64,000 bases of DNA from Mycolicibacterium brumae (lineage in GTDB: Bacteria > Actinomycetota > Actinomycetes > Mycobacteriales > Mycobacteriaceae): contig NZ_CP104302.1 of assembly GCF_025215495.1 (NCBI RefSeq), positions 3,224,001 through 3,288,000 on the forward strand, in the 5' to 3' direction. Both the position numbers and the translations under genes were made by a program. Shown here one piece after another: positions 1-64,000 of this stretch; the stretch's first letter is position 1, and each line of letters opens with the position of its first letter. The notes under the pieces were generated by a model. The model saw only the letters and a list, made by a program, of their open reading frames with translations, was not told where the DNA came from and searched no databases.

Positions 1-173
1 ACGGCATGCCCGAGCTGTATGAGGCCGCCGTCGCGGGCACCGGGCTCGGCAAGCTGGCCAGCGACGTCGACATCGCCAACGCCGTGGCCTTCCTGGCTTC
101 GCCCGCCGCCGGCCAGATCACCGGCGCGAACCTCGTCGTCGACGGCGCCTTCACCAACCGGTTCGACTTCTAA
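1..173 (+). CDS. SDR-family oxidoreductase, C-terminal end (partial)
   Basis: This is the 3' end of a gene that starts before the window. The last 56 codons, in the frame beginning at base 3 and stopping at TAA 171-173, read like the C-terminus of a short-chain dehydrogenase/reductase. They contain a DIANAVAFLASPAA stretch, then GANLVVDGAFTNRFDF, the usual 'cofactor-fold last strand plus VDGG' ending of classical SDRs. SDRs oxidise or reduce alcohols and carbonyls with NAD(P)H. The catalytic Tyr/Lys lie outside the window, so substrate cannot be judged. The ThuA-like gene follows 15 bases downstream on the same strand, which suggests co-transcription. Confidence 0.85.
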   Translation, partial: GMPELYEAAVAGTGLGKLASDVDIANAVAFLASPAAGQITGANLVVDGAFTNRFDF

Positions 174-188
174 CCGGATGGGCGCGCG

Positions 189-953
189 GTGAGCCGCGTC
201 GAGGCGGTCCTGGTCTGCGGCGGCCAGTGGCACGACTTCGAATACGCCCGCCGAGAACTGCTCGGCGAACTCGCGGAATTCGAATCGGTTCGCACCCGGG
301 TCTACGACGGCTACCAGGCCGTCGACGCGCTGCCCGACGCCGAGCTGCTCATCACCTACACCTGCAACCTCGTCCCGACCCCGGAGCAGACAGCCGCGCT
401 GACCGAATTCGTGGGCCGCGGCGGTCGGTGGCTGGCGCTGCACGCCACCAACGCCGCCATCGTTCCCGCCGCGGACGGCGCCGACCACCTGTTCAGCACC
501 CCGCCGCTGCCCGGCGACCTCCCGGAACTGCTGGGCAGTCGGTTCCTGGGACACCCGCCGATCAAGCCGTACACCGTCACCCCCGCCGCGCCGGAACATC
601 CCCTGGTCGCCGGCATCGCCCCGTTCACGGTGACCGACGAGCTCTACGTCAGCGAACTGCGCCCACCGCTGCAGGTGCTGCTACACACCGAATTCAGCGG
701 TCGGTCACCCGGATTCGAGCACGGTCACACCGTCGACGACGAGCCCCGTCCGGTGCTGTACCTCAAGAACCACGGCCGGGGCGCCGTCTGCTATTTCACC
801 CTCGGCCACTGCCGGGGCCGCTTCGATCTGCAAGACCTCGGCGTCGAGGACACCGGCCAGGTCGACCGGGGCAGCTGGACGACGCCCGAGTTCCGCGTGA
901 TCCTGCGCCGCTGCCTGCGCTGGGCGGCGTACGGAACCCATCGAGAGGATTGA
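189..953 (+). CDS. ThuA-like (trehalose-utilisation fold) protein
   Basis: A 254-aa protein with the glutamine-amidotransferase-like ThuA fold. It starts with a beta strand VEAVLVCGGQWHDFEYARREL, has LLITYT...LTEFVGRGGRWLALH in the first third, and ends with ...LKNHGRGAVCYFTLGH. ThuA-like domains are found in bacterial sugar-catabolism clusters, and the exact reaction is usually unknown. No signal peptide is visible, so it is probably cytosolic. The GTG start at 189 lies 15 bases after the SDR stop, and the NIPSNAP gene begins 3 bases after its TGA, so the three genes look like one operon. The fold is fairly certain. The substrate is unknown. Confidence 0.75.
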   Translation: MSRVEAVLVCGGQWHDFEYARRELLGELAEFESVRTRVYDGYQAVDALPDAELLITYTCNLVPTPEQTAALTEFVGRGGRWLALHATNAAIVPAADGADHLFSTPPLPGDLPELLGSRFLGHPPIKPYTVTPAAPEHPLVAGIAPFTVTDELYVSELRPPLQVLLHTEFSGRSPGFEHGHTVDDEPRPVLYLKNHGRGAVCYFTLGHCRGRFDLQDLGVEDTGQVDRGSWTTPEFRVILRRCLRWAAYGTHRED

Positions 954-956
954 GCC

Positions 957-1505
957 ATGGAACCGTTCCCGCTATTGGAACTGCGGCAGTACACCGTCCG
1001 GCGGGGCGCCCGCGAGGAGTTCATCGAACTCTTCGAGAGCGAACTCGTCGACCCGCAGCAAGCCCTGGGCATCCAGGTGCTCGGGCAGTTCCGCGACCTC
1101 AACGACCCGGACCGATTCGTCTGGCTGCGCGCCTTCCCCGGACTCACCGAGCGCGCCCGGGCGCTCGGCGCGTTCTACGTCGACAGCGCGGCCTGGAAGA
1201 CGCACGGCGGCGCCGCCACGTCGCTGCTGGCCGACTTCACCGATGTGCGCCTGCTGCGCGTGGCGACACCGGGCCTGGCGCCCAGCGGGCGCCCCGGCGC
1301 GCGGCTACGGGCAAGGATCCGGGACGCCGACGCACCCGACCACGAGACGGCGATGGCGATGGCGACCTACGAAACCGAGACGGGCCCAAACGATTTCCCG
1401 ATGCCGGTGCGCAGCACACCGGTCACGGTCGACTTCGCATGGACCGACGACGCCGACGAAGACCCCGGGCGGCTGGCGCCTACCGAACGATCATGGCTTC
1501 GCTGA
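957..1505 (+). CDS. NIPSNAP-family protein
   Basis: A 182-aa protein whose first 100 residues match the NIPSNAP ferredoxin-like fold: [22 protein letters not shown] at the N-terminus, then ...[22 protein letters not shown]. Small proteins of this family often sit in actinobacterial catabolic operons, and their biochemical role is poorly defined. A second beta-rich half with [23 protein letters not shown] follows. The ATG at 957 is 3 bases after the ThuA-like stop. The last 26 bases overlap the 3' end of the convergent tsaD gene, so this operon has been packed directly against the housekeeping block. Confidence 0.75.
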
Positions 1506-2523
1506 CCGGCAATCCCGGGTTGCTGGCCACCGTCAACTCCGACGGTCCGGCGCCCGCGGCGATCAGGTGGGCGGCGTAGGAGGCGATCATCGCGCCGTTG
1601 TCGGTGCACAGCCGGGCCGGCGGCACTCGCAGCGTCAAACCTACTGCCGCGCAACGTGCTTCGGCGAGCTCCCGCAGTCGGGAATTGGCGGCGACACCCC
1701 CGGCGATCAGCAGCGTGGACACCCCCAGGTCGGTCGCGGCGCGGACGGCCTTGCGGGTGAGCACATCCGCCACGGCCTCCTGGAAGCCGGCGGCCACATC
1801 CGCCCGATCCGCCTCGGGGTGGGCCTCCAGATGCCGGGCCACCGCGGTCTTGAGGCCGGAGAAACTGAAGGCGTACGGGTCGTCGCGCGGACCGGCCATG
1901 CCGCGCGGGAACGCGATCGCGTCGGGATCGCCGTCGCGGGCCAACTCGTCGAGCACCCGACCGCCGGGGTAGCCGAGGCCGAGCAGCCGCGCGATCTTGT
2001 CGTAGGCCTCCCCCGCCGCGTCGTCCACGGTGCCGCCGAGTTCGACGATCGGCTCACCGAGCGAACGGACGTGCAACAGGTGGGTGTGGCCGCCGGACAC
2101 CAGCAGCGCAACGCATTCCGGCAGCGGGCCGTGCTCGTAGACGTCGGCGGCCAGATGCCCGCCCAGATGGTTGACGCCGTAGAACGGCACACCCCAGGAC
2201 GCGGCGTAGGCCTTGGCGGCGGCGACGCCGACCAGCAGCGCGCCGGCCAGCCCGGGGCCGATGGTCGCCGCGACGACATCGGGCCGGTCGACCCCGGCGA
2301 CTTCCAACGCGCGGCTCATGGTCGGGCCGAGCGCCTCCAGGTGCGCCCGGGACGCGATCTCCGGCACCACACCGCCGTAGCGGGTGTGCTCATCGACACT
2401 GGAGGCCACCTCGTCGGCCAGCAGGGTGACCGTGCCGTCGGGATCCAGCGCGGCGATGCCGACACCGGTCTCGTCGCAGGAGCTTTCGACGGCGAGCACC
2501 ACGGTGCGCTGCGGGTTGGTCAT
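1480..2523 (-). CDS. tsaD: tRNA N6-adenosine threonylcarbamoyltransferase TsaD
   Basis: A 347-aa TsaD (formerly Gcp), an ASKHA-fold metalloenzyme that transfers the threonylcarbamoyl group to A37 of ANN-decoding tRNAs. It works in the cytosol with TsaB and TsaE. Seen here are [14 protein letters not shown] at the N-terminus, the metal-binding [11 protein letters not shown] motif near residue 120, [13 protein letters not shown], and the late [13 protein letters not shown] and CTDNGAMIA motifs. Length is normal. ATG at 2523 overlaps the rimI stop by 4 bases (ATGA), which supports this start and implies translational coupling. It is the last gene of the alr-hydrolase-tsaE-tsaB-rimI-tsaD chain. 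Confidence 0.97.
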
Positions 2524-2987
2524 GGCGTCTCCTGAAGGTCCCGGCGCATGGTGAACGCGTCGGCGCGGCTGCCCGGGTAGTAGTTCTTGCGGAGCCCGAC
2601 GGTCTCGAAGCCGACGCTCTCATACAGCGCGATCGCCGCGGCGTTGTCGGTGCGGACCTCCAGGAACGTCGGCCCGTCGCAGGCGAACTCCAGCAGGTCC
2701 GCCAGCAGCCGACGGCCGATCCCGCGGCCCTGGTAATCCGGGTCGACCCCGATGGTGTGCACCTCGTACTCCAGCGGCGGGGTCAGGCCGAGCCGGGCCG
2801 CTCCGGCATAGCCGACCAGCCGTCCGTCGATCCGGGCGGCGACATAGTGGTGCCCCGGGAAGACGACGGCGTCCCGGAACGCCCGCGCCGGCCAGGGGTT
2901 ATCGCCGCCGAACAGCATGGACTCGAGTTCGGCGCAGCGGGCGGCATCGGAGTGCCGCAGCGGCTCCAGCACCGCGGTGTCGGTCAC
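2520..2987 (-). CDS. rimI: Ribosomal protein S18-alanine N-acetyltransferase RimI
   Basis: A GNAT-fold acetyltransferase of 155 aa. The acetyl-CoA binding loop [17 protein letters not shown] is at about residues 79-95, followed by [30 protein letters not shown], the typical RimI C-terminal signature. In bacteria RimI acetylates the N-terminal Ala of ribosomal protein S18. Its position between tsaB and tsaD is conserved in mycobacteria. A longer open frame extends upstream, but the GTG at 2987 overlaps the tsaB stop as GTGA, the same 4-bp coupling used by every other gene in this chain, so that start was chosen. Confidence 0.93.
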
Positions 2988-3622
2988 GCCAGGCCTCGCT
3001 CGGCCAGCGTTTTGGCGTCCGGGCGGCGCAGATACAACGGCGTCAACGGCTCCGGTTCGGACTCCCAATCCCGCACCGCGGCAACGAGTCCCAGCACCGA
3101 CGGGTACTCGATCCCAAGCACCGGAAGGCCGAAGGATTCGGCGACCGCAGTCGGTCCGGCGACCGCGACGACGTCGTCGCGGGGCACGTCGGCCGCGGCG
3201 CCCACCGCGGGCCCGTCGGTGCGGACTCCGTCGCGGTAGCGCGCCCAGTACACCTCGCGGCGACGCGCGTCGGTGACGACGAGCACCTCGCCGGCGGTCC
3301 CGACGCCGATGCCGTCCAGGCTGCACACCCCGCGCACCGGCCGTCCCAGCGCCTGCGCGAACGCCGCGCCGGTGGCCATGCCGACCCGCAGCCCGGTGAA
3401 CGGACCCGGCCCGCAGCCCACCACCACGGCATCCAGGTCGCCCATGCTCAGCCCGGCGTCATCGAGGGCGGCAAGGACATTCGGGGTCAACTGCTCGGCG
3501 TGCGCCCGCGGGTCGACGGTGATCCGCTGCGCCAGCAACTCGCGGCTGTCCTCGTCCATCCGCACCACACCGGCGGTGACCGCGGGCGTCGCGGTGTCCA
3601 GGGCCAGCACGATCCGGCTCAT
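2984..3622 (-). CDS. tsaB: tRNA threonylcarbamoyladenosine biosynthesis protein TsaB
   Basis: A 212-aa ASKHA-fold paralogue of TsaD, and the non-catalytic scaffold of the TsaB-TsaD-TsaE complex that makes t6A in tRNA. The N-terminus MSRIVLALDTATPAVTAGVV and the central VVVGCGPGPFTGLRVGMATG are diagnostic. An in-frame ATG lies 7 codons upstream (3643). The ATG at 3622 overlaps the tsaE stop in the ATGA arrangement seen throughout this operon and gives the conserved N-terminus, so it is preferred. Confidence 0.94.
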   Translation of the reverse strand: MSRIVLALDTATPAVTAGVVRMDEDSRELLAQRITVDPRAHAEQLTPNVLAALDDAGLSMGDLDAVVVGCGPGPFTGLRVGMATGAAFAQALGRPVRGVCSLDGIGVGTAGEVLVVTDARRREVYWARYRDGVRTDGPAVGAAADVPRDDVVAVAGPTAVAESFGLPVLGIEYPSVLGLVAAVRDWESEPEPLTPLYLRRPDAKTLAERGLA

Positions 3623-4089
3623 TGCGGCGCTCCCCAACTCCATCGGGCCGTGCGTTCGTCGGAGTCCGGGGCCCGCTCCAGCCGGACATCGAGGTGGTGA
3701 TCGGAGAGCCGCTCGGCGAGCCCCTCACCCCACTCGACCACCACCACCGCCTCGGTCAATTCGGTGTCCAGGTCCAGCGAGTCGAGTTCGCCGAGCAGAT
3801 CGGCGCCCGCCTCCAGCAGCCGGTACACGTCGACGTGGATCAGATCCGGCGCGCCGGTCCGGCGGGCGGGGTGCACCCGGGCCAGCACGTAGCTGGGCGA
3901 GGTGATCGGCCCCTCGACGTCCATCGACTCGGCGATTCCCTTGGTCAGCAAGGTTTTTCCGGCGCCCAGCGGACCGGACAGCACCACCACGTCACCGGCG
4001 GTCAGGCCGGCGCCGATCCGGGCGCCCAGCGCCAGGGTGTCCTCGGGGGCGGGCAGCGTCGCCGCGCCGTCGGCGATCCGCGCGTTCAC
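3619..4089 (-). CDS. tsaE: tRNA threonylcarbamoyladenosine biosynthesis ATPase TsaE
   Basis: A small P-loop ATPase of 156 aa. The Walker A motif SGPLGAGKTLLTKG is near residues 38-51. It is followed by GPITSPSYVLARVH, HVDVYRL, and the acidic Walker B-like VVVVEWGEGLAERL. TsaE drives turnover of the TsaB-TsaD complex. The GTG at 4089 overlaps the upstream hydrolase stop (GTGA). A GTG three codons earlier (4098) is also possible and would add three residues. The frame stays open far upstream as a shadow of the hydrolase gene, but the recognisable family sequence begins only here. Confidence 0.92.
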   Translation of the reverse strand: MNARIADGAATLPAPEDTLALGARIGAGLTAGDVVVLSGPLGAGKTLLTKGIAESMDVEGPITSPSYVLARVHPARRTGAPDLIHVDVYRLLEAGADLLGELDSLDLDTELTEAVVVVEWGEGLAERLSDHHLDVRLERAPDSDERTARWSWGAPQ

Positions 4090-5213
4090 CGTCGCCACCG
4101 CCGGACCCAGCGGCGCGGCCGGGTGGCGATCCGCACCTCGCTGAACCGGAGCCGCTCGGCCAGCACCGTCAACTTCTTGCGGCCGACGCGGGCCACCAGC
4201 CGCTCCAGCGCCTCGTTGACGATCTCGGGCTGCTCCAGCTGCACCATGTGCCCGGCGCCGTCCACCAGCAGCAGTTCGGCCTTGGGCAGCATGGAGGCCA
4301 TATCCTCGGAATGCTCCGGGGTGGTCAGCACATCGGCTGTGCCACACGCGATCAGCGTCGGGATCCGGGCCAGCGCGATCAGCCCCGCGGTCTCGTTGTG
4401 CACGCCGAGCGCGTGCAGGAATCCGACCATGGTCGGCACCGGGGTGGTGTGGGTCATGTCCTCGGTGTAACGGACCACGGTGGGGCTGACTGCCTCGTCG
4501 CCGAAGGACGCGGCCTGCAGCACCGGCGCCAGGATCGACCGGGCCAGGCCGCGTCCGCGGTGCACCAGGCCGGGAACGTACCGGGCGGTGAACCGGGCGG
4601 CCTCCAACGCCGGGTTCTGCAGGATCTCCCCCAGCGGCGAGCGCGAGATGCCTTCGGCCGCCGAGGAGATGATCGCCGCGCCGACGATATTGCGGCCGTA
4701 GCGATCCGGGTACTGGCGGGCGTGGGAGAGCACCGTCATACCGCCCATGGAATGGCCGACCAGCACCACTTCGCCGCGTGGCGCGAGCACCGTCAGCACC
4801 GTCTCCAGATCCCGGCCCAGTTGCTCGATGGTGTAGTCGCGGGGCCGTCCGGCGGTGGACTCGCCGTGCCCGCGCTGGTCGTAGAACACCATCCGGACCT
4901 GGTCGCCCCACACCTCGGTCATATCGCGGCGCTGAAAGTGATAGGCGCGCATGCTGTTACAGAAGCCGTGCGCGAACACCACGGTGACCCGCGCGTCGGA
5001 CGGGCCGACTTCGCGAACCTTCAGGTCCACCCCGTCGGGCGTGGTGAGCACCGAGGTGCGATCACCTTCGAAGACGCCGAAGTCCTCGCCGTGGTGGGGG
5101 TCTGCGAGGCGCGCCCGCCGGTTCACCGCCCGCCGGGCCGTCGACCGTCCGGCGATCACGCCGACCGCGCCGAGCCCCGCGGCGCCGGCGCGCCAGCGGC
5201 GACTGCCGCTCAC
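4086..5213 (-). CDS. Alpha/beta-fold hydrolase
   Basis: A 375-aa alpha/beta hydrolase. After an Arg/Ala-rich N-terminus with a possible hydrophobic stretch ([14 protein letters not shown]) comes the oxyanion-hole motif [10 protein letters not shown], then [14 protein letters not shown]. The nucleophile elbow [10 protein letters not shown], the acid region [12 protein letters not shown] and the catalytic His in [13 protein letters not shown] complete the triad, so the enzyme looks active. The substrate is unknown. The GTG at 5213 overlaps the alr stop (GTGA). Its fixed place between alr and tsaE is typical for mycobacteria, but no link to cell-wall or tRNA work is evident from sequence. Confidence 0.88.
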
Positions 5214-6382
5214 CGCAAACCACCGCCGCGGTAGGCGCGCGACACCCGCCAGCGCGGGCTGCACAACACCTCGTAGTCGATGGTGCCGATCAGCGCGGCG
5301 ACCTCGGTCGCGCTCGCCTCGCCGTCGGCGCCGGGGCCGAACAGGATCGCCGCGTCGCCCTCGGCCACCCCCGTCGGGACCGGCCCGAGGTCGACGACGA
5401 ACTGGTCCATGCAGATCCGCCCGACGTTCGGGTAGCGGCGTCCGTTGATCGCGACCTGCAGGCGTCCGCTGAGCCCGCGGAACACGCCGTCGGCGTAGCC
5501 GAGCGGGATCAGCGCGACGGTGGTGTCGCGCGGCGCGGTCCAGGTGTGCCCGTAGGAGACGCCGCTGCCCGCGCTGACCGGTTTCACCATGGCCACCGGC
5601 GCGCTCAGCGTCATGGCCGGGGTCAGCGCGGCCTCGACGTAACCGGCCACCGGGTTCATCCCGTACACCGAGATGCCGGTGCGGACCAGGTCGAAGGCCA
5701 GGTCCGGCCGGGCCAGGGTGGCCGCCGAGTTGGCCAGGTGCGCCGTCTCGAACACCACCCCGCGCCGGCGCGCGGCCGCGATGATCTCGGTGAAACGGGC
5801 GGCCTGGGCGTCGTTGGCGGGGTGCGACGGCTCGTCGGCGCAGGCCAGGTGCGACATCACGCCGCGCAACCGGACGGCGCCGGTCGCGGCCGCGGCGCCG
5901 AGCGCGTCGATCAGTTCGTCGACATCGGCGGCGGCCGCCCCGGAGCGATTCAGCCCGGTGTCGACCTTCACGGTCAGCACGGCGGTCACCCCGGTGCGCG
6001 CTGTGGCGTCGAGCACATCGCGCAGCTGACGCAGGTTCGTCACACCAAGCTGCACATCGGCGGTCAGTGCCGGCGCGAAGTCGGTTCCGGGCGGGTGCAG
6101 CCAGGCCAGCAGTGGCCCGGCGACCCCGTCGGCACGCAACGTCAGCGCCTCGCCGAGGGTGGCGACACCCAGCTCGGCGGCCCCGGCGGCCAGCGCCGCG
6201 CGCGCCACGGCGGCAGCGCCGTGGCCGTACCCGTCGGCCTTGACCACCGCCATGACCTGCGCGGATCCGGCGAACTCACGCAGCGTCGCGACATTGGCGG
6301 CGATCGCGTCGAGATCGACAAGGGCCGTCGGGGTCACCGACGGCGCAGTGGAGTGGCCCAGTTGGGCGGGTTCAGTAGTCAC
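5210..6382 (-). CDS. alr: Alanine racemase
   Basis: A 390-aa PLP-dependent racemase that converts L-Ala to D-Ala for peptidoglycan, in the cytosol. The Schiff-base lysine is K48 in [13 protein letters not shown]. The second catalytic residue is the Tyr in [23 protein letters not shown] is the conserved family motif near the C-terminus. The frame remains open far upstream, but the family sequence begins at VTTEPAQLG, so the GTG at 6382 was taken as the start. It is the first gene of the coupled chain running to tsaD and lies 26 bases downstream of gadB. Confidence 0.96.
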
Positions 6383-6408
6383 CGTCGGCCATTGTCCCAG
6401 GCGCGCGG

Positions 6409-7803
6409 TCAGTGGGCGAAATGCTCCTCGACGGCGAAGCCGCCGGGCTTGAGTCTGTCGAGTTTGGCCAGCACCGCCTCCAGGTCTTCGTACATCGCGC
6501 GGGCCAGGTTCGCCGAGAAGCCCTCGCGTACCACGATCCGCAGCACCGCCAGGTCGGTGGCGTCGGCGGGCATGGTGTAGGCCGGGACCTGCCAGCCGTA
6601 CTCGCGCAGGCCCGCGGAGATGTCGAACACCGTGAAGCCTGGGTCGCCGATCAACTTGAACGCCAACACCGGCAACACCGAGCCGTCGGTGATGACCTCG
6701 AAGCGGCCCGACCCGGCCAGTCGGTGCGACAGCCACTGCGCGGTTTCGCTCAGCGCTCGCATCACCTGGGCGTAGCCGTCGCGGCCGAGCCGCAGGAAGT
6801 TGTAGTACTGGCCGACAACCTGGTTTCCCGGCCGGGAGAAGTTCAGCGTGAACGTCGGCATGTCGCCGCCGAGGTAGTTCACCCGGAACACCAGCTCCTC
6901 GGGCAGCGCCGCGGCGTTGCGCCACACCACGAAACCGATTCCGGGATAGGTCAATCCGTACTTGTGTCCGCTGACGTTGATGGAGGCGACCCGGGGCAGC
7001 CGGAAGTCCCACACCAGATCCGGGTTCAGGAACGGGACGACGAATCCGCCGCTGGCGGCGTCGACGTGCACCGGCACGTCCCGATCGGGTTCAGAGGCGG
7101 CGAGCTTGTCCAGCGCGGCGCAGATCTCCTCCACCGGCTCCAGCTCACCGGTGTAGGTGGTGCCCAGGATGGCGACCACCCCGATGGTGTCCTCGTCGAC
7201 GGCGTCGACCACCTGCTCCGGGGTGATCGTGTAGCGGTCCTCGGCCATCGGCAGGTAGCGCGGCTCGACATCGAAGTAGCGGGCGAACTTCTCCCACACC
7301 ACCTGCACGTTGGAGCCCATCACCAGGTTCGGGGTGCGGGTCTTCCAGGCGTCCTTGCCGTGCTTGGCCTCGATGCGGGCGCGCCACCGCCACTTCAGCG
7401 CCAGCCCGGCCAGCATGACGGCCTCGCTGGAGCCGATGGTCGAGGCCCCGATTCCGGTGGACGGGTCGTCGTCGCGCAGGTCCTCGGCGTGAAACAGGTC
7501 GGCGACCATGCAGACACAGCGCTGCTCGATCGCGGCGGTGATCGGGTATTCGTCCTTGTCGATCATGTTCTTGTCGAACGTCTCGGACATCAGCCGGTCG
7601 GCTTCGGGATCCATCCAGGTGGTGACAAACGTGGCGAGGTTCAGCCGGGAACTGCCGTCGAGCATCAGCTCGTCGTGAATGAATCGGTAGGCCACCTGGG
7701 GTTCCAGGGACTCGTCGGGCAGCCGGAGCGCGGGAATCGGCGAGGTGCTCATCCGGCCGGTGTAGGCAGGCGTGACGGTCGGGTGGCGCGAAACGTTGGG
7801 CAT
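6409..7803 (-). CDS. gadB: Glutamate decarboxylase
   Basis: A 464-aa PLP enzyme of the group II decarboxylase family that converts glutamate to GABA, consuming a proton. Motifs seen are the substrate-pocket region [37 protein letters not shown], and [14 protein letters not shown]. The PLP-binding lysine is K281 in [14 protein letters not shown], and the protein ends in AH like the mycobacterial GadB. Length matches the family. The nearest upstream gene is nnr, 11 bases away on the same strand, and alr follows by 26 bases. Confidence 0.95.
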
Positions 7804-7814
7804 GGCTGTCTGTT

Positions 7815-9230
7815 CTACAGAATGGCGGCCAGCGCCGGTCGGATATGGGTGAGGATCCGCGTGGCGGAGATCGGGACGGCGGTCGGCCCGGGGTCTTCGG
7901 CGGCCAGTTCGGCCGCGCGGGAATGGGTGAACGCCCCGGCGGCGGCCGCGGTCGCCGGGGGCAACCCGGCGGCGACCAGCGCGCCGATGATGCCACTGAG
8001 CACGTCGCCGGAACCGGCGGTGGCCGCCCAGGAGTTGCCGGCGGGGTTGAGGTAGACCGGCCCATCCGGTCCGGCGATGACGGTGACGTTGCCTTTGAGC
8101 AGCACGGTGGCGCCGAACTTGGCGGCCAGGGCTCGGGTGGCGGCGACCCGGTCGTCGCCGGGCGGGGCGCCGGCGAGTCGGGCGAACTCTCCGGCGTGCG
8201 GGGTCAGCAGGGTGGGCGCGGTCCGGTCGACGACGAGTTCGGGGTGGGCGGCGAGCACGGTCAGCGCGTCGGCGTCGACGAGCACCGGCAGGTCGGTGGA
8301 CAGCGCGAAGCGCAGCACCGCGGACGCGTCATGGCCGACGCCCAGGCCCGGGCCGACCACCCAGGCCTGCACCCGGCCGGCGTCGCGGTGCTCGCGGGTG
8401 GCGATCACCTCGGGCCAGTGGCTAACCACCTCGGCGGCGGCCGGGCCGGCGTAGCGCACCATGCCGGAGTGGCTGGCGACCGCCGCCCCGCTGCACAGGA
8501 TGGCCGCGCCCGGGTAGACCGCCGAACCGGCCAGCACGCCGGTGACGCCCTGGGTGTATTTGTCGTCGGCGGGCCCCGGCGTGGGCCAGCACGCGGCGAC
8601 GTCGTCGGCCTGCAGGCCCAGCAGGTCCGCCTGCGGCAGATCCAGGCCGATGTCGACGAGTTCGACCCGGCCGCAGTCGGCAAGCGCGTGCACGGGTTTG
8701 AGACCGCCAAAGGTGACCGTCAGCGCGGCCCGCACCGCGGGCCCGGTGATCGCGCCGGTCGACGGGTCGACGCCGCTGGGCAGGTCGACGGCGACCACCG
8801 GCGCGGTGGTGGCGGCGAACACCGCCGCTGCGGCCGGCCGCAGCGAGCCGGACGCGCCGATGCCGACCACCCCGTCGATCACCAGATCGGTTGTGTCGGA
8901 GATCTTTTCGACGACGCGGCCACCGGCGGCGCGGAAGGCGGCGAGCGCTTTGGCGTGGGTGCGGTCCGGGTTGAGCAGCACCGCGTCGGCCGCCGCGCCG
9001 CGGCGGCGCAGGAACGTCGCGGCCCACAGCGCGTCGCCGCCGTTGTCGCCGGAGCCGACGACCGCGCAGATCCGGCGTCCGGCCACCCCGCCGGCGCGGC
9101 GGCGCAGTTCGGCGGCGATGGCGACCGACAGCGGCCAGGCCGCTCGGCGCATCAGCGCGCCGTCGGGCATGGCGGCCAGCAGCGGGGCCTCGGCAGCGCG
9201 GATCTGTTCGGGCCGGTAGTAGTGCCGCAT
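7815..9230 (-). CDS. nnr: Bifunctional NAD(P)H-hydrate epimerase / dehydratase
   Basis: A 471-aa fusion that repairs hydrated NAD(P)H. The N-terminal YjeF domain (residues 1-210) is the epimerase, with ICAVVGSGDNGGDALWAATFL and VIDGVVGIGASG. The C-terminal ribokinase-like domain is the ADP-dependent dehydratase, with DDKYTQGVTGVLAGS, LTPHAGEFARLAG, LLKGNVTVI and NSWAATAGSGDVLSGIIGALVA. It is the mycobacterial Rv3433c type by recall. The start MRHYYRPEQIRAAE is the conserved one, which forces a 79-base overlap with the upstream small monooxygenase gene. Confidence 0.95.
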   Translation of the reverse strand: MRHYYRPEQIRAAEAPLLAAMPDGALMRRAAWPLSVAIAAELRRRAGGVAGRRICAVVGSGDNGGDALWAATFLRRRGAAADAVLLNPDRTHAKALAAFRAAGGRVVEKISDTTDLVIDGVVGIGASGSLRPAAAAVFAATTAPVVAVDLPSGVDPSTGAITGPAVRAALTVTFGGLKPVHALADCGRVELVDIGLDLPQADLLGLQADDVAACWPTPGPADDKYTQGVTGVLAGSAVYPGAAILCSGAAVASHSGMVRYAGPAAAEVVSHWPEVIATREHRDAGRVQAWVVGPGLGVGHDASAVLRFALSTDLPVLVDADALTVLAAHPELVVDRTAPTLLTPHAGEFARLAGAPPGDDRVAATRALAAKFGATVLLKGNVTVIAGPDGPVYLNPAGNSWAATAGSGDVLSGIIGALVAAGLPPATAAAAGAFTHSRAAELAAEDPGPTAVPISATRILTHIRPALAAIL

Positions 9231-9601
9231 GGCCCGGAGACTACAACCCGATCAGCCGGGGAATAGGTCGGCGCGGCCGACGCGGTGTGCGAGGCCGCGA
9301 ACACCTGCCGTAGTTGTGGTGAGGGGTCGCCGAAGATTTCCATCCGGAGGCCGCCGCCGAGTTGGGCGAGCCGGCGGACGTGTTCGCGGGTGGCCGCCAG
9401 GGTGCGCAGGACCGCCTCGGAGTCGGCGTAGCGCTGCAGCACCACCGCGGCGCGGCGGCCGTCGTCGACGAAGACGTCGTACTGCAGGACCCCGGCTTCG
9501 TTCCGGATCGAGGTGAGGACCTCCTCGGCGACGGCGGCGAACTCCGGCAGCTGCGCTGAGGCGATGTCGGGGAAGGCGCCCCGGATCTGAATCTCGGCCA
9601 T
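9152..9601 (-). CDS. Antibiotic-biosynthesis-monooxygenase (ABM) domain protein
   Basis: A 149-aa protein. Residues 1-95 form an ABM/YgiN-type ferredoxin-like dimeric barrel: LPEFAAVAEEVLTSIRNEAGVLQYDVFVDD, then VVLQRYADSEAVLRTLAATREHVRRLAQL. Such domains act as small cofactor-free monooxygenases or heme-related proteins. Substrate is unknown. The last 50 residues are low-complexity and Ser/Pro-rich, and are read through the first 79 bases of nnr in another frame, so they are probably a tail gained by loss of an earlier stop. Translation starts at ATG 9601, only 5 bases after a likely -10 box. Confidence 0.7.
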   Translation of the reverse strand: MAEIQIRGAFPDIASAQLPEFAAVAEEVLTSIRNEAGVLQYDVFVDDGRRAAVVLQRYADSEAVLRTLAATREHVRRLAQLGGGLRMEIFGDPSPQLRQVFAASHTASAAPTYSPADRVVVSGPCGTTTGPNRSALPRPRCWPPCPTAR

Positions 9602-9606
9602 ACCCG

Positions 9607-9612
9607 ATATTA
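9607..9612 (-). promoter_or_regulatory. -10 box for a leaderless ABM-gene transcript
   Basis: On the minus strand TAATAT lies 5 bases before the ATG of the ABM gene. With the usual 6-7 base gap to the transcription start, RNA would begin at or next to the A of ATG, giving a leaderless mRNA, which is common in mycobacteria. No good -35 was recognised. Inferred from spacing only. Confidence 0.45.
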
Positions 9613-9676
9613 TCCGATCGATCTATCTAGGGCAGATGCCGGACGCAGCGCCGGCGTGCCGCCTATCCTCGATGGG

Positions 9677-10009
9677 ATGAACGCGCGGTGGCTGTGGGCG
9701 GCGGTGCTGGCGGCGCCGTACGCGATGTTCGCGGTGACCACTCCGATCGCGGCCGCCGACGACCCGATTCCGATCTGCCCGGTCAACCAGCCGTCGTATT
9801 ACAACGGGCAGCCGTGCGCGCCGCAGCCATGCCAGGCCCCGTATCAGCAGGGCATGATGCCGCCGTGCGTCATGCCGGTAACGCAGGTCTGCCCGCCGAA
9901 TATGACGTCGTACTACAACGGGCAGCCGTGCGTTCCGCAGCCGTGCACGCCGCCGTATGCGCCGGGGGTGCCGCCGTGCATGATGCCGGTGGCGACCCAG
10001 CCGTTCTGA
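9677..10009 (+). CDS. Small secreted Cys/Pro-rich tandem-repeat protein
   Basis: A 110-aa protein of unknown function. Residues 1-27 are a Sec signal peptide (MNARWLWAAVLAAPYAMFAV...AAA). The mature part is almost entirely two tandem repeats of about 38 residues. Each has C-P-x-N, then SYYNGQPC, PQPC, PY, G(M/V)xPPC and MPV. Each repeat carries four Cys, so extracytoplasmic disulfides are likely. The ATG at 9677 was chosen because an earlier ATG at 9672 runs into a stop at once. The stop ends exactly one base before the convergent glmS stop codon. Confidence 0.75.
   Translation: MNARWLWAAVLAAPYAMFAVTTPIAAADDPIPICPVNQPSYYNGQPCAPQPCQAPYQQGMMPPCVMPVTQVCPPNMTSYYNGQPCVPQPCTPPYAPGVPPCMMPVATQPF
9778..10005 (+). 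repeat. Two tandem coding repeats of about 114 bp
   Basis: The two protein repeats of the secreted Cys/Pro-rich gene correspond to two DNA units, about 9778-9891 and 9892-10005. Both encode SYYNGQPC, then PQPC, then PPC and MPV in the same order. The shared codons are similar but not identical, so the duplication is not recent. Confidence 0.65.
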
Positions 10010-11878
10010 CTACTCGACGGTGACGGACTTCGCCAGGTTGCGGGGCTTGTCGACGTCGTAGCCGCGGGCCAGCGCCACCGAGGCGGCGAACACCTGCAGC
10101 GGGATGGTGGACAGCAGCGGCTGCAGCAGCGTGGAGACCGCCGGCAGTTCGATGAGGTGGTCGGCGTACGGCCGGACGGTGTCGTCGCCCTCCTCGGCGA
10201 TGACGATGGTGACCGCGCCGCGGGCCTGCACCTCACGGATATTGCTCAGCAGCTTGGAGTGCAGCAACGCGTTGCCCTTCGGCGACGGCATCGCCACGAT
10301 CACCGGCACCCCGTCCTCGATCAGCGCGATCGGGCCGTGCTTGAGCTCGCCGGCCGCGAACCCCTCGGCGTGCATGTAGGCCAGTTCCTTGAGCTTCAGC
10401 GCGCCCTCCAGCGCCACCGGGTAACCGACGTGGCGGCCCAGGAACAGCACGGTCTGCGAGGTGGCGAACCGTCGGGCGATCTCGGCGACCGGCTCCATCC
10501 GTTCCAGCACCTGCTCGACCAGCGCCGGCATGGACTCCAGCTCGCGGTACTCGCGGCGCACCTCGTCGGGGTACTTGGTGCCGCGGGCCTGGGCCAGCGC
10601 CAGGCCGACCAGGTAGGCGGCGACGATCTGGGCCAGGAACGTCTTGGTGGCCGCGACGCCGATCTCCGGCCCGGCGCGGGTGTAGAGCACCGCGTCGGAC
10701 TCGCGCGGGATCTGGCTGCCGTTGGTGTTGCAGATGGCCAGCACCTTGGCCTTCTGCTCCTTGGCGTGCCGGACGGCCTCCAGGGTGTCGGCGGTCTCAC
10801 CGGACTGCGACACCGCGACGACCAGGGTGCTGCGGTCCAGCACCGGGTCGCGGTAGCGGAACTCGCTGGCCAGTTCGACCTCGACGGGCAGCCGGGTCCA
10901 GTGCTCGATGGCGTATTTGGCCACCAGCCCGGAGTGATAGGCGGTGCCGCAGGCCACCACGAAGACCTTGTCGATCTCGCGGAGCTCCTGGTCGGACAGG
11001 CGCTGCTCGTCGAGGATCACCCGATTGTCGGCGAAGTGGCCGAGCAGGGTGTCGCCGACGGCGGTGGGCTGCTCGGCGATCTCCTTGAGCATGAAGTAGT
11101 CGTAGCCGCTCTTCTGCGCGGCCGACAGGTCCCAGTCGATGTGGAAGGGACGCGCGTTGGCCGCGGAGTCGTTGCCTTCGAAGTCCAGGATGTCGCAGCC
11201 ATCGGCGCGCAGCACCACGGCGGTGTCCTGGCCCAGTTCGATGGCCTCGCGGGTGTGCTCGATGAACGCCGCGACGTCCGAGCCGAGGAACATCTCGCCG
11301 TCGCCGACGCCCACCACCAGCGGGGTGGAGCGGCGCGCCGCGACGATGGTGTCGGGGTCGTCGGCGCAGGTGAACACCAGGGTGAAGTGGCCCTCCAGCC
11401 GGCGCAGCACCGATAGCGCCGACGCGACGAAATCGCCGGCGGTCGGGCCGTGGTAGTAGGCGCGGGCCACCAGGTGCACCGCGACCTCGCTGTCGGTGTC
11501 GCTGGCGAACTCGACGCCGAAGCCTTCCAGCTCGGCGCGCAGCGACGCGAAGTTCTCGATGATGCCGTTGTGCACGACGGCGAAGCGACCGGAGGCGTCG
11601 CGGTGCGGGTGGGCGTTGCGGTCGGTGGGCCGACCGTGGGTGGCCCACCGGGTGTGCCCGATGCCCGTCGTCCCGGTGAGCTCGGCCGCATCGGTCTCGG
11701 CCAGGGCCTCTTCCAGGTTGGCCAGCCGACCGGCGCGGCGGCGGACGACCAGTTGGTCGTTGTCGTCGATCAGCGCCAAACCCGCCGAGTCATACCCGCG
11801 GTATTCCATCCGGCGCAGCGCATCGACGACGATGCCACAGGCCGGTCGAGGCCCGACGTAGCCGACGATTCCACACAT
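10010..11878 (-). CDS. glmS: Glutamine-fructose-6-phosphate aminotransferase (isomerising)
   Basis: A 622-aa enzyme that makes glucosamine-6-phosphate for peptidoglycan, from fructose-6-P and glutamine. The N-terminal class II glutaminase domain begins MCGIVGYVGPRPA, with the nucleophile Cys at position 2 exposed after Met removal, followed by RMEYRGYDSAGLAL. Two SIS domains follow (VVACGTAYHSG, VAVSQSGETADTLEA, LGRHVGYPVALEGALKLKE). The C-terminus is NLAKSVTVE. A longer frame exists upstream, but the ATG at 11878 is required for the catalytic Cys. Its stop abuts the preceding convergent gene with no spacer. Confidence 0.97.
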   Translation of the reverse strand: MCGIVGYVGPRPACGIVVDALRRMEYRGYDSAGLALIDDNDQLVVRRRAGRLANLEEALAETDAAELTGTTGIGHTRWATHGRPTDRNAHPHRDASGRFAVVHNGIIENFASLRAELEGFGVEFASDTDSEVAVHLVARAYYHGPTAGDFVASALSVLRRLEGHFTLVFTCADDPDTIVAARRSTPLVVGVGDGEMFLGSDVAAFIEHTREAIELGQDTAVVLRADGCDILDFEGNDSAANARPFHIDWDLSAAQKSGYDYFMLKEIAEQPTAVGDTLLGHFADNRVILDEQRLSDQELREIDKVFVVACGTAYHSGLVAKYAIEHWTRLPVEVELASEFRYRDPVLDRSTLVVAVSQSGETADTLEAVRHAKEQKAKVLAICNTNGSQIPRESDAVLYTRAGPEIGVAATKTFLAQIVAAYLVGLALAQARGTKYPDEVRREYRELESMPALVEQVLERMEPVAEIARRFATSQTVLFLGRHVGYPVALEGALKLKELAYMHAEGFAAGELKHGPIALIEDGVPVIVAMPSPKGNALLHSKLLSNIREVQARGAVTIVIAEEGDDTVRPYADHLIELPAVSTLLQPLLSTIPLQVFAASVALARGYDVDKPRNLAKSVTVE

Positions 11879-11944
11879 GAGCACCCAGGGTAGTGCAGAG
11901 TCCCACCACTCCCCCTCTCGCCGACGGTGAGCTAGGTTCATCGG

Positions 11945-12787
11945 GTGGCCAGAACCAAGGGACTGCTCAATCGGCTGACCCGCCGCGGACCCCATCGCGT
12001 TCTCCGCGGTGACCTGGCGTTTGCCGGTGTGCCCGGCGAGGTGCACACCCCCGAATCAGGGCTCGGCCTGCCCGCGGTGGCGTTCGGCCACGACTGGGTC
12101 ACACCGGTCTCCGGCTACACCGGGCTGTTGGAACACCTCGCGTCCTGGGGCATCGTCGCGGCCGCGCCCGCGACCGAGAAGGGCTTGGCGCCGTCGGTGC
12201 TCAACCTGTCCCACGATCTGGGCGTGGCGCTCGATATCGTCTGCGGCGTGCGGTTGGGCCCCGGGAAGATCAGCGTGGACCCGGGCAAGCTCGCGGTGGC
12301 CGGCCACGGCTTCGGTGGATCGGCGGCGGTGTTCGCGGCCGCCGGGCTCGGAGCGCGGGTGCGCACCGCCGCGGCCATCTTCCCGACCGTCACCAAACCG
12401 TCGGTGCTGGGCCCGGCGTCGGCGCTGAAGATCCCCGGCGTGGTTTTCGGGGCGCCCGATGACCCCACCAGCTTCACCTCGACGGCGATCGAACTGGCCG
12501 GCGCGTGGGATGACGCCACCCTGCGGGTGGTGGCCAAGGGCCGCTCCCGCGGGCTGGCGTCGGGTCGGCGGGCGCTGAAGTACCTAGGCCTGCCGAGTTC
12601 CGACAAACGCACTCAACAAGCGGTGCGCGGACTGTTGACCGGGTACCTGCTCTACACGCTGGCCGGCGACAAGACCTACCGGGAATTCGCCGACGCCGAG
12701 GTGGAGTTGCCCAAGACCACAGCGCCGCTGCCGGAACTGGCGCCGGTCGGCCCAGAGGAGAAGTTCATCGCGCTGCTGCGCGGCTGA
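11945..12787 (+). CDS. Alpha/beta-hydrolase-like protein lacking the nucleophile (Rv3438-like)
   Basis: A 280-aa protein with the layout of a dienelactone-hydrolase/PET-hydrolase-type fold: LPAVAFGHDWVTPVSGYTGLLEHLASWGIVAAAPAT, then VAGHGFGGSAAVFAAAGLG and GVVFGAPDD. The nucleophile elbow that normally reads G-x-S-x-G is GHGFG here, so the catalytic Ser is replaced by Gly. It is therefore probably not a standard esterase and may bind lipid or act structurally. Gene position next to glmS matches mycobacterial Rv3438 by recall. GTG start at 11945, 66 bases from the divergent glmS start. Confidence 0.7.
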   Translation: MARTKGLLNRLTRRGPHRVLRGDLAFAGVPGEVHTPESGLGLPAVAFGHDWVTPVSGYTGLLEHLASWGIVAAAPATEKGLAPSVLNLSHDLGVALDIVCGVRLGPGKISVDPGKLAVAGHGFGGSAAVFAAAGLGARVRTAAAIFPTVTKPSVLGPASALKIPGVVFGAPDDPTSFTSTAIELAGAWDDATLRVVAKGRSRGLASGRRALKYLGLPSSDKRTQQAVRGLLTGYLLYTLAGDKTYREFADAEVELPKTTAPLPELAPVGPEEKFIALLRG

Positions 12788-12802
12788 TTCGACGACCTTG
12801 CC

Positions 12803-12855
12803 CGGCCGACTCGACGAGCAAGCGAGGAACGAGTGCGCGAGGAAAAGGTCGGCCG
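12803..12855. repeat. Inverted repeat between convergent genes
   Basis: CGGCCGAC at 12803-12810 pairs with GTCGGCCG at 12848-12855. The 37-base loop contains a GAGCAAGCGAGGAACGAG-like string that resembles motifs scattered in mycobacterial intergenic DNA. It sits between the 3' ends of the Rv3438-like gene and the minus-strand small-protein genes, so a bidirectional terminator or a degenerate intergenic repeat are both possible. No T-tract is present. Confidence 0.35.
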
Positions 12856-12879
12856 TTCAGCACGGGCTCAGGGAGCGAT

Positions 12880-13203
12880 CTAGGCAGCACTGGCATCACG
12901 GTGTCGAAGAACAACATCTTCCGGATTGTTGTCAGTGGAATCGACCAGGCTGAGGTCCCAAGCGGTGTTATCCACCAACACGTCGTACACGCGGTTTGCG
13001 AGAACACTGTCGCGAGCCCGCACCTCGGCGTAAACCTGACCGGCGTTGTATGAGTCGTCGGCTATGACAATTTCGCCCGAATCCAGTCGCAACATCGGAT
13101 TGCCGAACCGATCCTCGGCGACCGGAGCTTTAAGGCAGCGGGAGAGAAGCTCAGCGACATCACTCGAAGCTGCGCCACGTCGGATCTGCACATCAAGAAT
13201 CAC
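12880..13203 (-). CDS. Hypothetical 107-aa protein, candidate immunity protein
   Basis: Not recognised as a known family. A 107-aa, mildly acidic soluble protein with VILDVQIRRGAASSDVAELL at the start and IVIADDSYNAGQVYAEVRARD in the middle. The GTG at 13203 has a strong Shine-Dalgarno (AAGGAGG, 7 bases upstream) and is preferred over an ATG at 13245. It overlaps the stop of the upstream 98-aa gene by 11 bases. Base composition is lower in GC than the neighbours (31 of 60 bases G/C at 12901-12960). Its place as the last gene after a large secreted-type protein resembles immunity genes of polymorphic-toxin loci, which is inference only. Confidence 0.6.
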   Translation of the reverse strand: MILDVQIRRGAASSDVAELLSRCLKAPVAEDRFGNPMLRLDSGEIVIADDSYNAGQVYAEVRARDSVLANRVYDVLVDNTAWDLSLVDSTDNNPEDVVLRHRDASAA

Positions 13204-13489
13204 TTGTCGCCTCCTTCCCCACCACAACGGAAGCGACAACGCCATTCACTTCCTTGATAATCCAGACTGCCAGCAAACCATCGTATCGATCCACCAATTC
13301 TCTGGCCAGCACAGATGCTTCGCCAAAGGTCATGCTTGAGCGAGTCATGTCGTCCACTGCCCTGAATTCGACATCAAACCCGCACGCCGCAACGCGTTTC
13401 GCTGTGTCGAGCTCGTGTTGGAGCACATGTCGCACCTTTGAGCGGTCGATCCTCCCGGGCACAAGCCCCTCCGCCTCACGAGAGACCAC
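13193..13489 (-). CDS. Hypothetical 98-aa protein, candidate detached toxin tip
   Basis: A 98-aa protein beginning VVSREAEGLVPG. A helix-strand block RHVLQHELDTAKRVAACGFDVEF follows, then FGEASVLARELVDRYDGLLAVWIIKEVN. The first block is loosely like the start of contact-dependent toxin nuclease domains (a helix then G-[FY]-x-V-E), but the usual acidic catalytic residues cannot be recognised, so function is open. The GTG at 13489 lies 4 bases past the TGA of the 453-aa gene, and the frame is +1 relative to it, so this could be a separately translated gene or the frameshifted C-terminus of that protein. Lower GC than its neighbours. Confidence 0.5.
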   Translation of the reverse strand: MVSREAEGLVPGRIDRSKVRHVLQHELDTAKRVAACGFDVEFRAVDDMTRSSMTFGEASVLARELVDRYDGLLAVWIIKEVNGVVASVVVGKEATSDS

Positions 13490-13493
13490 CGCT

Positions 13494-14855
13494 TCATTCC
13501 CCAACTTGGGGCAGGGCGTCGGCGGCGATCTCACACGGCGTGGCGGTCGGGTCTGTTGCCGGAATGGCGGCCGGGGCGGCGAGTTCGGCCGCGGGCGCGG
13601 GAGTCCCATCCTCGGTGGGCGTCTCCTGCGCCTCCTCATCGTTCTCGGTGGCGGCCTCATCCTGCTCGTCTTCCGCAGGCTTCTCCCCTTCCTCCGGCCC
13701 CTCCGGTTCGTCCTCCCCGGGGTCGCTCCCCTCCTCGGCCTCGGGGTCTTCCGCCGGCTCCTCCTCAAGCAGCTGCTCGTCGTCAAGCAGCTGCTCGTCG
13801 TCGGGCAGGGGCTCGCCGAAGTCCGGCAGGGCGAACTCGGGCAGGCTGAATTGCGGTAGCGAGCCCAAACCCGAGGAACTGCCCGGGGACGACGACGGGG
13901 TCAACGCGCCGAGCCCGGCGTCCATCGGGGCGGCGGACGTGGACGGCGTTGTGCCGCTGAGCAACTCCGACTCCGCCGGCAGCCAGTCATCGACCGGCGA
14001 GGCGCCGATCGGTTCGGCGCCGACGGGCTGAGACGGAGTCGATGGCGCAGTGGTGGCGGGCGCGGTCGCTGCGGGTGCGGTCGCTCCGGGTGCGGTCGCA
14101 ACCGGTTGAGTCGCGGCGGGCTGGGTTGGGGCCGGGGTGGGATTATCGCGGCGCGGCGCGGCGGGGACCAGCTCGCCGGGGGTCTCGAACTGGATCGGCG
14201 CGCCCGCGCACAGCTCGGCCTCCGCCGCTCGGTAGGCCTCGGACACCTCGGCCTGGCAGTTCCGCACCGCCGACAGCCAGTCGACGGCGACGACGCCGGT
14301 GACGAACGGGGTGACGGCGGCGTCGACGGTGGCCTCGGCCTGCTCGCCGGCCCCACCGAGGACAACGGCGCGGGCCGCGGCCAGCCAATCGGAGCGTTGC
14401 CCGCCGGGCCGGTCCGCCACGGCGATGACGCCGGCCACCATGGTGTCCACCGCCTGCCACAGCCGTTCACGCAGCCGTTGGTAGATCCCGGTGGCGGCCG
14501 ACAGCCGGTCGACGACGGACTGCGCCGCGTCCCGGTGCCGGGTCAGGAATGCTTCCGAGGATTGCGCGCCAGCGCCGGACCACGCCGCGGCCAGCGCCGA
14601 GCGCTGCTTGTCGGTTGCCGTCACCGCCTCCGCGCCGATCTGCGCCAACGACCGAAGCACCGCGCAATCGCTGTCCAGCGCGCCAAGATCCATCCCGTCG
14701 TCGCAGCGGTACCAATCCCCAACCTGCTGGGCGTGCAGGGTCAGGTCCGGATGGTGGTAGCCACGCAGATGCGCCGCCCAGACGTAGGCGGAGACTTCCT
14801 CGACCGCGGCGGCGCCCTCGGCCAGCCGGGAGGCGACGTCGTAGCGGGCGGACAT
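13494..14855 (-). CDS. Ala/Pro-rich type VII secretion-like protein (Rv3439c-like)
   Basis: A 453-aa protein in three parts. Residues 1-215 are predicted helical with Trp- and Ala-rich heptads (AEGAAAVEEVSAYVWAAHL, AALAAAWSGAGAQSSEAFL), in the style of WXG100/LXG-type secreted proteins. Residues 225-300 are a Pro/Ala/Thr linker with repeated TxPAAT. Residues 330-420 are strongly acidic (DDEQLLDDEQLL, EEEPAEDPEAEEG). It ends with the conserved-looking CEIAADALPQVGE. No enzyme domain is visible. By recall this is the Rv3439c position in M. tuberculosis. It starts 1 base after the 102-aa partner gene, so the two are probably made together and could be an ESX substrate pair. Confidence 0.75.
   Translation of the reverse strand: MSARYDVASRLAEGAAAVEEVSAYVWAAHLRGYHHPDLTLHAQQVGDWYRCDDGMDLGALDSDCAVLRSLAQIGAEAVTATDKQRSALAAAWSGAGAQSSEAFLTRHRDAAQSVVDRLSAATGIYQRLRERLWQAVDTMVAGVIAVADRPGGQRSDWLAAARAVVLGGAGEQAEATVDAAVTPFVTGVVAVDWLSAVRNCQAEVSEAYRAAEAELCAGAPIQFETPGELVPAAPRRDNPTPAPTQPAATQPVATAPGATAPAATAPATTAPSTPSQPVGAEPIGASPVDDWLPAESELLSGTTPSTSAAPMDAGLGALTPSSSPGSSSGLGSLPQFSLPEFALPDFGEPLPDDEQLLDDEQLLEEEPAEDPEAEEGSDPGEDEPEGPEEGEKPAEDEQDEAATENDEEAQETPTEDGTPAPAAELAAPAAIPATDPTATPCEIAADALPQVGE
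13766..13801 (-). repeat. Two tandem 18-bp units in the acidic region
   Basis: The unit caagcagctgctcgtcgt occurs twice head-to-tail and encodes the repeated D-E-Q-L-L-D hexapeptide of the Ala/Pro-rich protein. Such perfect units are prone to slippage, so copy number may vary between strains. Confidence 0.8.
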
Positions 14856-14856
14856 C

Positions 14857-15165
14857 TCAGCCCGACCCGATCAGCGCCGCGGCGTCCGACTCCCCGGCGC
14901 GGTAGCGCTGCGATCCGGAACGCAGGACCGCGGCGATGCCCGCGGCGGCGCGCTCCCACCCGGCCATCGCGGCGGCCAGTGGGTCCAGCGCCTGACGCAG
15001 CGATTGACCCGCGCCGACGTGGGACCGGCCGGCCGTCGTGGCGCCGAAGGCCAACCGGGACCAGGCGGCGCGGGCATCCAGGGTCCGCGAGAGCAGGTCG
15101 AAGCCGGTGGCGGCGGCGTCCAACACGGCGGTGTCCACCTGGGCGGACGATTGGGGGTCTGCCAT
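14857..15165 (-). CDS. Small helical type VII secretion-like protein (Rv3440c-like)
   Basis: A 102-aa Ala-rich protein, helix-turn-helix in outline: VDTAVLDAAATGFDLLSRTLDARAAWSRLAF, a Gly/Ser turn, then LRQALDPLAAAMAGWERAAAGIAAVL. Size and pattern match small ESX/EspC-type proteins, although a clear W-x-G turn is missing (AAWSRL and GWERA are the Trp sites). It is first of the minus-strand group that continues with the 453-aa protein. The Rv3440c equivalence is from memory of gene order. It may be the chaperone-like partner of the larger protein. Confidence 0.65.
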   Translation of the reverse strand: MADPQSSAQVDTAVLDAAATGFDLLSRTLDARAAWSRLAFGATTAGRSHVGAGQSLRQALDPLAAAMAGWERAAAGIAAVLRSGSQRYRAGESDAAALIGSG

Positions 15166-15217
15166 AGCGGATCAGACGCAGCGGCAGCCACCGCGGTTCC
15201 GTCGCCGAGCCACCGAG

Positions 15218-15241
15218 TTAATTATATGATCGGCTAATTAT
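15218..15241 (+). promoter_or_regulatory. Operator/promoter A (CTAATTA box) of the accessory block
   Basis: AT-rich element just before and overlapping the start codon of the oxidoreductase gene. TATGAT at 15225-15230 is a good -10. The ATG is 10 bases further on, so the transcript is probably leaderless. GCTAATTA (15233-15240) overlaps the start, with a second TAATTA at 15219-15224, 16 bases away. The same CTAATTA box appears at three other promoters of this block (24031, 28479, 29766). Confidence 0.6.
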
Positions 15242-16253
15242 GTCCGATCCGATGAACACCGTCTGGCGACTGACCTCACGGCCCCACGGCCCGGTGCGCC
15301 GGGAGGATTTCTCGGTCAGCGTCGAACCGCTGCCGACACCCGGGCCCGGACAGGTGCTGCTGCGCAATCTGTACCTCATTGTGCCGGCGTCCATGCGGCT
15401 GTGGATGAACGCCGAGGACACCTATCTGCCGGCGCAGCGCCTCGGCGCGGTGATGCGCGGCATCACCGTCTCGGTGGTCGAGCAATCCGAGGATCCCGCC
15501 TTCCCGGTCGGCGCCTACGTCAATGCGATGGGCGGCTGGCAGGAGTACGCGCTGGCTAAGACCGCGCACCTGCAGCGGATCACCCCGCACCCCGATATCG
15601 GGCTGGCGAGCTACCGCGGGGTGCTGGGCCTGCAGGGCATGACCGCCTACTGCGGGCTGACCGATGTGTGCCGGCCCGAGCCGGGACAGACGCTGGTGGT
15701 GACGGCCGCGGCGGGCAGCGTCGGATCGCTGGTCTGCCAGATCGGCAAGAAGCTCGGACTGCGGGTCATCGGCGTCGCGGGCGGGCCGGCCAAGTGCGAC
15801 TGGCTGGTGCGCGCCTGCGGCGCCGACGGCGCCATCGACTACAAGAACGACGACGTGGCCGCGCGGCTGGACGAACTGTGCCCGGACGGGGTGGACATGC
15901 AGTTCGAGAACGTCGGCGGCCCGGTGATGGACCTGATCATGGCCCGGATCAACCGCGGCGCCCGAATCGCCTTGTGCGGCATGGTGTCCGGCTACCAGGG
16001 CGGTGACAATGCCGGCGGCCACGCGTTGATGAACCTGGTGAACCAGCGGGCCACCCTGCGCGGCTTCATCGTCTCGGACTATCTGCACCGGGCGCAGGAG
16101 GTGTGCGACCGGCTCACCGAGTGGGTGCTCGACGGTTCCCTGGTCTACACCGAGGAGTTCAGCGACGGCCTGGACTCCACGCCGGAGGCGATGAACCGGC
16201 TGGCCCGCGGAGAGAACCGCGGCACCCAGTTCGTCCGGGTGAGTCCCGTCTAG
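15240..16253 (+). CDS. NADPH-dependent enone/quinone-type oxidoreductase (MDR family)
   Basis: A 337-aa medium-chain dehydrogenase/reductase of the zinc-free prostaglandin/leukotriene reductase type. N-terminal GroES-like half contains LPTPGPGQVLLRNLYLIVPASMRLWM. The Rossmann half has LGLQGMTAYCGL, the NADPH-binding VVTAAAGSVGSLVCQIGKKLG, and VDMQFENVGGPVMD. These enzymes reduce alpha,beta-unsaturated ketones or aldehydes, which would suit an enone from oxidative carotenoid cleavage (inferred). No zinc-ligand set is visible. It is transcribed towards the lipoyl gene and overlaps its 3' end by 4 bases. Controlled by the CTAATTA operator at its start. Confidence 0.85.
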   Translation: MSDPMNTVWRLTSRPHGPVRREDFSVSVEPLPTPGPGQVLLRNLYLIVPASMRLWMNAEDTYLPAQRLGAVMRGITVSVVEQSEDPAFPVGAYVNAMGGWQEYALAKTAHLQRITPHPDIGLASYRGVLGLQGMTAYCGLTDVCRPEPGQTLVVTAAAGSVGSLVCQIGKKLGLRVIGVAGGPAKCDWLVRACGADGAIDYKNDDVAARLDELCPDGVDMQFENVGGPVMDLIMARINRGARIALCGMVSGYQGGDNAGGHALMNLVNQRATLRGFIVSDYLHRAQEVCDRLTEWVLDGSLVYTEEFSDGLDSTPEAMNRLARGENRGTQFVRVSPV

Positions 16254-16480
16254 GTTCCGACGGTTCCCAGCACCGTGCCCACGGGATAGGTCTCGCCGTC
16301 GGCGACGTCCCCGTGGCGCAGGACCCCCGCGCACGGCGACGGGATGTCGGTTTCCACCTTGTCGGTGCCGACGGTGTAGAGGTCTTCGCCCTCGTCGACC
16401 TGGGCGCCGTCGGGGGCCAGCCAACCGCTGAATGTGCCCTCGGTCATGGTGACGTTGAGCTTGGGCATCCTGATGTCCAT
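16250..16480 (-). CDS. Stand-alone lipoyl (biotinyl/lipoyl) carrier domain protein
   Basis: A 76-aa single domain of the biotinyl/lipoyl attachment fold: MDIRMPKLNVTMTEGTFSGWL at the start, the lysine K41 in YTVGTDKVETDIPSP to be lipoylated, then the symmetric second half GVLRHGDVADGETYPVGTVLGTVG. This is exactly an E2 lipoyl domain with no E3-binding or acyltransferase domain. It lies in the same operon as E1-alpha and E1-beta (22004-24006), so it probably accepts the acyl group from that E1. A GTG 5 codons upstream (16495) is an alternative start. Last gene of the operon. Confidence 0.85.
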   Translation of the reverse strand: MDIRMPKLNVTMTEGTFSGWLAPDGAQVDEGEDLYTVGTDKVETDIPSPCAGVLRHGDVADGETYPVGTVLGTVGT

Positions 16481-16505
16481 AGGTTCGGTCAACACCTCTC
16501 GTCGT

Positions 16506-16697
16506 TCATTCGTCGATCACCAACGCCAGAGCCGGACAGCAGTCCGCCGCCTCCCGCGCCAAACCTTCGGCGTCGCCGGGGATCTCGTCCACCAGCACTT
16601 CGGCCTGCCCGTCATCGCCCACCATGAACAGCGACTCGGCCAGCACCTCGCAGACACCGTTGCCGACGCAGCGGTCACGGTCGACGCGGACCCTCAT
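16506..16697 (-). CDS. Small 3Fe-4S-type ferredoxin
   Basis: A 63-aa ferredoxin of the type that feeds electrons to mycobacterial P450s. Cys10 and Cys16 sit in RCVGNGVCEVL, where the position of the usual middle Cys is Asn (C-x2-N-x2-C). The third ligand is in DCCPALAL near the C-terminus. That pattern predicts a 3Fe-4S or labile cluster. ATG at 16697 overlaps the thiolase stop by 4 bases. The obvious partner in this window is the P450 at 29819. No ferredoxin reductase gene is present. Confidence 0.9.
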   Translation of the reverse strand: MRVRVDRDRCVGNGVCEVLAESLFMVGDDGQAEVLVDEIPGDAEGLAREAADCCPALALVIDE

Positions 16698-17842
16698 CGG
16701 ACCAGCACCGTGGCGCCGCTGAGCCCGGGCGCGCCATAGACGTGCGACAGCGCCACCCGCGGCCGGCCGGGCGCCTGGCGGTCACCGGCCGTGCCGCGCA
16801 GCTGCAGCACGTTCTCGTGGATCTGCCGCAGCCCGGACGCGCCGATGGGCTCCCCGTTCGCCAGGCAGCCGCCATCGGTGTTGATCGGCAGCCGACCGGT
16901 CAGCTCGGTCTCGCCGCGTTCGATCAGCTCGGTCTGCTCCCCGTGGGCGCACAACCCGGTTTCGGCGAGGTGGATCAGCTCGGCCCCGGAATCGGTGTCC
17001 TGCAGTTGGGCGAGGTCCACCTCCGACGGCGCGATCCCGGCCGCCTCGAACACCGCGGCGGCGGCGTCCACGGTGGGGCTGACCCCGGTGTGGATCGACA
17101 GCGACGGACTGAGCACCTCGAACGAGCCGGGCCGGCGGGTGCGCACCACATTGCCCGCCACGAACACCGGGTGCGGGCTGAGCTCGCGGGCCCGCCGGGC
17201 GCTGCACAGCACCAGCGCGGCGGCGCCGTCGCCGGGTGAGCAGAACATGTACTGGCGCAACGGATCCGACACCATCGCCGAGGCGTTGATCTCCTGCTCC
17301 GACAGCGGTTTGCGCCGCCAGGCATTCGGGTTCAGCGACCCGTTGCGGAACGCCTTGGCCGCGACCTTGGCCAGCAGCCGCTCCGGCAGGTCGTGCTCGT
17401 GCAGGTAGCGCTGGAGTTTGAGCGCGAAGAACTGGGAGGTCAACGCCAGCCCGGTGGGCCCGTACCAGCCACCGAGGCCGAGCGCCTCGGGCTTGATCGC
17501 GAAGGCGCCGCGGGGGTGTGAGTCGAAGCCGAGGACCAGCGCGAACTCGGCCGCCCCGGAGGCGATGGCCTGCACCGCGACGGTCAGCGAACTGCTGCCG
17601 GTGGCGCATCCATTGAGCACGTTCACAAACGGCACGCCGGTCAACCCCAGCTCGGCGACCAGGGTGTCGGCCGCGCCGCCGGACATGCTGCCGCCCACCG
17701 CGAATCCGATGTCCGGCCAGCGCAGCCCGGCGTCGCGCAGCGCCAGCTGTGCCGCCGCGACCGCCTCGGCGCGCACGCCGGTGTCCACGTAGCGGCCGAA
17801 CGGGCGGCAACCCACCCCGATGATGGCGACGGATTCGGTCAC
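16694..17842 (-). CDS. Thiolase-family (SCP-x/Ltp-type) acyl-CoA lyase
   Basis: A 382-aa thiolase-fold protein of the lipid-transfer (SCP2/Ltp) branch. The nucleophile Cys is in VLNGCATGSSSL near residue 80. PINTDGGCLANGEPIGASGLRQIHE matches the family. The final motif is SHVYGAPGLSGATVLVR, with His but without the second Cys of classical thiolases. Ltp-type members paired with a DUF35 protein act as retro-aldolases in bacterial steroid side-chain breakdown (Ltp2 with a ChsH2-type partner). The DUF35 gene here lies directly upstream with a 4-base overlap, so the same chemistry is likely. Confidence 0.88.
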   Translation of the reverse strand: MTESVAIIGVGCRPFGRYVDTGVRAEAVAAAQLALRDAGLRWPDIGFAVGGSMSGGAADTLVAELGLTGVPFVNVLNGCATGSSSLTVAVQAIASGAAEFALVLGFDSHPRGAFAIKPEALGLGGWYGPTGLALTSQFFALKLQRYLHEHDLPERLLAKVAAKAFRNGSLNPNAWRRKPLSEQEINASAMVSDPLRQYMFCSPGDGAAALVLCSARRARELSPHPVFVAGNVVRTRRPGSFEVLSPSLSIHTGVSPTVDAAAAVFEAAGIAPSEVDLAQLQDTDSGAELIHLAETGLCAHGEQTELIERGETELTGRLPINTDGGCLANGEPIGASGLRQIHENVLQLRGTAGDRQAPGRPRVALSHVYGAPGLSGATVLVR

Positions 17843-18261
17843 TGGGGCTCCTCGGGGGCGAAGGCGAACGTCGTCGTCGGCGAGCCGTCCCCGGTGCGCA
17901 CCGCCGCGGTGGTCAGCGTCATCGGCATGCCGATCCGCAATCGCGCCGGGTCGTTCTCGGTCAGCCGGGCCTCGATGATGACCTCACCGGGCAGCTCCAC
18001 GTAGCCCACGCCGAACGGCTCGAAGTCGTCGTCGTAGCGGCCGTACGGCGGCGACGGTGGCGCGAACCGCTGAATGGTCCAGCTCCACAGCGCGCCGCGG
18101 TCGGCGAGGGTGAGCACCTCGATCTCGCCGCCGCCGCAGCGGCGGCAGAACTCCTTTCGGGGGAAGTCGATTTCGCCGCACTGCCCGCAGCGCCCACCGA
18201 GCAGCCGGACCCGGCCGTCCACCCGGGTCATGATGGTCGGGTCGATGACATCGTCAGCCAA
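17839..18261 (-). CDS. DUF35 OB-fold zinc-ribbon acyl-CoA-binding protein
   Basis: A 140-aa protein with an N-terminal rubredoxin-like zinc ribbon, RCGQCGEIDFPRKEFCRRCG, and a C-terminal OB fold (GALWSWTIQRFAPPSPPYG ... EPFGVGYVELPGEVIIEARLTE). This is the classic partner of thiolase-like aldolases, and binds the CoA end of the substrate. The predicted start is TTG at 18261. An ATG at 18231 would remove 10 residues. It overlaps the thiolase start by 4 bases and the upstream ferredoxin stop by 8. Confidence 0.88.
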   Translation of the reverse strand: MADDVIDPTIMTRVDGRVRLLGGRCGQCGEIDFPRKEFCRRCGGGEIEVLTLADRGALWSWTIQRFAPPSPPYGRYDDDFEPFGVGYVELPGEVIIEARLTENDPARLRIGMPMTLTTAAVRTGDGSPTTTFAFAPEEPQ

Positions 18262-18571
18262 CGTTCTTCGCCTTCCGCACGCCGCGTTTGAACACCGTCA
18301 CGTCGGCGCGGACCACCGCCTGGCAGGCCAGCCGGACGTGGTCGCCCCGGCCGCCCGGACCGCCGGTGAGATCGCGCAGCAGCTGTTCCTCGTCAGGTTC
18401 GGCCGGGTCCAGGTGCTCCGGTGACTGCAGCACTTCGAGGTGGCAGACCTGGCAGAGGCCCTCGCCGCCGCAGATCGTCGGCCACCGGTATCCGGCCGCC
18501 AGCGCGGCGGCCATCACGGTCTGTCCGACCTGAGCCGAAAAGCTCACCCCGGCCGGTTGCACGGTCACCAC
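18254..18571 (-). CDS. [2Fe-2S] adrenodoxin-type ferredoxin
   Basis: A 105-aa ferredoxin. Three cluster ligands are in TICGGEGLCQVCHLEV (C-x5-C-x2-C) and the fourth is in RLACQAVV, the adrenodoxin/putidaredoxin spacing. Such proteins serve P450s or Rieske oxygenases. The Rieske oxygenase at 26224 and the P450 at 29819 are candidate partners. The frame is open to 18598 and beyond, but GTG 18571 is favoured because GAGGA precedes it at proper distance and it follows the dehydrogenase stop at 18579. Confidence 0.88.
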   Translation of the reverse strand: MVTVQPAGVSFSAQVGQTVMAAALAAGYRWPTICGGEGLCQVCHLEVLQSPEHLDPAEPDEEQLLRDLTGGPGGRGDHVRLACQAVVRADVTVFKRGVRKAKNVG

Positions 18572-18578
18572 CGGGTCC

Positions 18579-19508
18579 TCACCCGCGTCGCAGTTCACGC
18601 CAGGGCCGTCCACGTTGCGGGTCGGGTTCGCGTTCCAAGCCCAGCACCCGCTCGCCGATGATGTTGCGCTGGATCTCCGAGGCCCCGCCGGCGATGGTGA
18701 GCCGCCGGCTGTCCAGCAGCGCGTGCGCGGCGGCGCCGGGCTGCTCACCCTCCCAATAGGCGCCGGCCGGGCCGGCCAGTTCGTAGCCGAGTTCGGCGAT
18801 GCGCTGGGACATTTCGGAGAGCAGCAGTTTGGTGACGGACCCTTCTGCCGCGCTGCGCTGGTTGGTCAGCGCCAGGGCGCGTTCGGTGGCGATCAGCCCG
18901 GCGATCCGGTCGCGGGTCACCGGGTCGCGCCAGGCCCCGCAGGCGCGCGCGGCGGCCAGCACCGGGCGCAACGGCACGCCGCTGGCCTCGCTGGTCTCAC
19001 TGAGCCCGGATCGTTCGGCGTTCAGCGTGCTCAGCGCGACCTTCCAGCCGCCGTTGACCGGGCCCAGCACGCTGTCCTCGGGAAGCCACAGATCCTCGAA
19101 GAACACCTCGCAGAAGTGTTCGTCGCCGGTGAGTTGGCGCAGCGGACGGATGCTGACCCCCGGCGCGGACATGTCGACGAGGAAGCAGGTGATGCCGGCG
19201 TTCTTGGGCAGGTCCGGGTCGGTTCGGGCCAGCAGCATGCCGTAGCGCGAGATGGTGGCGAATGAGCTCCACACCTTCTGCCCGGTGATCCGCCAGCCGC
19301 CGCCTTCGTCCGGGGTCGCGCGGGTGGCCAGGGCTGCCAGGTCCGATCCGGCGCCGGGTTCGGAGAAGAGTTGGCACCACATGTCCTCGCCGGCGGCGAT
19401 GCCGGGCAGGTAGCGCTGCTGCTGCTCGGTGGTGCCCCAGGCCGCGATCGCCGGGGCGATCAGGGTGATCGGCACGAAGAAGTGGCTGGGCAGATCGGTC
19501 TCAGCCAT
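18579..19508 (-). CDS. Acyl-CoA dehydrogenase, large-type subunit lacking the N-terminal domain
   Basis: A 309-aa acyl-CoA dehydrogenase. It contains the FAD/substrate loop WCQLFSEPGAGSDLAALATRA, KVWSSFA, LTGDEHFCEVFFEDLWLPEDSVLG, and the C-terminal IAGGASEIQRNIIGERVLGLERE. Complete members are near 390 aa. This one begins at the segment that normally follows the N-terminal alpha-helical domain (first conserved block IAAWGTTEQQQRYLPGI), so about 80-100 residues are missing. It starts inside the last 8 bases of the partner subunit gene and probably forms an alpha-beta complex with it, like FadE26/27-type steroid enzymes. Whether it is active without the domain is unknown. Confidence 0.85.
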   Translation of the reverse strand: MAETDLPSHFFVPITLIAPAIAAWGTTEQQQRYLPGIAAGEDMWCQLFSEPGAGSDLAALATRATPDEGGGWRITGQKVWSSFATISRYGMLLARTDPDLPKNAGITCFLVDMSAPGVSIRPLRQLTGDEHFCEVFFEDLWLPEDSVLGPVNGGWKVALSTLNAERSGLSETSEASGVPLRPVLAAARACGAWRDPVTRDRIAGLIATERALALTNQRSAAEGSVTKLLLSEMSQRIAELGYELAGPAGAYWEGEQPGAAAHALLDSRRLTIAGGASEIQRNIIGERVLGLEREPDPQRGRPWRELRRG

Positions 19509-20496
19509 GGTGGGTGTCCCGTCGGTCGACCAGATCGGCGAGCCGGCTCCGGTAGCCGCCCGCCGAACCGGTGAGGGAGACGACGGCGTTGGCGCGGCGC
19601 AGGTAGCGGTGCGCCCAGTGTTCCCAGGTGATCGCGATGCCGCCGTGCAGTTGGATCGCGGCGCGGGTGGCGGTCAGCGCGGTGTCCCGGGACAGCGCCC
19701 CGGCGATCGCGAGGTCGATCGCGGTCTGTTCGTCGGCGGGCGCGGCGGTGAGTCCCCAGGCCGCGCCGTACACCGCGGAGCGCGCCAGTTCGACCGCGCC
19801 GTAGAGGTCCGCCAGCCGGTGCTTGACGGCTTGGAAGCTTCCGATGGTGCGGCCGAACTGCACACGCTGGCGCACGTATTCGACGGTGCCGTCCAGCACC
19901 CGTTGCGCGACGCCGAGCAGTTCCGCGGCGATCGCGAGTTCGACCAGCGGACAGATCCCGGCCAGCAGGGAGTCGGCCGCCGGTCCGCGCAGCGCGGCGA
20001 TGGCCGACGCTCCGCCGGCGCGCACCCGGCCCAGCGGCCGGGTCGGGTCCAGGCCGTTCAGCGCGGTGATCCGCACACCGTCGTCGGCGCTGTCGAGCAA
20101 GGCCACCGATCCGGGACCGGTCAGCAGGATCAGGCAGCCGCCCTCGGCGTTCCAGACCGGCTCTGCGCCAACGACGTTGGCGGCCACACCGAGAGCGCCG
20201 TCGCGGGCCGGCGCCAGCCGTTCCGTGACGCCGAGCGCGTCGGCGCAGCCGCTGGCCAGCAGGGCGGGAACGATCGGTCCGCCGAACAGCGCGGCGCCGG
20301 CTTCTTCGGCGAGGATCGCCACATCGATCGGGGTGGCGTCGGCGCGGTCGAACAGGATGGCGTCGGCGCCGACGTCGCTCAGTAGTCCGGCCCAGCTGGG
20401 GTCGTCGGCGAAGTAGTCACGCAGCACCTCGCGCAGCGCCCGATGCTCCTCGGTGAAGGTGAACATCGGCGCGGCCGCGGTCGCGGCGCCCATCAT
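19501..20496 (-). CDS. Acyl-CoA dehydrogenase, small-type subunit
   Basis: A 331-aa acyl-CoA dehydrogenase paralogue. The N-terminal helical domain is short (FTFTEEHRALREVLRDYFADDPSW ... ILAEEAGAALFGGPIVPALL). The beta domain is degenerate. The C-terminal part keeps the FAD-adenine contacts VQFGRTIGSFQAVKHRLADLYGAVEL and IQLHGGIAITWEHWAHRYLRRA. This is the pattern of the non-catalytic half of heteromeric (alpha2beta2) dehydrogenases used for bulky CoA esters. ATG 20496 overlaps the ligase stop in ATGA. An earlier in-frame start would run into the ligase gene. Confidence 0.87.
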   Translation of the reverse strand: MMGAATAAAPMFTFTEEHRALREVLRDYFADDPSWAGLLSDVGADAILFDRADATPIDVAILAEEAGAALFGGPIVPALLASGCADALGVTERLAPARDGALGVAANVVGAEPVWNAEGGCLILLTGPGSVALLDSADDGVRITALNGLDPTRPLGRVRAGGASAIAALRGPAADSLLAGICPLVELAIAAELLGVAQRVLDGTVEYVRQRVQFGRTIGSFQAVKHRLADLYGAVELARSAVYGAAWGLTAAPADEQTAIDLAIAGALSRDTALTATRAAIQLHGGIAITWEHWAHRYLRRANAVVSLTGSAGGYRSRLADLVDRRDTHHG

Positions 20497-22001
20497 GAGC
20501 GGGCCGCCGCGCGTTCGAGGTGTTCGCGGCGCAGCCGACGTTTGTCGAGTTTTCCCATCGCGGTTCGGATCTCGCCTTCTGTGAACTCGATGATGTTCGG
20601 ACACTTGTAGTGCGCCAATCGATCCCGGGTCCAGGCCACCAGTTCGTCGGCGGAGACCTGGGTGTCGGCCGCCGGTTGCACCAGCGCGCACAGTTGCTCG
20701 CCGAGGTCGTCGTGCGGGACGCCGATCACGGCGACGTCGGCGACGCCGGGGTGGGTGCGCAGCACCGCCTCGGATTCGGCGGGGTACACGTTCACCCCGC
20801 CGCTGACCACCAGGTCTGAGGCCCGGTCGGTGAGGTAGAGGTAGCCGTCGTCATCGAGGTAGCCGATCTCCCCGACGATGAAGGATCCGTCGCCGAGGTG
20901 GCTGCGCCGGGTCTTCTCCGGGTCGCCGTGATACGACGGGCCGGGCCCGCTCAACGGGCGGGCGCAGACCAGTCCCTCGGCGCCGGGGCCCAGCGCCGCG
21001 CCCGATTCGTCGCGGATGGTCAGCTCGTAGCCGGGCAGGGCGCGGCCCACCGAGCCGGGGTGTTCCAGCCACTCGGCGGACCCGATCATGGTCAGCGTGC
21101 CGATCTCGGTGGAGCCGTAGGCCTCATTGAGGATCGGTCCGAACCAGTCGATCATGGCGCGTTTGACGGGCACGGGACAGGCGGCGCCGGTGTGCACGAC
21201 GCTGCGCAGGCTGGACACGTCGTAGCGGCCGCGCAGCTCGGCGGGCAGCGCCAGCAGCCGGGAGAAGTGGGTGGGGACCATCATGGTGGCTTCGACGCGG
21301 TGGGTTTCGATGACCGCCAGGGTCTGCTCGGCGTCGAACTTGGGCAGCACCACCACCGGTGTGCCGGCCATCATCGATCGCACTCCCACCAGCGGCCCGG
21401 TGTGGTGCATCGGCGCGACCACGAGGTGCCGGCCCGCGGATCGCATGGGCGAGGCCGCGATGTTCGCGACCATCTCGGCGATGGATCGGCCGGCCGGGAA
21501 CATCTGGTCCGGCAGTCGCACGCCCTTGGGGCGCCCGGTGGTTCCGGAGGTGTAGTACAGCGGTTTGGCCGGGGCGATCCGCGCCGACGGTTCGGACACG
21601 CTCGATTCGGCCAGCAGCTCCTCAAGGTTGTCTCCCCAGGCGAGCACCCGGGCGTCGGGGGCGGCCGCGCGCGCGGTGTCGGCGGCGCGCGCGCTGCACA
21701 GCACCGTCCGGGCGTTCGCGTCGGCCAGGATGTAGCCGACCTCGTCGGCGGTGAGGTGGTAGTTCACCGGCACCGCCGAGGCCCCGGCATAGGTGACGCC
21801 GAGGTGCGCGACCGCGGTGTGCGCGCTGTTCTCACCGAGCACCGCGATCCGCTCTCCGGCCGGGATATCCAGCGACAGCAGGAGATTCACCAGCCGGTTG
21901 AGCCGCTGATTGAGCTGACGCCAGCTCAGCTCGACGCCGCCGTCGCTGATCGCGATGGCGTCCGGGTCGGACTGCGCCCGGTCGGCGATTCCGTGGGCCA
22001 C
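20493..22001 (-). CDS. Acyl-CoA synthetase / AMP-dependent ligase (FadD type)
   Basis: A 502-aa ANL-superfamily ligase that activates a carboxylic acid to its CoA ester through an acyl-AMP. Motifs are the P-loop LYYTSGTTGRPKGVRL, NEAYGSTEIGTL, GYLDDDGYLYLTDRASDLVVSGG with NVYPAE, and the catalytic Lys in TAMGKLDKRRLRRE. GTG start at 22001, with the E1-beta stop 2 bases upstream of the start. In this operon it should feed the acyl-CoA dehydrogenase and thiolase-DUF35 pair. The acid it takes is not predictable. Confidence 0.9.
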   Translation of the reverse strand: MAHGIADRAQSDPDAIAISDGGVELSWRQLNQRLNRLVNLLLSLDIPAGERIAVLGENSAHTAVAHLGVTYAGASAVPVNYHLTADEVGYILADANARTVLCSARAADTARAAAPDARVLAWGDNLEELLAESSVSEPSARIAPAKPLYYTSGTTGRPKGVRLPDQMFPAGRSIAEMVANIAASPMRSAGRHLVVAPMHHTGPLVGVRSMMAGTPVVVLPKFDAEQTLAVIETHRVEATMMVPTHFSRLLALPAELRGRYDVSSLRSVVHTGAACPVPVKRAMIDWFGPILNEAYGSTEIGTLTMIGSAEWLEHPGSVGRALPGYELTIRDESGAALGPGAEGLVCARPLSGPGPSYHGDPEKTRRSHLGDGSFIVGEIGYLDDDGYLYLTDRASDLVVSGGVNVYPAESEAVLRTHPGVADVAVIGVPHDDLGEQLCALVQPAADTQVSADELVAWTRDRLAHYKCPNIIEFTEGEIRTAMGKLDKRRLRREHLERAAARS

Positions 22002-22003
22002 GG

Positions 22004-23023
22004 CTACCGGCGGGCCCCGGACACCGCGCGGGAGCGCGCCAGGGTCGCCGTCGCCGCGGCGACGATGTCGTCGCGGCCCGGCAGGAAGGCGTCCTCGAGC
22101 ACCTTGGCGTACGGGATCGGGGTGTTGGGCCCGGCCACCCGCGCCACCGGGGCGCCCAGGTCGTCGAACAGGTTCTCACTGATCATCGCGGCCAGTTCCG
22201 CTCCGAAGCCGTTGCGCCGCACCGCTTCGTGCACGACGACGGCGTGCCGGGTGCGCGCCACCGACGCCAGCACGGTGTCCTCGTCCAGCGGCACCAGCGA
22301 GCGCAGGTCGATCACCTCGGCGTCGACGCCGTCGGCGGCGAGGGTTTCGGCGGCGGCCAGCGCCTCGTGCACCTGCCGGCCGTAGGAGATCAGCGTGATG
22401 TCCGATCCGGCGCGCACGGTGGCGGCCACGCCGAGCGGAACCACGTGATGCCCGACCGGAACCGGTTGCGGCGGTGCGAAGTACAGCAGGCTCTGCTCGA
22501 CGACGATGACCGGGTCGGGGTCGAAGATGGCGGCGGTCAGCAGCCCCTTGGCGTCGGCGGGGTTGCTCGGGACGACGACCTTGAGGCCGGGGATGTGGGT
22601 GAGCCAGGCTTCCAGCATCTCCGAATGCTGGGCGCCGAACTGCATGCCGGCGCCGGCCGCGCAGCGGATGGTGATCGGGACCGAGGTCTGCCCGCCGGAC
22701 ATGTAGCGCAGTTTGGCGGCGTGGTTGGACACCTGATCCATGCAGACCGCCAGGAAGTCCATCAGCATGATCTCGGCGACGGGCTTCATGCCTCCGATCG
22801 CCGCGCCGATCGCGGCGCCGATGATGGCCTGTTCGCTGATCGGGGTGGCGCGGACCCGGTCGGTTCCGTACTTGCTGCTCAGGCCTGCGGAGACCTTGAA
22901 CACTCCCCCGCTGGGGTCGGCGATGTCCTCGCCGAGCAGGATCACCGAGTCGTCGCGGCCCAGCGCGTCGTCCAGGGCGCTGCCGAGGGCCTGGAAGCCG
23001 AGCATCGGCGTGGTCTCGGTCAT
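22004..23023 (-). CDS. 2-oxoacid/acetoin dehydrogenase E1 component, beta subunit
   Basis: A 339-aa E1-beta subunit of a TPP-dependent dehydrogenase: VILLGEDIADPSGGVFKVSAGL, then TPISEQAIIGAAIGAAIGGMKPVAEIMLMDF, GAQHSEMLEAWLTHIPGLKVVVPS, the transketolase C-terminal domain with VIDLRSLVPLDEDTVLASV, and VAGPNTPIPYAKVLEDAFLP. Acts with E1-alpha to decarboxylate or cleave a 2-oxoacid or acetoin-like substrate and acylate a lipoyl arm. ATG at 23023 overlaps the E1-alpha stop (ATGA). No E2 acyltransferase or E3 is found in the window, only a lone lipoyl protein. Confidence 0.92.
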   Translation of the reverse strand: MTETTPMLGFQALGSALDDALGRDDSVILLGEDIADPSGGVFKVSAGLSSKYGTDRVRATPISEQAIIGAAIGAAIGGMKPVAEIMLMDFLAVCMDQVSNHAAKLRYMSGGQTSVPITIRCAAGAGMQFGAQHSEMLEAWLTHIPGLKVVVPSNPADAKGLLTAAIFDPDPVIVVEQSLLYFAPPQPVPVGHHVVPLGVAATVRAGSDITLISYGRQVHEALAAAETLAADGVDAEVIDLRSLVPLDEDTVLASVARTRHAVVVHEAVRRNGFGAELAAMISENLFDDLGAPVARVAGPNTPIPYAKVLEDAFLPGRDDIVAAATATLARSRAVSGARR

Positions 23024-24006
23024 ACCGGCACTCCTTCGTAGACGTCGGTGAGCCCTTCGCTGAGCTCCGGGTAGGGGCTGGCCTCGGCGAACGCGAAAGC
23101 GTCGGCGACAGCGGCCTTTTCGTCGGCTTCGATGTCGGCGGCCTGTTCCTCGGTGAGCACGTCGTCGGCGATCAGCGCGGCGCGCATCCGCAACACCGGG
23201 TCGGCGGCGCGTTCGCGCTCGAGTTCGCCGGGCTTCATGTATTCGTTGTTGTCCGACATCTGGTGGCCGAAGAAGCGGAAGGTCATCGCCTCGATGAGAG
23301 TGGGGCCTTCCCCACGGCGGGCCCGGTCGACGGCCTCGGCGGCCGCGCGGTACATGGCCACCGGGTCGTTGCCGTCCACCCGGACGCCGGGCATCCGGTA
23401 GGCCGCGGCCCGGTCGGCGATGGCGTCGACGCTGGTGCCGTCCTCGAAGGAGGTGTGTTCGGCGTAGCGATTGTTGTGGCAGCAGAAGATGACCGGCAGT
23501 TTCCACAGCGCGGCGAGGTTGCAGGCTTCGTGGAAGGCGCCGATATTGGTGGCGCCGTCGCCGAAGTTGACCACGGTGACCTGGTCGGTCTTCTGCAGCT
23601 GCGAGGACAGCGCCAGCCCGGTGGCGATCGGCAGGCCGCCGCCGACGATGCCGGATGTGACCATCAGCCCGGATTCCGGGTGGGTGATGTGCATCGGGCC
23701 ACCCTTGCCCTTGCAGGTCCCGGTGGCCTTGCCGAAGAACTCGGCCCACAGCTCGCGCAGCGGCACTCCCTTGGCCAGCTGGTCGTGCAGGCCGCGGTAG
23801 GTGGTGACCACGTAATCGTCCGGGCGCAGCAGCGCGCCGATGGCGGCGGAGATGATCTCCTGCCCGCGTGGCGAGTAGTACTGCGCGCTGACCTGACCGG
23901 TGAGGATCAGGGACCGGAATTTCTCGTCGCACACCTTGATTCGGGTGGCGCTGCGGAAGATCGCGGTCAGCTCGTCGGGGGTGGGGCGACTACTGGGGGC
24001 TGTCAT
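23020..24006 (-). CDS. 2-oxoacid/acetoin dehydrogenase E1 component, alpha subunit
   Basis: A 328-aa E1-alpha subunit that binds thiamine diphosphate: the G-D-G-x..N motif is VVNFGDGATNIGAFHEACNLAALW followed by FCCHNNRYAEHTSFED. It also has YYSPRGQEIISAAIGALL, GKGGPMHI and the phosphorylation-loop-like FFGHQMSDNNEYM. First gene of a 7.7-kb minus-strand operon that runs to the lipoyl gene at 16250. Its promoter (24031-24070) carries the CTAATTA operator, and GAGGAC precedes the ATG by about 8 bases. Confidence 0.92.
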   Translation of the reverse strand: MTAPSSRPTPDELTAIFRSATRIKVCDEKFRSLILTGQVSAQYYSPRGQEIISAAIGALLRPDDYVVTTYRGLHDQLAKGVPLRELWAEFFGKATGTCKGKGGPMHITHPESGLMVTSGIVGGGLPIATGLALSSQLQKTDQVTVVNFGDGATNIGAFHEACNLAALWKLPVIFCCHNNRYAEHTSFEDGTSVDAIADRAAAYRMPGVRVDGNDPVAMYRAAAEAVDRARRGEGPTLIEAMTFRFFGHQMSDNNEYMKPGELERERAADPVLRMRAALIADDVLTEEQAADIEADEKAAVADAFAFAEASPYPELSEGLTDVYEGVPV

Positions 24007-24018
24007 ACGCCGTCCTCG

Positions 24019-24070
24019 TATTAGCTGGTGGACTAATTAATATGTAACAGGGGTCACTATGGTCTGTCAA
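24019..24070 (-). promoter_or_regulatory. Promoter and operator B of the E1 catabolic operon
   Basis: On the minus strand TTGACA (24065-24070, perfect -35) is 17 bases from TTACAT (24042-24047, -10). The box TTAATTAGTC (24031-24040) follows at once, overlapping the expected start of transcription. A second half-site, GCTAATA (24019-24025), lies further downstream, before the E1-alpha start. This is the geometry expected for repression at +1. Confidence 0.65.
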
Positions 24071-24080
24071 CGCCGAACCC

Positions 24081-25529
24081 TCAGCGGTCGAAGGCCTGGC
24101 TGTAGAGCGGGCTGTCCGCGCTGTAGTAGCTGCAGTGGAAGCCGCTGGGCACCCGGAACGGGATCACCGCACTGGCGATCGGCCCGGCCGCGATGTCCAA
24201 CGCGTCGAACACCACGAGTTCGGTCTCCGGCGCCCCGTCGCGGTGCACCAGGGTGAGGGCGTAGCCGTCGGCGTCCCCGGCCGCGCCCACCCGGGGCGCG
24301 AAGATCAGCTCGCCGGCCGCCGCGCCCGGCCCGAAGTGATACAGGTCCTCCGCCCCGGTGGCGGTGTCCACCCTCAGCACCGAATCCATCCCGTCGGCCC
24401 GGCCGTCCACCGAGTGCAGGTTGCTGTTGGCGAACGCGTGCCGGCTCGGCGCGGCCATCAGGCGGTCGTCGGGACGCGGGAACTGGATGTCGCGGTCGTT
24501 GAGGATCTTCTCGTTCAGCGACGACGCGCCCGTCGGGTCGATGGTCCAGCGGCGCAGGCTCTGCTGGGTGGCGCGATGAGTGGCCCGGTTGCCATGGATG
24601 TCGGGGAACAGCGCGGTGCCCTCGGCGGCGGCGACGTCGGCGACGATCTTGCCGTCGGACTCCCACACGTTGGCCTCATGCAGCATGTGCCGGGGCTCCA
24701 CCTCGAACCAGCGGACGTCGTCGGCGCCGCCGGCGCGCGGCATGACACCGAGCTTGGTCGGACGGTCCGGCACCCAGGCGACCATCGGCCCCCCGGACAT
24801 CGCGCGCGCCAGGCTCATCTCCAGCGGCATGACCGGGAACACCACCCAGTTCTCGGTGAGGAAGAAGGTGTGCATCAACGTCATATGCGGCATGTCGATC
24901 CACTCGGTCTTGATCGGATTGCCGTCGAAATCGATGACGTCGTAACGGATCACGGCCTCCCGGCCCAAACCGCGCGCGGCCTGGCCGATATTGACCAACT
25001 GCCCGGTGGCCTGGTCGAGGGTGGGGTGGGCGGAGAACGTGGAGGTGACCACGCCGCCGTAGGTGTGCTCGCCGATGGTGTCCAGCGTGCGCGGATCCAG
25101 CTCCACCGGCGGCGCGCCCTCCATCAGCGCCAGCAGCTTCCCACCGTGGATGATCACGTTGGTGTTGGCGGTGTTGTACCGGGTGCCGCGGGCGGCGGGA
25201 TCGGTGGTCATCGGGTTGCCGAGCACGCCGAACAGCCGGCGGCCGTGGCCCCGCTCCAGCAGGAATTTCTCGGTCCGCACCCAGCGGTTGCGCATGGAGA
25301 CCGTGCCGTCGGCGATGTGGAAGGCGTAGACCATCCCGTCGCCGTCGAACCAGTGGTAGTCCTCGTCGGTCGGCGGGTACAGCGGTTCGGCGCCGTTGCG
25401 GTAGAACACCCCGGCCAGATCGTCGGGCAGTTGCCCGCGGATCTCCAGATCGGGGGCGTCGACCTCCATCCGGTTCGGTTTGTGGTGTCCGGTCAGGAAG
25501 GGGCTTTCACGAATGAGGGTGGCGTCCAT
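24081..25529 (-). CDS. Carotenoid-cleavage-type oxygenase (CCO) 1
   Basis: A 482-aa seven-bladed-propeller oxygenase of the carotenoid/stilbene cleavage family (RPE65/lignostilbene dioxygenase). The four iron-binding His are visible: H168 in TFSAHPT, H220 in HMTLMHTFF, H284 in MLHEANVWE (the H-x2-N-x2-E motif) and H465 in GFHCSYY. FYRNGAEPLYPP and HWFDGDGMVYAF are typical. These enzymes split a C=C bond of a conjugated chain with O2 to give two carbonyls. ATG 25529 has GGAG upstream. It sits between the TetR gene and the E1 operon. Substrate may be a carotenoid, apocarotenoid or stilbenoid. Confidence 0.92.
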   Translation of the reverse strand: MDATLIRESPFLTGHHKPNRMEVDAPDLEIRGQLPDDLAGVFYRNGAEPLYPPTDEDYHWFDGDGMVYAFHIADGTVSMRNRWVRTEKFLLERGHGRRLFGVLGNPMTTDPAARGTRYNTANTNVIIHGGKLLALMEGAPPVELDPRTLDTIGEHTYGGVVTSTFSAHPTLDQATGQLVNIGQAARGLGREAVIRYDVIDFDGNPIKTEWIDMPHMTLMHTFFLTENWVVFPVMPLEMSLARAMSGGPMVAWVPDRPTKLGVMPRAGGADDVRWFEVEPRHMLHEANVWESDGKIVADVAAAEGTALFPDIHGNRATHRATQQSLRRWTIDPTGASSLNEKILNDRDIQFPRPDDRLMAAPSRHAFANSNLHSVDGRADGMDSVLRVDTATGAEDLYHFGPGAAAGELIFAPRVGAAGDADGYALTLVHRDGAPETELVVFDALDIAAGPIASAVIPFRVPSGFHCSYYSADSPLYSQAFDR

Positions 25530-25564
25530 GGCGTCTCCTGGGCTGAGGATGCGATGACTGCGAG

Positions 25565-25589
25565 GCGATCCCGGCCTAGGCGGGATCGC
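25565..25589. promoter_or_regulatory. 25-bp palindrome, candidate TetR operator or terminator
   Basis: GCGATCCCG (25565-25573) and CGGGATCGC (25581-25589) are perfect inverted arms around GCCTAGG. It lies in the 74-base gap between the TetR stop and the CCO1 start. It could be a TetR operator controlling CCO1, or a GC hairpin terminator after tetR. The absence of a T-run favours an operator. Confidence 0.5.
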
Positions 25590-25603
25590 GATGGGATACG
25601 CGC

Positions 25604-26227
25604 TCAGTTCTCGTCGGAGCTGAGCATCAAGGTGTCGAAGACCGCGGTGATGCGGTCCAGGGTGGCCGCGTCGGTGGCCGCCGCGGCATGGGCGAACCCG
25701 TCGACGATCGTGCCGATCATCCCGGCCACCTCGCCGGGGTTCAGACCGGCCGGGATGCGCCCGGCCTGCTGGCCGGCGATGACCGATCCGACCAGGGTGG
25801 TGCGCATCCGCTCGGCCTGGTGGGCGAACGCCTCGGTCAGTTCGCTGTGTCGACGGGCGTCCACCGGCGCGGTGGCGACGAATCCGGCCAGCTCCGGCGA
25901 TTCGTGGTTGATCCGGTTGGACTCGGCCAGCACCTTGCGCAGCAGGCCGGACACGGATTCCGCCCCGGCCATCAGCGCGGTGGTGCGCTCTAGGATCTTG
26001 CCGTAGACGTCGTCGCAGACCGCCTCGAACAGATTGCGTTTGGTGCCGAAGTGGTAGTACACCGACCCCGCCGTGACACCGGCCATCTCGGCGATCAGGT
26101 TGTTGGTCGCGGGCCCGTAGCCGTAGTTCGCGAAGCACTTGCACGCGGCGTCGATGACGCGCTGCCGTGTCTCCAGGCTGTCGACGCCGGCCGGCCGGCC
26201 GGGACCCGAACGCACTCCCGACTTCAC
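25604..26227 (-). CDS. TetR-family transcriptional regulator
   Basis: A 207-aa TetR regulator. After a basic leader (VKSGVRSGPGRPAG) the helix-turn-helix reads TRQRVIDAACKCFANYGYGPATNNLIAEMAGVTAGSVYYHFGTKRNLFEAV, the canonical TetR_N pattern. The remainder is a ligand-binding helical domain. The GTG at 26227 overlaps the Rieske stop as GTGA, so synthesis is coupled to the Rieske oxygenase. It probably senses a pathway intermediate, and controls either its own operon or CCO1 through the palindrome at 25565. Confidence 0.9.
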   Translation of the reverse strand: MKSGVRSGPGRPAGVDSLETRQRVIDAACKCFANYGYGPATNNLIAEMAGVTAGSVYYHFGTKRNLFEAVCDDVYGKILERTTALMAGAESVSGLLRKVLAESNRINHESPELAGFVATAPVDARRHSELTEAFAHQAERMRTTLVGSVIAGQQAGRIPAGLNPGEVAGMIGTIVDGFAHAAAATDAATLDRITAVFDTLMLSSDEN

Positions 26228-27630
26228 GGTGTGGGCCCGGCTTCGGTTCCGTAGACGAGGCGTTCCAGGTCCTGGTGGAACTGGCGGATCCGGATCTCCT
26301 GGTAATTGGCCAGGGTGACGCCGGGTTTGGTCATCGCCTTGAGTCCGCGTTGGATCCGCGGCAGGTTCGACAGGTCCTGGTTGAACACCGCGGCCAGCCC
26401 GCCGAGCTCCGGGGCGGCGCTGTAGTCCTCGTCCTGCCCAAGCCAGTGCACCGGCCCGGTCTTGGGCTTCGGGACACCCGCGGGCATCGGAACCATCAGC
26501 ATGATGTCGAAGATACAACGATCAGGGTTGTTTCCGTAGGGTCGGAACCGGTAGGTCAGCGGCGCCCCGGCCCCCGCCCACGGCACCATGTTCGGGAAAA
26601 CGAAGTACTGGATGGCGTCCAGCATCTCCGAATCGGAGGTCTTCGACAGGTCCGCGCCGGTGCGCTGCTCGAGGTTCGCCCGCATCGCCGCGGCCACGAT
26701 GGGCCGCGCCGACTGACCGTCGGGCACCTCGAAAGCGCCCACTCCCTCGGGGAAGAAGTCCCGGAACATGGCGTCCAGCACATCCTGGGGCTCCAGCGGT
26801 TCCAGGTGCGGGCTGCTGGTGGCCTGCGGGGTGATCATCCGGTTGAAGCCGGGGCTGCCGTCGGCCCCGCGGTAGATGTCGTACTGGGTGTTGGAGTCCC
26901 CGAGGTACTCCAGCAGCTGCGGATGGGTGGCGATGACGTGGTACGACTCGATGAAGGCCTCCAGCGCGACCTTCCAGTTGCAGTCGATGACCTTGGCGAC
27001 GTGGATCGCCTTGAACCGACCGGCCAGGTCGTAGGGGGCGAAATGCTTGTCGACGCCCCCCAGGTAGTCCTCCAGCGGGCTGGCCTCCGGATCCGGGTTG
27101 ACGAAGACGTAGCCCGCCCAGGTCCCGACCCGGGCCTGCGGCAGCGCCCATTCCTCGTCGACGATGTGCGGGAAGTCCCAGCGGCACGGCACGTCGGAGA
27201 GGTCACCGCGCAGGTTCCAGCTGATGCCGTGAAACGGGCAGCGCAGCGACTTGACCCGGCCGGCGTCGTCGCAGATCCGGGTGCCGCGATGCAGACAGGC
27301 GTTGTGAAACGCGTGGATGCCGTCGTCGGCTCGCACCACGATCAGCGACATGTCGGCGATGTCGTAGACCAGGTAGTCGCCGACCTCGGGAATGTCCTCC
27401 TCCCGGCAGGCCAACTGCCAGACCTTCTTCCAGACGTGCTCCACCTCGAGGTCGTGGAACTCCCTGCTCAGGTACCGGTCCTTCGGGATGTCCTCGCAGC
27501 CGAGGTACTCGTAGCTCTCCTCCAGCAGCGGCAGCGGCACCTCCCGGGTGTCGGCGGCCAGCAGACTCTGCACGGTCGGGCCGATGGACCGGGCTTCACC
27601 GGGGGCGGGGCTGTCCTTGATATCGGTCAC
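26224..27630 (-). CDS. Rieske non-heme iron oxygenase, large subunit
   Basis: A 468-aa aromatic-ring-hydroxylating-type oxygenase. The Rieske [2Fe-2S] site is NACLHRGTRICDD ... LRCPFHGISWNL (C-x-H and C-x2-H). The mononuclear iron site is in NWKVALEAFIESYHVIATHP (E/D-x2-H-x4-H). These enzymes add O2 to rings or hydroxylate/demethylate bulky substrates, with electrons from a ferredoxin, possibly the [2Fe-2S] protein at 18254. GTG at 27630 follows a strong AGGAGG. Co-transcribed with the SDR upstream (26 bases) and coupled to tetR downstream. No beta-subunit gene is present. Confidence 0.92.
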   Translation of the reverse strand: MTDIKDSPAPGEARSIGPTVQSLLAADTREVPLPLLEESYEYLGCEDIPKDRYLSREFHDLEVEHVWKKVWQLACREEDIPEVGDYLVYDIADMSLIVVRADDGIHAFHNACLHRGTRICDDAGRVKSLRCPFHGISWNLRGDLSDVPCRWDFPHIVDEEWALPQARVGTWAGYVFVNPDPEASPLEDYLGGVDKHFAPYDLAGRFKAIHVAKVIDCNWKVALEAFIESYHVIATHPQLLEYLGDSNTQYDIYRGADGSPGFNRMITPQATSSPHLEPLEPQDVLDAMFRDFFPEGVGAFEVPDGQSARPIVAAAMRANLEQRTGADLSKTSDSEMLDAIQYFVFPNMVPWAGAGAPLTYRFRPYGNNPDRCIFDIMLMVPMPAGVPKPKTGPVHWLGQDEDYSAAPELGGLAAVFNQDLSNLPRIQRGLKAMTKPGVTLANYQEIRIRQFHQDLERLVYGTEAGPTP

Positions 27631-27656
27631 GCAATCCTCCTGTTCAACCGTTGTTC

Positions 27657-28412
27657 TTAAAGCGACTGGATGTAGCCGAGGACCGCGTTGGCGATGAACG
27701 CCGACCCGTTCACACCCCACCCGCCGTCGACGTAGAGCGCCTGGCCGGTGACGTAGGCGGCGTCCGGGCCTGCCAGGAAGGCCACCGCGCCGGCGATGTC
27801 CTCGGGTGTGCCGAGCCGGCCCAGCGGCATCGCCGAGCCGATCGCCTGCTGCAGACCCGGATCGGCGAACTCGCCCGCGGTGCCCTCGGTGACGACCAGG
27901 CCCGGCCCCACCGCGTTCGCCCGGATCCGCCGGGGCGCGTATTCGACGGCCATCTGCTTGGTGAGCGCGACGACGGCCGCCTTGGACGCCGGATAGACGC
28001 CGCGGCCGGCGCCGCCGACCTCGGCGAGCACCGACGTGAGGTTGACGATCGCGCCGCCGTCGGGGCCGAAGCGGCCGGCCAGCGCGCGGGTGAGCTGCCA
28101 GGTTCCGACCACGTTGACCCGCAGCACCGCGTCCACGTCGTCCCGGCTGCTGTCATCGAGGGTCGCCGAGCGCCAGATGCCGGCGTTGTTGACCAGCACG
28201 TCGAGGCGGTCGATGGAGCCGGCCAGGGCCGCGACGGCGTCCTCGTCGGCGATGTCGCAGACCACCGCTCGGCCGCCGATCCGTTCGGCGACCTCGGTCA
28301 CCGAGGCCGCGTCGGCGTCGACGGCCACCACCTCCGCGCCGTCGGCGGCCAGTCGTGCCGCGACGGCCCGTCCGATCCCCCGCCCGGCGCCGGTCACCAC
28401 GGCTGTCGGCAT
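27657..28412 (-). CDS. Short-chain dehydrogenase/reductase
   Basis: A 251-aa classical SDR: cofactor loop VVTGAGRGIGRAVA with an acidic VVAVDAD that favours NAD(H), NNAG in LVNNAGIWRS, catalytic Ser in IVNLTSVLAEVGG, and Tyr/Lys in VYPASKAAVVALT, ending YVDGGWGVNGS. Likely oxidises an alcohol from the oxygenase steps. ATG at 28412 has GAGGTGG upstream and gives the conserved N-terminus. An ATG 8 codons earlier (28436) is possible. First gene of the SDR-Rieske-TetR group, facing away from gntR across operator C. Confidence 0.9.
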   Translation of the reverse strand: MPTAVVTGAGRGIGRAVAARLAADGAEVVAVDADAASVTEVAERIGGRAVVCDIADEDAVAALAGSIDRLDVLVNNAGIWRSATLDDSSRDDVDAVLRVNVVGTWQLTRALAGRFGPDGGAIVNLTSVLAEVGGAGRGVYPASKAAVVALTKQMAVEYAPRRIRANAVGPGLVVTEGTAGEFADPGLQQAIGSAMPLGRLGTPEDIAGAVAFLAGPDAAYVTGQALYVDGGWGVNGSAFIANAVLGYIQSL

Positions 28413-28460
28413 CTCCACCTCACCCTTCCGGCCCATCCGGGCAGCTATTTATGATTCATC

Positions 28461-28493
28461 TCACTATTATATTAGCGAGCTAATTAGTCAAGC
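28461..28493. promoter_or_regulatory. Operator C between the SDR operon and gntR
   Basis: AT-rich element in the 137-base divergent gap. GCTAATTAGTC is at 28479-28489. Together with TATTAGC (28470-28476) it forms a tight inverted repeat ATTAGC-GA-GCTAAT. A TATATT -10 for gntR is at 28468-28473, and on the other strand TTGACT overlaps the box as a -35 for the SDR operon. It aligns, with only a few mismatches, over 33 bases to operator D at 29749-29781. Confidence 0.65.
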
Positions 28494-28549
28494 TGTGAAG
28501 GATGCTGGCTGTCCCCGCTACCCTGGCGACCTGATGTGTTGGCCAGACC

Positions 28550-29377
28550 GTGGAGTGCGACATCGCACGGCGTGAACCGGCCGCGCCGCTGTCGAATGCG
28601 CCGCGGGCGAAGAAGGCCGTCGACGGGGCGATCGACGCTCTGCGGTCCGACATCGTCTCCGGCCAGGTGGCCCAGGGCGCGCGGCTGCCCAGCGAACGCG
28701 ACCTTGCGGCGCATTACGGGGTCAGCCAGCCGACCATCCGGGAGGCCGTCCGCGCCCTCGCCGCCATGGGGTTGATCGAGGTCCGGCACGGCAGCGGCGC
28801 CTACGTCCGCGGTGACAGCGACTTCCTGATGGCCACCGCGCTGCGGATCCTCCTGCAGATGAAGGACGTCGGGCTGCTCGAAGCCCTCGACGTGCGCACC
28901 GCGCTGGGCCTGCAGTCCGCGCGCGCCGCCGCGCTGGCCGCCGACGAGTCGGACCTGGCCGCGCTGGAGGACGCCTACCGCGCGCTCGACGACGTGTCCG
29001 GGCTCGCCGATCACAGCGCCCTGATCGGCGCGGTGGCCGGGTTTCAGATCGCGCTGTCCCGCGCCGGGCGCAACGAGCTGACCTCCGCCATCGAGACCGT
29101 GCTGATCTCACTGATCATGCAGATGCAGTTGAAGGCGCTGCGCAGCAGAGGGATCCGGTATTGGCAGGACCAGACCGTGAAGTTCCAATCCGATCGGATG
29201 CGCATCCTTGAGGCGGTGCGCGAGGGTGACCCGGAAGCCGCGGCCGCGGCGATGGCCGGCTACCTCAACCATCAGCGGCAGTACTTCACCGCCGACGAGG
29301 AGCTCGCCACGCTGCGGCTGTCCGATCCCCGCGCGGTGCGCGTGCTGGACGAATTGTCGCCCAGATCTCGGCGATGA
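28550..29377 (+). CDS. GntR-family regulator, FadR/FCD type (Mce1R/Mce2R-like)
   Basis: A 275-aa regulator. The winged helix is at about residues 22-90: KKAVDGAIDALRSDIVSG, RLPSERDLAAHYGVSQPTIREAVRALAAMGLIEVRHGSGAYV. The C-terminal FCD helical ligand domain follows, with the run AALAADESDLAALEDAYRALDDV. FCD-type GntR proteins such as Mce1R and Mce2R repress mce operons in M. tuberculosis. Here the gene lies between operators C and D and next to the P450-mce operon, so it is the best candidate to bind the CTAATTA boxes and to regulate itself. GTG start at 28550. Confidence 0.9.
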   Translation: MECDIARREPAAPLSNAPRAKKAVDGAIDALRSDIVSGQVAQGARLPSERDLAAHYGVSQPTIREAVRALAAMGLIEVRHGSGAYVRGDSDFLMATALRILLQMKDVGLLEALDVRTALGLQSARAAALAADESDLAALEDAYRALDDVSGLADHSALIGAVAGFQIALSRAGRNELTSAIETVLISLIMQMQLKALRSRGIRYWQDQTVKFQSDRMRILEAVREGDPEAAAAAMAGYLNHQRQYFTADEELATLRLSDPRAVRVLDELSPRSRR

Positions 29378-29675
29378 TCGACTCCTTGTCGGGGTACAGC
29401 GGTTTCTCCATGGTCGGCGAGAACGGCGCGTGCACATCCGGGGCGGTGTGCCGTCGGATCGGCGCCCGCAGCCCGGCGGGCGCCCGTTCGGCGATCGCCG
29501 CGCAGATCTCGGCCGCCGCGCCGGCGGTCCGGTTCGCCGGATCGACGACGAGCAGGTGGCCGGTCGCGCGCACCGACGCCGCGATGGTTTCGACGTCCAG
29601 CGGCGCCACGTTGAAGTCCAGCCACGGGTCGCTGAACAGGTTGAAGTGTCGTTTGGCCAGGTCGATCGAACTCAC
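29352..29675 (-). pseudogene. Chimeric remnant ending in an E1-beta C-terminus
   Basis: A short reading frame starts with a good Shine-Dalgarno (GGAGG) and GTG at 29675. It gives about 22 unrelated residues (VSSIDLAKRHFNLFSDPWL...), then jumps into APLDVETIAASVRATGHLLVVDPANRTAG and TAPDVHAPFSPTMEKPLYPD. That is the C-terminal domain of a transketolase-type E1-beta subunit, the same family as the intact gene at 22004. The first two-thirds of E1-beta are missing. The frame continues antisense into the gntR 3' end. It looks like the scar of a deletion in an older E1 operon that ran leftward from this promoter region. Confidence 0.65.
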
Positions 29676-29732
29676 GGACACCTCCGATGCGGACTTCTGA
29701 ACCTCTATTTTTGATGTCAAGATCCCCAAGGC

Positions 29733-29777
29733 TTGCATATGAGCTAGCTCACTAATATATTGGGCGACTAATTAGTC
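29733..29777 (+). promoter_or_regulatory. Promoter and operator D of the P450-mce operon
   Basis: TTGCAT (29733-29738) and TATATT (29756-29761) are separated by exactly 17 bases, a good sigma-A promoter. The perfect 12-bp palindrome GACTAATTAGTC (29766-29777) starts 4 bases after the -10 and so covers +1. Coding begins at 29819, giving a leader of about 50 bases. This is the cleanest of the four CTAATTA operators. Confidence 0.7.
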
Positions 29778-29818
29778 AAACGCATCCGGCGTCACAGCCC
29801 AGAGATCGGGAGCCCGTT

Positions 29819-31090
29819 TTGACCGACACCATCAGCTCAGCCGCCGCATGCCCGGTGGAGTCCTTCAACCCGATGGACCCGCAGACCATGCAGTGCCCCT
29901 ACCCCTGGTACCAGGCGCTACGGCGCGAGGACCCGGTGCACTTCGTGGCCGGTCTGGGCATGTGGGTCGTCACCTCCAAGGAACTGGTGAGCCAGGCGCT
30001 GCAGAACCACGAGGTGTTCTCCTCGGCGTTCGGCCTGCCCCAGATGCCACCGCCCGCCGCCGTCGCCGACCAGGTCGCCGAGATCACCGCCCAGGGCTGG
30101 GATTTGATCCCCACCCTGCTGACCTGCGACCCGCCCGATCACCACTACTACCGACGGATGGTGTCGCGGGCCTTCACCCCGCGGTTCGTGGCCCAGCGGG
30201 AGCCGGCCATCCGACAGATCGCCGACGAGCTGATCGGCGCGCTGCCGGTCGGCGAACCGGTGGAGATCATCGAGGCGCTGGCGGCGCCGCTACCGCTGCG
30301 GGTCATCGCCCACACCCTCAACGTGCCCGAGGACCGCATCGGCGACTTCCGGCGCTGGTCGGATCAGTTCGCGCTGACCATCGGCGCGGTGATCGATGAG
30401 GAAGGCGCGCTCGAGCAGGCCCGCAACCTGCTGCAGTTCGAGCAGTACTTCGCCGCCCAGCTGGAGGACCGGCGCAACAACCCGCAGGACGATCTGATCA
30501 CCGGTCTGGTGCAGGCCGCTGGCGTCGACGGCGATGAGCCGCTGACCACCGGCGCGGCGCTGAGCATCCTGCAGCAGATCCTGATCGCCGGCAACGAGAC
30601 CTCCCGCAAACTGATGACCGGGACCCTGCACCAACTCGCGCTGCACCCGCACTGGTGGCAGTGGTTCAAGGAAGACCCGGCCGGGCGGTCGGCGAACCTG
30701 GTGGAGGAATCGCTGCGCTTCCTCACTCCGGTGCAGGCCATGTTCCGGATCACCAAAGCCGAAACCGAGCTGGGCGGCAAGACCATCCCGGCCGGCCAGA
30801 TGGTCATCCTGAACTTCGGCGCCGCCAACCGCGACGAGGCGACGTTCGACGACGGCGAGGAGTTCGACCCGTACCGGGCCAACGCCCGCTCACACCTGGC
30901 CTTCAGCCAGGGCATCCACGCCTGTCTGGGCGCCGCCCTGGCCCGACTGCAGGCCCGAATCGCGTTGGAGGACATCGTCACCCGCTTCGACTCGATCCAA
31001 CTCGGACCGGACAACGACTTCACCTACGACGCCAGCTTCATGCTGCGCGGCCTGAAACGGCTGTCGCTGATCTTCGAGGCGAGCGCCTAA
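29819..31090 (+). CDS. Cytochrome P450
   Basis: A 423-aa bacterial class I P450. The I-helix oxygen-activation motif is ILIAGNETSRKL, ExxR is EESLRF, and the heme-ligand loop is FSQGIHACLGAALAR with Cys369 as the axial thiolate. The inferred start is TTG 29819 preceded by GGGAG. An ATG at 29874 is an alternative but would trim the N-terminus. First gene of the operon controlled by operator D, 21 bases before yrbEA. Electrons could come from the ferredoxins at 16506 or 18254. Substrate is unknown, probably the hydrophobic compound imported by the Mce system. Confidence 0.93.
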   Translation: MTDTISSAAACPVESFNPMDPQTMQCPYPWYQALRREDPVHFVAGLGMWVVTSKELVSQALQNHEVFSSAFGLPQMPPPAAVADQVAEITAQGWDLIPTLLTCDPPDHHYYRRMVSRAFTPRFVAQREPAIRQIADELIGALPVGEPVEIIEALAAPLPLRVIAHTLNVPEDRIGDFRRWSDQFALTIGAVIDEEGALEQARNLLQFEQYFAAQLEDRRNNPQDDLITGLVQAAGVDGDEPLTTGAALSILQQILIAGNETSRKLMTGTLHQLALHPHWWQWFKEDPAGRSANLVEESLRFLTPVQAMFRITKAETELGGKTIPAGQMVILNFGAANRDEATFDDGEEFDPYRANARSHLAFSQGIHACLGAALARLQARIALEDIVTRFDSIQLGPDNDFTYDASFMLRGLKRLSLIFEASA

Positions 31091-31111
31091 ACCGTCTACA
31101 GCCCAGACGAT

Positions 31112-31966
31112 ATGACGCTCGAACAATCACCCAACGCCGAACCACCCCGCGAGGTCATCGCCCGGTGGTCCAAGGGATACCTCGACCGGCACCCGGTGAC
31201 GGCGCTGCGCACCGTCGGCGGTCAGTGTGTGCTCGCCGTGCGCGCCTGCCAGTTCCTGGTGCTCGACGCCCTCCGGATGCGTTTCCCGTTCCGCGAGTTC
31301 ATCGACCAGGCCGTTTTCATGGCCCGCACCGCGGTGGTCCCGACACTGTTCGTCGCGGTGCCGATCAGCGTGACGCTGGCGATCCAATTCAGCCTGCTCG
31401 CCGGACAGCTCGGCGCCACCGCGCTCGCCGGCGCCGCCAACGGGCTGGCCGTCATCAAACAGGGCGCGCCGCTGGTGGCCGCCATCCTGATGGCCGCCGC
31501 CGTCGGGTCGGCGACCAGCGCGGATCTGGGGTCCCGCACCATCCGCGAGGAGATCGACGCGATGGAGGTGATGGGCGTCTCGGCGATCCGGCGGCTGGTG
31601 GTCCCCCGGCTCGCCGCCAGCGTGGTGGTGGCCATCGCGCTGACCGGCTTCACCTGCTTCATCGGGTTTCTGGCCGGGTACGCGTTCACCGTCATCCTGC
31701 AGGGCGGCACCCCCGGCTCCTACACCTCGACGTTCTCCTCCTTCGCCACCGTGGAGGATCTGGCGCTGACGCTGTTCAAGGCGTTCGTGTTCGGCGTGAT
31801 CGTCGCGATCGTGTCCTGCTACAAGGGCATGCACGCCAACGGCGGCCCGGCCGGGGTGGCCAACTCCGTCAACGCCGCTGTGGTGCAGTCGATTCTGTTG
31901 CTATTGCTGGCCAACACCCTGATCAGCCAGATGTACATCGTGCTGTTCCCCAAGACGAGTTTCTGA
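31112..31966 (+). CDS. yrbEA: MCE-associated ABC permease YrbEA
   Basis: A 284-aa MlaE/YrbE-family inner-membrane permease with about five or six membrane spans, e.g. VVPTLFVAVPISVTLAIQF and VVVAIALTGFTCFIGFLAGYAF. It carries the family-typical EEIDAMEVMGVSAIRRLVVPR loop, the coupling segment for the ATPase MceG. It pairs with YrbEB to form the channel of an Mce lipid importer. The ATPase gene is elsewhere, as is normal in mycobacteria. One base separates it from yrbEB. Confidence 0.94.
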   Translation: MTLEQSPNAEPPREVIARWSKGYLDRHPVTALRTVGGQCVLAVRACQFLVLDALRMRFPFREFIDQAVFMARTAVVPTLFVAVPISVTLAIQFSLLAGQLGATALAGAANGLAVIKQGAPLVAAILMAAAVGSATSADLGSRTIREEIDAMEVMGVSAIRRLVVPRLAASVVVAIALTGFTCFIGFLAGYAFTVILQGGTPGSYTSTFSSFATVEDLALTLFKAFVFGVIVAIVSCYKGMHANGGPAGVANSVNAAVVQSILLLLLANTLISQMYIVLFPKTSF

Positions 31967-31967
31967 C

Positions 31968-32822
31968 ATGGCCGCCATCTACCTGCCCCCCGGCCTGCGG
32001 CCGCTGGCCGTCGCCGCCCGATCCACCCGCTTCCACGCCGCGCGGATCGGGCACATGGTCGCGTTCTTCTTCCGGATGCTGGCCGGCATCCCGATGGTGG
32101 CCAAACGCTACCGGCGCGAGTTCCTGCGGCTGTCCTCCGACGTCACCTGGGGCAACGGCTCCATCGTGGTCGGTGGCGGCACCGCGGGGGTGGTGCTGGT
32201 GGTCGGCATCGCCGCCGGCGCCGTGGTCGCCATCGAGGGTTACAACGCGCTGAACCTGTTGGGCCTGGGCCCGGCGACCGGGTTGATCACCGCGCTGGCC
32301 ACCGTCCGCGAACTCGCCCCGATGATGGCGGCGCTGGCGTTCGCGATCCAGGCTGGCTGCCGGTTCACCGCCCAACTCGGCGCCATGCGGATCTCCGAGG
32401 AGATCGACGCCCTGGAAGCCGTCGCCATCCGCCCGATCCCCTACCTGGTCACCACCCGGGTGCTGGCCTCGGCCGTCGCCGTGGTGCCGCTGTTCGTGGT
32501 GTGCCTGGTGCTCAACTTCCTGGTCTGCCAGGCGGTGGTGTTCCTGGCCAGCGGCCAGGGATCGGGCACCTACCTGCATTACTTCCTGCTGATGCTGTCC
32601 GGCACGGACATGGTCTACGCGGTGATCAAGGTGTGCGTGTTCGTCGCGGTGATGTCCACCCTGCAGTGCTACTACGGCTACTACGCCAGCGGTGGTCCGC
32701 GCGGGGTCGGGGTGGCCGCGGGCCGGGCGATGCGCGCCAGCATCACGGTCATGGTCGTCGTCAACATGATGCTGACGATGGCGTTCTGGGGCATCGACGC
32801 CGGCGGGAGGCTCGGCGGATGA
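31968..32822 (+). CDS. yrbEB: MCE-associated ABC permease YrbEB
   Basis: A 284-aa second YrbE permease. Hydrophobic spans include VVGGGTAGVVLVVGIAAGAVVA and VVPLFVVCLVLNFLVCQAVVF. The coupling loop is SEEIDALEAVAIRPIPYLVTTRV, and ATGLITALATVRELAPMMAALAFA is the conserved MlaE motif. It forms a heterodimer with YrbEA in the plasma membrane. Its stop overlaps the mceA start (ATGA). Confidence 0.94.
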   Translation: MAAIYLPPGLRPLAVAARSTRFHAARIGHMVAFFFRMLAGIPMVAKRYRREFLRLSSDVTWGNGSIVVGGGTAGVVLVVGIAAGAVVAIEGYNALNLLGLGPATGLITALATVRELAPMMAALAFAIQAGCRFTAQLGAMRISEEIDALEAVAIRPIPYLVTTRVLASAVAVVPLFVVCLVLNFLVCQAVVFLASGQGSGTYLHYFLLMLSGTDMVYAVIKVCVFVAVMSTLQCYYGYYASGGPRGVGVAAGRAMRASITVMVVVNMMLTMAFWGIDAGGRLGG

Positions 32823-34081
32823 GTGGCAACCCGTTCGAACTCGACGGCCGCGGCCCATCAGAGCGCACGCTGCTGGTCAGCTTCGTCGCGTTCCTGGTGG
32901 TGATCGGCCTCGGTGGGGCGTTGATGTACGCGAAATCCGTTGGGGCCCTGGATCCGCGGGTGCAGATCGTCGCCTCGATGTTCACTGTCGGCGACGGCCT
33001 GCCCACCAAATCCGATGTGAAGTTCCGCGGCGTGCTGGTCGGCATGGTGCGCTCCGTCGACCCCGCTCTGACCGGCGAGGGCAACACCGTCGCCATCGAT
33101 CTGAAACCGCAGTACGCCAGCCAGATCCCGGCGACGGTGACCGCGCGGGTGGTGCCCGGCAACGCGTTCGCGGTGTCCACCGTGCAGTTGGTGGACAACG
33201 GACTCGGCGGCCCGGCCATCCGGACCGGCGACGTCATCACCCAGGACCAGTCGCTGCCGACGCAACTGTTCCAGACCACGCTGGCCCGGCTGCGGGAGCT
33301 GGTCGGCGCGGCCGCCCGCCCCGGCAACGACCGCACGATCGGCCTGATGCAGACCATCTCCGACGCCACCGCCGGCAAGGGACCGCAGCTGACCTCGGCG
33401 GCCCAAGGCCTGGGCCGCATCGTCGAGGAGATGAACCAACTGCGCGTCGACGAGTCCGGGCCGCCCGCGATCGCCACCTGGACCGCGGCCATCGACGCGC
33501 TGCGCAGCACCGCGCCGGACCTGCTGGACGTCCTCGACGGAGCGATCACCCCGATGCGCACCGTCGCCGAACAGCAAGCGGCGCTGACGAATCTGCTCAC
33601 CGGGGCCAACCACACCGTCGCCACCATGGGAACGGCGATGGACAACCACACCGACACCCTGGTCGACATCACCACCCACCTCAGCCCCGTCGTCGGCGTG
33701 CTGGCCCAGCGCGCGAACAAGTTCCCGGCGATCGGCGTCGGCATCAACAACGTGGTCAACACCTTCTTCGACCAGTTGTGGACCCGCACCGGCCAGAAGG
33801 TGACGTTCACCTTCAAACTGGTGGTGTCGCTGGCTCCGCTGCGGATCTACACCCGCGCGGACTGTCCGCGCTACGGCCAGCTGCAGGGCCCGAGTTGTCA
33901 TACCGCCCCGGAGTTCCCGGTGGGCCTGGACCCGCGCGGCGGCCTGCCCGATCCGCGCAGCTACGTGCCGCCGCCCGGGACCGTGCTCACCGAGGAGACC
34001 ACCGCCTCCGATGACCTGCTGCTGGGCGCCGTCGGCGTGGCGCCGCTGCCCGCCGAGGAACCCGCCGGAGGCACGCCGTGA
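32819..34081 (+). CDS. mceA: MCE family protein MceA
   Basis: A 420-aa MCE protein: short cytosolic N-terminus, membrane anchor LLVSFVAFLVVIGLGGALMYA, then the MlaD/MCE beta-barrel domain (VQIVASMFTVGDGLPTKSDVKFRGVLVGMVRSV), a long helical region that forms the periplasmic channel, and a C-terminal tail with paired Cys (TRADCPRYGQLQGPSCHTAP). MceA-F make a hetero-hexamer that carries lipids across the periplasm to YrbEAB. Starts in the yrbEB stop codon and ends in the mceB start. Confidence 0.93.
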   Translation: MSGNPFELDGRGPSERTLLVSFVAFLVVIGLGGALMYAKSVGALDPRVQIVASMFTVGDGLPTKSDVKFRGVLVGMVRSVDPALTGEGNTVAIDLKPQYASQIPATVTARVVPGNAFAVSTVQLVDNGLGGPAIRTGDVITQDQSLPTQLFQTTLARLRELVGAAARPGNDRTIGLMQTISDATAGKGPQLTSAAQGLGRIVEEMNQLRVDESGPPAIATWTAAIDALRSTAPDLLDVLDGAITPMRTVAEQQAALTNLLTGANHTVATMGTAMDNHTDTLVDITTHLSPVVGVLAQRANKFPAIGVGINNVVNTFFDQLWTRTGQKVTFTFKLVVSLAPLRIYTRADCPRYGQLQGPSCHTAPEFPVGLDPRGGLPDPRSYVPPPGTVLTEETTASDDLLLGAVGVAPLPAEEPAGGTP

Positions 34082-35118
34082 CCACGCACAGCCGAAACCT
34101 GGTGTGGATCAGCTTCTTTGTCGTCGTCTGCTTCATGCTGACCTGGATGATCTACGTCACGCTGCGGCGGGACGTGGAAGGACCCACGCACACCTACAGC
34201 GCGGTGTTCACCGACGTCACCGGACTGCGGGCGGGCTCCGACGTCCGGATGGCCGGCGTGCGGGTCGGCCGGGTCGACGACGTCGAACTCGACGGCGACA
34301 TCGCCCGGGTCAGGTTCCGGGTGCAGGCCGAGCAGCCGGTCTACGCCGACACCAAAGCCGCTGTGGTCTACCAGAACATCATCGGGCAGCGCTACATCGG
34401 GCTGACCAAGGGTGACGCCGGTGACACCCAGACCCTGGCCGACGGCGCCGAGATCCCGTTGGAGCGCACCGAGGGATCCTTCGACGTGACGGTGCTGCTC
34501 AACGGCTTCGAGCCGATGTTCACCATGCTCGACGCCGACAACCGCGGCAACCTGTCCAACGCGTTGATCAATGCGCTGCAAGGGGATTCAGATTCGGTGG
34601 TGGTGCTGATCAGCGAAACCTCACGGCTGGCGCAAACCATGGCCGGCCCCGACCAGGTGCTCGGCGACCTGATCGACAGCCTCAACCGGGTCACCGAGAA
34701 CCTAGCGGACTCCGGCGACGAACTCTCCGGCACGCTGACGCAGCTGCGGGTGGTGGTCGCCGGCCTCAACGCCCGCCGCGACGAACTCGTCGCCTCCACC
34801 GGCTCCATCACCACCGTGATGGCCCGGCTGGCCGGCATCACCTCGGCCGTTCAGCCCGATCTGCAGGACATGCTCGGCCGCCAGCCCGGGATGCTCTCGG
34901 TGATGGTGGACAACCAGGACAAGTGGGCAGAAGTCGGCGCGAACCTGCCCGCCGTGCTCAAGGGCGTCGCGCGGATCACCGGAGACTCCACCGCGATGAG
35001 CGCCATGCCGTGCGACTTCAACTTCACCATCTTCAATTTCCTCAAACCGATCATCCCCACCATCGTCGACGCCGCCACCCACGGCGGGAAACGGAAGTAC
35101 ACGGCGAAATGCAGGTGA
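34078..35118 (+). CDS. mceB: MCE family protein MceB
   Basis: A 346-aa MCE protein. Membrane anchor VWISFFVVVCFMLTWMIYVTL, MCE domain with YSAVFTDVTGLRAGSDVRMAGVRVGRVDDVEL, then YQNIIGQRYIGLT and a helical region with SNALINALQGDSD. Cys-bearing C-terminus CDFNFTIFNF. Component of the Mce channel. GTG start overlaps the mceA stop (GTGA). Confidence 0.93.
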   Translation: MTTHSRNLVWISFFVVVCFMLTWMIYVTLRRDVEGPTHTYSAVFTDVTGLRAGSDVRMAGVRVGRVDDVELDGDIARVRFRVQAEQPVYADTKAAVVYQNIIGQRYIGLTKGDAGDTQTLADGAEIPLERTEGSFDVTVLLNGFEPMFTMLDADNRGNLSNALINALQGDSDSVVVLISETSRLAQTMAGPDQVLGDLIDSLNRVTENLADSGDELSGTLTQLRVVVAGLNARRDELVASTGSITTVMARLAGITSAVQPDLQDMLGRQPGMLSVMVDNQDKWAEVGANLPAVLKGVARITGDSTAMSAMPCDFNFTIFNFLKPIIPTIVDAATHGGKRKYTAKCR

Positions 35119-36140
35119 AACGCCCGCTGGAGGATCTCAGCCAGGCCTGGCTGGGCGCCATCGCGCTGGCCACCCTCGGCGCGCTGATTCTGGCCACCAC
35201 CGCGCTGTCGGCGCTGCACCTCGGCAAGACCAGCTACACCGCCGAGTTCCCGCAGGCCGCCAGCATCCGGCCCGGCGACCAGGTCAGCGTGGCCGGGGTG
35301 CCCATCGGCGCGGTGTCGGCCACCGACCTGGCCGGCGACCGGGTGCTGGTCACCATGAAACTCGACCCGAAGGTGCGCCTCGGCGACGGGACGCAGGCCT
35401 CGATCAAACTGACCACGGTGCTGGGCTCGCGCTACATCGAACTGCGCCCGCGCGGCGACAATCCCCTGCCCGACAACAGGATCGGGTTGCACAACACCTC
35501 GGTGCCCTATGACCTACAGAAGGTGCTGGAAGACTCCACCACAACCTTCGAGGCGGTCGACGCCCAGCGCTTTGCCGAATCGCTGGACACCGTGTCGGTC
35601 CAGTTGGCCGGGGTGCCGTCGGTGTTGCCGGACGCGCTGAACAACATCTCGGCGCTGTCGGAGGTGATCTCCACCCGTCGCTCCCAGATCGCCGATCTGC
35701 TGCGCAACACCGCCCGCGTCTCGAACATCCTCGGCGATCAACGCGAGGATCTGAGCGCGCTGATCACCCAGGGCCGGGCGCTGACCGCCGAGCTGGTCAA
35801 CCGCCGCGCCAGCGTCGAGCGGCTGCTGAACGCGGCGACCACCCTGGTCAGCGTCGCCGGCGAGGTGATGAACACCGACCGCGCGCACATCGACAAGATG
35901 CTCGCCGACCTCAAGGTGGTCACCGCCATGATGGGCGACCACGAAGACCTGCTGCACAACCTGTTTCAGATCATGCCGGTGGCGATGCGCAACGCCGCCA
36001 ACGCCACCGGATCCGGCCCGTTCCTGGACTTCATGCTGCCCGGCGGGCTGATGGTGGACTCCTGGATGTGCGCCATCGCGAGCCGCGCCGAGCAGTACCA
36101 CTGGCCCGAGCGCTACCAGTACTTCAAGGACTGCCAATGA
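35109..36140 (+). CDS. mceC: MCE family protein MceC
   Basis: A 343-aa MCE protein. Anchor WLGAIALATLGALILATTALSAL, MCE domain YTAEFPQAASIRPGDQVSVAGVPIGAVSA, TTVLGSRYIELRP, then the helical channel part with LNNISALSEVISTRRSQIADLL. The ATG at 35109 overlaps mceB by 10 bases. GTG 35115 would give the 4-base overlap used by the other junctions and costs only two residues. Confidence 0.92.
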   Translation: MQVKRPLEDLSQAWLGAIALATLGALILATTALSALHLGKTSYTAEFPQAASIRPGDQVSVAGVPIGAVSATDLAGDRVLVTMKLDPKVRLGDGTQASIKLTTVLGSRYIELRPRGDNPLPDNRIGLHNTSVPYDLQKVLEDSTTTFEAVDAQRFAESLDTVSVQLAGVPSVLPDALNNISALSEVISTRRSQIADLLRNTARVSNILGDQREDLSALITQGRALTAELVNRRASVERLLNAATTLVSVAGEVMNTDRAHIDKMLADLKVVTAMMGDHEDLLHNLFQIMPVAMRNAANATGSGPFLDFMLPGGLMVDSWMCAIASRAEQYHWPERYQYFKDCQ

Positions 36141-37243
36141 GGCGGGGCACGATCGGGTTGGCCGCGCTGCTCGCCACGGTGGCGGTGTTGATCGGCGGCG
36201 CGGTGCTGATGCGCCCCGACGAGCCCAAGAAGATGGTGATCACCGCGCAGTTCGACAATGTCATCGGCCTCTACAGCGGGAACTCGGTGGCGATCCTGGG
36301 CATGCCGGTCGGCACGGTCGGCTCGATCACCCCGGCCGGCGACCACGTCGACGTGGAGTTGGAGATCGACCCCGGCCACGACCTGCCGGCCGACGTCCAG
36401 GCCGTCACGGTGGGCACCTCCATCCTCACCGACCGGCACGTCGAACTCACCCCGCCGTATGCCGGCGGGCCGAAACTGGACAACGGCGCGGTGCTCGGCC
36501 CGGAATCCACCCGCACCCCCATCGAATTCGACCGGGTGCTGGCGATGGTGGAGAAGCTCGGTGTGGCGATGGGCGGCGACGGCCACGGCGGCGGTCCGCT
36601 GGACAATGTGCTCACCGCCACCTCGAATATCACCACCGGCAACGGCAAACACATCAAGACCGCGCTGACCCAGCTCTCGGAGGCGCTGCGGACCGGGGCC
36701 GACGGCGGCGCGGCGACCCGGGAGAACATCACCGCGATCGTCACCCAACTCGCCGCGCTCACCGACGCCGCCGCCCAAAACGACGCGCAGGTGCGCGAAT
36801 TCGGGACCTACGTGCGGACCGTCAGCGACATCCTGGCCGAGCAGAACGTCGGTGGTGGCGACACCGGCCGCAAACTCAACGAGGTGCTCACCCAGGTCAA
36901 TGAACTGCTCGACTCCGGCGGCGAGAACCTCACCAGCACCCTGGGCAGCGCCAACCGGCTGACCAAATCACTGTCGGACTACCGCCGGGAACTCTCCGAG
37001 GTGTTCGACGTGGCGCCGCTGGCCATCGACAACGTCTCCGGCGCCATGGACACCCAGAACGGAATGCTGCGCGTCGGGGCGCATTTCGACTCGGTGTTCT
37101 TCGACAGCTCCATGACCAAGGAGGTCTGCAACATCATGGGTCTGCGCCAATTGGGTTGCCGCACCGGGTCGATCAAGGACCTGGGCCCCGATTTCGGTGT
37201 CACCTCGATGCTGGAGGCGATGACGAGGTTGCCGGGCAAATGA
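36137..37243 (+). CDS. mceD: MCE family protein MceD
   Basis: A 368-aa MCE protein. N-terminal anchor GLAALLATVAVLIGGAVLM, MCE domain ITAQFDNVIGLYSGNSVAILGMPVGTVGSI, TSILTDRHVELTP, and a long helical part. One feature is an unusually Gly/Asp/His-rich insert MGGDGHGGGPLDN near residue 150. The family role is as a subunit of the Mce hexamer. Starts in ATGA with mceC and overlaps mceE in the same way. Confidence 0.92.
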   Translation: MRRGTIGLAALLATVAVLIGGAVLMRPDEPKKMVITAQFDNVIGLYSGNSVAILGMPVGTVGSITPAGDHVDVELEIDPGHDLPADVQAVTVGTSILTDRHVELTPPYAGGPKLDNGAVLGPESTRTPIEFDRVLAMVEKLGVAMGGDGHGGGPLDNVLTATSNITTGNGKHIKTALTQLSEALRTGADGGAATRENITAIVTQLAALTDAAAQNDAQVREFGTYVRTVSDILAEQNVGGGDTGRKLNEVLTQVNELLDSGGENLTSTLGSANRLTKSLSDYRRELSEVFDVAPLAIDNVSGAMDTQNGMLRVGAHFDSVFFDSSMTKEVCNIMGLRQLGCRTGSIKDLGPDFGVTSMLEAMTRLPGK

Positions 37244-38364
37244 GACACCGCATCCTGGGAATCGCCGTCACCGCCGCCGTGACGCTGACCGGCTGCTCGG
37301 CCGGGGTCGAGCAATTGCCGCTGCCCGCGCCCGGGCTGAGCGGGCCCAGCTACCAGATCAGCGCCGAGTTCTCCAACGCGCTGAACCTGCCGGACCGCGC
37401 GAAGGTTCGTGTCGACGGCGCCGATGTCGGCGAAGTGGTGGCGATGAAGGCCGTCGACTACACCGCGGTGGTGTCGATGCGGATCATCAACGACGTGCGG
37501 CTGCCGAAGGGCACCACCGCCGAATTGCGTTCGGCAACCCCGCTCGGCGACGTCTTCGTGGCGCTGCGCCCGCCCGCCGACGCCGGTCCGGCCGGGCCGG
37601 TGATGGCCGACGGCGACACCATCGCGCTGGACGCGACCGCCGCCGCGGCCACCGTGGAGCAGGTGCTCGCCTCGGCGTCGCTGTTGGTCAACGGCGGCGT
37701 GGTGCGCAACCTGACCCGGGTGCTCAACGGGGTCGGCTCGGCGGTCGGCAAGGACGGCGCCGGGCTGACGGAGCTGATCCGGGAGTCCCGCGCCCTGGTG
37801 TCCACCATGGCCGGTCGCTCCGAGGAGATCCACACCATGCTCACCGCGACCAAGCAGCTCGCCGACGTGCTGGACAGTCGGCGCGACACCATCAACGGCG
37901 TGTTGGACGCGTCGAGTCCCGCGCTGGCGACCATCGCCGACAACACCACCGCCATCGTGACGCTGATCAACGAAATGGGTTCGGTCACCGAACAACTCAA
38001 GAAATTCCCGTCCATCCAGGGGACCGACACCCGCAGCCTCATCGCGGACCTGAACACGCTGTCCGCGGCGTTCAACGAGACCTCGCTGGATCCGCGGGTC
38101 ACCCTGGACAACCTGCTGCGCTTCATCCCGGTCGGCATCAAACTGTTCTCCACCAACGCCCCGGCCGCCGACGTCGACCTGCAGCAGCTGGCGCTCGGCC
38201 ACATCGAGGACATGAACCACTTCGCCGATCCGGGTTTCACCGGCCCGAAGTGGCACAACTGGGACGCCCTGGTGGGCTCCATCCGGCAGGTGCTCACCCA
38301 ACTCGGCGACCGGGTGTGGGACGACCGGCCCGACGACGACCAGATCTGGGGGCCGCCCCGGTGA
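37240..38364 (+). CDS. mceE: MCE family lipoprotein MceE (LprK type)
   Basis: A 374-aa lipoprotein subunit. The signal peptide RILGIAVTAAVTLTGC ends in a lipobox with acylated Cys19. The MCE domain follows (YQISAEFSNALNLPDRAKVRVDGADVGEVVAM), then LRSATPLGDVFVALRPP and the helical region ending in HFADPGFTGPKWHNWD. MceE is the only lipid-anchored subunit in such operons. Overlaps both neighbours by 4 bases. Confidence 0.93.
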   Translation: MRHRILGIAVTAAVTLTGCSAGVEQLPLPAPGLSGPSYQISAEFSNALNLPDRAKVRVDGADVGEVVAMKAVDYTAVVSMRIINDVRLPKGTTAELRSATPLGDVFVALRPPADAGPAGPVMADGDTIALDATAAAATVEQVLASASLLVNGGVVRNLTRVLNGVGSAVGKDGAGLTELIRESRALVSTMAGRSEEIHTMLTATKQLADVLDSRRDTINGVLDASSPALATIADNTTAIVTLINEMGSVTEQLKKFPSIQGTDTRSLIADLNTLSAAFNETSLDPRVTLDNLLRFIPVGIKLFSTNAPAADVDLQQLALGHIEDMNHFADPGFTGPKWHNWDALVGSIRQVLTQLGDRVWDDRPDDDQIWGPPR

Positions 38365-39623
38365 GCGCGCTGCTGCTGCGGGCGGTCCGCGCCGCCGTCT
38401 CCCACCGGCTGATCCTGTCGGTGGTCGGCCAGCTGCTGCTGGTGGTGGCCGGCGTCGGCTATCTGATGTTCGGCACGCTCGGGGTGAACCCGCTGCGCAG
38501 CCAGATCGCCGTGCAGATCGAACTCGCCGACTCCGGCGGCCTGCTGGCCGGCCAGGACGTCACCCTGCGCGGCGTCCCGATCGGCCGGGTGTCCTCGGTG
38601 GACCTGTCCGGAGACCAGGTCGTCGCGACCGCGGTGCTCGACGCCGACCACCGAATCCCGTTCCAGGGCACAGCGGTTCGGGTGTCCGCGCTGTCCCCTG
38701 CCGGTGAGCAGTACGTCAACTTCGAGCCGACCGGGACCGCCGGCCCGTACCTGCGCGACGGGGCGGTGATCGACCGGGAGCACACCGTGACGCCGGTGCC
38801 GCTGTGGCAGCTGCTGACCAATATCGACGGGGTGCTCGCTCAGGCGCAACCCGCGCGGATCCAGGGTGTGCTGGACGAACTCGGCGTCAGCGCGTCGGGC
38901 CCGCAGAAACTGCGGGATCTGCTCGGCGGCGCGCAGGTGCTGCTGTCCGCGCTGGACGGGGTGCTGCCGGAGACCATGACGCTGATGCGCGGCAGCCGCA
39001 CGGTGTTCCGCGTCTTCTCCGATTCGTCGTCGGGGATGCAGGCGATGTCGGCGAACCTGTCCGGAACGCTGCGCGGGGTCGGCGCGCGTGATGCCGGCAT
39101 CCGCCGGATGCTCACCCAGACCCCGGATGTGCTGGCCAGCGTGGACCGGGTCATCGAGGAGAACTCACCGACCATGGTGGAACTGCTCGGCAACCTGACC
39201 ACCGTCGCCCAACTGTCCTACGTGCGGGTGCCGGCGCTGGACCAATTGTTCAACGACGAGCGCCAGCCGATGCTCGACGGCATCGCCTCGCTGATGCATG
39301 ACGGCGCGATCTGGGCCATCGCCGACATCTACCCCCGCTACGTGTGCCACTACCCGCACCCGCGCGACGTGCCGTTCATTCCGAGCTACCCGGAACCGTT
39401 CCTCTACACCTACTGCCAGAACGACGACCCCTCGCTGCTGGTCCGCGGGGCCCGCAACGCGCCGCGCCCGGCCGGTGACGACACCGCGAACCCGCCCGAG
39501 GGGCTGGACACGCTGCGCCGCGCGGACCCGACGCCGAGAACCGAACACACCATCGACATCCCCTATGGCGGACCGGTGCTCCCCCCGGAGTCCCAGCCCA
39601 TCCGCCAGGGAACGGCCTGGTAG
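38361..39623 (+). CDS. mceF: MCE family protein MceF
   Basis: A 420-aa MCE protein, the last of the set. Anchor LILSVVGQLLLVVAGVGYLMFG, MCE domain VQIELADSGGLLAGQDVTLRGVPIGRVSSV, helical part, and a C-terminal tail with CHYPHPRDVPFIPSYPEPF and a Cys before NDDPSLL. GTG start within the mceE stop. The gap to the next gene is only 25 bases, with an AGGAG-type site (aggagaagagg) before the D27-like ATG, so the operon continues. Confidence 0.93.
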   Translation: MSALLLRAVRAAVSHRLILSVVGQLLLVVAGVGYLMFGTLGVNPLRSQIAVQIELADSGGLLAGQDVTLRGVPIGRVSSVDLSGDQVVATAVLDADHRIPFQGTAVRVSALSPAGEQYVNFEPTGTAGPYLRDGAVIDREHTVTPVPLWQLLTNIDGVLAQAQPARIQGVLDELGVSASGPQKLRDLLGGAQVLLSALDGVLPETMTLMRGSRTVFRVFSDSSSGMQAMSANLSGTLRGVGARDAGIRRMLTQTPDVLASVDRVIEENSPTMVELLGNLTTVAQLSYVRVPALDQLFNDERQPMLDGIASLMHDGAIWAIADIYPRYVCHYPHPRDVPFIPSYPEPFLYTYCQNDDPSLLVRGARNAPRPAGDDTANPPEGLDTLRRADPTPRTEHTIDIPYGGPVLPPESQPIRQGTAW

Positions 39624-39648
39624 GGCCACGAGGAGAAGAGGACAGCGC

Positions 39649-40341
39649 ATGGCAACAGTGTCGATCGGCAGCGGCGTCGCCCGGATGGGGCCGCTGACCA
39701 TGCTGCGCGACGAGTGGTTGATCCGGTCCATGATGAAGCGGGTCGGCGACCTGCCAGAGTCGATGTTCCTGCCGATGCTGCGGCTGCTGGCGCCCGACCG
39801 CGACGCCGTCGACGCCGGCTGGGCGCAGGTGATCGGCACCCGGCAGCGCCACCGGCGGTGGGAATCCCCCAGCAAGGCCTGGGAACGCCACTACGGCCAG
39901 TTCGTTCGGGAACTGGAGTTCACCGCCACCGGCCTGCGCGCCGAGCTCGGCCTGGAGGCCACCACCGAGCTGATCTCCGACGCCGTCGCCGCCCGGTTGA
40001 ACCGGTGGCTGCGGGTGATGATGCCGATGTTCGGTTCGGTGAAGCTGGTGCCGGACGCCATCTACTCCCCGGTGATGGACGCCGGGGTGGCGTTCGCGAC
40101 GTTCCTGGTCGGCCCGATCCACGCGGCGGGCGAAGAGCCCGACGGCACTCTGCTCTACGAGATCCCCGAATGCGCCATGCACACCGTCGCCGGAACCGGC
40201 TCCGCGCAGGAGAACTCGTGCCTGATGGGGTGTAAAGCGTCCTGCGAGAAGGTGTTCCACGCCGGCGGGCCGATGCCGCTGGAGTTCGATCCGCACCTGC
40301 CCGGCCTGTCCTGCACCCTCCGGGTGCGCAAGGCCACCTAG
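39649..40341 (+). CDS. D27-like (DUF4033) protein, candidate carotenoid isomerase
   Basis: A 230-aa soluble protein. Its C-terminal third matches, by eye, the Cys signature of the plant beta-carotene isomerase DWARF27 C-terminal domain. There is C175 in YEIPECAMH, then C191-x3-C195-x3-C199 in SCLMGCKASCEKVF, and then PLEFDPHLPGLSC, with the same P-L-x-[FM]-x-P-x5-S-C spacing. D27 converts all-trans to 9-cis beta-carotene with an iron centre, ahead of a carotenoid cleavage dioxygenase. Here the next gene is a carotenoid-type oxygenase. The N-terminal 170 residues are helical and unrecognised. Another Cys-containing hydrolase family cannot be excluded without a profile search. Confidence 0.6.
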   Translation: MATVSIGSGVARMGPLTMLRDEWLIRSMMKRVGDLPESMFLPMLRLLAPDRDAVDAGWAQVIGTRQRHRRWESPSKAWERHYGQFVRELEFTATGLRAELGLEATTELISDAVAARLNRWLRVMMPMFGSVKLVPDAIYSPVMDAGVAFATFLVGPIHAAGEEPDGTLLYEIPECAMHTVAGTGSAQENSCLMGCKASCEKVFHAGGPMPLEFDPHLPGLSCTLRVRKAT

Positions 40342-40366
40342 CCCACCCACCAGATTGGAACCCGCC

Positions 40367-41806
40367 GTGACCGACGTCGCCGAGCCCAAGATCAAGACCT
40401 ACACACCGCTGTACGACGAGTACAACTACACCATCGACGATGTCGAGGGCGAACTCCCCGAGGACCTGCGCGGCACGCTGTACCGCAACGGGCCCGGGAA
40501 GATGGAGGCCGGCGGAACCCCGCTGGGGCACCTGTTCGACGGCGACGGGATGCTGTCGATGTTCACCATGGCCGACGGGAAGACGCACTTCCGCAACCGG
40601 TTCATCCAGACCAAGCACTATCAGAAATCCATCGTCTCCGACGCGGCGCCGTTCCGGGCGCTGGGCACCATGCGCGCCGGCGGGGTGCTGGCCAACGCGC
40701 TGCGATTCCCGGCGAATGTGGCCAACACCGCGGTGGTGATGCACGCCGGGAAGCTGCTGGCGCTGTGGGAGGGCGGTCGGCCCACCGAACTGGACCCGGA
40801 CACGCTGCGCACCAAGGGCGAGCACGACTTCGACGGCGAGCTGAAATGGCTGGGCGCGTTCTCCGCGCATCCCAAGTGGGACTGGGACACCGGGGAGCTC
40901 TTCAACTTCGGGATGGCGATGGCGCCGGTGCCGCGGCTGATCTGCTACCGGGTGGACCGGGCCGGGAAGATGCGCCGGCTCGCGCATGTGAACCTGCCCG
41001 GCCCGATGTTCAACCACGACGTCGGGCTGACCAAGAAGCACATGGTGTTCGTGGTGCCGCCGCTGGTGTTCCCGCTGCCGAAGTTCTTCGGCGCGGCGTT
41101 CGGGTTGCGCAACTACATGGACGCATTGGAGTACGACGCGTCGCGGGGCACCATGATCGCGCTGGTGCCCCGAGACGGCGGCAAACCCCGCATCCTGCAC
41201 ACCGATCCGCAACTGCACCTGCACATGTGCAACGCCTACGAGGACGGCGACGACACCGTCGTCGAACTGCTGAACTACCACGCCACCTGGGAGCAGCTCA
41301 ACGGGCAGCTGTCGGCGATCGACTCGCTCGCCGACACCGGGACGATGCCCTACGGCGGGATCCCGACCCGGATGCGGATCGGCCGCGGCGGTCGCATCTC
41401 GGTGGAGGAGTTCTCCGGCCTCAACGGCGAGTTCCCGGCCATCAACGTCAAGCGGATGGCCACCCGTAACCGCTACACCTACCTGTCGGCCGGTCTGGAC
41501 GGCAGCGTCGTCCCGAACGCGCTGGCCAAGATCGACGCCGACACCGGCAAGGAGACGCTGCTGCGGATGCCCGACGGGCACCTGCCGCACGAGGCGGTGT
41601 TCGCCGCCCGTCCGGACGCGCAGTCCGAGGACGACGGCTGGCTGTTGATGCCGGTGCTCGACGCGGTGAACAACATCGCCAACCTGACCATCGTCGACGC
41701 CCGCGATATCGAGGCCGGGCCGGTGTACACCGGCCGGCTGAGCCATCACCTGCCGTTGACGTTCCACGGCTGCTACACCCCGCGCGTGGCGAGGCCGCCG
41801 CGGTGA
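40367..41806 (+). CDS. Carotenoid-cleavage-type oxygenase (CCO) 2
   Basis: A 479-aa propeller oxygenase with the four iron-binding His: H168 in FSAHPKW, H217 in MFNHDVG, H286 in HLHMCNAYE (H-x2-N-x2-E) and H466 in TFHGCYTP. LYRNGPGKMEAGG and HLFDGDGMLSMF near the N-terminus are family typical. It is only distantly similar to CCO1 in this window, so the two probably cut different substrates or bonds. GTG 40367 was chosen. A TTG 4 codons earlier is open. It follows the D27-like gene by 25 bases and overlaps the next gene by 4. Confidence 0.92.
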   Translation: MTDVAEPKIKTYTPLYDEYNYTIDDVEGELPEDLRGTLYRNGPGKMEAGGTPLGHLFDGDGMLSMFTMADGKTHFRNRFIQTKHYQKSIVSDAAPFRALGTMRAGGVLANALRFPANVANTAVVMHAGKLLALWEGGRPTELDPDTLRTKGEHDFDGELKWLGAFSAHPKWDWDTGELFNFGMAMAPVPRLICYRVDRAGKMRRLAHVNLPGPMFNHDVGLTKKHMVFVVPPLVFPLPKFFGAAFGLRNYMDALEYDASRGTMIALVPRDGGKPRILHTDPQLHLHMCNAYEDGDDTVVELLNYHATWEQLNGQLSAIDSLADTGTMPYGGIPTRMRIGRGGRISVEEFSGLNGEFPAINVKRMATRNRYTYLSAGLDGSVVPNALAKIDADTGKETLLRMPDGHLPHEAVFAARPDAQSEDDGWLLMPVLDAVNNIANLTIVDARDIEAGPVYTGRLSHHLPLTFHGCYTPRVARPPR

Positions 41807-42495
41807 GGCGGGCGCTGGCGGCGCTGGCGGCGGTGGCTGTCACGCTCGCGGCCGCGCCCGCCGCGGCAGCCGATCCGCCGCTGTCGGCGGTCGGGCACGA
41901 GATCTCCGGTGTCGGACCGGATGGGTTGGGGCACTGGGTGGTTCGGTATCAGCGGCTGGCCGGATCCGGCCCGATCATCGACCGGATCAACGAGGTGATC
42001 GACGCCGAGGCGCGCGGGCAGGTGTCCACCTACGACGCCAGCGCGTCCAAGACCACCGACTGGACCCTCGACATCGACGGGGTGCTGGGGTTCCGGCCGG
42101 TGACCGTCTCGGCGCTGTTCACCGGGCTCTATGACACCGACCTGCCGAACATGCCGTTCCACACCGTCGGCACCCGGGTGTTCGACACCCGCAGCGGCAT
42201 CCTGATCTCCTGGGACAATCTGTTCGTCAACAAGCAGGAGGGGCTCAACCGGTTGTCGGAGGCGACCCGGGAGATCCTGCCGCAGACCTACGCCCCGCCG
42301 TCGCGGACCGGGGTGTGGCAGTTCGGCAGTGAGATCGCGCCGGTGGACGCCAACTACCGGTACTGGATCCCCACCGACGGGGGCATTGAATTGCATTTCG
42401 CCGATTGGCAATTCGGCCGCGGTCAGTCCTGGATCACCGTGCCGTGGGAGCGGGTGCGGGACCTGATCGCCCCGGAGTTCCAGGCGATCATCTAG
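41803..42495 (+). CDS. Secreted RsiV/DUF3298-like protein
   Basis: A 230-aa protein with a clear Sec signal peptide (RRALAALAAVAVTLAAAPAAAA). The mature region, GRVFDTRSGILISWDNLF-like in style (TVGTRVFDTRSGILISWDNLF, then ELHFADWQFGRGQSWITVPWE), resembles the DUF3298/RsiV-type extracytoplasmic domain that is common in mycobacterial secreted proteins. GTG at 41803 overlaps the CCO2 stop as GTGA, so a cell-envelope protein is coupled to an oxygenase. It may be an accessory factor of the import system, which is inferred only from position. Last gene of the operon. Confidence 0.75.
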   Translation: MRRALAALAAVAVTLAAAPAAAADPPLSAVGHEISGVGPDGLGHWVVRYQRLAGSGPIIDRINEVIDAEARGQVSTYDASASKTTDWTLDIDGVLGFRPVTVSALFTGLYDTDLPNMPFHTVGTRVFDTRSGILISWDNLFVNKQEGLNRLSEATREILPQTYAPPSRTGVWQFGSEIAPVDANYRYWIPTDGGIELHFADWQFGRGQSWITVPWERVRDLIAPEFQAII

Positions 42496-42560
42496 TCAGC
42501 AATGCCGGGTCGCAAGGAAAACCGGAGGAACGGAGGTTTTTCGCAGCGGGCCCGGCAATT

Positions 42561-43895
42561 TCAGCTCTGCCGGCCGACCGAGTCCGCCACGAAACCGGCC
42601 AGCCGCTGCGCGGTGTCGGAGTCGGCGGCTTCCACCATGACCCGCACCAACTGCTCGGTTCCCGACGGGCGCAACAGGATTCGCCCCGAATCGCCGAGCT
42701 CGTCCTCGGCGGCGCGGACGGCGGCCTGCACCTCCGGGGCCGCCGCGACGCCTGCCTTGTCGGCGACCGCCACGTTGATCAGCACCTGCGGCAGCGTGCG
42801 CATCGCCGAGGCCAGCTCGGCCAGCGACCGGCCGGTGGCGGCCATTTGCGACATCAATGCCAGCCCGGTGACGACACCGTCGCCGGTGGTGCCGAACGAT
42901 GGCAGCACGATGTGGCCGGACTGCTCACCGCCCAGGCTGAAATCACCGCCGCGCAGCTCTTCGAGCACGTAGCGGTCCCCGACCGCGGTGGTGCGGACCT
43001 CGATGCCGGCGGCGCGCATCGCCAGGTGCAGACCGAGGTTGCTCATCACGGTCGCGACCAAGGTGTTCGCCGCCAGCTGGCCCGCGGCCGACATGGCCAG
43101 CGCCAGCACCACCATGATGGCGTCGCCGTCGACGACCCGGCCGTCGGCGTCCACCGCCAGGCAGCGGTCGGCGTCGCCGTCGTGCGCCAAGCCCAGGTCG
43201 GCGCCGTGCTCGGTGACCGCGGCGGCCAGCACGTCCAGGTGTGTGGAACCGCAGCGGTCATTGATATTGAGGCCGTCGGGGCGGGCGTTGATGGCGATCA
43301 CCGAGGCGCCCGCGGCCCGGTAGGCGGCCGGCGCGGCCCGCGACGCGGCGCCGTTGGCGCAGTCGACCACCACGGTCAGGCCGTTCAGTGGCGAGGTGGC
43401 GGCGGCGCCGACGTGGGTGAGGTAGCGGTCCAGGGCGTCGACCGCCTCGGTGACCCGGCCGATCGCCGCGCCGACCGGGCGCTCCCCCGGCCCTGAGGCC
43501 AGCAGCTCGGCGATCCGGTCCTCGGTGTCGTCGTCGAGTTTGTGGCCGCCGTGGCCGAAGAATTTGATCCCGTTGTCGGGCATCGGATTGTGCGAGGCGG
43601 AGATCATCACGCCGAAGTCGGCGTCGTAGGCGCCGGTCAGGTAGGCGACGGCCGGGGTGGGCAGCACACCGGCCCGCAGCACGTCGACGCCTTCGCTGGT
43701 CAGTCCGGCGATGACCGCCGCCTCCAACATTTCGCCGCTGGCCCGCGGATCGCGGCCCACCACTGCGGTGCGGCGACGGTTCCCGGGGCGGCACAGCCGG
43801 CGGGCGGCAGCCGAACTCAGGCCGAGCGCCAACTCTGCGGTCAGATCGCGGTTGGCGACGCCTCGCACACCGTCGGTGCCGAACAGCCGGGACAC
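42561..43895 (-). CDS. glmM: Phosphoglucosamine mutase
   Basis: A 444-aa alpha-D-phosphohexomutase that converts glucosamine-6-P to glucosamine-1-P for peptidoglycan. The start [18 protein letters not shown] is diagnostic. The phosphorylated serine is S101 in [21 protein letters not shown]. Metal loop [14 protein letters not shown] and sugar-binding [10 protein letters not shown] follow, then [18 protein letters not shown] 43895 is 5 bases after AAAGGGG. It has the same direction as rpsI and rplM but is separated from them by a hairpin. Also called mrsA in mycobacteria. Confidence 0.97.
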
Positions 43896-43928
43896 GGCCA
43901 CCCCTTTCGTGAAGTTGCGGATACACCG

Positions 43929-43964
43929 CGGGCGGGCGCGCCGGAAGTGCGGCGCGCCCGCCCG
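43929..43964 (-). terminator. Hairpin after rpsI
   Basis: CGGGCGGGCGCGCCG (43929-43943) and CGGCGCGCCCGCCCG (43950-43964) are a perfect 15-bp stem around a 6-base loop. It lies 17 bases past the rpsI stop and ahead of glmM. No T-run follows, which is normal for mycobacterial terminators. Confidence 0.7.
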
Positions 43965-43980
43965 TGGTGCCAAAGGCCGA

Positions 43981-44448
43981 TCAGCGCTTGCTGTACTGAG
44001 GAGCCTTGCGGGCCTTCTTGAGGCCGTACTTCTTACGCTCGGTGGCGCGCGGGTCGCGGGTCAGGAAGCCGGCCTTCTTCAGCGCGGGACGGTCCTCGGG
44101 CGACACCAGGATCAGCGCGCGGGCGATCGCCAGGCGCAGCGCGCCGGCCTGCCCGGACGGGCCGCCACCATCGAGGTGGGCGTAGATGTCGAACGCGTCC
44201 ACCCGGTCCACGGTCACCAGCGGGGCCTTGATCAGCTGCTGGTGCACCTTGTTCGGGAAGTAGTTCTCCAGGGTGCGGCCGTCCAGGTTGAACTTGCCGG
44301 TGCCGGGCACCAGGCGAACCCGGACGACGGCTTCCTTGCGGCGGCCGACGGTCTGGATCGGACGGTCCAGGTAGACCGGCTCACGGGTGGCGGTCACCTC
44401 GACGGCCTCGGGGGTCTCGACGACCTCGACGGTTTCGATTTCGGTCAC
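43981..44448 (-). CDS. rpsI: 30S ribosomal protein S9
   Basis: A 155-aa ribosomal protein S9. Core motifs are [45 protein letters not shown] and the basic tail [18 protein letters not shown] that reaches the ribosomal P site. An acidic extension of about 30 residues at the N-terminus ([16 protein letters not shown]) is typical of mycobacterial S9. Overlaps the rplM stop by 4 bases and is co-transcribed with it. Confidence 0.98.
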
Positions 44449-44888
44449 TGGGCCACCTGCTTGATCTCATAGGTCTGGGGCTGCTGGGCGGCGTGCGGGT
44501 GGTTGGGGCCCGCGTAGACCTTCAGCTTCTTCTGAACCTGGCGGCTCAGCTTGTTGTGCGGCAGCATCCCGACGATCGCGTTCTCGACGACGCGGGTCGG
44601 GTGCTTGTCCAGCAGTTCGCCGATGGTGCGCTTGCGCAGACCGCCCGGGTAACCGGAGTGGCTGTAGGCGAACTTGTCGGTGAGCTTGTTGCCGGACAGG
44701 GAGATCTTCTCGGCGTTGATGACGATGACGAAGTCGCCCTCGTCGGTGTTCGGCGTGAAGGTCGGCTTGCCCTTGCCGCGCAGCAGATTTGCCGCGGCGA
44801 CAGCGAGCTGGCCGAGCCGCACGTCGGTGGCGTCGATGACGTACCACGCTCGCGTGGTGTCACCCGCCTTCGGCGTGTACGTAGACAC
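44445..44888 (-). CDS. rplM: 50S ribosomal protein L13
   Basis: A 147-aa ribosomal protein L13: [28 protein letters not shown] at the start, [16 protein letters not shown], then [32 protein letters not shown]. First gene of the rplM-rpsI operon. ATG at 44888. About 150 bases of leader separate it from a strong promoter at 45040. Confidence 0.98.
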
Positions 44889-45039
44889 AGCGCTACCTCT
44901 CGGTTATCCCCGGGTTGCCCCGAGGCTGGTGGATCCCGGGGTGAGCCGGGGGACGGTCAGTTGGCAGCCACCTGGATTCCCGGCGACCGACGTTGACCCG
45001 GGATCCGTGCCGCCGGAGGCGGACGCATGCCAACGAGGC

Positions 45040-45069
45040 ACTTTACCGGCGGGCATCCCCGCTGGTCAA
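45040..45069 (-). promoter_or_regulatory. Sigma-A-type promoter of rplM-rpsI
   Basis: On the minus strand TTGACC (45064-45069) and TAAAGT (45040-45045) are 18 bases apart. It lies in the 193-base gap between the HAD lipoprotein gene and rplM. The long leader between this promoter and rplM (about 44889-45033) is GC-rich with several short inverted repeats, so leader-based autoregulation is possible but not shown. Confidence 0.55.
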
Positions 45070-45081
45070 AACAGCCTCCGG

Positions 45082-46344
45082 TCAGTACACGCCGTCGACC
45101 TGCTCGCCGACCACGCTGCCGTCAGGTCGGCGCAGCGGGCCCTCGCCGCCGTCGGGCTCGATGTAGCCCTCGGTGGCGCACTCGTACGGCTCGGCCTGCT
45201 CCTTCGGCTCGATGAACATCGGGTTGACCAGCCAGTTCCCGTCGGCGTTGTCATACGCCGAGCACATGATCTCGGTCTTGTTCCGGTTGATCACCAGCCG
45301 CAGCGCGGTGGCGTCGGTCAGGAACGTGACGTCGGTGTCGGAGTCGCCGGCGCCGAACGCGGGCCGGTTGGGCTCGGGTTGCTGCTCGAACGCCGCGGCC
45401 CCGCTGACCCCGAACACCTCCTCGTTGACCCGGCAACGCTTGCCCTCGATGTACGGGATGGCGATCTCGCCGCCGCATTGGGCCAGCCGCGAGGTCAACA
45501 CGTCCCCGTCCCGCTCGGTGCGCACCCCCATCACCTTCTCCGCGGGCAGGCCCAGCTCGGCGGCCCAGACCCGGACCACCGGCTCGGCGGAGGCGGAGAT
45601 GATCCGCACGTCGAACCCGTTGGCCTGCAGGGTTTCGATCAGATCCCGCATCTGCGGGTAGTAGCGCACCCAGCCGGTCACGTCCTCGCTGCCCACCCGC
45701 TGCTCGGCGCCCTCGGCGGCGGCCAGGTTCTCCGCCTTGGCCGCTTCGACGAACTCGGTCAGCTCCGCTTCGGTCCAGCCGGCCTGCAGCTGCGCCGCCC
45801 ACGCGTAGGCCGGTTCGATCCGTCGGGCGTTGAAACCGGCGAAGGCGGGCTCCTCGGCCCGGGTTTCGCCCTCGGCGTAGACCGACAGGATCTCGTCGGC
45901 GCACGCGGTGTCGGTGTCGGTGGGCATCGGGGCGCCCGGCTTCGCCGCCGCGCAGGCCTTGCCCAGCGCCGCGGCGGCCGCCGGGGTGAGGAAGGCGCTG
46001 GTGGTGGTCCAGTCGCCGTCGGCGGGCGCGCGGAACTTGCCGTTGCGCAGCATCCAGAAGAAGGTGGCGTCGCCGATGTCGTTCTTTACGACGGTGTTGT
46101 CCCAGTCGAACAACGCCAGCGGCGCGGGGCCGCCATCGGGGGCGTCGCAGCTGCCGAGTTCGGCCAGCATGGCGTCCAGGCGATCGCGGTTGTCGCCGTA
46201 CCAGCCGGGGTCCTCGGCCAGCGTGCGGCAACCGGTGTCCGCGGCGGCCGTCGTCTCCGACGCTTCCTCGGCTGGGCTGCCGCAGCCGGCAGCGGCCAGC
46301 AGCGCGGTGACGGCGGGGACGAGCAGCAGACGGCGCATCGACAC
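45082..46344 (-). CDS. Secreted HAD-superfamily phosphatase lipoprotein
   Basis: A 420-aa HAD phosphatase exported as a lipoprotein: signal RRLLLVPAVTALLAAAGC with lipobox Cys21. Catalytic motif I is ALFDWDNTVVKND (nucleophile and acid Asp), motif II is IISASAEP, motif IV is FGAGDSDTDVTFL. The phosphoserine/phosphoethanolamine-phosphatase branch has such motifs. It ends the ethanolamine operon, 34 bases after eutC, so it could release ethanolamine from phosphoethanolamine outside the membrane (inferred). GTG 46344 has GGAG 8 bases upstream. ATG 46338 is an alternative. Confidence 0.85.
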   Translation of the reverse strand: MSMRRLLLVPAVTALLAAAGCGSPAEEASETTAAADTGCRTLAEDPGWYGDNRDRLDAMLAELGSCDAPDGGPAPLALFDWDNTVVKNDIGDATFFWMLRNGKFRAPADGDWTTTSAFLTPAAAAALGKACAAAKPGAPMPTDTDTACADEILSVYAEGETRAEEPAFAGFNARRIEPAYAWAAQLQAGWTEAELTEFVEAAKAENLAAAEGAEQRVGSEDVTGWVRYYPQMRDLIETLQANGFDVRIISASAEPVVRVWAAELGLPAEKVMGVRTERDGDVLTSRLAQCGGEIAIPYIEGKRCRVNEEVFGVSGAAAFEQQPEPNRPAFGAGDSDTDVTFLTDATALRLVINRNKTEIMCSAYDNADGNWLVNPMFIEPKEQAEPYECATEGYIEPDGGEGPLRRPDGSVVGEQVDGVY

Positions 46345-46378
46345 GGTGATTCTCCGTTTCGGGTGGGGTGGGTGGCCT

Positions 46379-47146
46379 TCAGCCGAGTTCGTCGAGGCGC
46401 TCGGCGCTGAGCTGCTCCGACCGGGAGGTGTCCTTGAGGTCCACCCCGGAACGCCCCAGCGCGCGGGCGCCGGTGACCAGGCCGGCGGTGATCCGGGCGG
46501 CTTCGGCGTAGCCCAGGCCGTCGGGCGGGTGGATATTGGACACGCAGTTGCGTTCGGCGTCGGAGCGGCCCGGCCGGGGCTGGTGGGTGAGGTAGACGCC
46601 GAGGCTGTCGGCGACCGACAGCCCGGGACGCTCCCCGATGATCACCAGCAGGGTGCGGAACCCGGACGCCGCCGCGATGTGGTCGCCGAGCGCGACCCGG
46701 GCCTGGGTGGCGATCACCGGCGGGGCCATGGTCAGCCCGGCCAGCGCCCCGGTCAGCGCGCCGAGCAGCGCCGCGCCGTGTTTGGCCAGCGCCGCCGGGG
46801 ACAGCCCGTCGGCCAGCACGAAGCCGACGTCCCAGTCGCCGGCGGTCAGGTTCATCGGTTCGGCGGGCAGCCGCCCGAGGTCCGGGCGGCGCAGGTACTC
46901 CGCCCGGTTGGCCGCGCGGCTGGTCACCACCGTCGGCTCGCCGAGGCCCACCTCGCGCGCCGCGGCGATCATGGCGTCGGTGTCCAGCGGCTCGTGCACG
47001 GCGTCGCGGGCGGCGGCGTGCGCGGCGGCCAGGTCCAGCACGTCGCGGCTGGGCAGCGAGTTGCCGGCCCGGCCCAGCCCGATCCGGGCCGAGGTGGTGG
47101 TGCGCAGCGCGCCCCAGAAGTCGGTGGCGGGTTCGTTTCCGGTCAT
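46379..47146 (-). CDS. eutC: Ethanolamine ammonia-lyase, small subunit
   Basis: A 255-aa EutC, the small subunit of the adenosylcobalamin-dependent lyase that splits ethanolamine to acetaldehyde and ammonia. Motifs are TTTSARIGLGRAGNSLPSRDVLDLAAAHAAARDAVH, VVTSRAANRAEYLRRPDLGR, VLADGLSPAAL, GERPGLSVADSLGVYLTH and CVSNIHPPDGLGYAEAA. ATG 47146 overlaps the eutB stop in ATGA. Length fits the family. Confidence 0.96.
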   Translation of the reverse strand: MTGNEPATDFWGALRTTTSARIGLGRAGNSLPSRDVLDLAAAHAAARDAVHEPLDTDAMIAAAREVGLGEPTVVTSRAANRAEYLRRPDLGRLPAEPMNLTAGDWDVGFVLADGLSPAALAKHGAALLGALTGALAGLTMAPPVIATQARVALGDHIAAASGFRTLLVIIGERPGLSVADSLGVYLTHQPRPGRSDAERNCVSNIHPPDGLGYAEAARITAGLVTGARALGRSGVDLKDTSRSEQLSAERLDELG

Positions 47147-48555
47147 GCGCCGCCTCCAGCGATCGCCCGCAGCGGTGAGCCGGCCACGTCGATGGGTGTC
47201 AGCCGGCCCAACTCGTCGGCCATCCCGACGCTGCGCAGCCACGCCTCGAACTCCGGGGCGGGCCGCAGCCCCAGGGTGCGCCGGGTGACCAGCACATCGT
47301 GGAACGACAGGCTCTGGTAGCCGAGCATGACGTCGTCGGCGCCGGGCACCGTGATGACGAACGCCACCCCGGCCGCGGCCAGCAGGGTCAGCAGCACGTC
47401 CATGTCGTTCTGGTCGGCTTCGGCGTGGTTGGTGTAGCAGACGTCGACGCCCATCGGCAGGCCCAGCAGTTTGCCGCAGAAGTGGTCCTCCAGGCCGGCG
47501 CGGATGATCTGCCGTCCGTCGTAGAGGTATTCCGGGCCGATGAACCCGACCACGGTGTTGACCAGCAGCGGCTGCAGTTCGCGGGCCACCGCGTAGGCGC
47601 GGGTCTCCAGGGTCTGCTGGTCCACCGGTTTGCCGCCGACGCCCAGGTGCGCCCCGGAGCTCAGCGCCGAGCCCTGCCCGGTCTCCAGGTACATGACGTT
47701 GTCGCCGACGGTTCCGCGGCGCAGCGACCGGGCCGCCTCGTTGCCCTCGCGCAGCAGCGCCATGTTGACGCCGAACGCCGAGTTGGCGCCCTCGGTGCCG
47801 GCGATGGACTGGAAGACCAGGTCGACGGGGGCGCCGGTCTCGATCAGGCCGATGGTGGTGGTGATGTGCGACAGCACGCAGGACTGGGTGGGGATGGCGA
47901 ATCGGGTGCGGATGTCGTCGAGCAGGTGCAGCAGGTCGGAGGTGGCGTGCGGGGAGTCGGTGGCCGGGTTGATGCCGATGACGGCGTCGCCGCTGCCCAG
48001 CAGCAGCCCGTCGAGCACGGCGGCGGCGATGCCGCGCGGGTCGTCGGTGGGGTGGTTCGGTTGCAGCCGGGTGGCCAGCGTGCCGGGCGTGCCGATGGTG
48101 GTGCGGAATCCGGCGCTGACCCGCAGCGCGGCGGCCACCGCGATGAGGTCCTGGTTGCGCATGATTTTGCTGACCGCCGCGACCATCTCGGGGGTGAGTC
48201 CGTCGGTGACGGCGCCGATGCGCGCCGCGGCGTCGTCGCCGGCGATGGCCTCCAGCAGCCAGTCCCGGAACCCGCCGACGCTCAGGTGCGAGATCTCCGA
48301 GAACGCCGTCCGGTCGTGGCCGTCGATGATCAGCCGGGTGACCTCGTCGGTCTCGTACGGCACCACCTGTTCTTCCAGAAACACGTCCAGCGGCACGTCG
48401 GCGAGCGCCCAGGCCGCGGCGGCCCGTTCGGCGTCGGTTTCGGCCGCGCAGCCGGCCAGCTGGTCGCCGGAGCGTTCCGGGGTGGCCTTGGCCATCAGCT
48501 CGACGAGCCCGTCGAAGCTGTAGTTCACCCCGGCGACCTGCTGGTGGCGTTTCAT
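47143..48555 (-). CDS. eutB: Ethanolamine ammonia-lyase, large subunit
   Basis: A 470-aa EutB, the catalytic TIM-barrel subunit that binds ethanolamine and adenosylcobalamin. Seen are LMAKATPERSGDQLAG, RTTIGTPGTLATRLQPNHPTDD, DAVIGINPATDS, VFQSIAGTEGANSAFGVNMALL, TGQGSALSSGAHLG and VDVCYTNHAEADQNDMDVLLTLL. ATG 48555 overlaps the permease stop (ATGA). No microcompartment shell genes are present, so this is the short, non-encapsulated pathway. It requires cobalamin made or imported elsewhere. Confidence 0.97.
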   Translation of the reverse strand: MKRHQQVAGVNYSFDGLVELMAKATPERSGDQLAGCAAETDAERAAAAWALADVPLDVFLEEQVVPYETDEVTRLIIDGHDRTAFSEISHLSVGGFRDWLLEAIAGDDAAARIGAVTDGLTPEMVAAVSKIMRNQDLIAVAAALRVSAGFRTTIGTPGTLATRLQPNHPTDDPRGIAAAVLDGLLLGSGDAVIGINPATDSPHATSDLLHLLDDIRTRFAIPTQSCVLSHITTTIGLIETGAPVDLVFQSIAGTEGANSAFGVNMALLREGNEAARSLRRGTVGDNVMYLETGQGSALSSGAHLGVGGKPVDQQTLETRAYAVARELQPLLVNTVVGFIGPEYLYDGRQIIRAGLEDHFCGKLLGLPMGVDVCYTNHAEADQNDMDVLLTLLAAAGVAFVITVPGADDVMLGYQSLSFHDVLVTRRTLGLRPAPEFEAWLRSVGMADELGRLTPIDVAGSPLRAIAGGGA

Positions 48556-49997
48556 TTCAGGTCGCTCTCGGCTTCCGCGAGCATCGCGAACTCCTCGTCC
48601 GGCGAGTTCGCCACCAGGCGGTGGCGGCTGTACAGCGCGAAGTAAGCCATGAAGGCGGCGAACACCAGCAGGCACAGGCCGGTGGCGACCGGGTCGACCA
48701 GGAACGTCGCGATGACCGCGACGAAGGCGATGGCCAGCGCGAAGCCGGTGGTCACCACGCCGCCCGGGGTGCGGTAGGGCCGGTTCATCTGCGGCTCGCG
48801 GATCCGCAGCACGATGTGGCTGACCATCATCAGCACGTAGCTCAGCGCCGCGCCGAAGACCGCCATGTTCAGCAGCAGATCGCCCTTGCCGGTCAGCGAC
48901 AGCAGGAAGCCGATGACGCCGGGCACGATCAGCGCCAGCGTCGGCGCCTTGCGCTTGTTGGTGATCGACAGCGCGGTGGGCAGATAGCCGGCCCGCGACA
49001 GCGCGAACAACTGCCGGGAGTAGGCGTAGATGATGGAGAAGAAGCTGGCGATCAGGCCGGCCAGGCCGATGTAGTTGACCAGTTTGGCCGCGGTGCCGTC
49101 GCCGAGCGCCTCGACCAGCGGGTTGCCCGAGTCCGACATGGCCTCCGCGCCGCCGGCGCCGGTGGCCAGCACCAGCACCGTCACGCAGGTGACCATCAGC
49201 ACGCTGATCGCGGCGATGATGCCGCGCGGCACGTTGCGCTCCGGGTTGGCGGTCTCCTCGGCGGCCAGCGGCACGCCCTCGACGGCCAGGAAGAACCAGA
49301 TCGCGAACGGGATGGCCGCCCAGATGCCGAAGTAGCCGTGCGGCAGGAAGCCCGACGCCCCGGCGGCGGTCTCGTCGACGGCCATATTGGTCAGGTTGGC
49401 CGCGTCGAAATGCCCGACGGCGGCGATCGCGAACACCACCAGGCCCACCAGCGCGATGGCGGTGATGACGAACATCAGCTTGAGCGCCTCACCCACGCCG
49501 GTCAGGTGGATGCCGATGAACAGCACATAGGCGCCCAGATAGATCCACCAGCCGTTGGTGATGCCGAACAGGCCGAGCGATTCGACGTAGGCCCCGATGA
49601 AGGTGGCGATGGCCGCCGGAGCGATCGAGTACTCGATGAGGATGGCGGTGCCGGTCGCGAACCCGCCCCACGGGCCCATCGCCCGGCGGGCGAAGGTGTA
49701 CCCGCCGCCGGCGGCGGGCAGCGCCGAGGACAGCTCGGCCATGCCCAGCACCAGCGCCAGGTACATCCCGGCGATGATCACCGAGGCGATCGCCAGCCCG
49801 CCGAAGCCGCCCTGCCCGAGCCCGAAGTTCCAGCCGGAGTAGTCACCGGAGATGACGTAGCTGACCCCGAGCCCGGCGAGCAGCAGCCAGCCGGCACTGC
49901 CCTTGCGCAGCTGGCGCTTCCGTAGATATTCGGCGCTTTCCAGGTGTTCCTCGGCGCCGAGGTTCAGGTGATGCTCGTGGTGTTCGGGGTGCGTCAT
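48552..49997 (-). CDS. Ethanolamine permease (APC superfamily)
   Basis: A 481-aa amino acid/polyamine/organocation transporter with about 12 membrane spans. WLLLAGLGVSYVISGDYSGWNFGLGQGGFGG and MAELSSALPAAGGGYTFARRAMGPWGGFATG are typical of the Eat-type ethanolamine importer. The N-terminus is His-rich (THPEHHEHHLNLG), possibly metal binding. Upstream of and coupled to eutB, which supports ethanolamine as substrate. C-terminal cytosolic tail is acidic. Confidence 0.92.
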   Translation of the reverse strand: MTHPEHHEHHLNLGAEEHLESAEYLRKRQLRKGSAGWLLLAGLGVSYVISGDYSGWNFGLGQGGFGGLAIASVIIAGMYLALVLGMAELSSALPAAGGGYTFARRAMGPWGGFATGTAILIEYSIAPAAIATFIGAYVESLGLFGITNGWWIYLGAYVLFIGIHLTGVGEALKLMFVITAIALVGLVVFAIAAVGHFDAANLTNMAVDETAAGASGFLPHGYFGIWAAIPFAIWFFLAVEGVPLAAEETANPERNVPRGIIAAISVLMVTCVTVLVLATGAGGAEAMSDSGNPLVEALGDGTAAKLVNYIGLAGLIASFFSIIYAYSRQLFALSRAGYLPTALSITNKRKAPTLALIVPGVIGFLLSLTGKGDLLLNMAVFGAALSYVLMMVSHIVLRIREPQMNRPYRTPGGVVTTGFALAIAFVAVIATFLVDPVATGLCLLVFAAFMAYFALYSRHRLVANSPDEEFAMLAEAESDLK

Positions 49998-50057
49998 GGC
50001 AGCCTCCTTCTACTCCGGACGGGACGACAACTCAGGATTCGGACGTCGTCGGCCGGA

Positions 50058-51581
50058 TCAGAAAAAGCCCTGACTTCCAGCAGCGTAGGACACCAGGAGG
50101 TTTTTCGTCTGCTGGTAGTGATCCAGCATCATCAAATGGTTCTCCCGGCCGATGCCGGACTGCTTGTAACCGCCGAACGCGGCGTGCGCCGGGTACTGGT
50201 GGTAGGTGTTGGTCCACACCCGGCCGGCCTTGATGTCGCGGCCCGCGCGGTACGCGGTCGAGCCGATCCGGCTCCACACCCCCGCGCCCAGCCCGTAGAG
50301 GGTGTCGTTGGCCTGGGCGATGGCGTCGTCGTAGTCGGTGAACGACGCGACCGAGAGCACCGGGCCGAAGATCTCCTCCTGGAAGATCCGCATCTTGTTG
50401 TGCCCGCTGAACACCGTCGGGGTGACGTAGTAGCCGCCGGCCAGGTCGCCGTCGAGTTCGGCCCGGTCACCGCCGGTGAGCAGCTTGGCGCCTTCGCTCT
50501 TGCCGATCTCGATGTAGGACAGGATCTTCTCCAGCTGGTCGTTGGAGGCCTGCGCGCCGATCATGGTGTCGGTGTCCAGCGGGTCGCCCTGCTTGACGGC
50601 CTTGGTGCGGGCGGTGGCCAGTTCCAGGAACTCGTCGAAGATGTCGGCCTGGATCAACGCCCGGGACGGGCAGGTGCAGACCTCGCCCTGGTTGAGGGCG
50701 AACATGGCGAAGCCCTCCAGCGCCTTGTCCCGGTACTCGTCGTCGGCGGCCAGCACGTCGGAGAAGAACAGGTTGGGGCTCTTGCCGCCGAGTTCCAGGG
50801 TGACCGGGATCAGGTTCTGGGTGGCGTACTGCATGATCAGCCGTCCGGTGGTGGTCTCGCCGGTGAACGCGATCTTGGCGATCCGGTTGCTGGAGGCCAG
50901 CGGTTTGCCGGCCTCGACGCCGAAGCCGTTGACGATATTGACCACGCCGGGCGGCAGCAGGTCCCCGATCAGGGAGAACAAGTACAGGATGGAGACCGGG
51001 GTCTGCTCGGCGGGCTTGAGCACGATCGCGTTGCCGGCGGCCAGCGCGGGTGCCAGCTTCCAGACCGCCATCAGGATCGGAAAGTTCCACGGGATGATCT
51101 GGCCGACCACGCCGAGCGGCTCGTGGAAGTGGTAGGCGACGGTGTCGTGGTTGATCTCGCTCAGCGAGCCTTCCTGGGCGCGGATGGCCCCGGCGAAGTA
51201 CCGGAAGTGGTCGATGGCCAGCGGCACGTCGGCATTCAGGGTCTCCCGGACCGGCTTACCGTTGTCCCAGGTCTCGGCGACGGCGATGGACTCCAGGTGT
51301 TCTTCCATCCGGTCGGCGATGCGGTTGAGCACCAGCGCCCGCTCGGCGGCCGAGGCGCGGCCCCAGGCCGGCGCGGCGGCGTGCGCGGCGTCCAGCGCGG
51401 CGTTGATGTCGTCCTCGTCGGAGCGCGCGACCTCGCAGAACACCTCGCCGGTGACCGGGGTGCGGTTCTCGAAGTACCGCCCGGCGGCCGGCGGGGTCCA
51501 CTGCCCACCGATGTAGTTGTCGTAGCGGGCGTCGTAGGACATCACCGCGCCCTCGGTGCCAGGTCGTGCGTAAACGGTCAT
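50058..51581 (-). CDS. NAD-dependent aldehyde dehydrogenase (acetaldehyde type)
   Basis: A 507-aa aldehyde dehydrogenase of the ExaC/AldA group. Catalytic Cys is in [14 protein letters not shown], general-base Glu in [17 protein letters not shown] site in [23 protein letters not shown] and [12 protein letters not shown]. It should convert the acetaldehyde made by EutBC to acetate. Start [21 protein letters not shown] is the family's usual one. 60 bases upstream of the permease gene in the same operon. Confidence 0.94.
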
Positions 51582-51627
51582 CAGCGCCTCCAGAGTGTGT
51601 CGGTTGTCACAAACCCTAAAGATGGCG

Positions 51628-51648
51628 CCGTTGCATCACCGTTGCATC
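51628..51648 (-). promoter_or_regulatory. Direct repeat upstream of the ethanolamine operon
   Basis: The decamer GATGCAACGG (minus strand) occurs twice, 11 bases apart (51628-51637 and 51639-51648), i.e. one helical turn. It lies 47-67 bases before the aldehyde dehydrogenase ATG, at a position suited to an activator. The adjacent GAF regulator is the obvious candidate to bind it. Confidence 0.5.
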
Positions 51649-51657
51649 GTTACCGAA

Positions 51658-52947
51658 CTATTCGCTGCCGAATTCGTAGTCGATGCCGGCCATCTGGCCG
51701 GCCGCCCGGGCGCGGGCGGACACATCCGGCGCGCCGTCGCGCAGCAGTTGCCAGCCGCGACGGTCGTCCCGGCCCTCGGGCAGCGCGAGCCAGCGCCGCA
51801 GCGCCGTGTCGTCGCCGAGTTCGCATTCGGCCAGCGCGGCCGCGCGCAGCGCCGCGGACAGTTCGGCGCGCAGTCGGGCGACCGCCGGGGACACCGATTG
51901 CGGCAGCAGCGGACCCGGGTAGCCGCAGACCGCCGCCCGCACGTCGCCGGAGTCCAGCGCGGCGAACACCCCGCCCACATCGGAGGTGATGGGTTCGAGC
52001 AGCCGGTAGGGCCGCGACGCCAGGTGCGCCGGTCCGATCACCTTGCGCAGCCGGGACATCTCCGCGCGAACGGTGACGACGTCGAGGTCCCGCTCGTCGA
52101 GCAGCATCGCGAGGTGGTCGGCGGACAGACCCTCGGGGTGGCGGCTGAGCAGCACCAGGATGTCGGCGTGGCGTCCGGTCAGGGTGGCCACCCGGGGGCA
52201 GCCGGAGTCGCTGCCGGTGATCCAGCGGGGGCGCTCGGCGCCGAGCACCGCCAGGTGCGGCGGGCCGGCGCTGGGCGCGGCGCTCGCGCCGGTGAGCCGC
52301 AGCAACGCCAGGTGGTTCTCCACCGCGGTCGCGGTGGCGCGGACCAGCGCCAGGGTCTGCGCGGAGGCGACCCGGGCGCCGCCGGTCAGGTCGATGGCGC
52401 CCAGCGCCGCCCCGGTGTCGGGGTCGTGGACCGGCACGGCCGTGCAACTCCAGGTCCGCGCGATGCGGGAGAAGTGTTCGGCGCCGCGGATCTGCACCTC
52501 GCCGTCCAGCGCCAGCGCGGTCCCCGGCGCGTTGGTGCCGGCGGCGCGTTCGCTCCAGTCCGCGCCCGGCACGAAGTTCATCGCCTCGACGCGGCGGCAG
52601 GCCCGCGGATCGCCCTCGACCCACAGCAGCGCGCCGTCGGCGTCGGTGACGGCGACGACCACCCCGGCGTCCAGCGCGTCCTGCACCAGCAGCCGGCGGA
52701 TCACCGGCAGGGCGGCGGCCAGCGGGTGCGCCGCGCGCAGCTGATCCAGCGGAACGTCGGTCGCCCGGGCCACCCGGTCCGGGTCGACGCCGCTGTCACG
52801 GCTTCGCTGCCAGCTGCGGGCCACCACCGAGCGGACGGTTTGGTCCAGCGCGGGGGCGTCGACCTCGCCCGTCACGAACAGGTCGTGGGCAGCGAGAACC
52901 GCCCGGGCCGATGTCCGGTCCGGCGATCGCAGCGCAGCCTTGGCCAT
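51658..52947 (-). CDS. GAF-domain transcriptional regulator of aldehyde/ethanolamine genes
   Basis: A 429-aa regulator resembling the N-terminal half of AcoR: SVVARSWQRSRDSGVDPDRV, then a GAF sensor domain (residues 90-215) with VAVTDADGALLWVEGD, DWSERAAGTNAPGTALALDGEVQIRGAEHF and SCTAVPVHDPDTGAALGAIDLTGG. No AAA+ or sigma-54 domain follows. Instead residues 250-330 hold a winged-helix-like segment (LTGRHADILVLLSRHPEGLSADHLAMLLDERDLDVVTVRAEMSRLRKVIG). It lies 76 bases upstream of the aldehyde dehydrogenase gene in the same direction. Confidence 0.85.
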   Translation of the reverse strand: MAKAALRSPDRTSARAVLAAHDLFVTGEVDAPALDQTVRSVVARSWQRSRDSGVDPDRVARATDVPLDQLRAAHPLAAALPVIRRLLVQDALDAGVVVAVTDADGALLWVEGDPRACRRVEAMNFVPGADWSERAAGTNAPGTALALDGEVQIRGAEHFSRIARTWSCTAVPVHDPDTGAALGAIDLTGGARVASAQTLALVRATATAVENHLALLRLTGASAAPSAGPPHLAVLGAERPRWITGSDSGCPRVATLTGRHADILVLLSRHPEGLSADHLAMLLDERDLDVVTVRAEMSRLRKVIGPAHLASRPYRLLEPITSDVGGVFAALDSGDVRAAVCGYPGPLLPQSVSPAVARLRAELSAALRAAALAECELGDDTALRRWLALPEGRDDRRGWQLLRDGAPDVSARARAAGQMAGIDYEFGSE

Positions 52948-52998
52948 TGCGCATCAGGGTAGCCCTGTTTGCCGGGCGGCGAACGCCGGATGAATGAC

Positions 52999-53040
52999 CC
53001 GGGCGGCCCGCGGAGCTCTCCTCTCCGGCGGGCCGCCCGG
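52999..53040 (-). terminator. Hairpin after esxT
   Basis: CCGGGCGGCCCGC (52999-53011) and GCGGGCCGCCCGG (53028-53040) form a perfect 13-bp stem with a 16-base loop. It begins 4 bases after the esxT stop in the direction of transcription, so it probably ends the ESX-4 operon before the ethanolamine genes. Confidence 0.7.
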
Positions 53041-53043
53041 CCG

Positions 53044-53340
53044 TCAGCGCCACCGGCCGGCTTCGGCGCGGTCGGCGGTCGACACTCCCGCGGCGCCCTG
53101 GGTGACCGCGCCGTAGAGCCGGTCCAGGATGGTGTTCAGCGCGCCGGCGGCCCGATCCCAACGATCGGCTTCCGCGCCGAACGCGGCGGCGGTCTCCCGG
53201 GTCCAGGTCGCGCGCAACGGCGCGATCCGGGTTTTGAGGTCCGCGAGTTCGGTGTTCATCCGCATCGAGGTGGTCCGGATCCGCCAGCTGACCTGGTCCT
53301 CGATGGCCCCGAACTGGTAGTTGATGACTTCGCCGTCCAT
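53044..53340 (-). CDS. esxT: ESX-4 WXG100-like protein EsxT
   Basis: A 98-aa WXG100-family protein: INYQFGAIEDQVSWRIRTTSMRMNTELADLKTRIAPLRATWTRETAAAFGAEADRWDRAAGALNTIL. The turn reads W-T-R rather than W-x-G, as in M. tuberculosis EsxT by recall. It forms a helical-hairpin heterodimer with EsxU and is exported by ESX-4. Lies 6 bases after esxU, with a terminator hairpin just past its stop. Confidence 0.9.
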   Translation of the reverse strand: MDGEVINYQFGAIEDQVSWRIRTTSMRMNTELADLKTRIAPLRATWTRETAAAFGAEADRWDRAAGALNTILDRLYGAVTQGAAGVSTADRAEAGRWR

Positions 53341-53346
53341 CGCCGC

Positions 53347-53700
53347 TCACCTGACCGGAAGTTCGACCGCGGCGCGGGCGATGAGATCGGAATGGGCGCC
53401 GCCGGCGGCCCGCAGGCCGCTGGTGTTGGCGCGCAGCGTCGTCGCGATGGCCGTCAGCGCGGTGGTCAGAGCGCGCGCCTCGAGGTTCCAACGCGTCATC
53501 ACGTTCTTGAACTCGGCGGCGGCCGGTCCGCCCCACACCGAATCCGGCACGGCCTGCATGGCGGCGCCGAACTGGCCGAGCAGCAGGGCGAGGTCGGCGC
53601 TGCGAGCGTCGGCCAGGTCGGCCACGGTTTTCATCAGCGTCAGGTCGCTGCGCAGCCCGGCGTCGCCGGGCGGGGTGGGTGTGCTGGTTGTCCCCTTCAT
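53347..53700 (-). CDS. esxU: ESX-4 WXG100-like protein EsxU
   Basis: A 117-aa WXG100 protein with the canonical W-G-G turn in VPDSVWGGPAAAEFKNVMTRWNLEARAL, preceded by the helix LMKTVADLADARSADLALLLGQFGAAM. Partner of EsxT. ATG 53700 gives a Thr/Pro leader (KGTTSTPTPPG) that looks like the family N-terminus. An ATG at 53634 would delete the first helix and is unlikely. Confidence 0.9.
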   Translation of the reverse strand: MKGTTSTPTPPGDAGLRSDLTLMKTVADLADARSADLALLLGQFGAAMQAVPDSVWGGPAAAEFKNVMTRWNLEARALTTALTAIATTLRANTSGLRAAGGAHSDLIARAAVELPVR

Positions 53701-53763
53701 CGGTCCTCCTTGTGGCGGGTGTTCGGTGTCAGACGCTGCGCGGGGTCGTTCGGTTCCCTGGGC

Positions 53764-54867
53764 TCAGCCGACGGCGTGGGCGGAGGCGACGGCGGTGGCG
53801 CAGGCGGCGTCGATGTCCGCGGCGTTCCCGGGCGCGCTCTGGCAGCCGACGCCGATGCGCAGCTGCCGGTCGGTCAGCACCGTCCAGCGGATCTCCCGTC
53901 CGGGGCGGAGTTCGCGGTAGGTGACCGCGGGCCGGCCGGCCCGGGTGTCCTCGGCGCGGAAGTCGACGAACACCTCGGGGGCCGCCGCGGCGACGATGGC
54001 CCGTCGCATGGCGGCGGCGGTTCCGTCGGCGTCGGCGCCGACCCGGGCCTGGGTGAGGTGCAGGGCCAGCGTCGGGTCCGCCGGGGAGCTCACCTCGACG
54101 CGGGCCGAGCCCGGCCCGGTGGTCACCCGTCGGGTGGCCCAGCCGGCCGGGATCCGCACCGCCAGCCGGCCCTCCAGCAGGGCGACCGTGTCCGGCGGCG
54201 GTTCGGGTTCGTTTCCGGGGATGACGGTGACGGCGACGAGCGCGGCCAGGATCAGCGCCGCCGCGGCTGTTGCGACCCGTCGGGCGAGGCGGGGCGCCGG
54301 CGCGGTCTCGGCCCGGGGCAGTCGTGCCCGGGCGGCCTCGGCGCGCATGGCCGCGGTGACCGGCAGTGCGGCGCAGCCGGCGTCGCGGAGCCGGTCGATG
54401 ATCAGCGTGGCGAGCGCGGTGGCGCCGGGAACCGCGTCCGGGGCGTCGAGGCGGGCCCGGCCGAAGCCGGTGGCGGTCACCGCCGCGGCCACCTGCTCGG
54501 CGACCGTCGCGGGGTCACCGCGCCGCGGCGTCAGGGCCACCGGGGTCCCGGTGTCGTCGGCGATCAGCACGGCGTCGCCGTCGATTTCGACGACCGCGGC
54601 GCCGGCCTGCGCGCAGAGCACGGCCCGGGGCGCCAGGGTGGCGGGCCCGAATTCGGCGGCGATGGCGGCGACCCGGGCGATCCGGCGCGGTGGCCAGCCG
54701 GTGGGGTGGGCGATGACGGCCGGCTCGTCGCGCAGTGGCGCCAGCAGGTCGCGCCACAGCTCGTCGACCTCCCGAACCTCCTCCCCCAGCAGGGTCAGCG
54801 GATCGTCGGCGGCGTGCAGCGCGGCGGCGGCCGGGCCGTCGGGGAGCAGTTCCAGCAGAGCGCTCAC
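53764..54867 (-). CDS. Type VII secretion-associated protein (Rv3446c-like)
   Basis: A 367-aa protein found only in ESX-4-type loci. The N-terminal half is a degenerate ASKHA/actin-like region (AVVEIDGDAVLIADDTGTPVALTPRRGD, ATALATLIIDRLRDAGC). A single membrane span, RVATAAAALILAALVAVTVIPG, is near residue 225, and an exported C-terminal domain with two Cys (GVGCQSAPGNAADIDAAC) follows. Function unknown. GTG 54867 overlaps the eccC4 stop (GTGA). Confidence 0.85.
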   Translation of the reverse strand: MSALLELLPDGPAAAALHAADDPLTLLGEEVREVDELWRDLLAPLRDEPAVIAHPTGWPPRRIARVAAIAAEFGPATLAPRAVLCAQAGAAVVEIDGDAVLIADDTGTPVALTPRRGDPATVAEQVAAAVTATGFGRARLDAPDAVPGATALATLIIDRLRDAGCAALPVTAAMRAEAARARLPRAETAPAPRLARRVATAAAALILAALVAVTVIPGNEPEPPPDTVALLEGRLAVRIPAGWATRRVTTGPGSARVEVSSPADPTLALHLTQARVGADADGTAAAMRRAIVAAAAPEVFVDFRAEDTRAGRPAVTYRELRPGREIRWTVLTDRQLRIGVGCQSAPGNAADIDAACATAVASAHAVG

Positions 54868-57800
54868 GGCGTGCTCCAGGCCAGTTGGGCCAGCTGTTCG
54901 CCGTGGTCGCGGGTGACCAGCGTGCCGCGTCCCGGCGGCAGTCGGCGCGGCCGGGCCCGGCCCAACAGCGCGGGCTCCTCCGGGTTCCCGGACAACTGCA
55001 ACCCGACCGGGTCGGCGTCGCGCAGCGCGGCGGGAAACGGTTCCCACATGCCGCGCGCTGCCCCGGCCATCCGTCGGGCGGCCAGCACGTGCAACCCGAA
55101 ATCGGCTGCGCGGGGCAGCAATTCGGCCAGCTCCGCCAGCTCGGGCGCGCCCGCGCAGAGATCCAGGTCATCGATCACGACGAGGGTCCGCGACGTTTGC
55201 GGCGCGCCGCCTCTCAGTTCCCCGACGAGTTCGGGCAGGGCGATCCGCAGCGCGCCCGGCAGCGCCCCGGTGAGAGTCCGGCGCGGGTCGATGAGGGCGA
55301 ACCGATGGCCCGGGACTGCCAGCCGGCCGCACAGCAATCGCAGCGCGGCGGTCTTTCCGGCGCCGGCGTCGCCGAGGATCAGCAGGTGCGACTGGCGGCC
55401 GAAATCGATTGCGGCCGGGCTGAGTTCGTCGTCGTCCAGGACGCCGATCGGGGTCCACAGCCCGCGCGGATCCGGCAGGTCGGCGACTCCGAGACGGTCG
55501 GGCAGCACGGGCACCGGCTTGGCCCGGTAGCCGGGCGCGCGGGCGCGCAGGTCCGCGGCGAGGTCGGCGACCGGGGTGGGGGCCGCCAGCAGCGCGGGCA
55601 GCCCGTCCGGGGACAGCCCGGCGCCGGGCCGGTCGGCGGGCACCGCGCGGGCGCGGTTTCGGTCGATCTCGGAGTCCAGCGGGTCGCCGAGCCGCAACTC
55701 GATCCGGGCGCCGAGGTGGTCCTTGAGGGCGGGGCGCAGTTCGGCCCAGCGGGCGGCGGCGAGCAGCACGTGCACGCCGTGCGCCAGCCCGGATCCCGCG
55801 ATGGCGGCGATGGCCGGTTCCAGGTCGTCGAACTCGGCACGCAGGGTGGACCAGCCGTCGACCACGAGCATCAGCGCGTCGGGGGCGGGGCGCTGCTCGC
55901 GGCGGGCGATCTCGGCTTCGACGTGCCGCACGACGCGGCGGACCAGGTCCGGGTCACCCCGGCCGGCGACCGCGCCGACGCAGGGCAATTCCGCCAGATC
56001 CGCTAGCGCGCCACCCAGATCGAGGCAGCAGAACCGCACCGCGCCCGGGTCGTTTCCCAGCGCCAGCGCGGCGATCAGGGTGCGCAGCGCGGTGGACTTG
56101 CCCGACCGTGATCCGCCGACCACCGCGACGTTGCCGCGCGCTCCGGTCAGGTCCAGTTCCCAGGCGCCGTGGCGCTGCTCGGCGACCCGGTCCACCAGCC
56201 CGATCGCGACGGTCAGTCCGCGCCGGCGCGGCGATCCCAGCTCGGCGAGCTGCGGGGGCGTGCGCAGCGGCGGCAGCCAGATCTGGTGCGCGGGTTCGCC
56301 GAGGCCGGCGACGGCGTCCAGGGTGGCCTCGATCCGGGTGCGGGTGACCGGCTCGGTGGCGGCCGGCTGCGGGCCGAACGGCTGCGGTCGGTCCACCGGC
56401 GGCGGTGTCGGCGACGCGGGCGCGCCGACATAGTCGCTGTGGAAGCGCACCGGGTCCGCGGCGCCCGCCTTGAGGTACGCGGCGCCGGGGGTGTTGGGCA
56501 GCTGGTAGGCCTGCGGGCTGCCGAGCACGGTGTGGGATTCCCCCGCGGACAGGGTCTTCAGGCAGATCCGGTAGGACAGGTGCGATTCCAGACCGCGCAG
56601 CCGTCCCTCGTCGAGCCGCTGGGTGGCCAGCAGCAGGTGCATGCCGAGCGAGCGGCCGACGCGGCCGATGGCGGCGAACACCTCCGCGAATTCGGGGTGC
56701 TGGACCAGCAGTTCGGAGAATTCGTCGATGATCAGGAACAGCGTCGGCAGCGGGGCCAGCGCGGCGCCGGCGCGGCGGGCGGCGTGGTACTCGGCCAGTG
56801 AGGCGAAGTTCCCGCTGACCCGCAGCAGTTGCTGGCGGCGGTTGATCTCCCCGGTGAGCGCCTCGGCCATCCGGTCCACCAGGTGGGCTTCCTGGGCGAG
56901 GTTGGTGATGACGGCGGCGACGTGGTTCGCCCCCGCCAGACCGAGGAAGGTGGCGCCGCCCTTGAAGTCGATCAGGGCCAGGTTGAGTTCGTCGGGGCGG
57001 TGCCCGGCGATCATGCCGAGCGCCACGGTGCGCAGCAGCTCGGATTTCCCCGATCCGGTGGCCCCGACGCACAGCCCGTGCGGCCCCATGCCGCCGTGGG
57101 CGGCTTCCTTGATGTCCAGGAACACCGAGTTGCCGCTGGTGTCGCGGCCGAGCGGGACGCGCAGCGCCCCGGCGGGGTCCGGGCCGTCGTGTCGCGCGGC
57201 CGCGGCCAGCCCCCGCGCGGCGGCGGCCGCGGCCGCGGGTCCGAGCAGGTCGGGTCGCGCCTGCAGCACCGGACCAAGGCCGTCGACGCGCACCTGCTGC
57301 GGGGTGACAGTGATGCCGGGGTCTGCGGTCGTGTCGCCGAGGCGCAGGGCGCACACCCCGTCGGCCGGTTCCGGCGCCGGGGCGCCGGGCACGTCGACGA
57401 CGCGGACCAGCAGCCCGGGGCCCGGGTGCGCGGCTGCCGCCGCAGCGGCGCACGCCAGTGCCGGCGGGCGGGCCTGCGGCAGCCACTTGAGCCAATCCCA
57501 GTGCGCGGCCGTCGCTTCGGTGACGACGGCGGTGATGGACAGTTCGCCGCCGTGGCGCCCGGCGACCAGCCCGCACAGCATCGCCCGCAGCAGCGCGCGG
57601 GCGTCCTCCGGGTCGCCGTGGACGCCGAGGACGGTGGATCCGCGCAGCGCGACGGTGACCGGCGCGTCGGGGACCTCGCGGTGCGCATGGGCGACGTCGG
57701 CGGCCGCCTGCGCGAGCACCGGGTCGGCGTCGGGGTCGGCCGGGGCGATCGTCACCGGGGTGTCCGGCGGCGCGGCGCCGATGCCGATCCGGGCGCGCAG

Positions 57801-58199
57801 CACGCCCGGTTCGCCGGCCCGGGCGGCGGGCGCCGGGCGCCACAGCGTGCGCGGGTCGGGATGCTCGGTGAGCAGCTGATCCCGTTGCGCGGCATCGGTT
57901 TCACCGAGCTGCCGATGGGTGTTCGCCAACCGGGACAGGTAGCGGCGGCGCTGATCGTCGAGGTCGCGCCGGCGCTGCCCGCCTGCCCCGGCGAGTCCGA
58001 CGAACGCGGACCCGGCCATGCTGATCGGCAGCAGCCAGATCAGCGGATTGCGCGCGGTCGGCGAACCGGAGCCGACCATCACCAGCACCGCGGCGCCGCT
58101 GCCGACGATGAGCAGCAGCGGCAGCAGCCGCATGCCCAGGCCGATCCGCGCCGCTGCGGGCGGCGCCGGTGGGGCCTCGATGACGCCGGGGGCGGTCAT
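54864..58199 (-). CDS. eccC4: ESX-4 secretion ATPase EccC
   Basis: A 1111-aa FtsK/SpoIIIE motor of the type VII apparatus. Two N-terminal membrane spans (LLPLLLIVGSGAAVLVMVG, PLIWLLPISMAGSAFVGLAG) are followed by three ATPase domains. Walker A loops are GATGSGKSELLR (about residue 380), GGSRSGKSTALR (about 695) and GDAGAGKTAALR (about 943). The first domain has a Walker B LFLIIDEFSELL. It recognises C-terminal signals of Esx substrates and drives export. Somewhat shorter than the 1236 aa recalled for M. tuberculosis EccC4. ATG at 58199, divergent from eccD4 by 90 bases. Confidence 0.96.
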   Translation of the reverse strand: MTAPGVIEAPPAPPAAARIGLGMRLLPLLLIVGSGAAVLVMVGSGSPTARNPLIWLLPISMAGSAFVGLAGAGGQRRRDLDDQRRRYLSRLANTHRQLGETDAAQRDQLLTEHPDPRTLWRPAPAARAGEPGVLRARIGIGAAPPDTPVTIAPADPDADPVLAQAAADVAHAHREVPDAPVTVALRGSTVLGVHGDPEDARALLRAMLCGLVAGRHGGELSITAVVTEATAAHWDWLKWLPQARPPALACAAAAAAAHPGPGLLVRVVDVPGAPAPEPADGVCALRLGDTTADPGITVTPQQVRVDGLGPVLQARPDLLGPAAAAAAARGLAAAARHDGPDPAGALRVPLGRDTSGNSVFLDIKEAAHGGMGPHGLCVGATGSGKSELLRTVALGMIAGHRPDELNLALIDFKGGATFLGLAGANHVAAVITNLAQEAHLVDRMAEALTGEINRRQQLLRVSGNFASLAEYHAARRAGAALAPLPTLFLIIDEFSELLVQHPEFAEVFAAIGRVGRSLGMHLLLATQRLDEGRLRGLESHLSYRICLKTLSAGESHTVLGSPQAYQLPNTPGAAYLKAGAADPVRFHSDYVGAPASPTPPPVDRPQPFGPQPAATEPVTRTRIEATLDAVAGLGEPAHQIWLPPLRTPPQLAELGSPRRRGLTVAIGLVDRVAEQRHGAWELDLTGARGNVAVVGGSRSGKSTALRTLIAALALGNDPGAVRFCCLDLGGALADLAELPCVGAVAGRGDPDLVRRVVRHVEAEIARREQRPAPDALMLVVDGWSTLRAEFDDLEPAIAAIAGSGLAHGVHVLLAAARWAELRPALKDHLGARIELRLGDPLDSEIDRNRARAVPADRPGAGLSPDGLPALLAAPTPVADLAADLRARAPGYRAKPVPVLPDRLGVADLPDPRGLWTPIGVLDDDELSPAAIDFGRQSHLLILGDAGAGKTAALRLLCGRLAVPGHRFALIDPRRTLTGALPGALRIALPELVGELRGGAPQTSRTLVVIDDLDLCAGAPELAELAELLPRAADFGLHVLAARRMAGAARGMWEPFPAALRDADPVGLQLSGNPEEPALLGRARPRRLPPGRGTLVTRDHGEQLAQLAWSTP

Positions 58200-58289
58200 C
58201 CGGTGACGGTAGGACGCCGGTCCGGCGGCCGCAATTCAGCTGTGGATGGCTGAACACGGCGGCCGGCGCTCGGCGCCTACCGTGGCGCG

Positions 58290-59369
58290 ATGGCAAACCA
58301 AACAACCGCCACCACCGCTGATTCCGTGCGGGTTTCGGTGTGGCACGGCGCGGCCGGGGTGGATGTCACGCTGCCCGCCCGGGTGCCGGTGGCCGCGCTG
58401 ATCCCGTCGCTGTTCGAGCTCACCGCCGCGGCCGGCGGTCCTCCCGCGGCCACGCCGACGCACCTGCGCCCACCGGGCGCCGCGGCGCTGGACCCGGAGC
58501 AATGCCTGGCCGAGAGCGGCGTCGGGGACGGCGCGGTGCTGTTGCTGGAGGCCGACCCGCCGCCACCGGGGCCGACGGCACTGGAGGCGGCGGATCGGAT
58601 CGCCGAACAGCAGGCCGGGGCGCAGCGGTGTTGGGACACCCCGGCGGGGCGGGTCACCGCGGGCCTGGCGGCGGTCTGGGCCGGCGCGCTGATCGGCTAT
58701 CTCGGCGTGCCCGGCGGGTGGGGCGACCCAGCCCGGGTGCTGCTGTCCGGCGTCGCCGGAGTGACCGCCGCGGTGATGGCTTTCCGCAGTGCGCCAATGC
58801 TTTTCCTCGGGGTCGCCGCGGTGTTCGGGGCGCTGGCGACCGGGGCCCTGGTGGCCGCGGCGGCCGCGCTGCCGGGCTCGGGGGCCGCGGCGGTGGCGCT
58901 GCTGGCGGCGGCGGCGCTGCTGGCCGGCGCGGCCCCGGCGGCGCTGCGGTTCGGCGCCCTCGAGGACGCGGGGCGCCGGTTGACCGCGTTGGGCTCCGGC
59001 GCGGCGGTCGCCGTCGGGGTGGCCGCGCTCTGGGTGACCGCGGGCCCGGGTTGGGCGCCGGTGGCGCTGTCCGCCGCGGCGGCGACGATGCTCGCGCTGC
59101 GGGTTCCGTCCGAGTCAGACGTCATGCGGCGGGCGTCGCTGCTGATTGGCGCCGTCGGGGCCGGGTCCGCGGCGGCGATCGGTTTGGCGCGCCACGGCGC
59201 GACGGTGTGGGCCGGGGGTTGGGTGCTGGCCGCGGCGGCCGCGCTGGGCCTGCTGGCCCGGCCGGCCGGGTCACCACGGGCGGCGCCCGCATTCGCGGCC
59301 GCCGCGCTGCTGGCGGCGTTGGTCCCGCTGACGGCTTGGGTGGCCGTCGGGCCCGGGTGGCCGCGGTGA
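58290..59369 (+). CDS. eccD4: ESX-4 membrane channel protein EccD
   Basis: A 359-aa EccD. The N-terminal ubiquitin-like domain reads SVRVSVWHGAAGVDVTLPARVPVAALIPSLFEL ... LDPEQCLAESGVGDGAVLLLEAD. About nine hydrophobic segments follow (e.g. GVAAVFGALATGALVAAAAAL, ALLAALVPLTAWVAVG). Typical EccD proteins are 460-510 aa with eleven spans, so this one is short. Overlaps mycP4 by 4 bases. Confidence 0.9.
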   Translation: MANQTTATTADSVRVSVWHGAAGVDVTLPARVPVAALIPSLFELTAAAGGPPAATPTHLRPPGAAALDPEQCLAESGVGDGAVLLLEADPPPPGPTALEAADRIAEQQAGAQRCWDTPAGRVTAGLAAVWAGALIGYLGVPGGWGDPARVLLSGVAGVTAAVMAFRSAPMLFLGVAAVFGALATGALVAAAAALPGSGAAAVALLAAAALLAGAAPAALRFGALEDAGRRLTALGSGAAVAVGVAALWVTAGPGWAPVALSAAAATMLALRVPSESDVMRRASLLIGAVGAGSAAAIGLARHGATVWAGGWVLAAAAALGLLARPAGSPRAAPAFAAAALLAALVPLTAWVAVGPGWPR

Positions 59370-60685
59370 ATCCGGCGCGGGCAGCGGCCCTGGCCGCGGT
59401 GTTGGTGACCATCGCGACCGGCGCCGCGCCGCCGGTGGTCGCGGATCCGGTCGCCCCGGGCCCGGTCGATTCCTCGGCGCTGCCCCCAGCGACGGCCCCG
59501 CGGCCGACCCGGCCCACTCGGCAGCGGCAGATGTGCGCGGTGTCCCCGCCCGCCGAAGCGTCCGACGCCGACCCGCTGGCCGCCCTCGACCTGCCGGCGC
59601 TGTGGCGGTTCAGTCGCGGCGCCGGGCAGAAGGTCGCGGTGATCGACACCGGCGTCGCCCGGCATCGCCGGTTGCGGGCGTTGGTCCCGGGCGGGGACTT
59701 CGTGTCCACCGGCGACGGGGCGCAGGACTGCGACGGCCACGGCACCGTCGTCGCCGGGATCATCGCCGCGGCAACCGATCCCGGTGACGGATTCTCCGGC
59801 GTCGCGCCGGACGCCTCGGTCATCGCCATCCGGCAGACCAGCGTGAAGTTCGGGCCCGCGGACACTCCCGGGGAGGTCGGCGTCGGGGACGTGGACACGT
59901 TGGCCGCGGCGGTCCGGGCGGCCGCCGATCAGGGAGCGACGGTGATCAACATCTCGACGGTGGCCTGCGGAGTGGGCCCGGTGGCCGACGGCGCGTTGGG
60001 CGCCGCGCTGGCCTATGCGGTCGACGTCAAGGACGCGGTGGTGGTGACCGCGGCGGGAAACACCGGCGGGCTGGGTCAGTGCCCGGCGCAGGTCCCCACC
60101 GGCGCCCGGTTGAGCTGGGACACCGTGACGGTGGCGGTCAGCCCGGCCTGGTACGACGACTACGTCCTGACGGTCGCGTCGGCGGCTGCCGACGGCACAC
60201 CATCGGTGTTCACCATGCCCGGCCCGTGGGTGGATGTCGCCGCGCCGGGCGAGGGGCTGACGTCGTTGAACCTGGACGGAAACACGCTGGCCGACAGCGT
60301 TGCCGGGGTGGGAGCGGACGCGCCGATCTCGGGCACCAGCTATGCCGCTCCGGTGGTCGCCGGCGTCGCCGCGCTGTTGCGGGCCCGCTATCCGGAGCTC
60401 ACCGCGCGCCAGGTGATGGCGCGGATCGAGTCGACCGCCGGCGGGTCGGGCTGGACGCCCGCCTTGGGCGCGGGGCTGATCGACCCGCTGGCGGCATTGG
60501 CCCCGGAGACCGTCGCGGCGCCCCCGTCGCAGACAACCGCGCAACCTATCCCGGTGACCCCGGGGGCCGTCGCGGCGCCGGACGGGCGGTTCGTCGCATT
60601 GCTCGGGACGGCGGTGTGCGCCCTGGCGCTGGCCGCGATGTGGGGTCTCAACCGATGGCGGGCTGGGCCGCGGCCGATCGGCTGA
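59366..60685 (+). CDS. mycP4: ESX-4 mycosin protease MycP
   Basis: A 439-aa subtilisin-like protease anchored in the membrane on the periplasmic side. Signal peptide ARAAALAAVLVTIATGAAPPVVA. The catalytic triad is D94 in VAVIDTGVARH, H125 in DCDGHGTVVAGI and S325 in ISGTSYAAPVVAG. An oxyanion Asn is in VVVTAAGNTGG. C-terminal membrane anchor FVALLGTAVCALALAAMWGL. GTG 59366 lies within the eccD4 stop. Its last 38 bases overlap the convergent eccB4 3' end. Confidence 0.95.
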   Translation: MNPARAAALAAVLVTIATGAAPPVVADPVAPGPVDSSALPPATAPRPTRPTRQRQMCAVSPPAEASDADPLAALDLPALWRFSRGAGQKVAVIDTGVARHRRLRALVPGGDFVSTGDGAQDCDGHGTVVAGIIAAATDPGDGFSGVAPDASVIAIRQTSVKFGPADTPGEVGVGDVDTLAAAVRAAADQGATVINISTVACGVGPVADGALGAALAYAVDVKDAVVVTAAGNTGGLGQCPAQVPTGARLSWDTVTVAVSPAWYDDYVLTVASAAADGTPSVFTMPGPWVDVAAPGEGLTSLNLDGNTLADSVAGVGADAPISGTSYAAPVVAGVAALLRARYPELTARQVMARIESTAGGSGWTPALGAGLIDPLAALAPETVAAPPSQTTAQPIPVTPGAVAAPDGRFVALLGTAVCALALAAMWGLNRWRAGPRPIG

Positions 60686-61937
60686 GCGCCGGTCCCGCGG
60701 GCAACGCGGCCAGCAGGCCCGGAGGCGCGGGAGTCGGTTGGTCCACGAGGCTCAGCGCCGCGACGGCGTCGGCGTCCAGCGGGTACCGGACTCCGGTGTC
60801 GTCGATCAGGGCGGTCGTCCCGCGGTCGCGGACGTACACGCTGCGCCCGGGCGGCACCAGCACCCGGTCCAGCGCGGGTCCGGCGTCGTCGGCGGTCGGC
60901 AGGGTGACCGGGCGGCGACCGGCCGGGGTGGGCGCCTCGGGGGTGAACCGGACCGCGCTCGCCTGCGGGTTCCAGTCGGCGCACAGCGCGCCGGATCCGG
61001 CGCCGCGCACCTCGCCGAGGGTGTCGGGCAGATCGCTCAGGCTCAGCACGCCGACGGTGGGGACCTCCGCCACGGTCGCGGGGTCGACGTCGCGGATCTC
61101 GGTTCGCCCGCCGGCCAGCCGGACCAGGTCCGCGGCCAGCTCCCCGATCCGCTGCACGCCGCCGGCCAGCACCAGGTAGTGCTGGTCCGCGCCGGCGTTC
61201 GGCGCCCGCAGCACCTGCCCGACCCGGGCGTCCCCGAGCGCGTCCGGACCGGGGTTTCCGGCGTCCGGGATCACCGGGACCGCCAATGGCGGGCCGTCGG
61301 GCAGCAGGGTGAGCAGCGCTGCCGACACCGACTGCGGCGCGAGTCCCTCGACGCCCAGGGCCCGGGTGATCAGCGGGTCGGCGATCTGGAATCGGCGGCC
61401 GTCGGCGAGCAGGTAGCGCCGCCCGGACGGGCCGGCCACCAGCGCGGCGTCGGCGCCGGTCGGCGGGTCGGGCGGCTCGGCGGTGATCAGCACGGTGGTG
61501 GCGCCGTCGTCGCACACCGTCCAGGTCACCGCGTCGGCCAGCAGCGGCCGGCCCGGGTCGTCGGGCGCGCCGGGGATGCCGAGGGTCGGGCCGCGGTCGG
61601 CGGTGGCCAGCGCGGCGGCGGCCACCTTGCGCGGCGGCGAGGTGGAGCCGGTGAGCAGTCGCGCCGAGCTCAGGTTGAGCACCGGGTGCACGGTGTCCTC
61701 CAGCCGCACATACAGCGCGCCGGTGTCGGCGACCATCACGATGGCCGCGTCGCCGAGCGTCGCCGGGGTCTTCAACCGGGGCAGCGCCACCGCGCCGGCG
61801 ACCAGCAGGCCAGCCGCGACGGCGCCCGCGATGAGGGCGGTCGTGACGGTCGGGCCGGCGTCGCGGCGGTCGGGGTCGCCGTAGCGCAGCGCCGCGATGG
61901 CGCGCCGGCGCAGGAACGGGTGGGTGGGTGCGCTCAT
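60648..61937 (-). CDS. eccB4: ESX-4 core component EccB
   Basis: A 429-aa EccB: cytosolic N-terminus SAPTHPFLRRRAIAALRYGDPDRRD, one membrane span VTTALIAGAVAAGLLVAGAVAL, then the periplasmic domain with paired Cys (WTVCDDGATT and GALCADWNPQAS), LLADGRRFQIAD and GVRYPLDADAVAALSL. EccB caps the channel. Orientation opposite to mycP4 is the same as in M. tuberculosis Rv3450c by recall. Confidence 0.94.
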   Translation of the reverse strand: MSAPTHPFLRRRAIAALRYGDPDRRDAGPTVTTALIAGAVAAGLLVAGAVALPRLKTPATLGDAAIVMVADTGALYVRLEDTVHPVLNLSSARLLTGSTSPPRKVAAAALATADRGPTLGIPGAPDDPGRPLLADAVTWTVCDDGATTVLITAEPPDPPTGADAALVAGPSGRRYLLADGRRFQIADPLITRALGVEGLAPQSVSAALLTLLPDGPPLAVPVIPDAGNPGPDALGDARVGQVLRAPNAGADQHYLVLAGGVQRIGELAADLVRLAGGRTEIRDVDPATVAEVPTVGVLSLSDLPDTLGEVRGAGSGALCADWNPQASAVRFTPEAPTPAGRRPVTLPTADDAGPALDRVLVPPGRSVYVRDRGTTALIDDTGVRYPLDADAVAALSLVDQPTPAPPGLLAALPAGPALSRSAAAQPAIG

Positions 61938-61980
61938 CCCGGCACGCTACGGCCGGCGGGGCGCCGGCGTGTTCAGCTGT

Positions 61981-62544
61981 TCACAGGTCGCGGTGCTGGT
62001 GGGCTTGGCGTTCCCGGTAGGCGGCCACATGTTGGCGGTTGCCGCAGTTGCCGGTGTCGCAGAACCGCCGGGACCGGTTTCGGGAGAGGTCGACGAGCAC
62101 CGCGTCGCAGTCCGGGGCGGCGCAGATCTTGAGGCGGCGCAATTCGCCGTCCCGGATGACGTCGGCCAGCGCCATCCCGACCTCGGCGCCGATGCGCTGG
62201 GCCAGCGGGTCGTCGTCGGCGGACAGGTGCAGGTGCCATTCGGGCAGTTCCGGGTGCCGGGTCAGCCAGGGCCGCGCGCCGGTGTCGGCCAGCAGCTCGT
62301 TCACCGCGGCGACGGCGGCGGTCTCGTCGCCGGCGAGCGCCCAGATGCCACCGAGCCGGTCGCGTAGATCCCACACCGCGGCGAGTTCGGCGTCGTCGCC
62401 GTCCCGGCGTCCGGTCCACACCCACTCGTTGAGGAACGCGCCCAGCAGACGCTGGTCACCCAGCTGCTCGCCGCCGACCCGGTTGGTGTTGACCAAGGCG
62501 GCGGCGCAGCGCAGCGACAACTCCGTGTCATGACTGAAATTCAT
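61981..62544 (-). CDS. CGNR zinc-finger (ABATE-type) regulator
   Basis: A 187-aa predicted transcription regulator. The N-terminal ABATE-like helical region is LRCAAALVNTNRVGGEQLGDQRLLGAFL. The C-terminal CGNR zinc finger is LKICAAPDCDAVLVDLSRN then RRFCDTGNCGNRQHVAAYRER (four Cys). Such proteins bind DNA and often regulate an adjacent transporter. ATG 62544 has GGGAG 11 bases upstream. ATG 62553 is also open. A 28-bp palindrome overlaps this start region, consistent with autoregulation, and the EamA exporter is divergent. Confidence 0.85.
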   Translation of the reverse strand: MNFSHDTELSLRCAAALVNTNRVGGEQLGDQRLLGAFLNEWVWTGRRDGDDAELAAVWDLRDRLGGIWALAGDETAAVAAVNELLADTGARPWLTRHPELPEWHLHLSADDDPLAQRIGAEVGMALADVIRDGELRRLKICAAPDCDAVLVDLSRNRSRRFCDTGNCGNRQHVAAYRERQAHQHRDL

Positions 62545-62555
62545 TTGACTCATGA
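62528..62555. promoter_or_regulatory. 28-bp palindromic operator 1 (TCATGA arms)
   Basis: Starts and ends with TCATGA (62528-62533 and 62550-62555). The interior is also nearly symmetric: AAAT at 62537-62540 mirrors ATTT at 62543-62546. It overlaps the first codons of the CGNR gene. Paired with a second copy 46 bases away. Confidence 0.65.
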
Positions 62556-62573
62556 CTCCCTTCGGTCATATCG

Positions 62574-62601
62574 TCATGAGCGAAGTTGATTTTACTCATG
62601 A
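62574..62601. promoter_or_regulatory. 28-bp palindromic operator 2 (TCATGA arms)
   Basis: Same length and same TCATGAG/CTCATGA ends (62574-62580 and 62595-62601), with a less symmetric centre. It ends at the Shine-Dalgarno of the EamA gene. The two copies are centred 46 bases apart, so a regulator bound at both would block both divergent promoters. Confidence 0.65.
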
Positions 62602-62611
62602 GGAGTTCACG

Positions 62612-63622
62612 GTGCTGCAGCGATTCGCCCCGGCCAATCATTTCCGGCTGGGCTTGGCCTTCGCGCTGACCTCGGCGATGTGCTTCGGCCTGTCCGGCCC
62701 GTTCGCCAGGTCGCTGATGAACGCCGGCTGGTCCCCCACCGCCGCGGTGCTGGCCCGGATGGCCGGCGGCGCGCTGGTGATGACGGTGGTGGCCACCGCT
62801 GTGCGGCCCGGTTGGTGGACCGAGGCGGTCAAGCACCGCCGGATCATCGTCGTCTACGGCTTGGTTCCGATCGCCGGCGCGCAACTGGCCTACTACAACG
62901 CCGTCGCGCACCTCAGCGTTGGCGTGGCGCTGCTGCTGGAATACACGGCGCCGGTGCTGGTGGTGGCCTGGCTGTGGGGCACCACGCGCCGACGGCCGTC
63001 GAACAAGACGCTGGCCGGGGTCGGCATGGCGATCGCCGGGATCATGCTGGTGCTCGACGTGTTCAGCTCCGCCGCCATCAGCGGCGTCGGCGTGGCATGG
63101 GGGCTGGCCGCCGCGGTCTGCGCGGCCTGCTATTTCATGATGAGCAACATCAGCGACACCACGTCGGCGGACGGCACCGCGCTGAGCCCGATCACGCTGG
63201 CCACCGGCGGCCTGTGGTTCGGCGCCGGCGGCGTCGGTCTGCTGGGCGTGTCCGGCCTGATGCCGCTGCAGTTCGGCTCCGCCGACGTGGTCATCGGCGG
63301 CGCCACGCTGTCCCCGCTGGTGGCGGTCGCGGTGCTGGCCGTGGTGCCCACCGCGATGGCCTACACGTTCGGCATCATGGGCGTCGCGCTGCTCAAGCCA
63401 GGCTTCGCCTCGCTGCTCGGACTCTCCGAGGTGTTGTTCGCCGTGCTGTGGGCCTGGCTGTTGATCGGCGAGGCGATGACCGTGACCCAGCTGATCGGCG
63501 GCGCCGTGGTGTTGGCCGGGCTGGCGCTGGCGCGCGATCAGCAGCCGCAGATCATCGAAACCACCCTCGCCGGTCCGGAGGGCGAACCGGAGACGCGGAA
63601 ACCGATTCTGAAGAGCGGCTAA
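62612..63622 (+). CDS. EamA-family (DMT) transporter
   Basis: A 336-aa drug/metabolite transporter with ten predicted spans in two EamA repeats: FALTSAMCFGLSGPFARSLMNAGWSPTAAVLARM in the first and GVGVAWGLAAAVCAACYFMMSNISD in the second, plus the typical LLEYTAPVLVVAWLW and LLGLSEVLFAVLWAWLLIGE. Likely exports a metabolite. GTG 62612 is preferred because AGGAG lies 7 bases upstream. In-frame ATGs at 62576 and 62552 would place operator DNA inside the coding region. Confidence 0.85.
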   Translation: MLQRFAPANHFRLGLAFALTSAMCFGLSGPFARSLMNAGWSPTAAVLARMAGGALVMTVVATAVRPGWWTEAVKHRRIIVVYGLVPIAGAQLAYYNAVAHLSVGVALLLEYTAPVLVVAWLWGTTRRRPSNKTLAGVGMAIAGIMLVLDVFSSAAISGVGVAWGLAAAVCAACYFMMSNISDTTSADGTALSPITLATGGLWFGAGGVGLLGVSGLMPLQFGSADVVIGGATLSPLVAVAVLAVVPTAMAYTFGIMGVALLKPGFASLLGLSEVLFAVLWAWLLIGEAMTVTQLIGGAVVLAGLALARDQQPQIIETTLAGPEGEPETRKPILKSG

Positions 63623-63632
63623 CATAATCATC

Positions 63633-64000
63633 GTGGCGACCGACAAAACTTCCGTGCTCCGTAATCGCAGTGCCCGACTCCTGTCGGCGGTTTCCGCCGT
63701 CGCGCTGGGCTTCGGCCTGCTGACCGCAGCCCCGGCGGCGATGACCGCCGTGGCCTCGGCGGCCGACTGTCCCGACATCGAAGTGGTGTTCGCCCGCGGC
63801 ACCAGCGAAGGCCCCGGCGTCGGCCGGATCGGCAATGCGTTCATCAACGACCTGCGCGGCATGGTCGGCGGACGCTCGGTGGGCGAGTACGCGGTGAACT
63901 ACCCGGCCGATTACGACTTCCTGCAGGCCGCCGGCGGCGCCAACGACGCCAGCGCGCACATTCAGTGGATGATGGCCAACTGCCCGGCCACTCGCCTGGT
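63633..64000 (+). CDS. Cutinase-family secreted hydrolase, N-terminal part (partial)
   Basis: The first 122 codons of a cutinase. Signal peptide RLLSAVSAVALGFGLLTAAPAAMTAVASA, then mature ADCPDIEVVFARGTSEGPGVGRIGNAFINDL, the standard beginning of mycobacterial Cut proteins with the first disulfide Cys and the oxyanion-side RGTSE. The catalytic Ser (G-Y-S-Q-G) is beyond the window. By recall this is the Rv3451 (cut3) position next to ESX-4. GTG start at 63633, 10 bases after the EamA stop. Confidence 0.93.
   Translation, partial: MATDKTSVLRNRSARLLSAVSAVALGFGLLTAAPAAMTAVASAADCPDIEVVFARGTSEGPGVGRIGNAFINDLRGMVGGRSVGEYAVNYPADYDFLQAAGGANDASAHIQWMMANCPATRL

Follow-up and report, generated by a model that had tools for sequence, protein, structure and literature searches.

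A conserved mce gene run with carotenoid oxygenase and D27-related genes in Mycolicibacterium brumae: a putative catabolic system for imported polyenes

Introduction

In actinobacteria, cholesterol is imported by the Mce4 system and its side chain is subsequently degraded, while a substrate is known for only a few Mce operons. The available text of Casali and Riley 2007 (PMC1810536) gives the order yrbEAB-mceA-F for the operons mce1-mce8, often with mas genes downstream, places the Mkl/MceG ATPase of mycobacteria away from the mce operons, and does not mention P450, dioxygenase or oxygenase. Mycobacterial carotenoid cleavage oxygenases (CCOs) acting on carotenoids, MtCCO (Rv0654) and M. kansasii cco1, are described in the accessible parts of PMC5133782 and PMC9861118, where the MtCCO species is described as being without carotenogenic genes. 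Prokaryotic relatives of plant DWARF27 (D27) were confined to cyanobacteria in the BLAST search of a 2024 paper, as given in its available text (PMC11449226).

In this study, a 64,000-nt window of Mycolicibacterium brumae DNA (GCF_025215495.1, NZ_CP104302.1, 3,224,001-3,288,000) was analyzed, the window being the whole stretch, from whose first letter positions are counted.

Results

The preliminary description of this DNA had reported a single plus-strand run of genes for a P450, a complete Mce importer, a D27-like protein and a four-His carotenoid oxygenase, and this layout was confirmed at 29819-41806. Every named gene was in frame without internal stops, with Pfam support except for the D27-like and secreted proteins, and the junctions were overlaps of 4 bases or gaps of 1-25 bases. 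The P450 gene starts with TTG at 29819; the start given earlier, 29733, precedes the promoter element. With two YrbE permeases and six Mce proteins, all six carrying MlaD (Pfam), the run has the composition of an actinobacterial Mce system.

29819..31090, plus strand: cytochrome P450 (Pfam p450, 4e-24; FSQGIHACLG, ESLR, AGNET)
31112..31966, plus strand: YrbEA permease (MlaE, 7.8e-61; best solved match Yrbe1a, 8fed)
31968..32822, plus strand: YrbEB permease (MlaE, 7.9e-57)
32819..34081, plus strand: MceA (MlaD, 2.4e-9; Mce4_CUP1, 3.9e-16; start ATG at 32819)
34078..35118, plus strand: MceB (MlaD, 4.7e-21)
35115..36140, plus strand: MceC (MlaD, 2.3e-18)
36137..37243, plus strand: MceD (MlaD, 3.3e-15)
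37240..38364, plus strand: MceE (MlaD, 1.4e-14; LTGC lipobox-like stretch at the N-terminus)
38361..39623, plus strand: MceF (MlaD, 2.1e-13)
39649..40341, plus strand: D27-related protein, proposed polyene isomerase (230 aa; relatives, Cys order, profile comparison)
40355..41806, plus strand: carotenoid oxygenase CCO1 (RPE65, 1.4e-114; best solved match Synechocystis ACO, 2biw, 2.3e-67)
41803..42495, plus strand: secreted protein (no Pfam match; convergent in relatives)

The secreted protein had also been assigned to the operon. Its gene is co-directional with CCO1 in the window but convergent with the CCO gene in those Mycobacterium-group loci that have it, and the Nocardia loci examined showed no such gene. 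Therefore, it probably lies outside the conserved unit.

The proposed synteny search for mce loci with both D27-like and CCO genes was successful, as the gene order of the run recurs in other Mycobacterium-group species and in Nocardia. The complete P450-YrbEAB-MceA-F-D27-CCO order was present in seven of the eight loci of one relative set, and the same order was found in 15 of 16 named relatives, as far as the sequence stretches extend. The D27-related gene occurred in 8 genomes of a 397-genome sample, and CCO1 at an identity of at least 60% in 9 of the same 397, including all 8 with the D27-related gene; the ninth had neither mce nor D27-related genes within the 19.5 kb read. In most relatives, mceF and the D27-like gene are separated by an additional open frame, 188-234 aa long where it was read (seven loci); the window, like L015, L030 and L036, leaves no space for it.

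The P450-mce run belongs to a larger set of genes as one of its arms; the neighboring genes in this set are as follows.

15240..16253, plus strand: MDR-type enone (double-bond) reductase (ADH_N_2, 6.2e-31; nearest to a curcumin-reductase model)
16694..17842, minus strand: thiolase/lipid-transfer-type enzyme (profile matches)
17839..18261, minus strand: ChsH2-C/OB-fold partner protein (OB_ChsH2_C, 4.1e-15)
18254..18748, minus strand: 2Fe-2S ferredoxin-domain protein (Fer2, 1.9e-10)
18579..19508, minus strand: second acyl-CoA dehydrogenase (profile matches)
19501..20691, minus strand: acyl-CoA dehydrogenase (best NCBIfam model IpdE2, below its cut-off)
20493..22001, minus strand: acyl-CoA ligase (AMP-binding, 8.7e-63)
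22004..23023, minus strand: E1 beta (Transket_pyr, Transketolase_C)
23020..24006, minus strand: 2-oxoacid dehydrogenase-type E1 alpha (E1_dh, 1.1e-78)
24081..25529, minus strand: carotenoid oxygenase CCO2 (RPE65, 7.7e-123; nearest to lignostilbene-type enzymes)
25604..26200, minus strand: candidate TetR regulator (TetR_N, 3.3e-14)
26224..27720, minus strand: Rieske oxygenase (Ring_hydroxyl_A, 8.4e-19; Rieske, 6e-15)
27657..28436, minus strand: short-chain dehydrogenase, SDR (adh_short_C2, 6.4e-61)
28550..29377, plus strand: candidate GntR/FCD regulator (GntR, 4.5e-20; FCD, 6e-12)

The enone reductase scored 2.4e-96 against NF058644, below the cut-off of that model. Rieske, SDR and beta-oxidation genes adjoin the run in most relatives examined; in genome G233, the 19 kb read past CCO2 contained no beta-oxidation gene. 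A profile search of the M. brumae genome for phytoene/squalene synthase (PF00494) gave no match, while 7 of 14 control genomes matched. Therefore, the cell probably obtains the substrate from its surroundings.

Conserved promoter or dyad elements were located at four positions.

29748..29779, plus strand: conserved promoter/dyad element of the P450-mce-D27-CCO run, CTCACTAATATATTGGGCGACTAATTAGTCAA
28460..28491, plus strand: the same element again, upstream of the divergent SDR and Rieske genes (pattern match, conserved in relatives)
24019..24039, minus strand: related dyad before the E1 alpha run (weight matrix and pattern)
15219..15239, plus strand: related dyad immediately 5′ of the enone-reductase ATG (weak by weight matrix here)

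The pattern of the long element, built from both window sites, was absent from 100 shuffles and had two matches genome-wide, both in this locus; a conserved form was found in seven relatives. The dyad before E1 alpha precedes the run of E1, CoA-ligase, acyl-CoA-dehydrogenase and thiolase genes. By weight matrix, it was a poor match in L023, where the reductase dyad, weak in the window, was strong. A related dyad also precedes CCO2 in two Nocardia loci; upstream of the CCO2 gene of the window no dyad was detected (score equaled by 78% of random segments). Either the GntR/FCD or the TetR regulator may control these promoters via the ATTRGT-NN-ACYAAT dyad, so that the arms would be regulated in common.

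The D27-like Cys signature of the 230-aa protein was upheld in its Cys order but not by any Pfam match. The suggested DUF4033/PF13225 check of 39649-40341 was negative, as was the PF13225 (D27-like_C) search of the whole genome, and the protein had no Pfam match at E ≤ 10 and no NCBIfam match at E ≤ 1. Therefore, the D27 likeness rests on relatives and profile comparison. Of eight aligned family members, one of them the window protein, five gave weak PF13225 matches (best E 0.013, 15.9 bits, against a Pfam gathering score of 27 bits). At E ≤ 1, five of six genomes matched, but so did 4 of 14 unrelated control genomes, and the gathering cut-off was reached in none of the six.

The five Cys in plant D27 order (C, CxxxCxxxC, SC) and the LVGP motif were invariant in 17 of 17 aligned sequences. 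Among 88 partly overlapping sequences (2,040,770 translated residues), a pattern fitting the plant and window proteins matched none but those with D27-related genes; since it was written after both had been seen, it serves as a specificity check only, and it missed D27-related sequences with GC in place of the final SC. An hhalign comparison with approximate sequences of two plant D27s gave P 1.2e-4 and a probability of 55% over 125 columns, a score that none of 200 column shuffles and none of the 32 other window proteins reached. In this alignment, the first and last Cys were paired and the middle Cys residues were shifted by one. With the same plant sequences, the stretch before the Cys motif alone gave P 0.03 and the Cys part alone P 0.001.

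A motif-sharing protein of L046, chosen by a motif scan of the whole collection, scored higher in hhalign (P 5.1e-8, 45 columns) than the D27-related protein, an observation against dismissing a chance motif.

On balance, we consider homology of the window protein to D27 likely, with our confidence lowered because control genomes matched and the middle Cys residues paired one off. Since the alignment also covers LVGP and pairs the first and last Cys, we regard a chance Cys motif as less likely. The link to D27 is remote, and the protein is best termed D27-related, with a putative isomerase activity.

CCO1 and CCO2 both carry the RPE65 profile and four His. The four His and Glu positions of CCO1 align with those of 2biw, the His including those that we take to be iron ligands. 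In CCO2, Met replaces the stilbene-binding Lys and Leu the Tyr (in PbLSD, Lys135, which contacts resveratrol, and the nearby Tyr103; the PbLSD chain is presumably 5v2d, consistent with the residue numbering), so that CCO2 lacks both of these residues of stilbene-cleaving enzymes. A residue pattern matched CCO2 in seven of nine relative loci (six distinct contigs, L020 and L043 being the same one), all with Met at Lys and with Leu or His at Tyr; L019 and L042 gave no match. By sequence comparison, CCO1 is not tied to stilbenes. The preliminary description had named two findings that would together speak against it, namely no DUF4033 match and a stilbene-tied oxygenase; the former was obtained, yet the operon CCO did not turn out to be of the latter kind.

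Discussion

The import and processing route proposed earlier for carotenoid-like compounds is supported by the full Mce set, an ACO-like CCO, a D27-related protein, the lack of a PF00494 match and the gene order shared by two genera. We prefer, and consider somewhat probable, the reading that these genes together serve to break down an exogenous carotenoid or apocarotenoid-like polyene, and from the gene content we infer its substrate, enzyme activities and reaction order as follows. The Mce complex would import the hydrophobic substrate, and the D27-related protein would shift or equilibrate its cis/trans geometry to fit the cleavage enzymes. Chain cleavage to aldehydes and ketones would fall to CCO1, with CCO2 acting after it or in parallel. 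The ends of the ring or chain would be oxidized by the P450, the SDR and the Rieske oxygenase, and conjugated double bonds would be removed by the enone reductase. The acids would reach central metabolism through the CoA ligase, both acyl-CoA dehydrogenases, the OB-fold/thiolase pair and the E1 enzyme.

The preliminary description had left open a catabolic or a signaling purpose. Catabolism of an imported polyene is favored over hormone-like synthesis, because CoA-ligase, acyl-CoA dehydrogenase, thiolase, E1 and Rieske/SDR genes adjoin the run and several share operator-like elements. Biosynthesis, in which an imported carotenoid would be isomerized, cleaved and oxidized by the P450 into a secreted apocarotenoid signal, parallel to strigolactones, would agree with a single run that holds D27-related, CCO and P450 genes. 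However, the CCOs and the P450 have other best solved matches, and the acyl-CoA degradation genes, which adjoin the run in most relatives examined and carry related dyads, make synthesis less likely as the main reading; we regard it as highly improbable. Degradation of stilbenoid or other phenylpropanoid plant compounds seems equally improbable to us: lignostilbene-type dioxygenases are the best solved matches of CCO2, also a counterpoint to the carotenoid reading, and a curcumin-reductase model is nearest to the enone reductase, but CCO1 is nearest to an apocarotenoid oxygenase, and the replaced stilbene-binding Lys and Tyr in CCO2 and its seven relative sequences argue against this reading.

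A sterol-like acid or another isoprenoid acid would be an equally suitable substrate for the beta-oxidation set. An alternative is that the gene set degrades a different hydrophobic isoprenoid after import (sterol-like, hopanoid, diterpenoid or retinoid acid), in which case the CCOs would cut a conjugated side chain and a metal- or ligand-binding helper role would fall to the D27-related protein. The ChsH2-C domain, the lipid-transfer-type thiolase and IpdE2 as the best model of one dehydrogenase resemble steroid side-chain degradation, and cholesterol uptake requires Mce4 according to the available text of PMC4263727. The predicted fold of the D27-related protein has a weak likeness to the Bet3/H-NOX/PoxR ligand-binding folds, which would fit such a helper. 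However, two CCOs and a D27-related protein suggest a long conjugated polyene, which sterols are not known to have; we judge this alternative unlikely, if less so than the two above.

More tentatively, the polyene system might contain a D27-family polyene isomerase, the first one outside photosynthetic lineages, within a dedicated Mce-based system of non-photosynthetic actinobacteria for the import, isomerization, cleavage and full degradation of carotenoids; we find this possible rather than probable. No description of the gene set was found in titles and abstract openings of the open-access literature, among the matches listed. If this reading is true, an Mce operon would gain a new substrate class, its neighbors here pointing to a testable one, and D27 a catabolic role. 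D27-related proteins would then exist in bacteria where the published BLAST search found none and be less bound to photosynthesis and to strigolactones. Such a system would also represent a complete bacterial pathway for the use of environmental carotenoids.

Comparison with described systems

MtCCO and M. kansasii cco1 adjoin a TetR/AcrR-type gene, unlike the mce run of the window, and the available text of PMC9861118 does not mention "mce". The island MmGI-1 of M. massiliense unites an mce operon, a P450 and a gene named beta-carotene ketolase, but the carotenoid oxygenase named in the accessible part of PMC4263727, which does not mention "isomerase", sits elsewhere. The best solved matches of CCO2 are the lignostilbene dioxygenases PbLSD and NOV1 (PMC6097328, in part), from the first of which it differs at the two resveratrol-site residues given above.

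The strigolactone parallel was not supported as first stated. The core pathway uses CCD7, CCD8 and a CYP711A-type enzyme, whereas the P450 is nearest to bacterial P450s (among the best 60 of 577 matches) and the CCOs to ACO and lignostilbene types, not plant CCDs, among the solved structures compared; the parallel may thus serve as an analogy. With plant DWARF27 and cyanobacterial CaD27, as presented in the accessible text of PMC11449226, the window protein shares the five-Cys order, the LVGP motif and a similar C-terminal segment, but it falls below the Pfam cut-off, its gene lies within an mce run and its function is putative.

The Mce4 cholesterol system likewise combines an Mce importer with a P450 and acyl-CoA side-chain degradation genes. 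To this plan, the window adds two carotenoid oxygenases, the D27-related protein, the Rieske/SDR pair and the E1 enzyme, and its substrate is probably a polyene.

Organization of the proposed import and cleavage locus

This locus is best read as a gene set that takes up and degrades a polyene from the environment, with a carotenoid or apocarotenoid as the likeliest substrate. Its gene content, gene order, conservation and promoter element are observed, whereas the substrate, the sequence of reactions, a common regulation and an isomerase activity are inferred. Import and processing of such compounds was the core idea of the preliminary description, and that idea stands. The features concerned were as follows.

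15240-16253 (+): MDR-type enone reductase
24081-25529 (-): carotenoid oxygenase CCO2
28460-28491 and 29748-29779: promoter element copies
29819-41806 (+): core run (P450, YrbEA/B, MceA-F, D27-related protein, CCO1)
39649-40341 (+): D27-related protein
40355-41806 (+): carotenoid oxygenase CCO1
41803-42495 (+): secreted protein

The single plus-strand run described earlier was retained with all named genes present and open, while two starts were moved, that of the P450 to TTG at 29819 and that of MceA to ATG at 32819. Neighbouring genes of the core run overlap by 4 bases or lie 1-25 bases apart. The secreted-protein gene, which overlaps the CCO1 stop by 4 bases in the window, was left outside the core since it is convergent with the CCO gene in those Mycobacterium-group loci that have it, the window orientation being inverted relative to these, and was not found in the Nocardia loci.

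Conservation in related genomes

With the window's own genome (3,988,920 bases, single contig) counted, the D27-related gene was found in 8 of 397 sampled genomes of the order (2 of 74 genera), in 3 of 61 near relatives, and in 1 of 296 sampled genomes of the phylum, that one being the window's own. Genomes grouped with the window's own included G119 (apparently [Mycobacterium] fortunisiensis) and G199 (apparently Mycolicibacter longobardus) of the same genus, as well as G410 (apparently Nocardia sp. CDC159) and G319 (apparently N. acidivorans) of the same family. A genome-collection scan with two peptide patterns returned 59 stretches and 17 loci, 16 of them in Mycobacterium-group species and Nocardia. 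The 17th (L046, 9938-10315) encodes a small alphaproteobacterial protein with the SCLMGCK motif in common and no wider likeness seen.

Other mce operons with D27-like and CCO genes, as the preliminary description had suggested looking for, were thus found: the order P450-YrbEA-YrbEB-MceA-F-D27-CCO was intact in seven of the eight loci of a first set, and mce genes followed by the D27-related gene and then CCO were present in 15 of the 16 named scan loci, the two sets sharing at least four contigs. Among the named loci the exception is L039, which shows a rearrangement close to the end of its contig. Nine of the 397 genomes, including all eight D27-related carriers, had a CCO1 homologue with at least 60% identity; the ninth, G163, had no D27-related match, and the 19.5 kb examined there held no mce genes. 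Among the more distant CCO1 homologues listed, the seven whose surroundings were read (41-45% identity) had no mce or D27-related neighbour.

Reduced gene sets were seen in L014, the eighth locus of the first set, with a stop interrupting the D27-related gene and no mce genes in 19.5 kb read, and in L075, with CCO alone. A reading frame of 188-234 aa, which includes a hydrophobic stretch and probably encodes an Mce-associated (Mas) protein, lies between mceF and the D27-related gene in L013, L016, L017, L018, L032, L033 and L035; the window, L015, L030 and L036 leave no room for it.

Carotenoid oxygenases and adjacent putative catabolic genes

The best solved match of CCO1 was the Synechocystis apocarotenoid oxygenase (2.3e-67; lignostilbene dioxygenase I, 5.9e-33), with which the four His and the LWEGG/EFP/E positions align. 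CCO2 matched lignostilbene-type enzymes best; in CCO2, however, Met stands for the Lys with which PbLSD contacts resveratrol, and Leu for Tyr103 of that enzyme. A pattern search of nine relative loci yielded seven sequences, and these too have Met at the Lys position. A 687-aa frame for CCO2 was rejected as a start artefact, the true start being ATG 25529 and the upstream part a TetR gene in another frame. A third CCO, about 107 kb away (G000:C1:3372628-3374061 of the same genome), matched carotenoid 9,10-dioxygenase best among solved structures. In a one-family test rather than a full pathway search, the phytoene/squalene synthase family PF00494 had no match in the window genome and matched 7 of 14 control genomes, so that carotenoid synthesis by this organism is improbable.

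The minus strand carries, in descending order between 28436 and 16694, genes for a short-chain dehydrogenase (SDR), a Rieske oxygenase, TetR, CCO2, 2-oxoacid dehydrogenase-type E1 alpha and E1 beta, an acyl-CoA ligase, two acyl-CoA dehydrogenases, a 2Fe-2S protein, a ChsH2-C/OB-fold protein and a thiolase-type enzyme. The SDR and Rieske genes are divergent from the P450 in six of the eight loci of the first set and farther off in G199. All six tested genes, from thiolase to E1 alpha, were on the SDR-Rieske side in five of seven genomes (G022, G119, G218, G410, G319); two of the six were seen in G199 before the locus end, and none in the 19 kb read of G233. In G410, E1 alpha comes immediately after the Rieske gene and in the same orientation.

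Promoter element and dyad

The two copies of the element CTCACTAWTATATTRGSSRRCTAATTAGTCAA gave 2 window matches versus 0 in 100 shuffles, a comparison that is not independent since the pattern was derived from these copies. A slightly looser form had no third place in the whole genome at ≤3 mismatches. A version written from the same divergent promoter of relatives, CACTATTATATTRGTNNACYAATTAGTCAAG, occurred without mismatch in seven loci (L013, L015, L016, L018, L019, L020, L030), with one mismatch in L027, four in L017, and two and three in the window copies. Between the GntR and P450 genes there is an E1 beta-type gene fragment (29286-29738, minus strand; Transketolase_C, 1e-14) with the element on both sides of it, which looks as though a rearrangement had broken up an ancestral divergent promoter.

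The core of CACTATTATATTRGTNNACYAATTAGTCAAG is the dyad ATTRGT-NN-ACYAAT. With a dyad weight matrix, 8 of 10 further upstream regions, chosen after the dyads had been viewed, reached scores attained by ≤0.5% of 4000 random segments (five of six E1 alpha, two Nocardia CCO2 and the L023 reductase); the others reached 1.4% (window reductase) and 2.3% (L023 E1 alpha). Regions with no visible dyad, namely E1 alpha of L019 (after the Rieske gene) and CCO2 of L019, L021 and L023, were excluded from the ten. Eleven control regions gave fractions of 0.017 to 0.90; the window CCO2 upstream region, run among them, scored like a control. The spaced dyad pattern had four distinct genomic occurrences; two fall within the window, one upstream of E1 alpha and one upstream of the reductase. 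At another locus, G000:C1:126555-126575 carries it with one mismatch about 0.8 kb before YrbE-type permease genes.

Common regulation may be envisaged, with two candidate regulators: a GntR/FCD protein, whose gene adjoins the element in G199 as well as in the window, and a TetR protein, whose gene adjoins CCO2. GntR/FCD operators often have a dyad shape of this kind.

Comparison with plant D27 and the strigolactone route

The window D27-related protein had no Pfam match of its own, and the profile check against PF13225 (DUF4033), the family of plant D27, came out empty. Five of eight aligned members gave matches to PF13225 that fell short of its cut-off (best E 0.013) and covered roughly model positions 42-80, where the Cys segment lies; in single genomes, five of six gave best E values of 0.011 to 0.39, a loose limit at which 4 of 14 unrelated controls matched too. 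The Arabidopsis D27 sequence used for comparison scored 120 bits against PF13225. Because the matches remain below the Pfam cut-off, D27 family membership was not assigned. The predicted model (mean pLDDT 76) showed only weak likeness to the Bet3, H-NOX and PoxR ligand-binding folds.

Comparison by hhalign with two plant D27s gave P 1.2e-4 and 55% probability over 125 columns, a score that none of 200 column shuffles and none of the 32 other window proteins equalled. The signal lay mostly in the Cys half (P 0.001; preceding segment alone, P 0.03). hhalign pairs the first and last Cys with the core displaced by one Cys; the five-Cys pairing is our own reading. Cys 175, 191, 195, 199 and 222 were invariant in 17 of 17 D27-related sequences. 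The protein shares with plant D27 the order of five Cys, the C-x3-C-x3-C core and a preceding LVGP; after the core comes MPLEFDPHLPGLSC, with MPIYMEPDFNDLSC as the plant counterpart. Judged from sequence, remote homology to D27 is likely.

According to PMC11449226, D27 occurs in 20 of 200 cyanobacteria (22 of 204 in the text), isomerase activity was demonstrated for one of these proteins, and BLAST did not find D27 in other prokaryotes. The analogy with strigolactone synthesis drawn in the preliminary description is weaker than catabolism; of the two purposes that the description had left open, catabolism is favoured over a signalling molecule.
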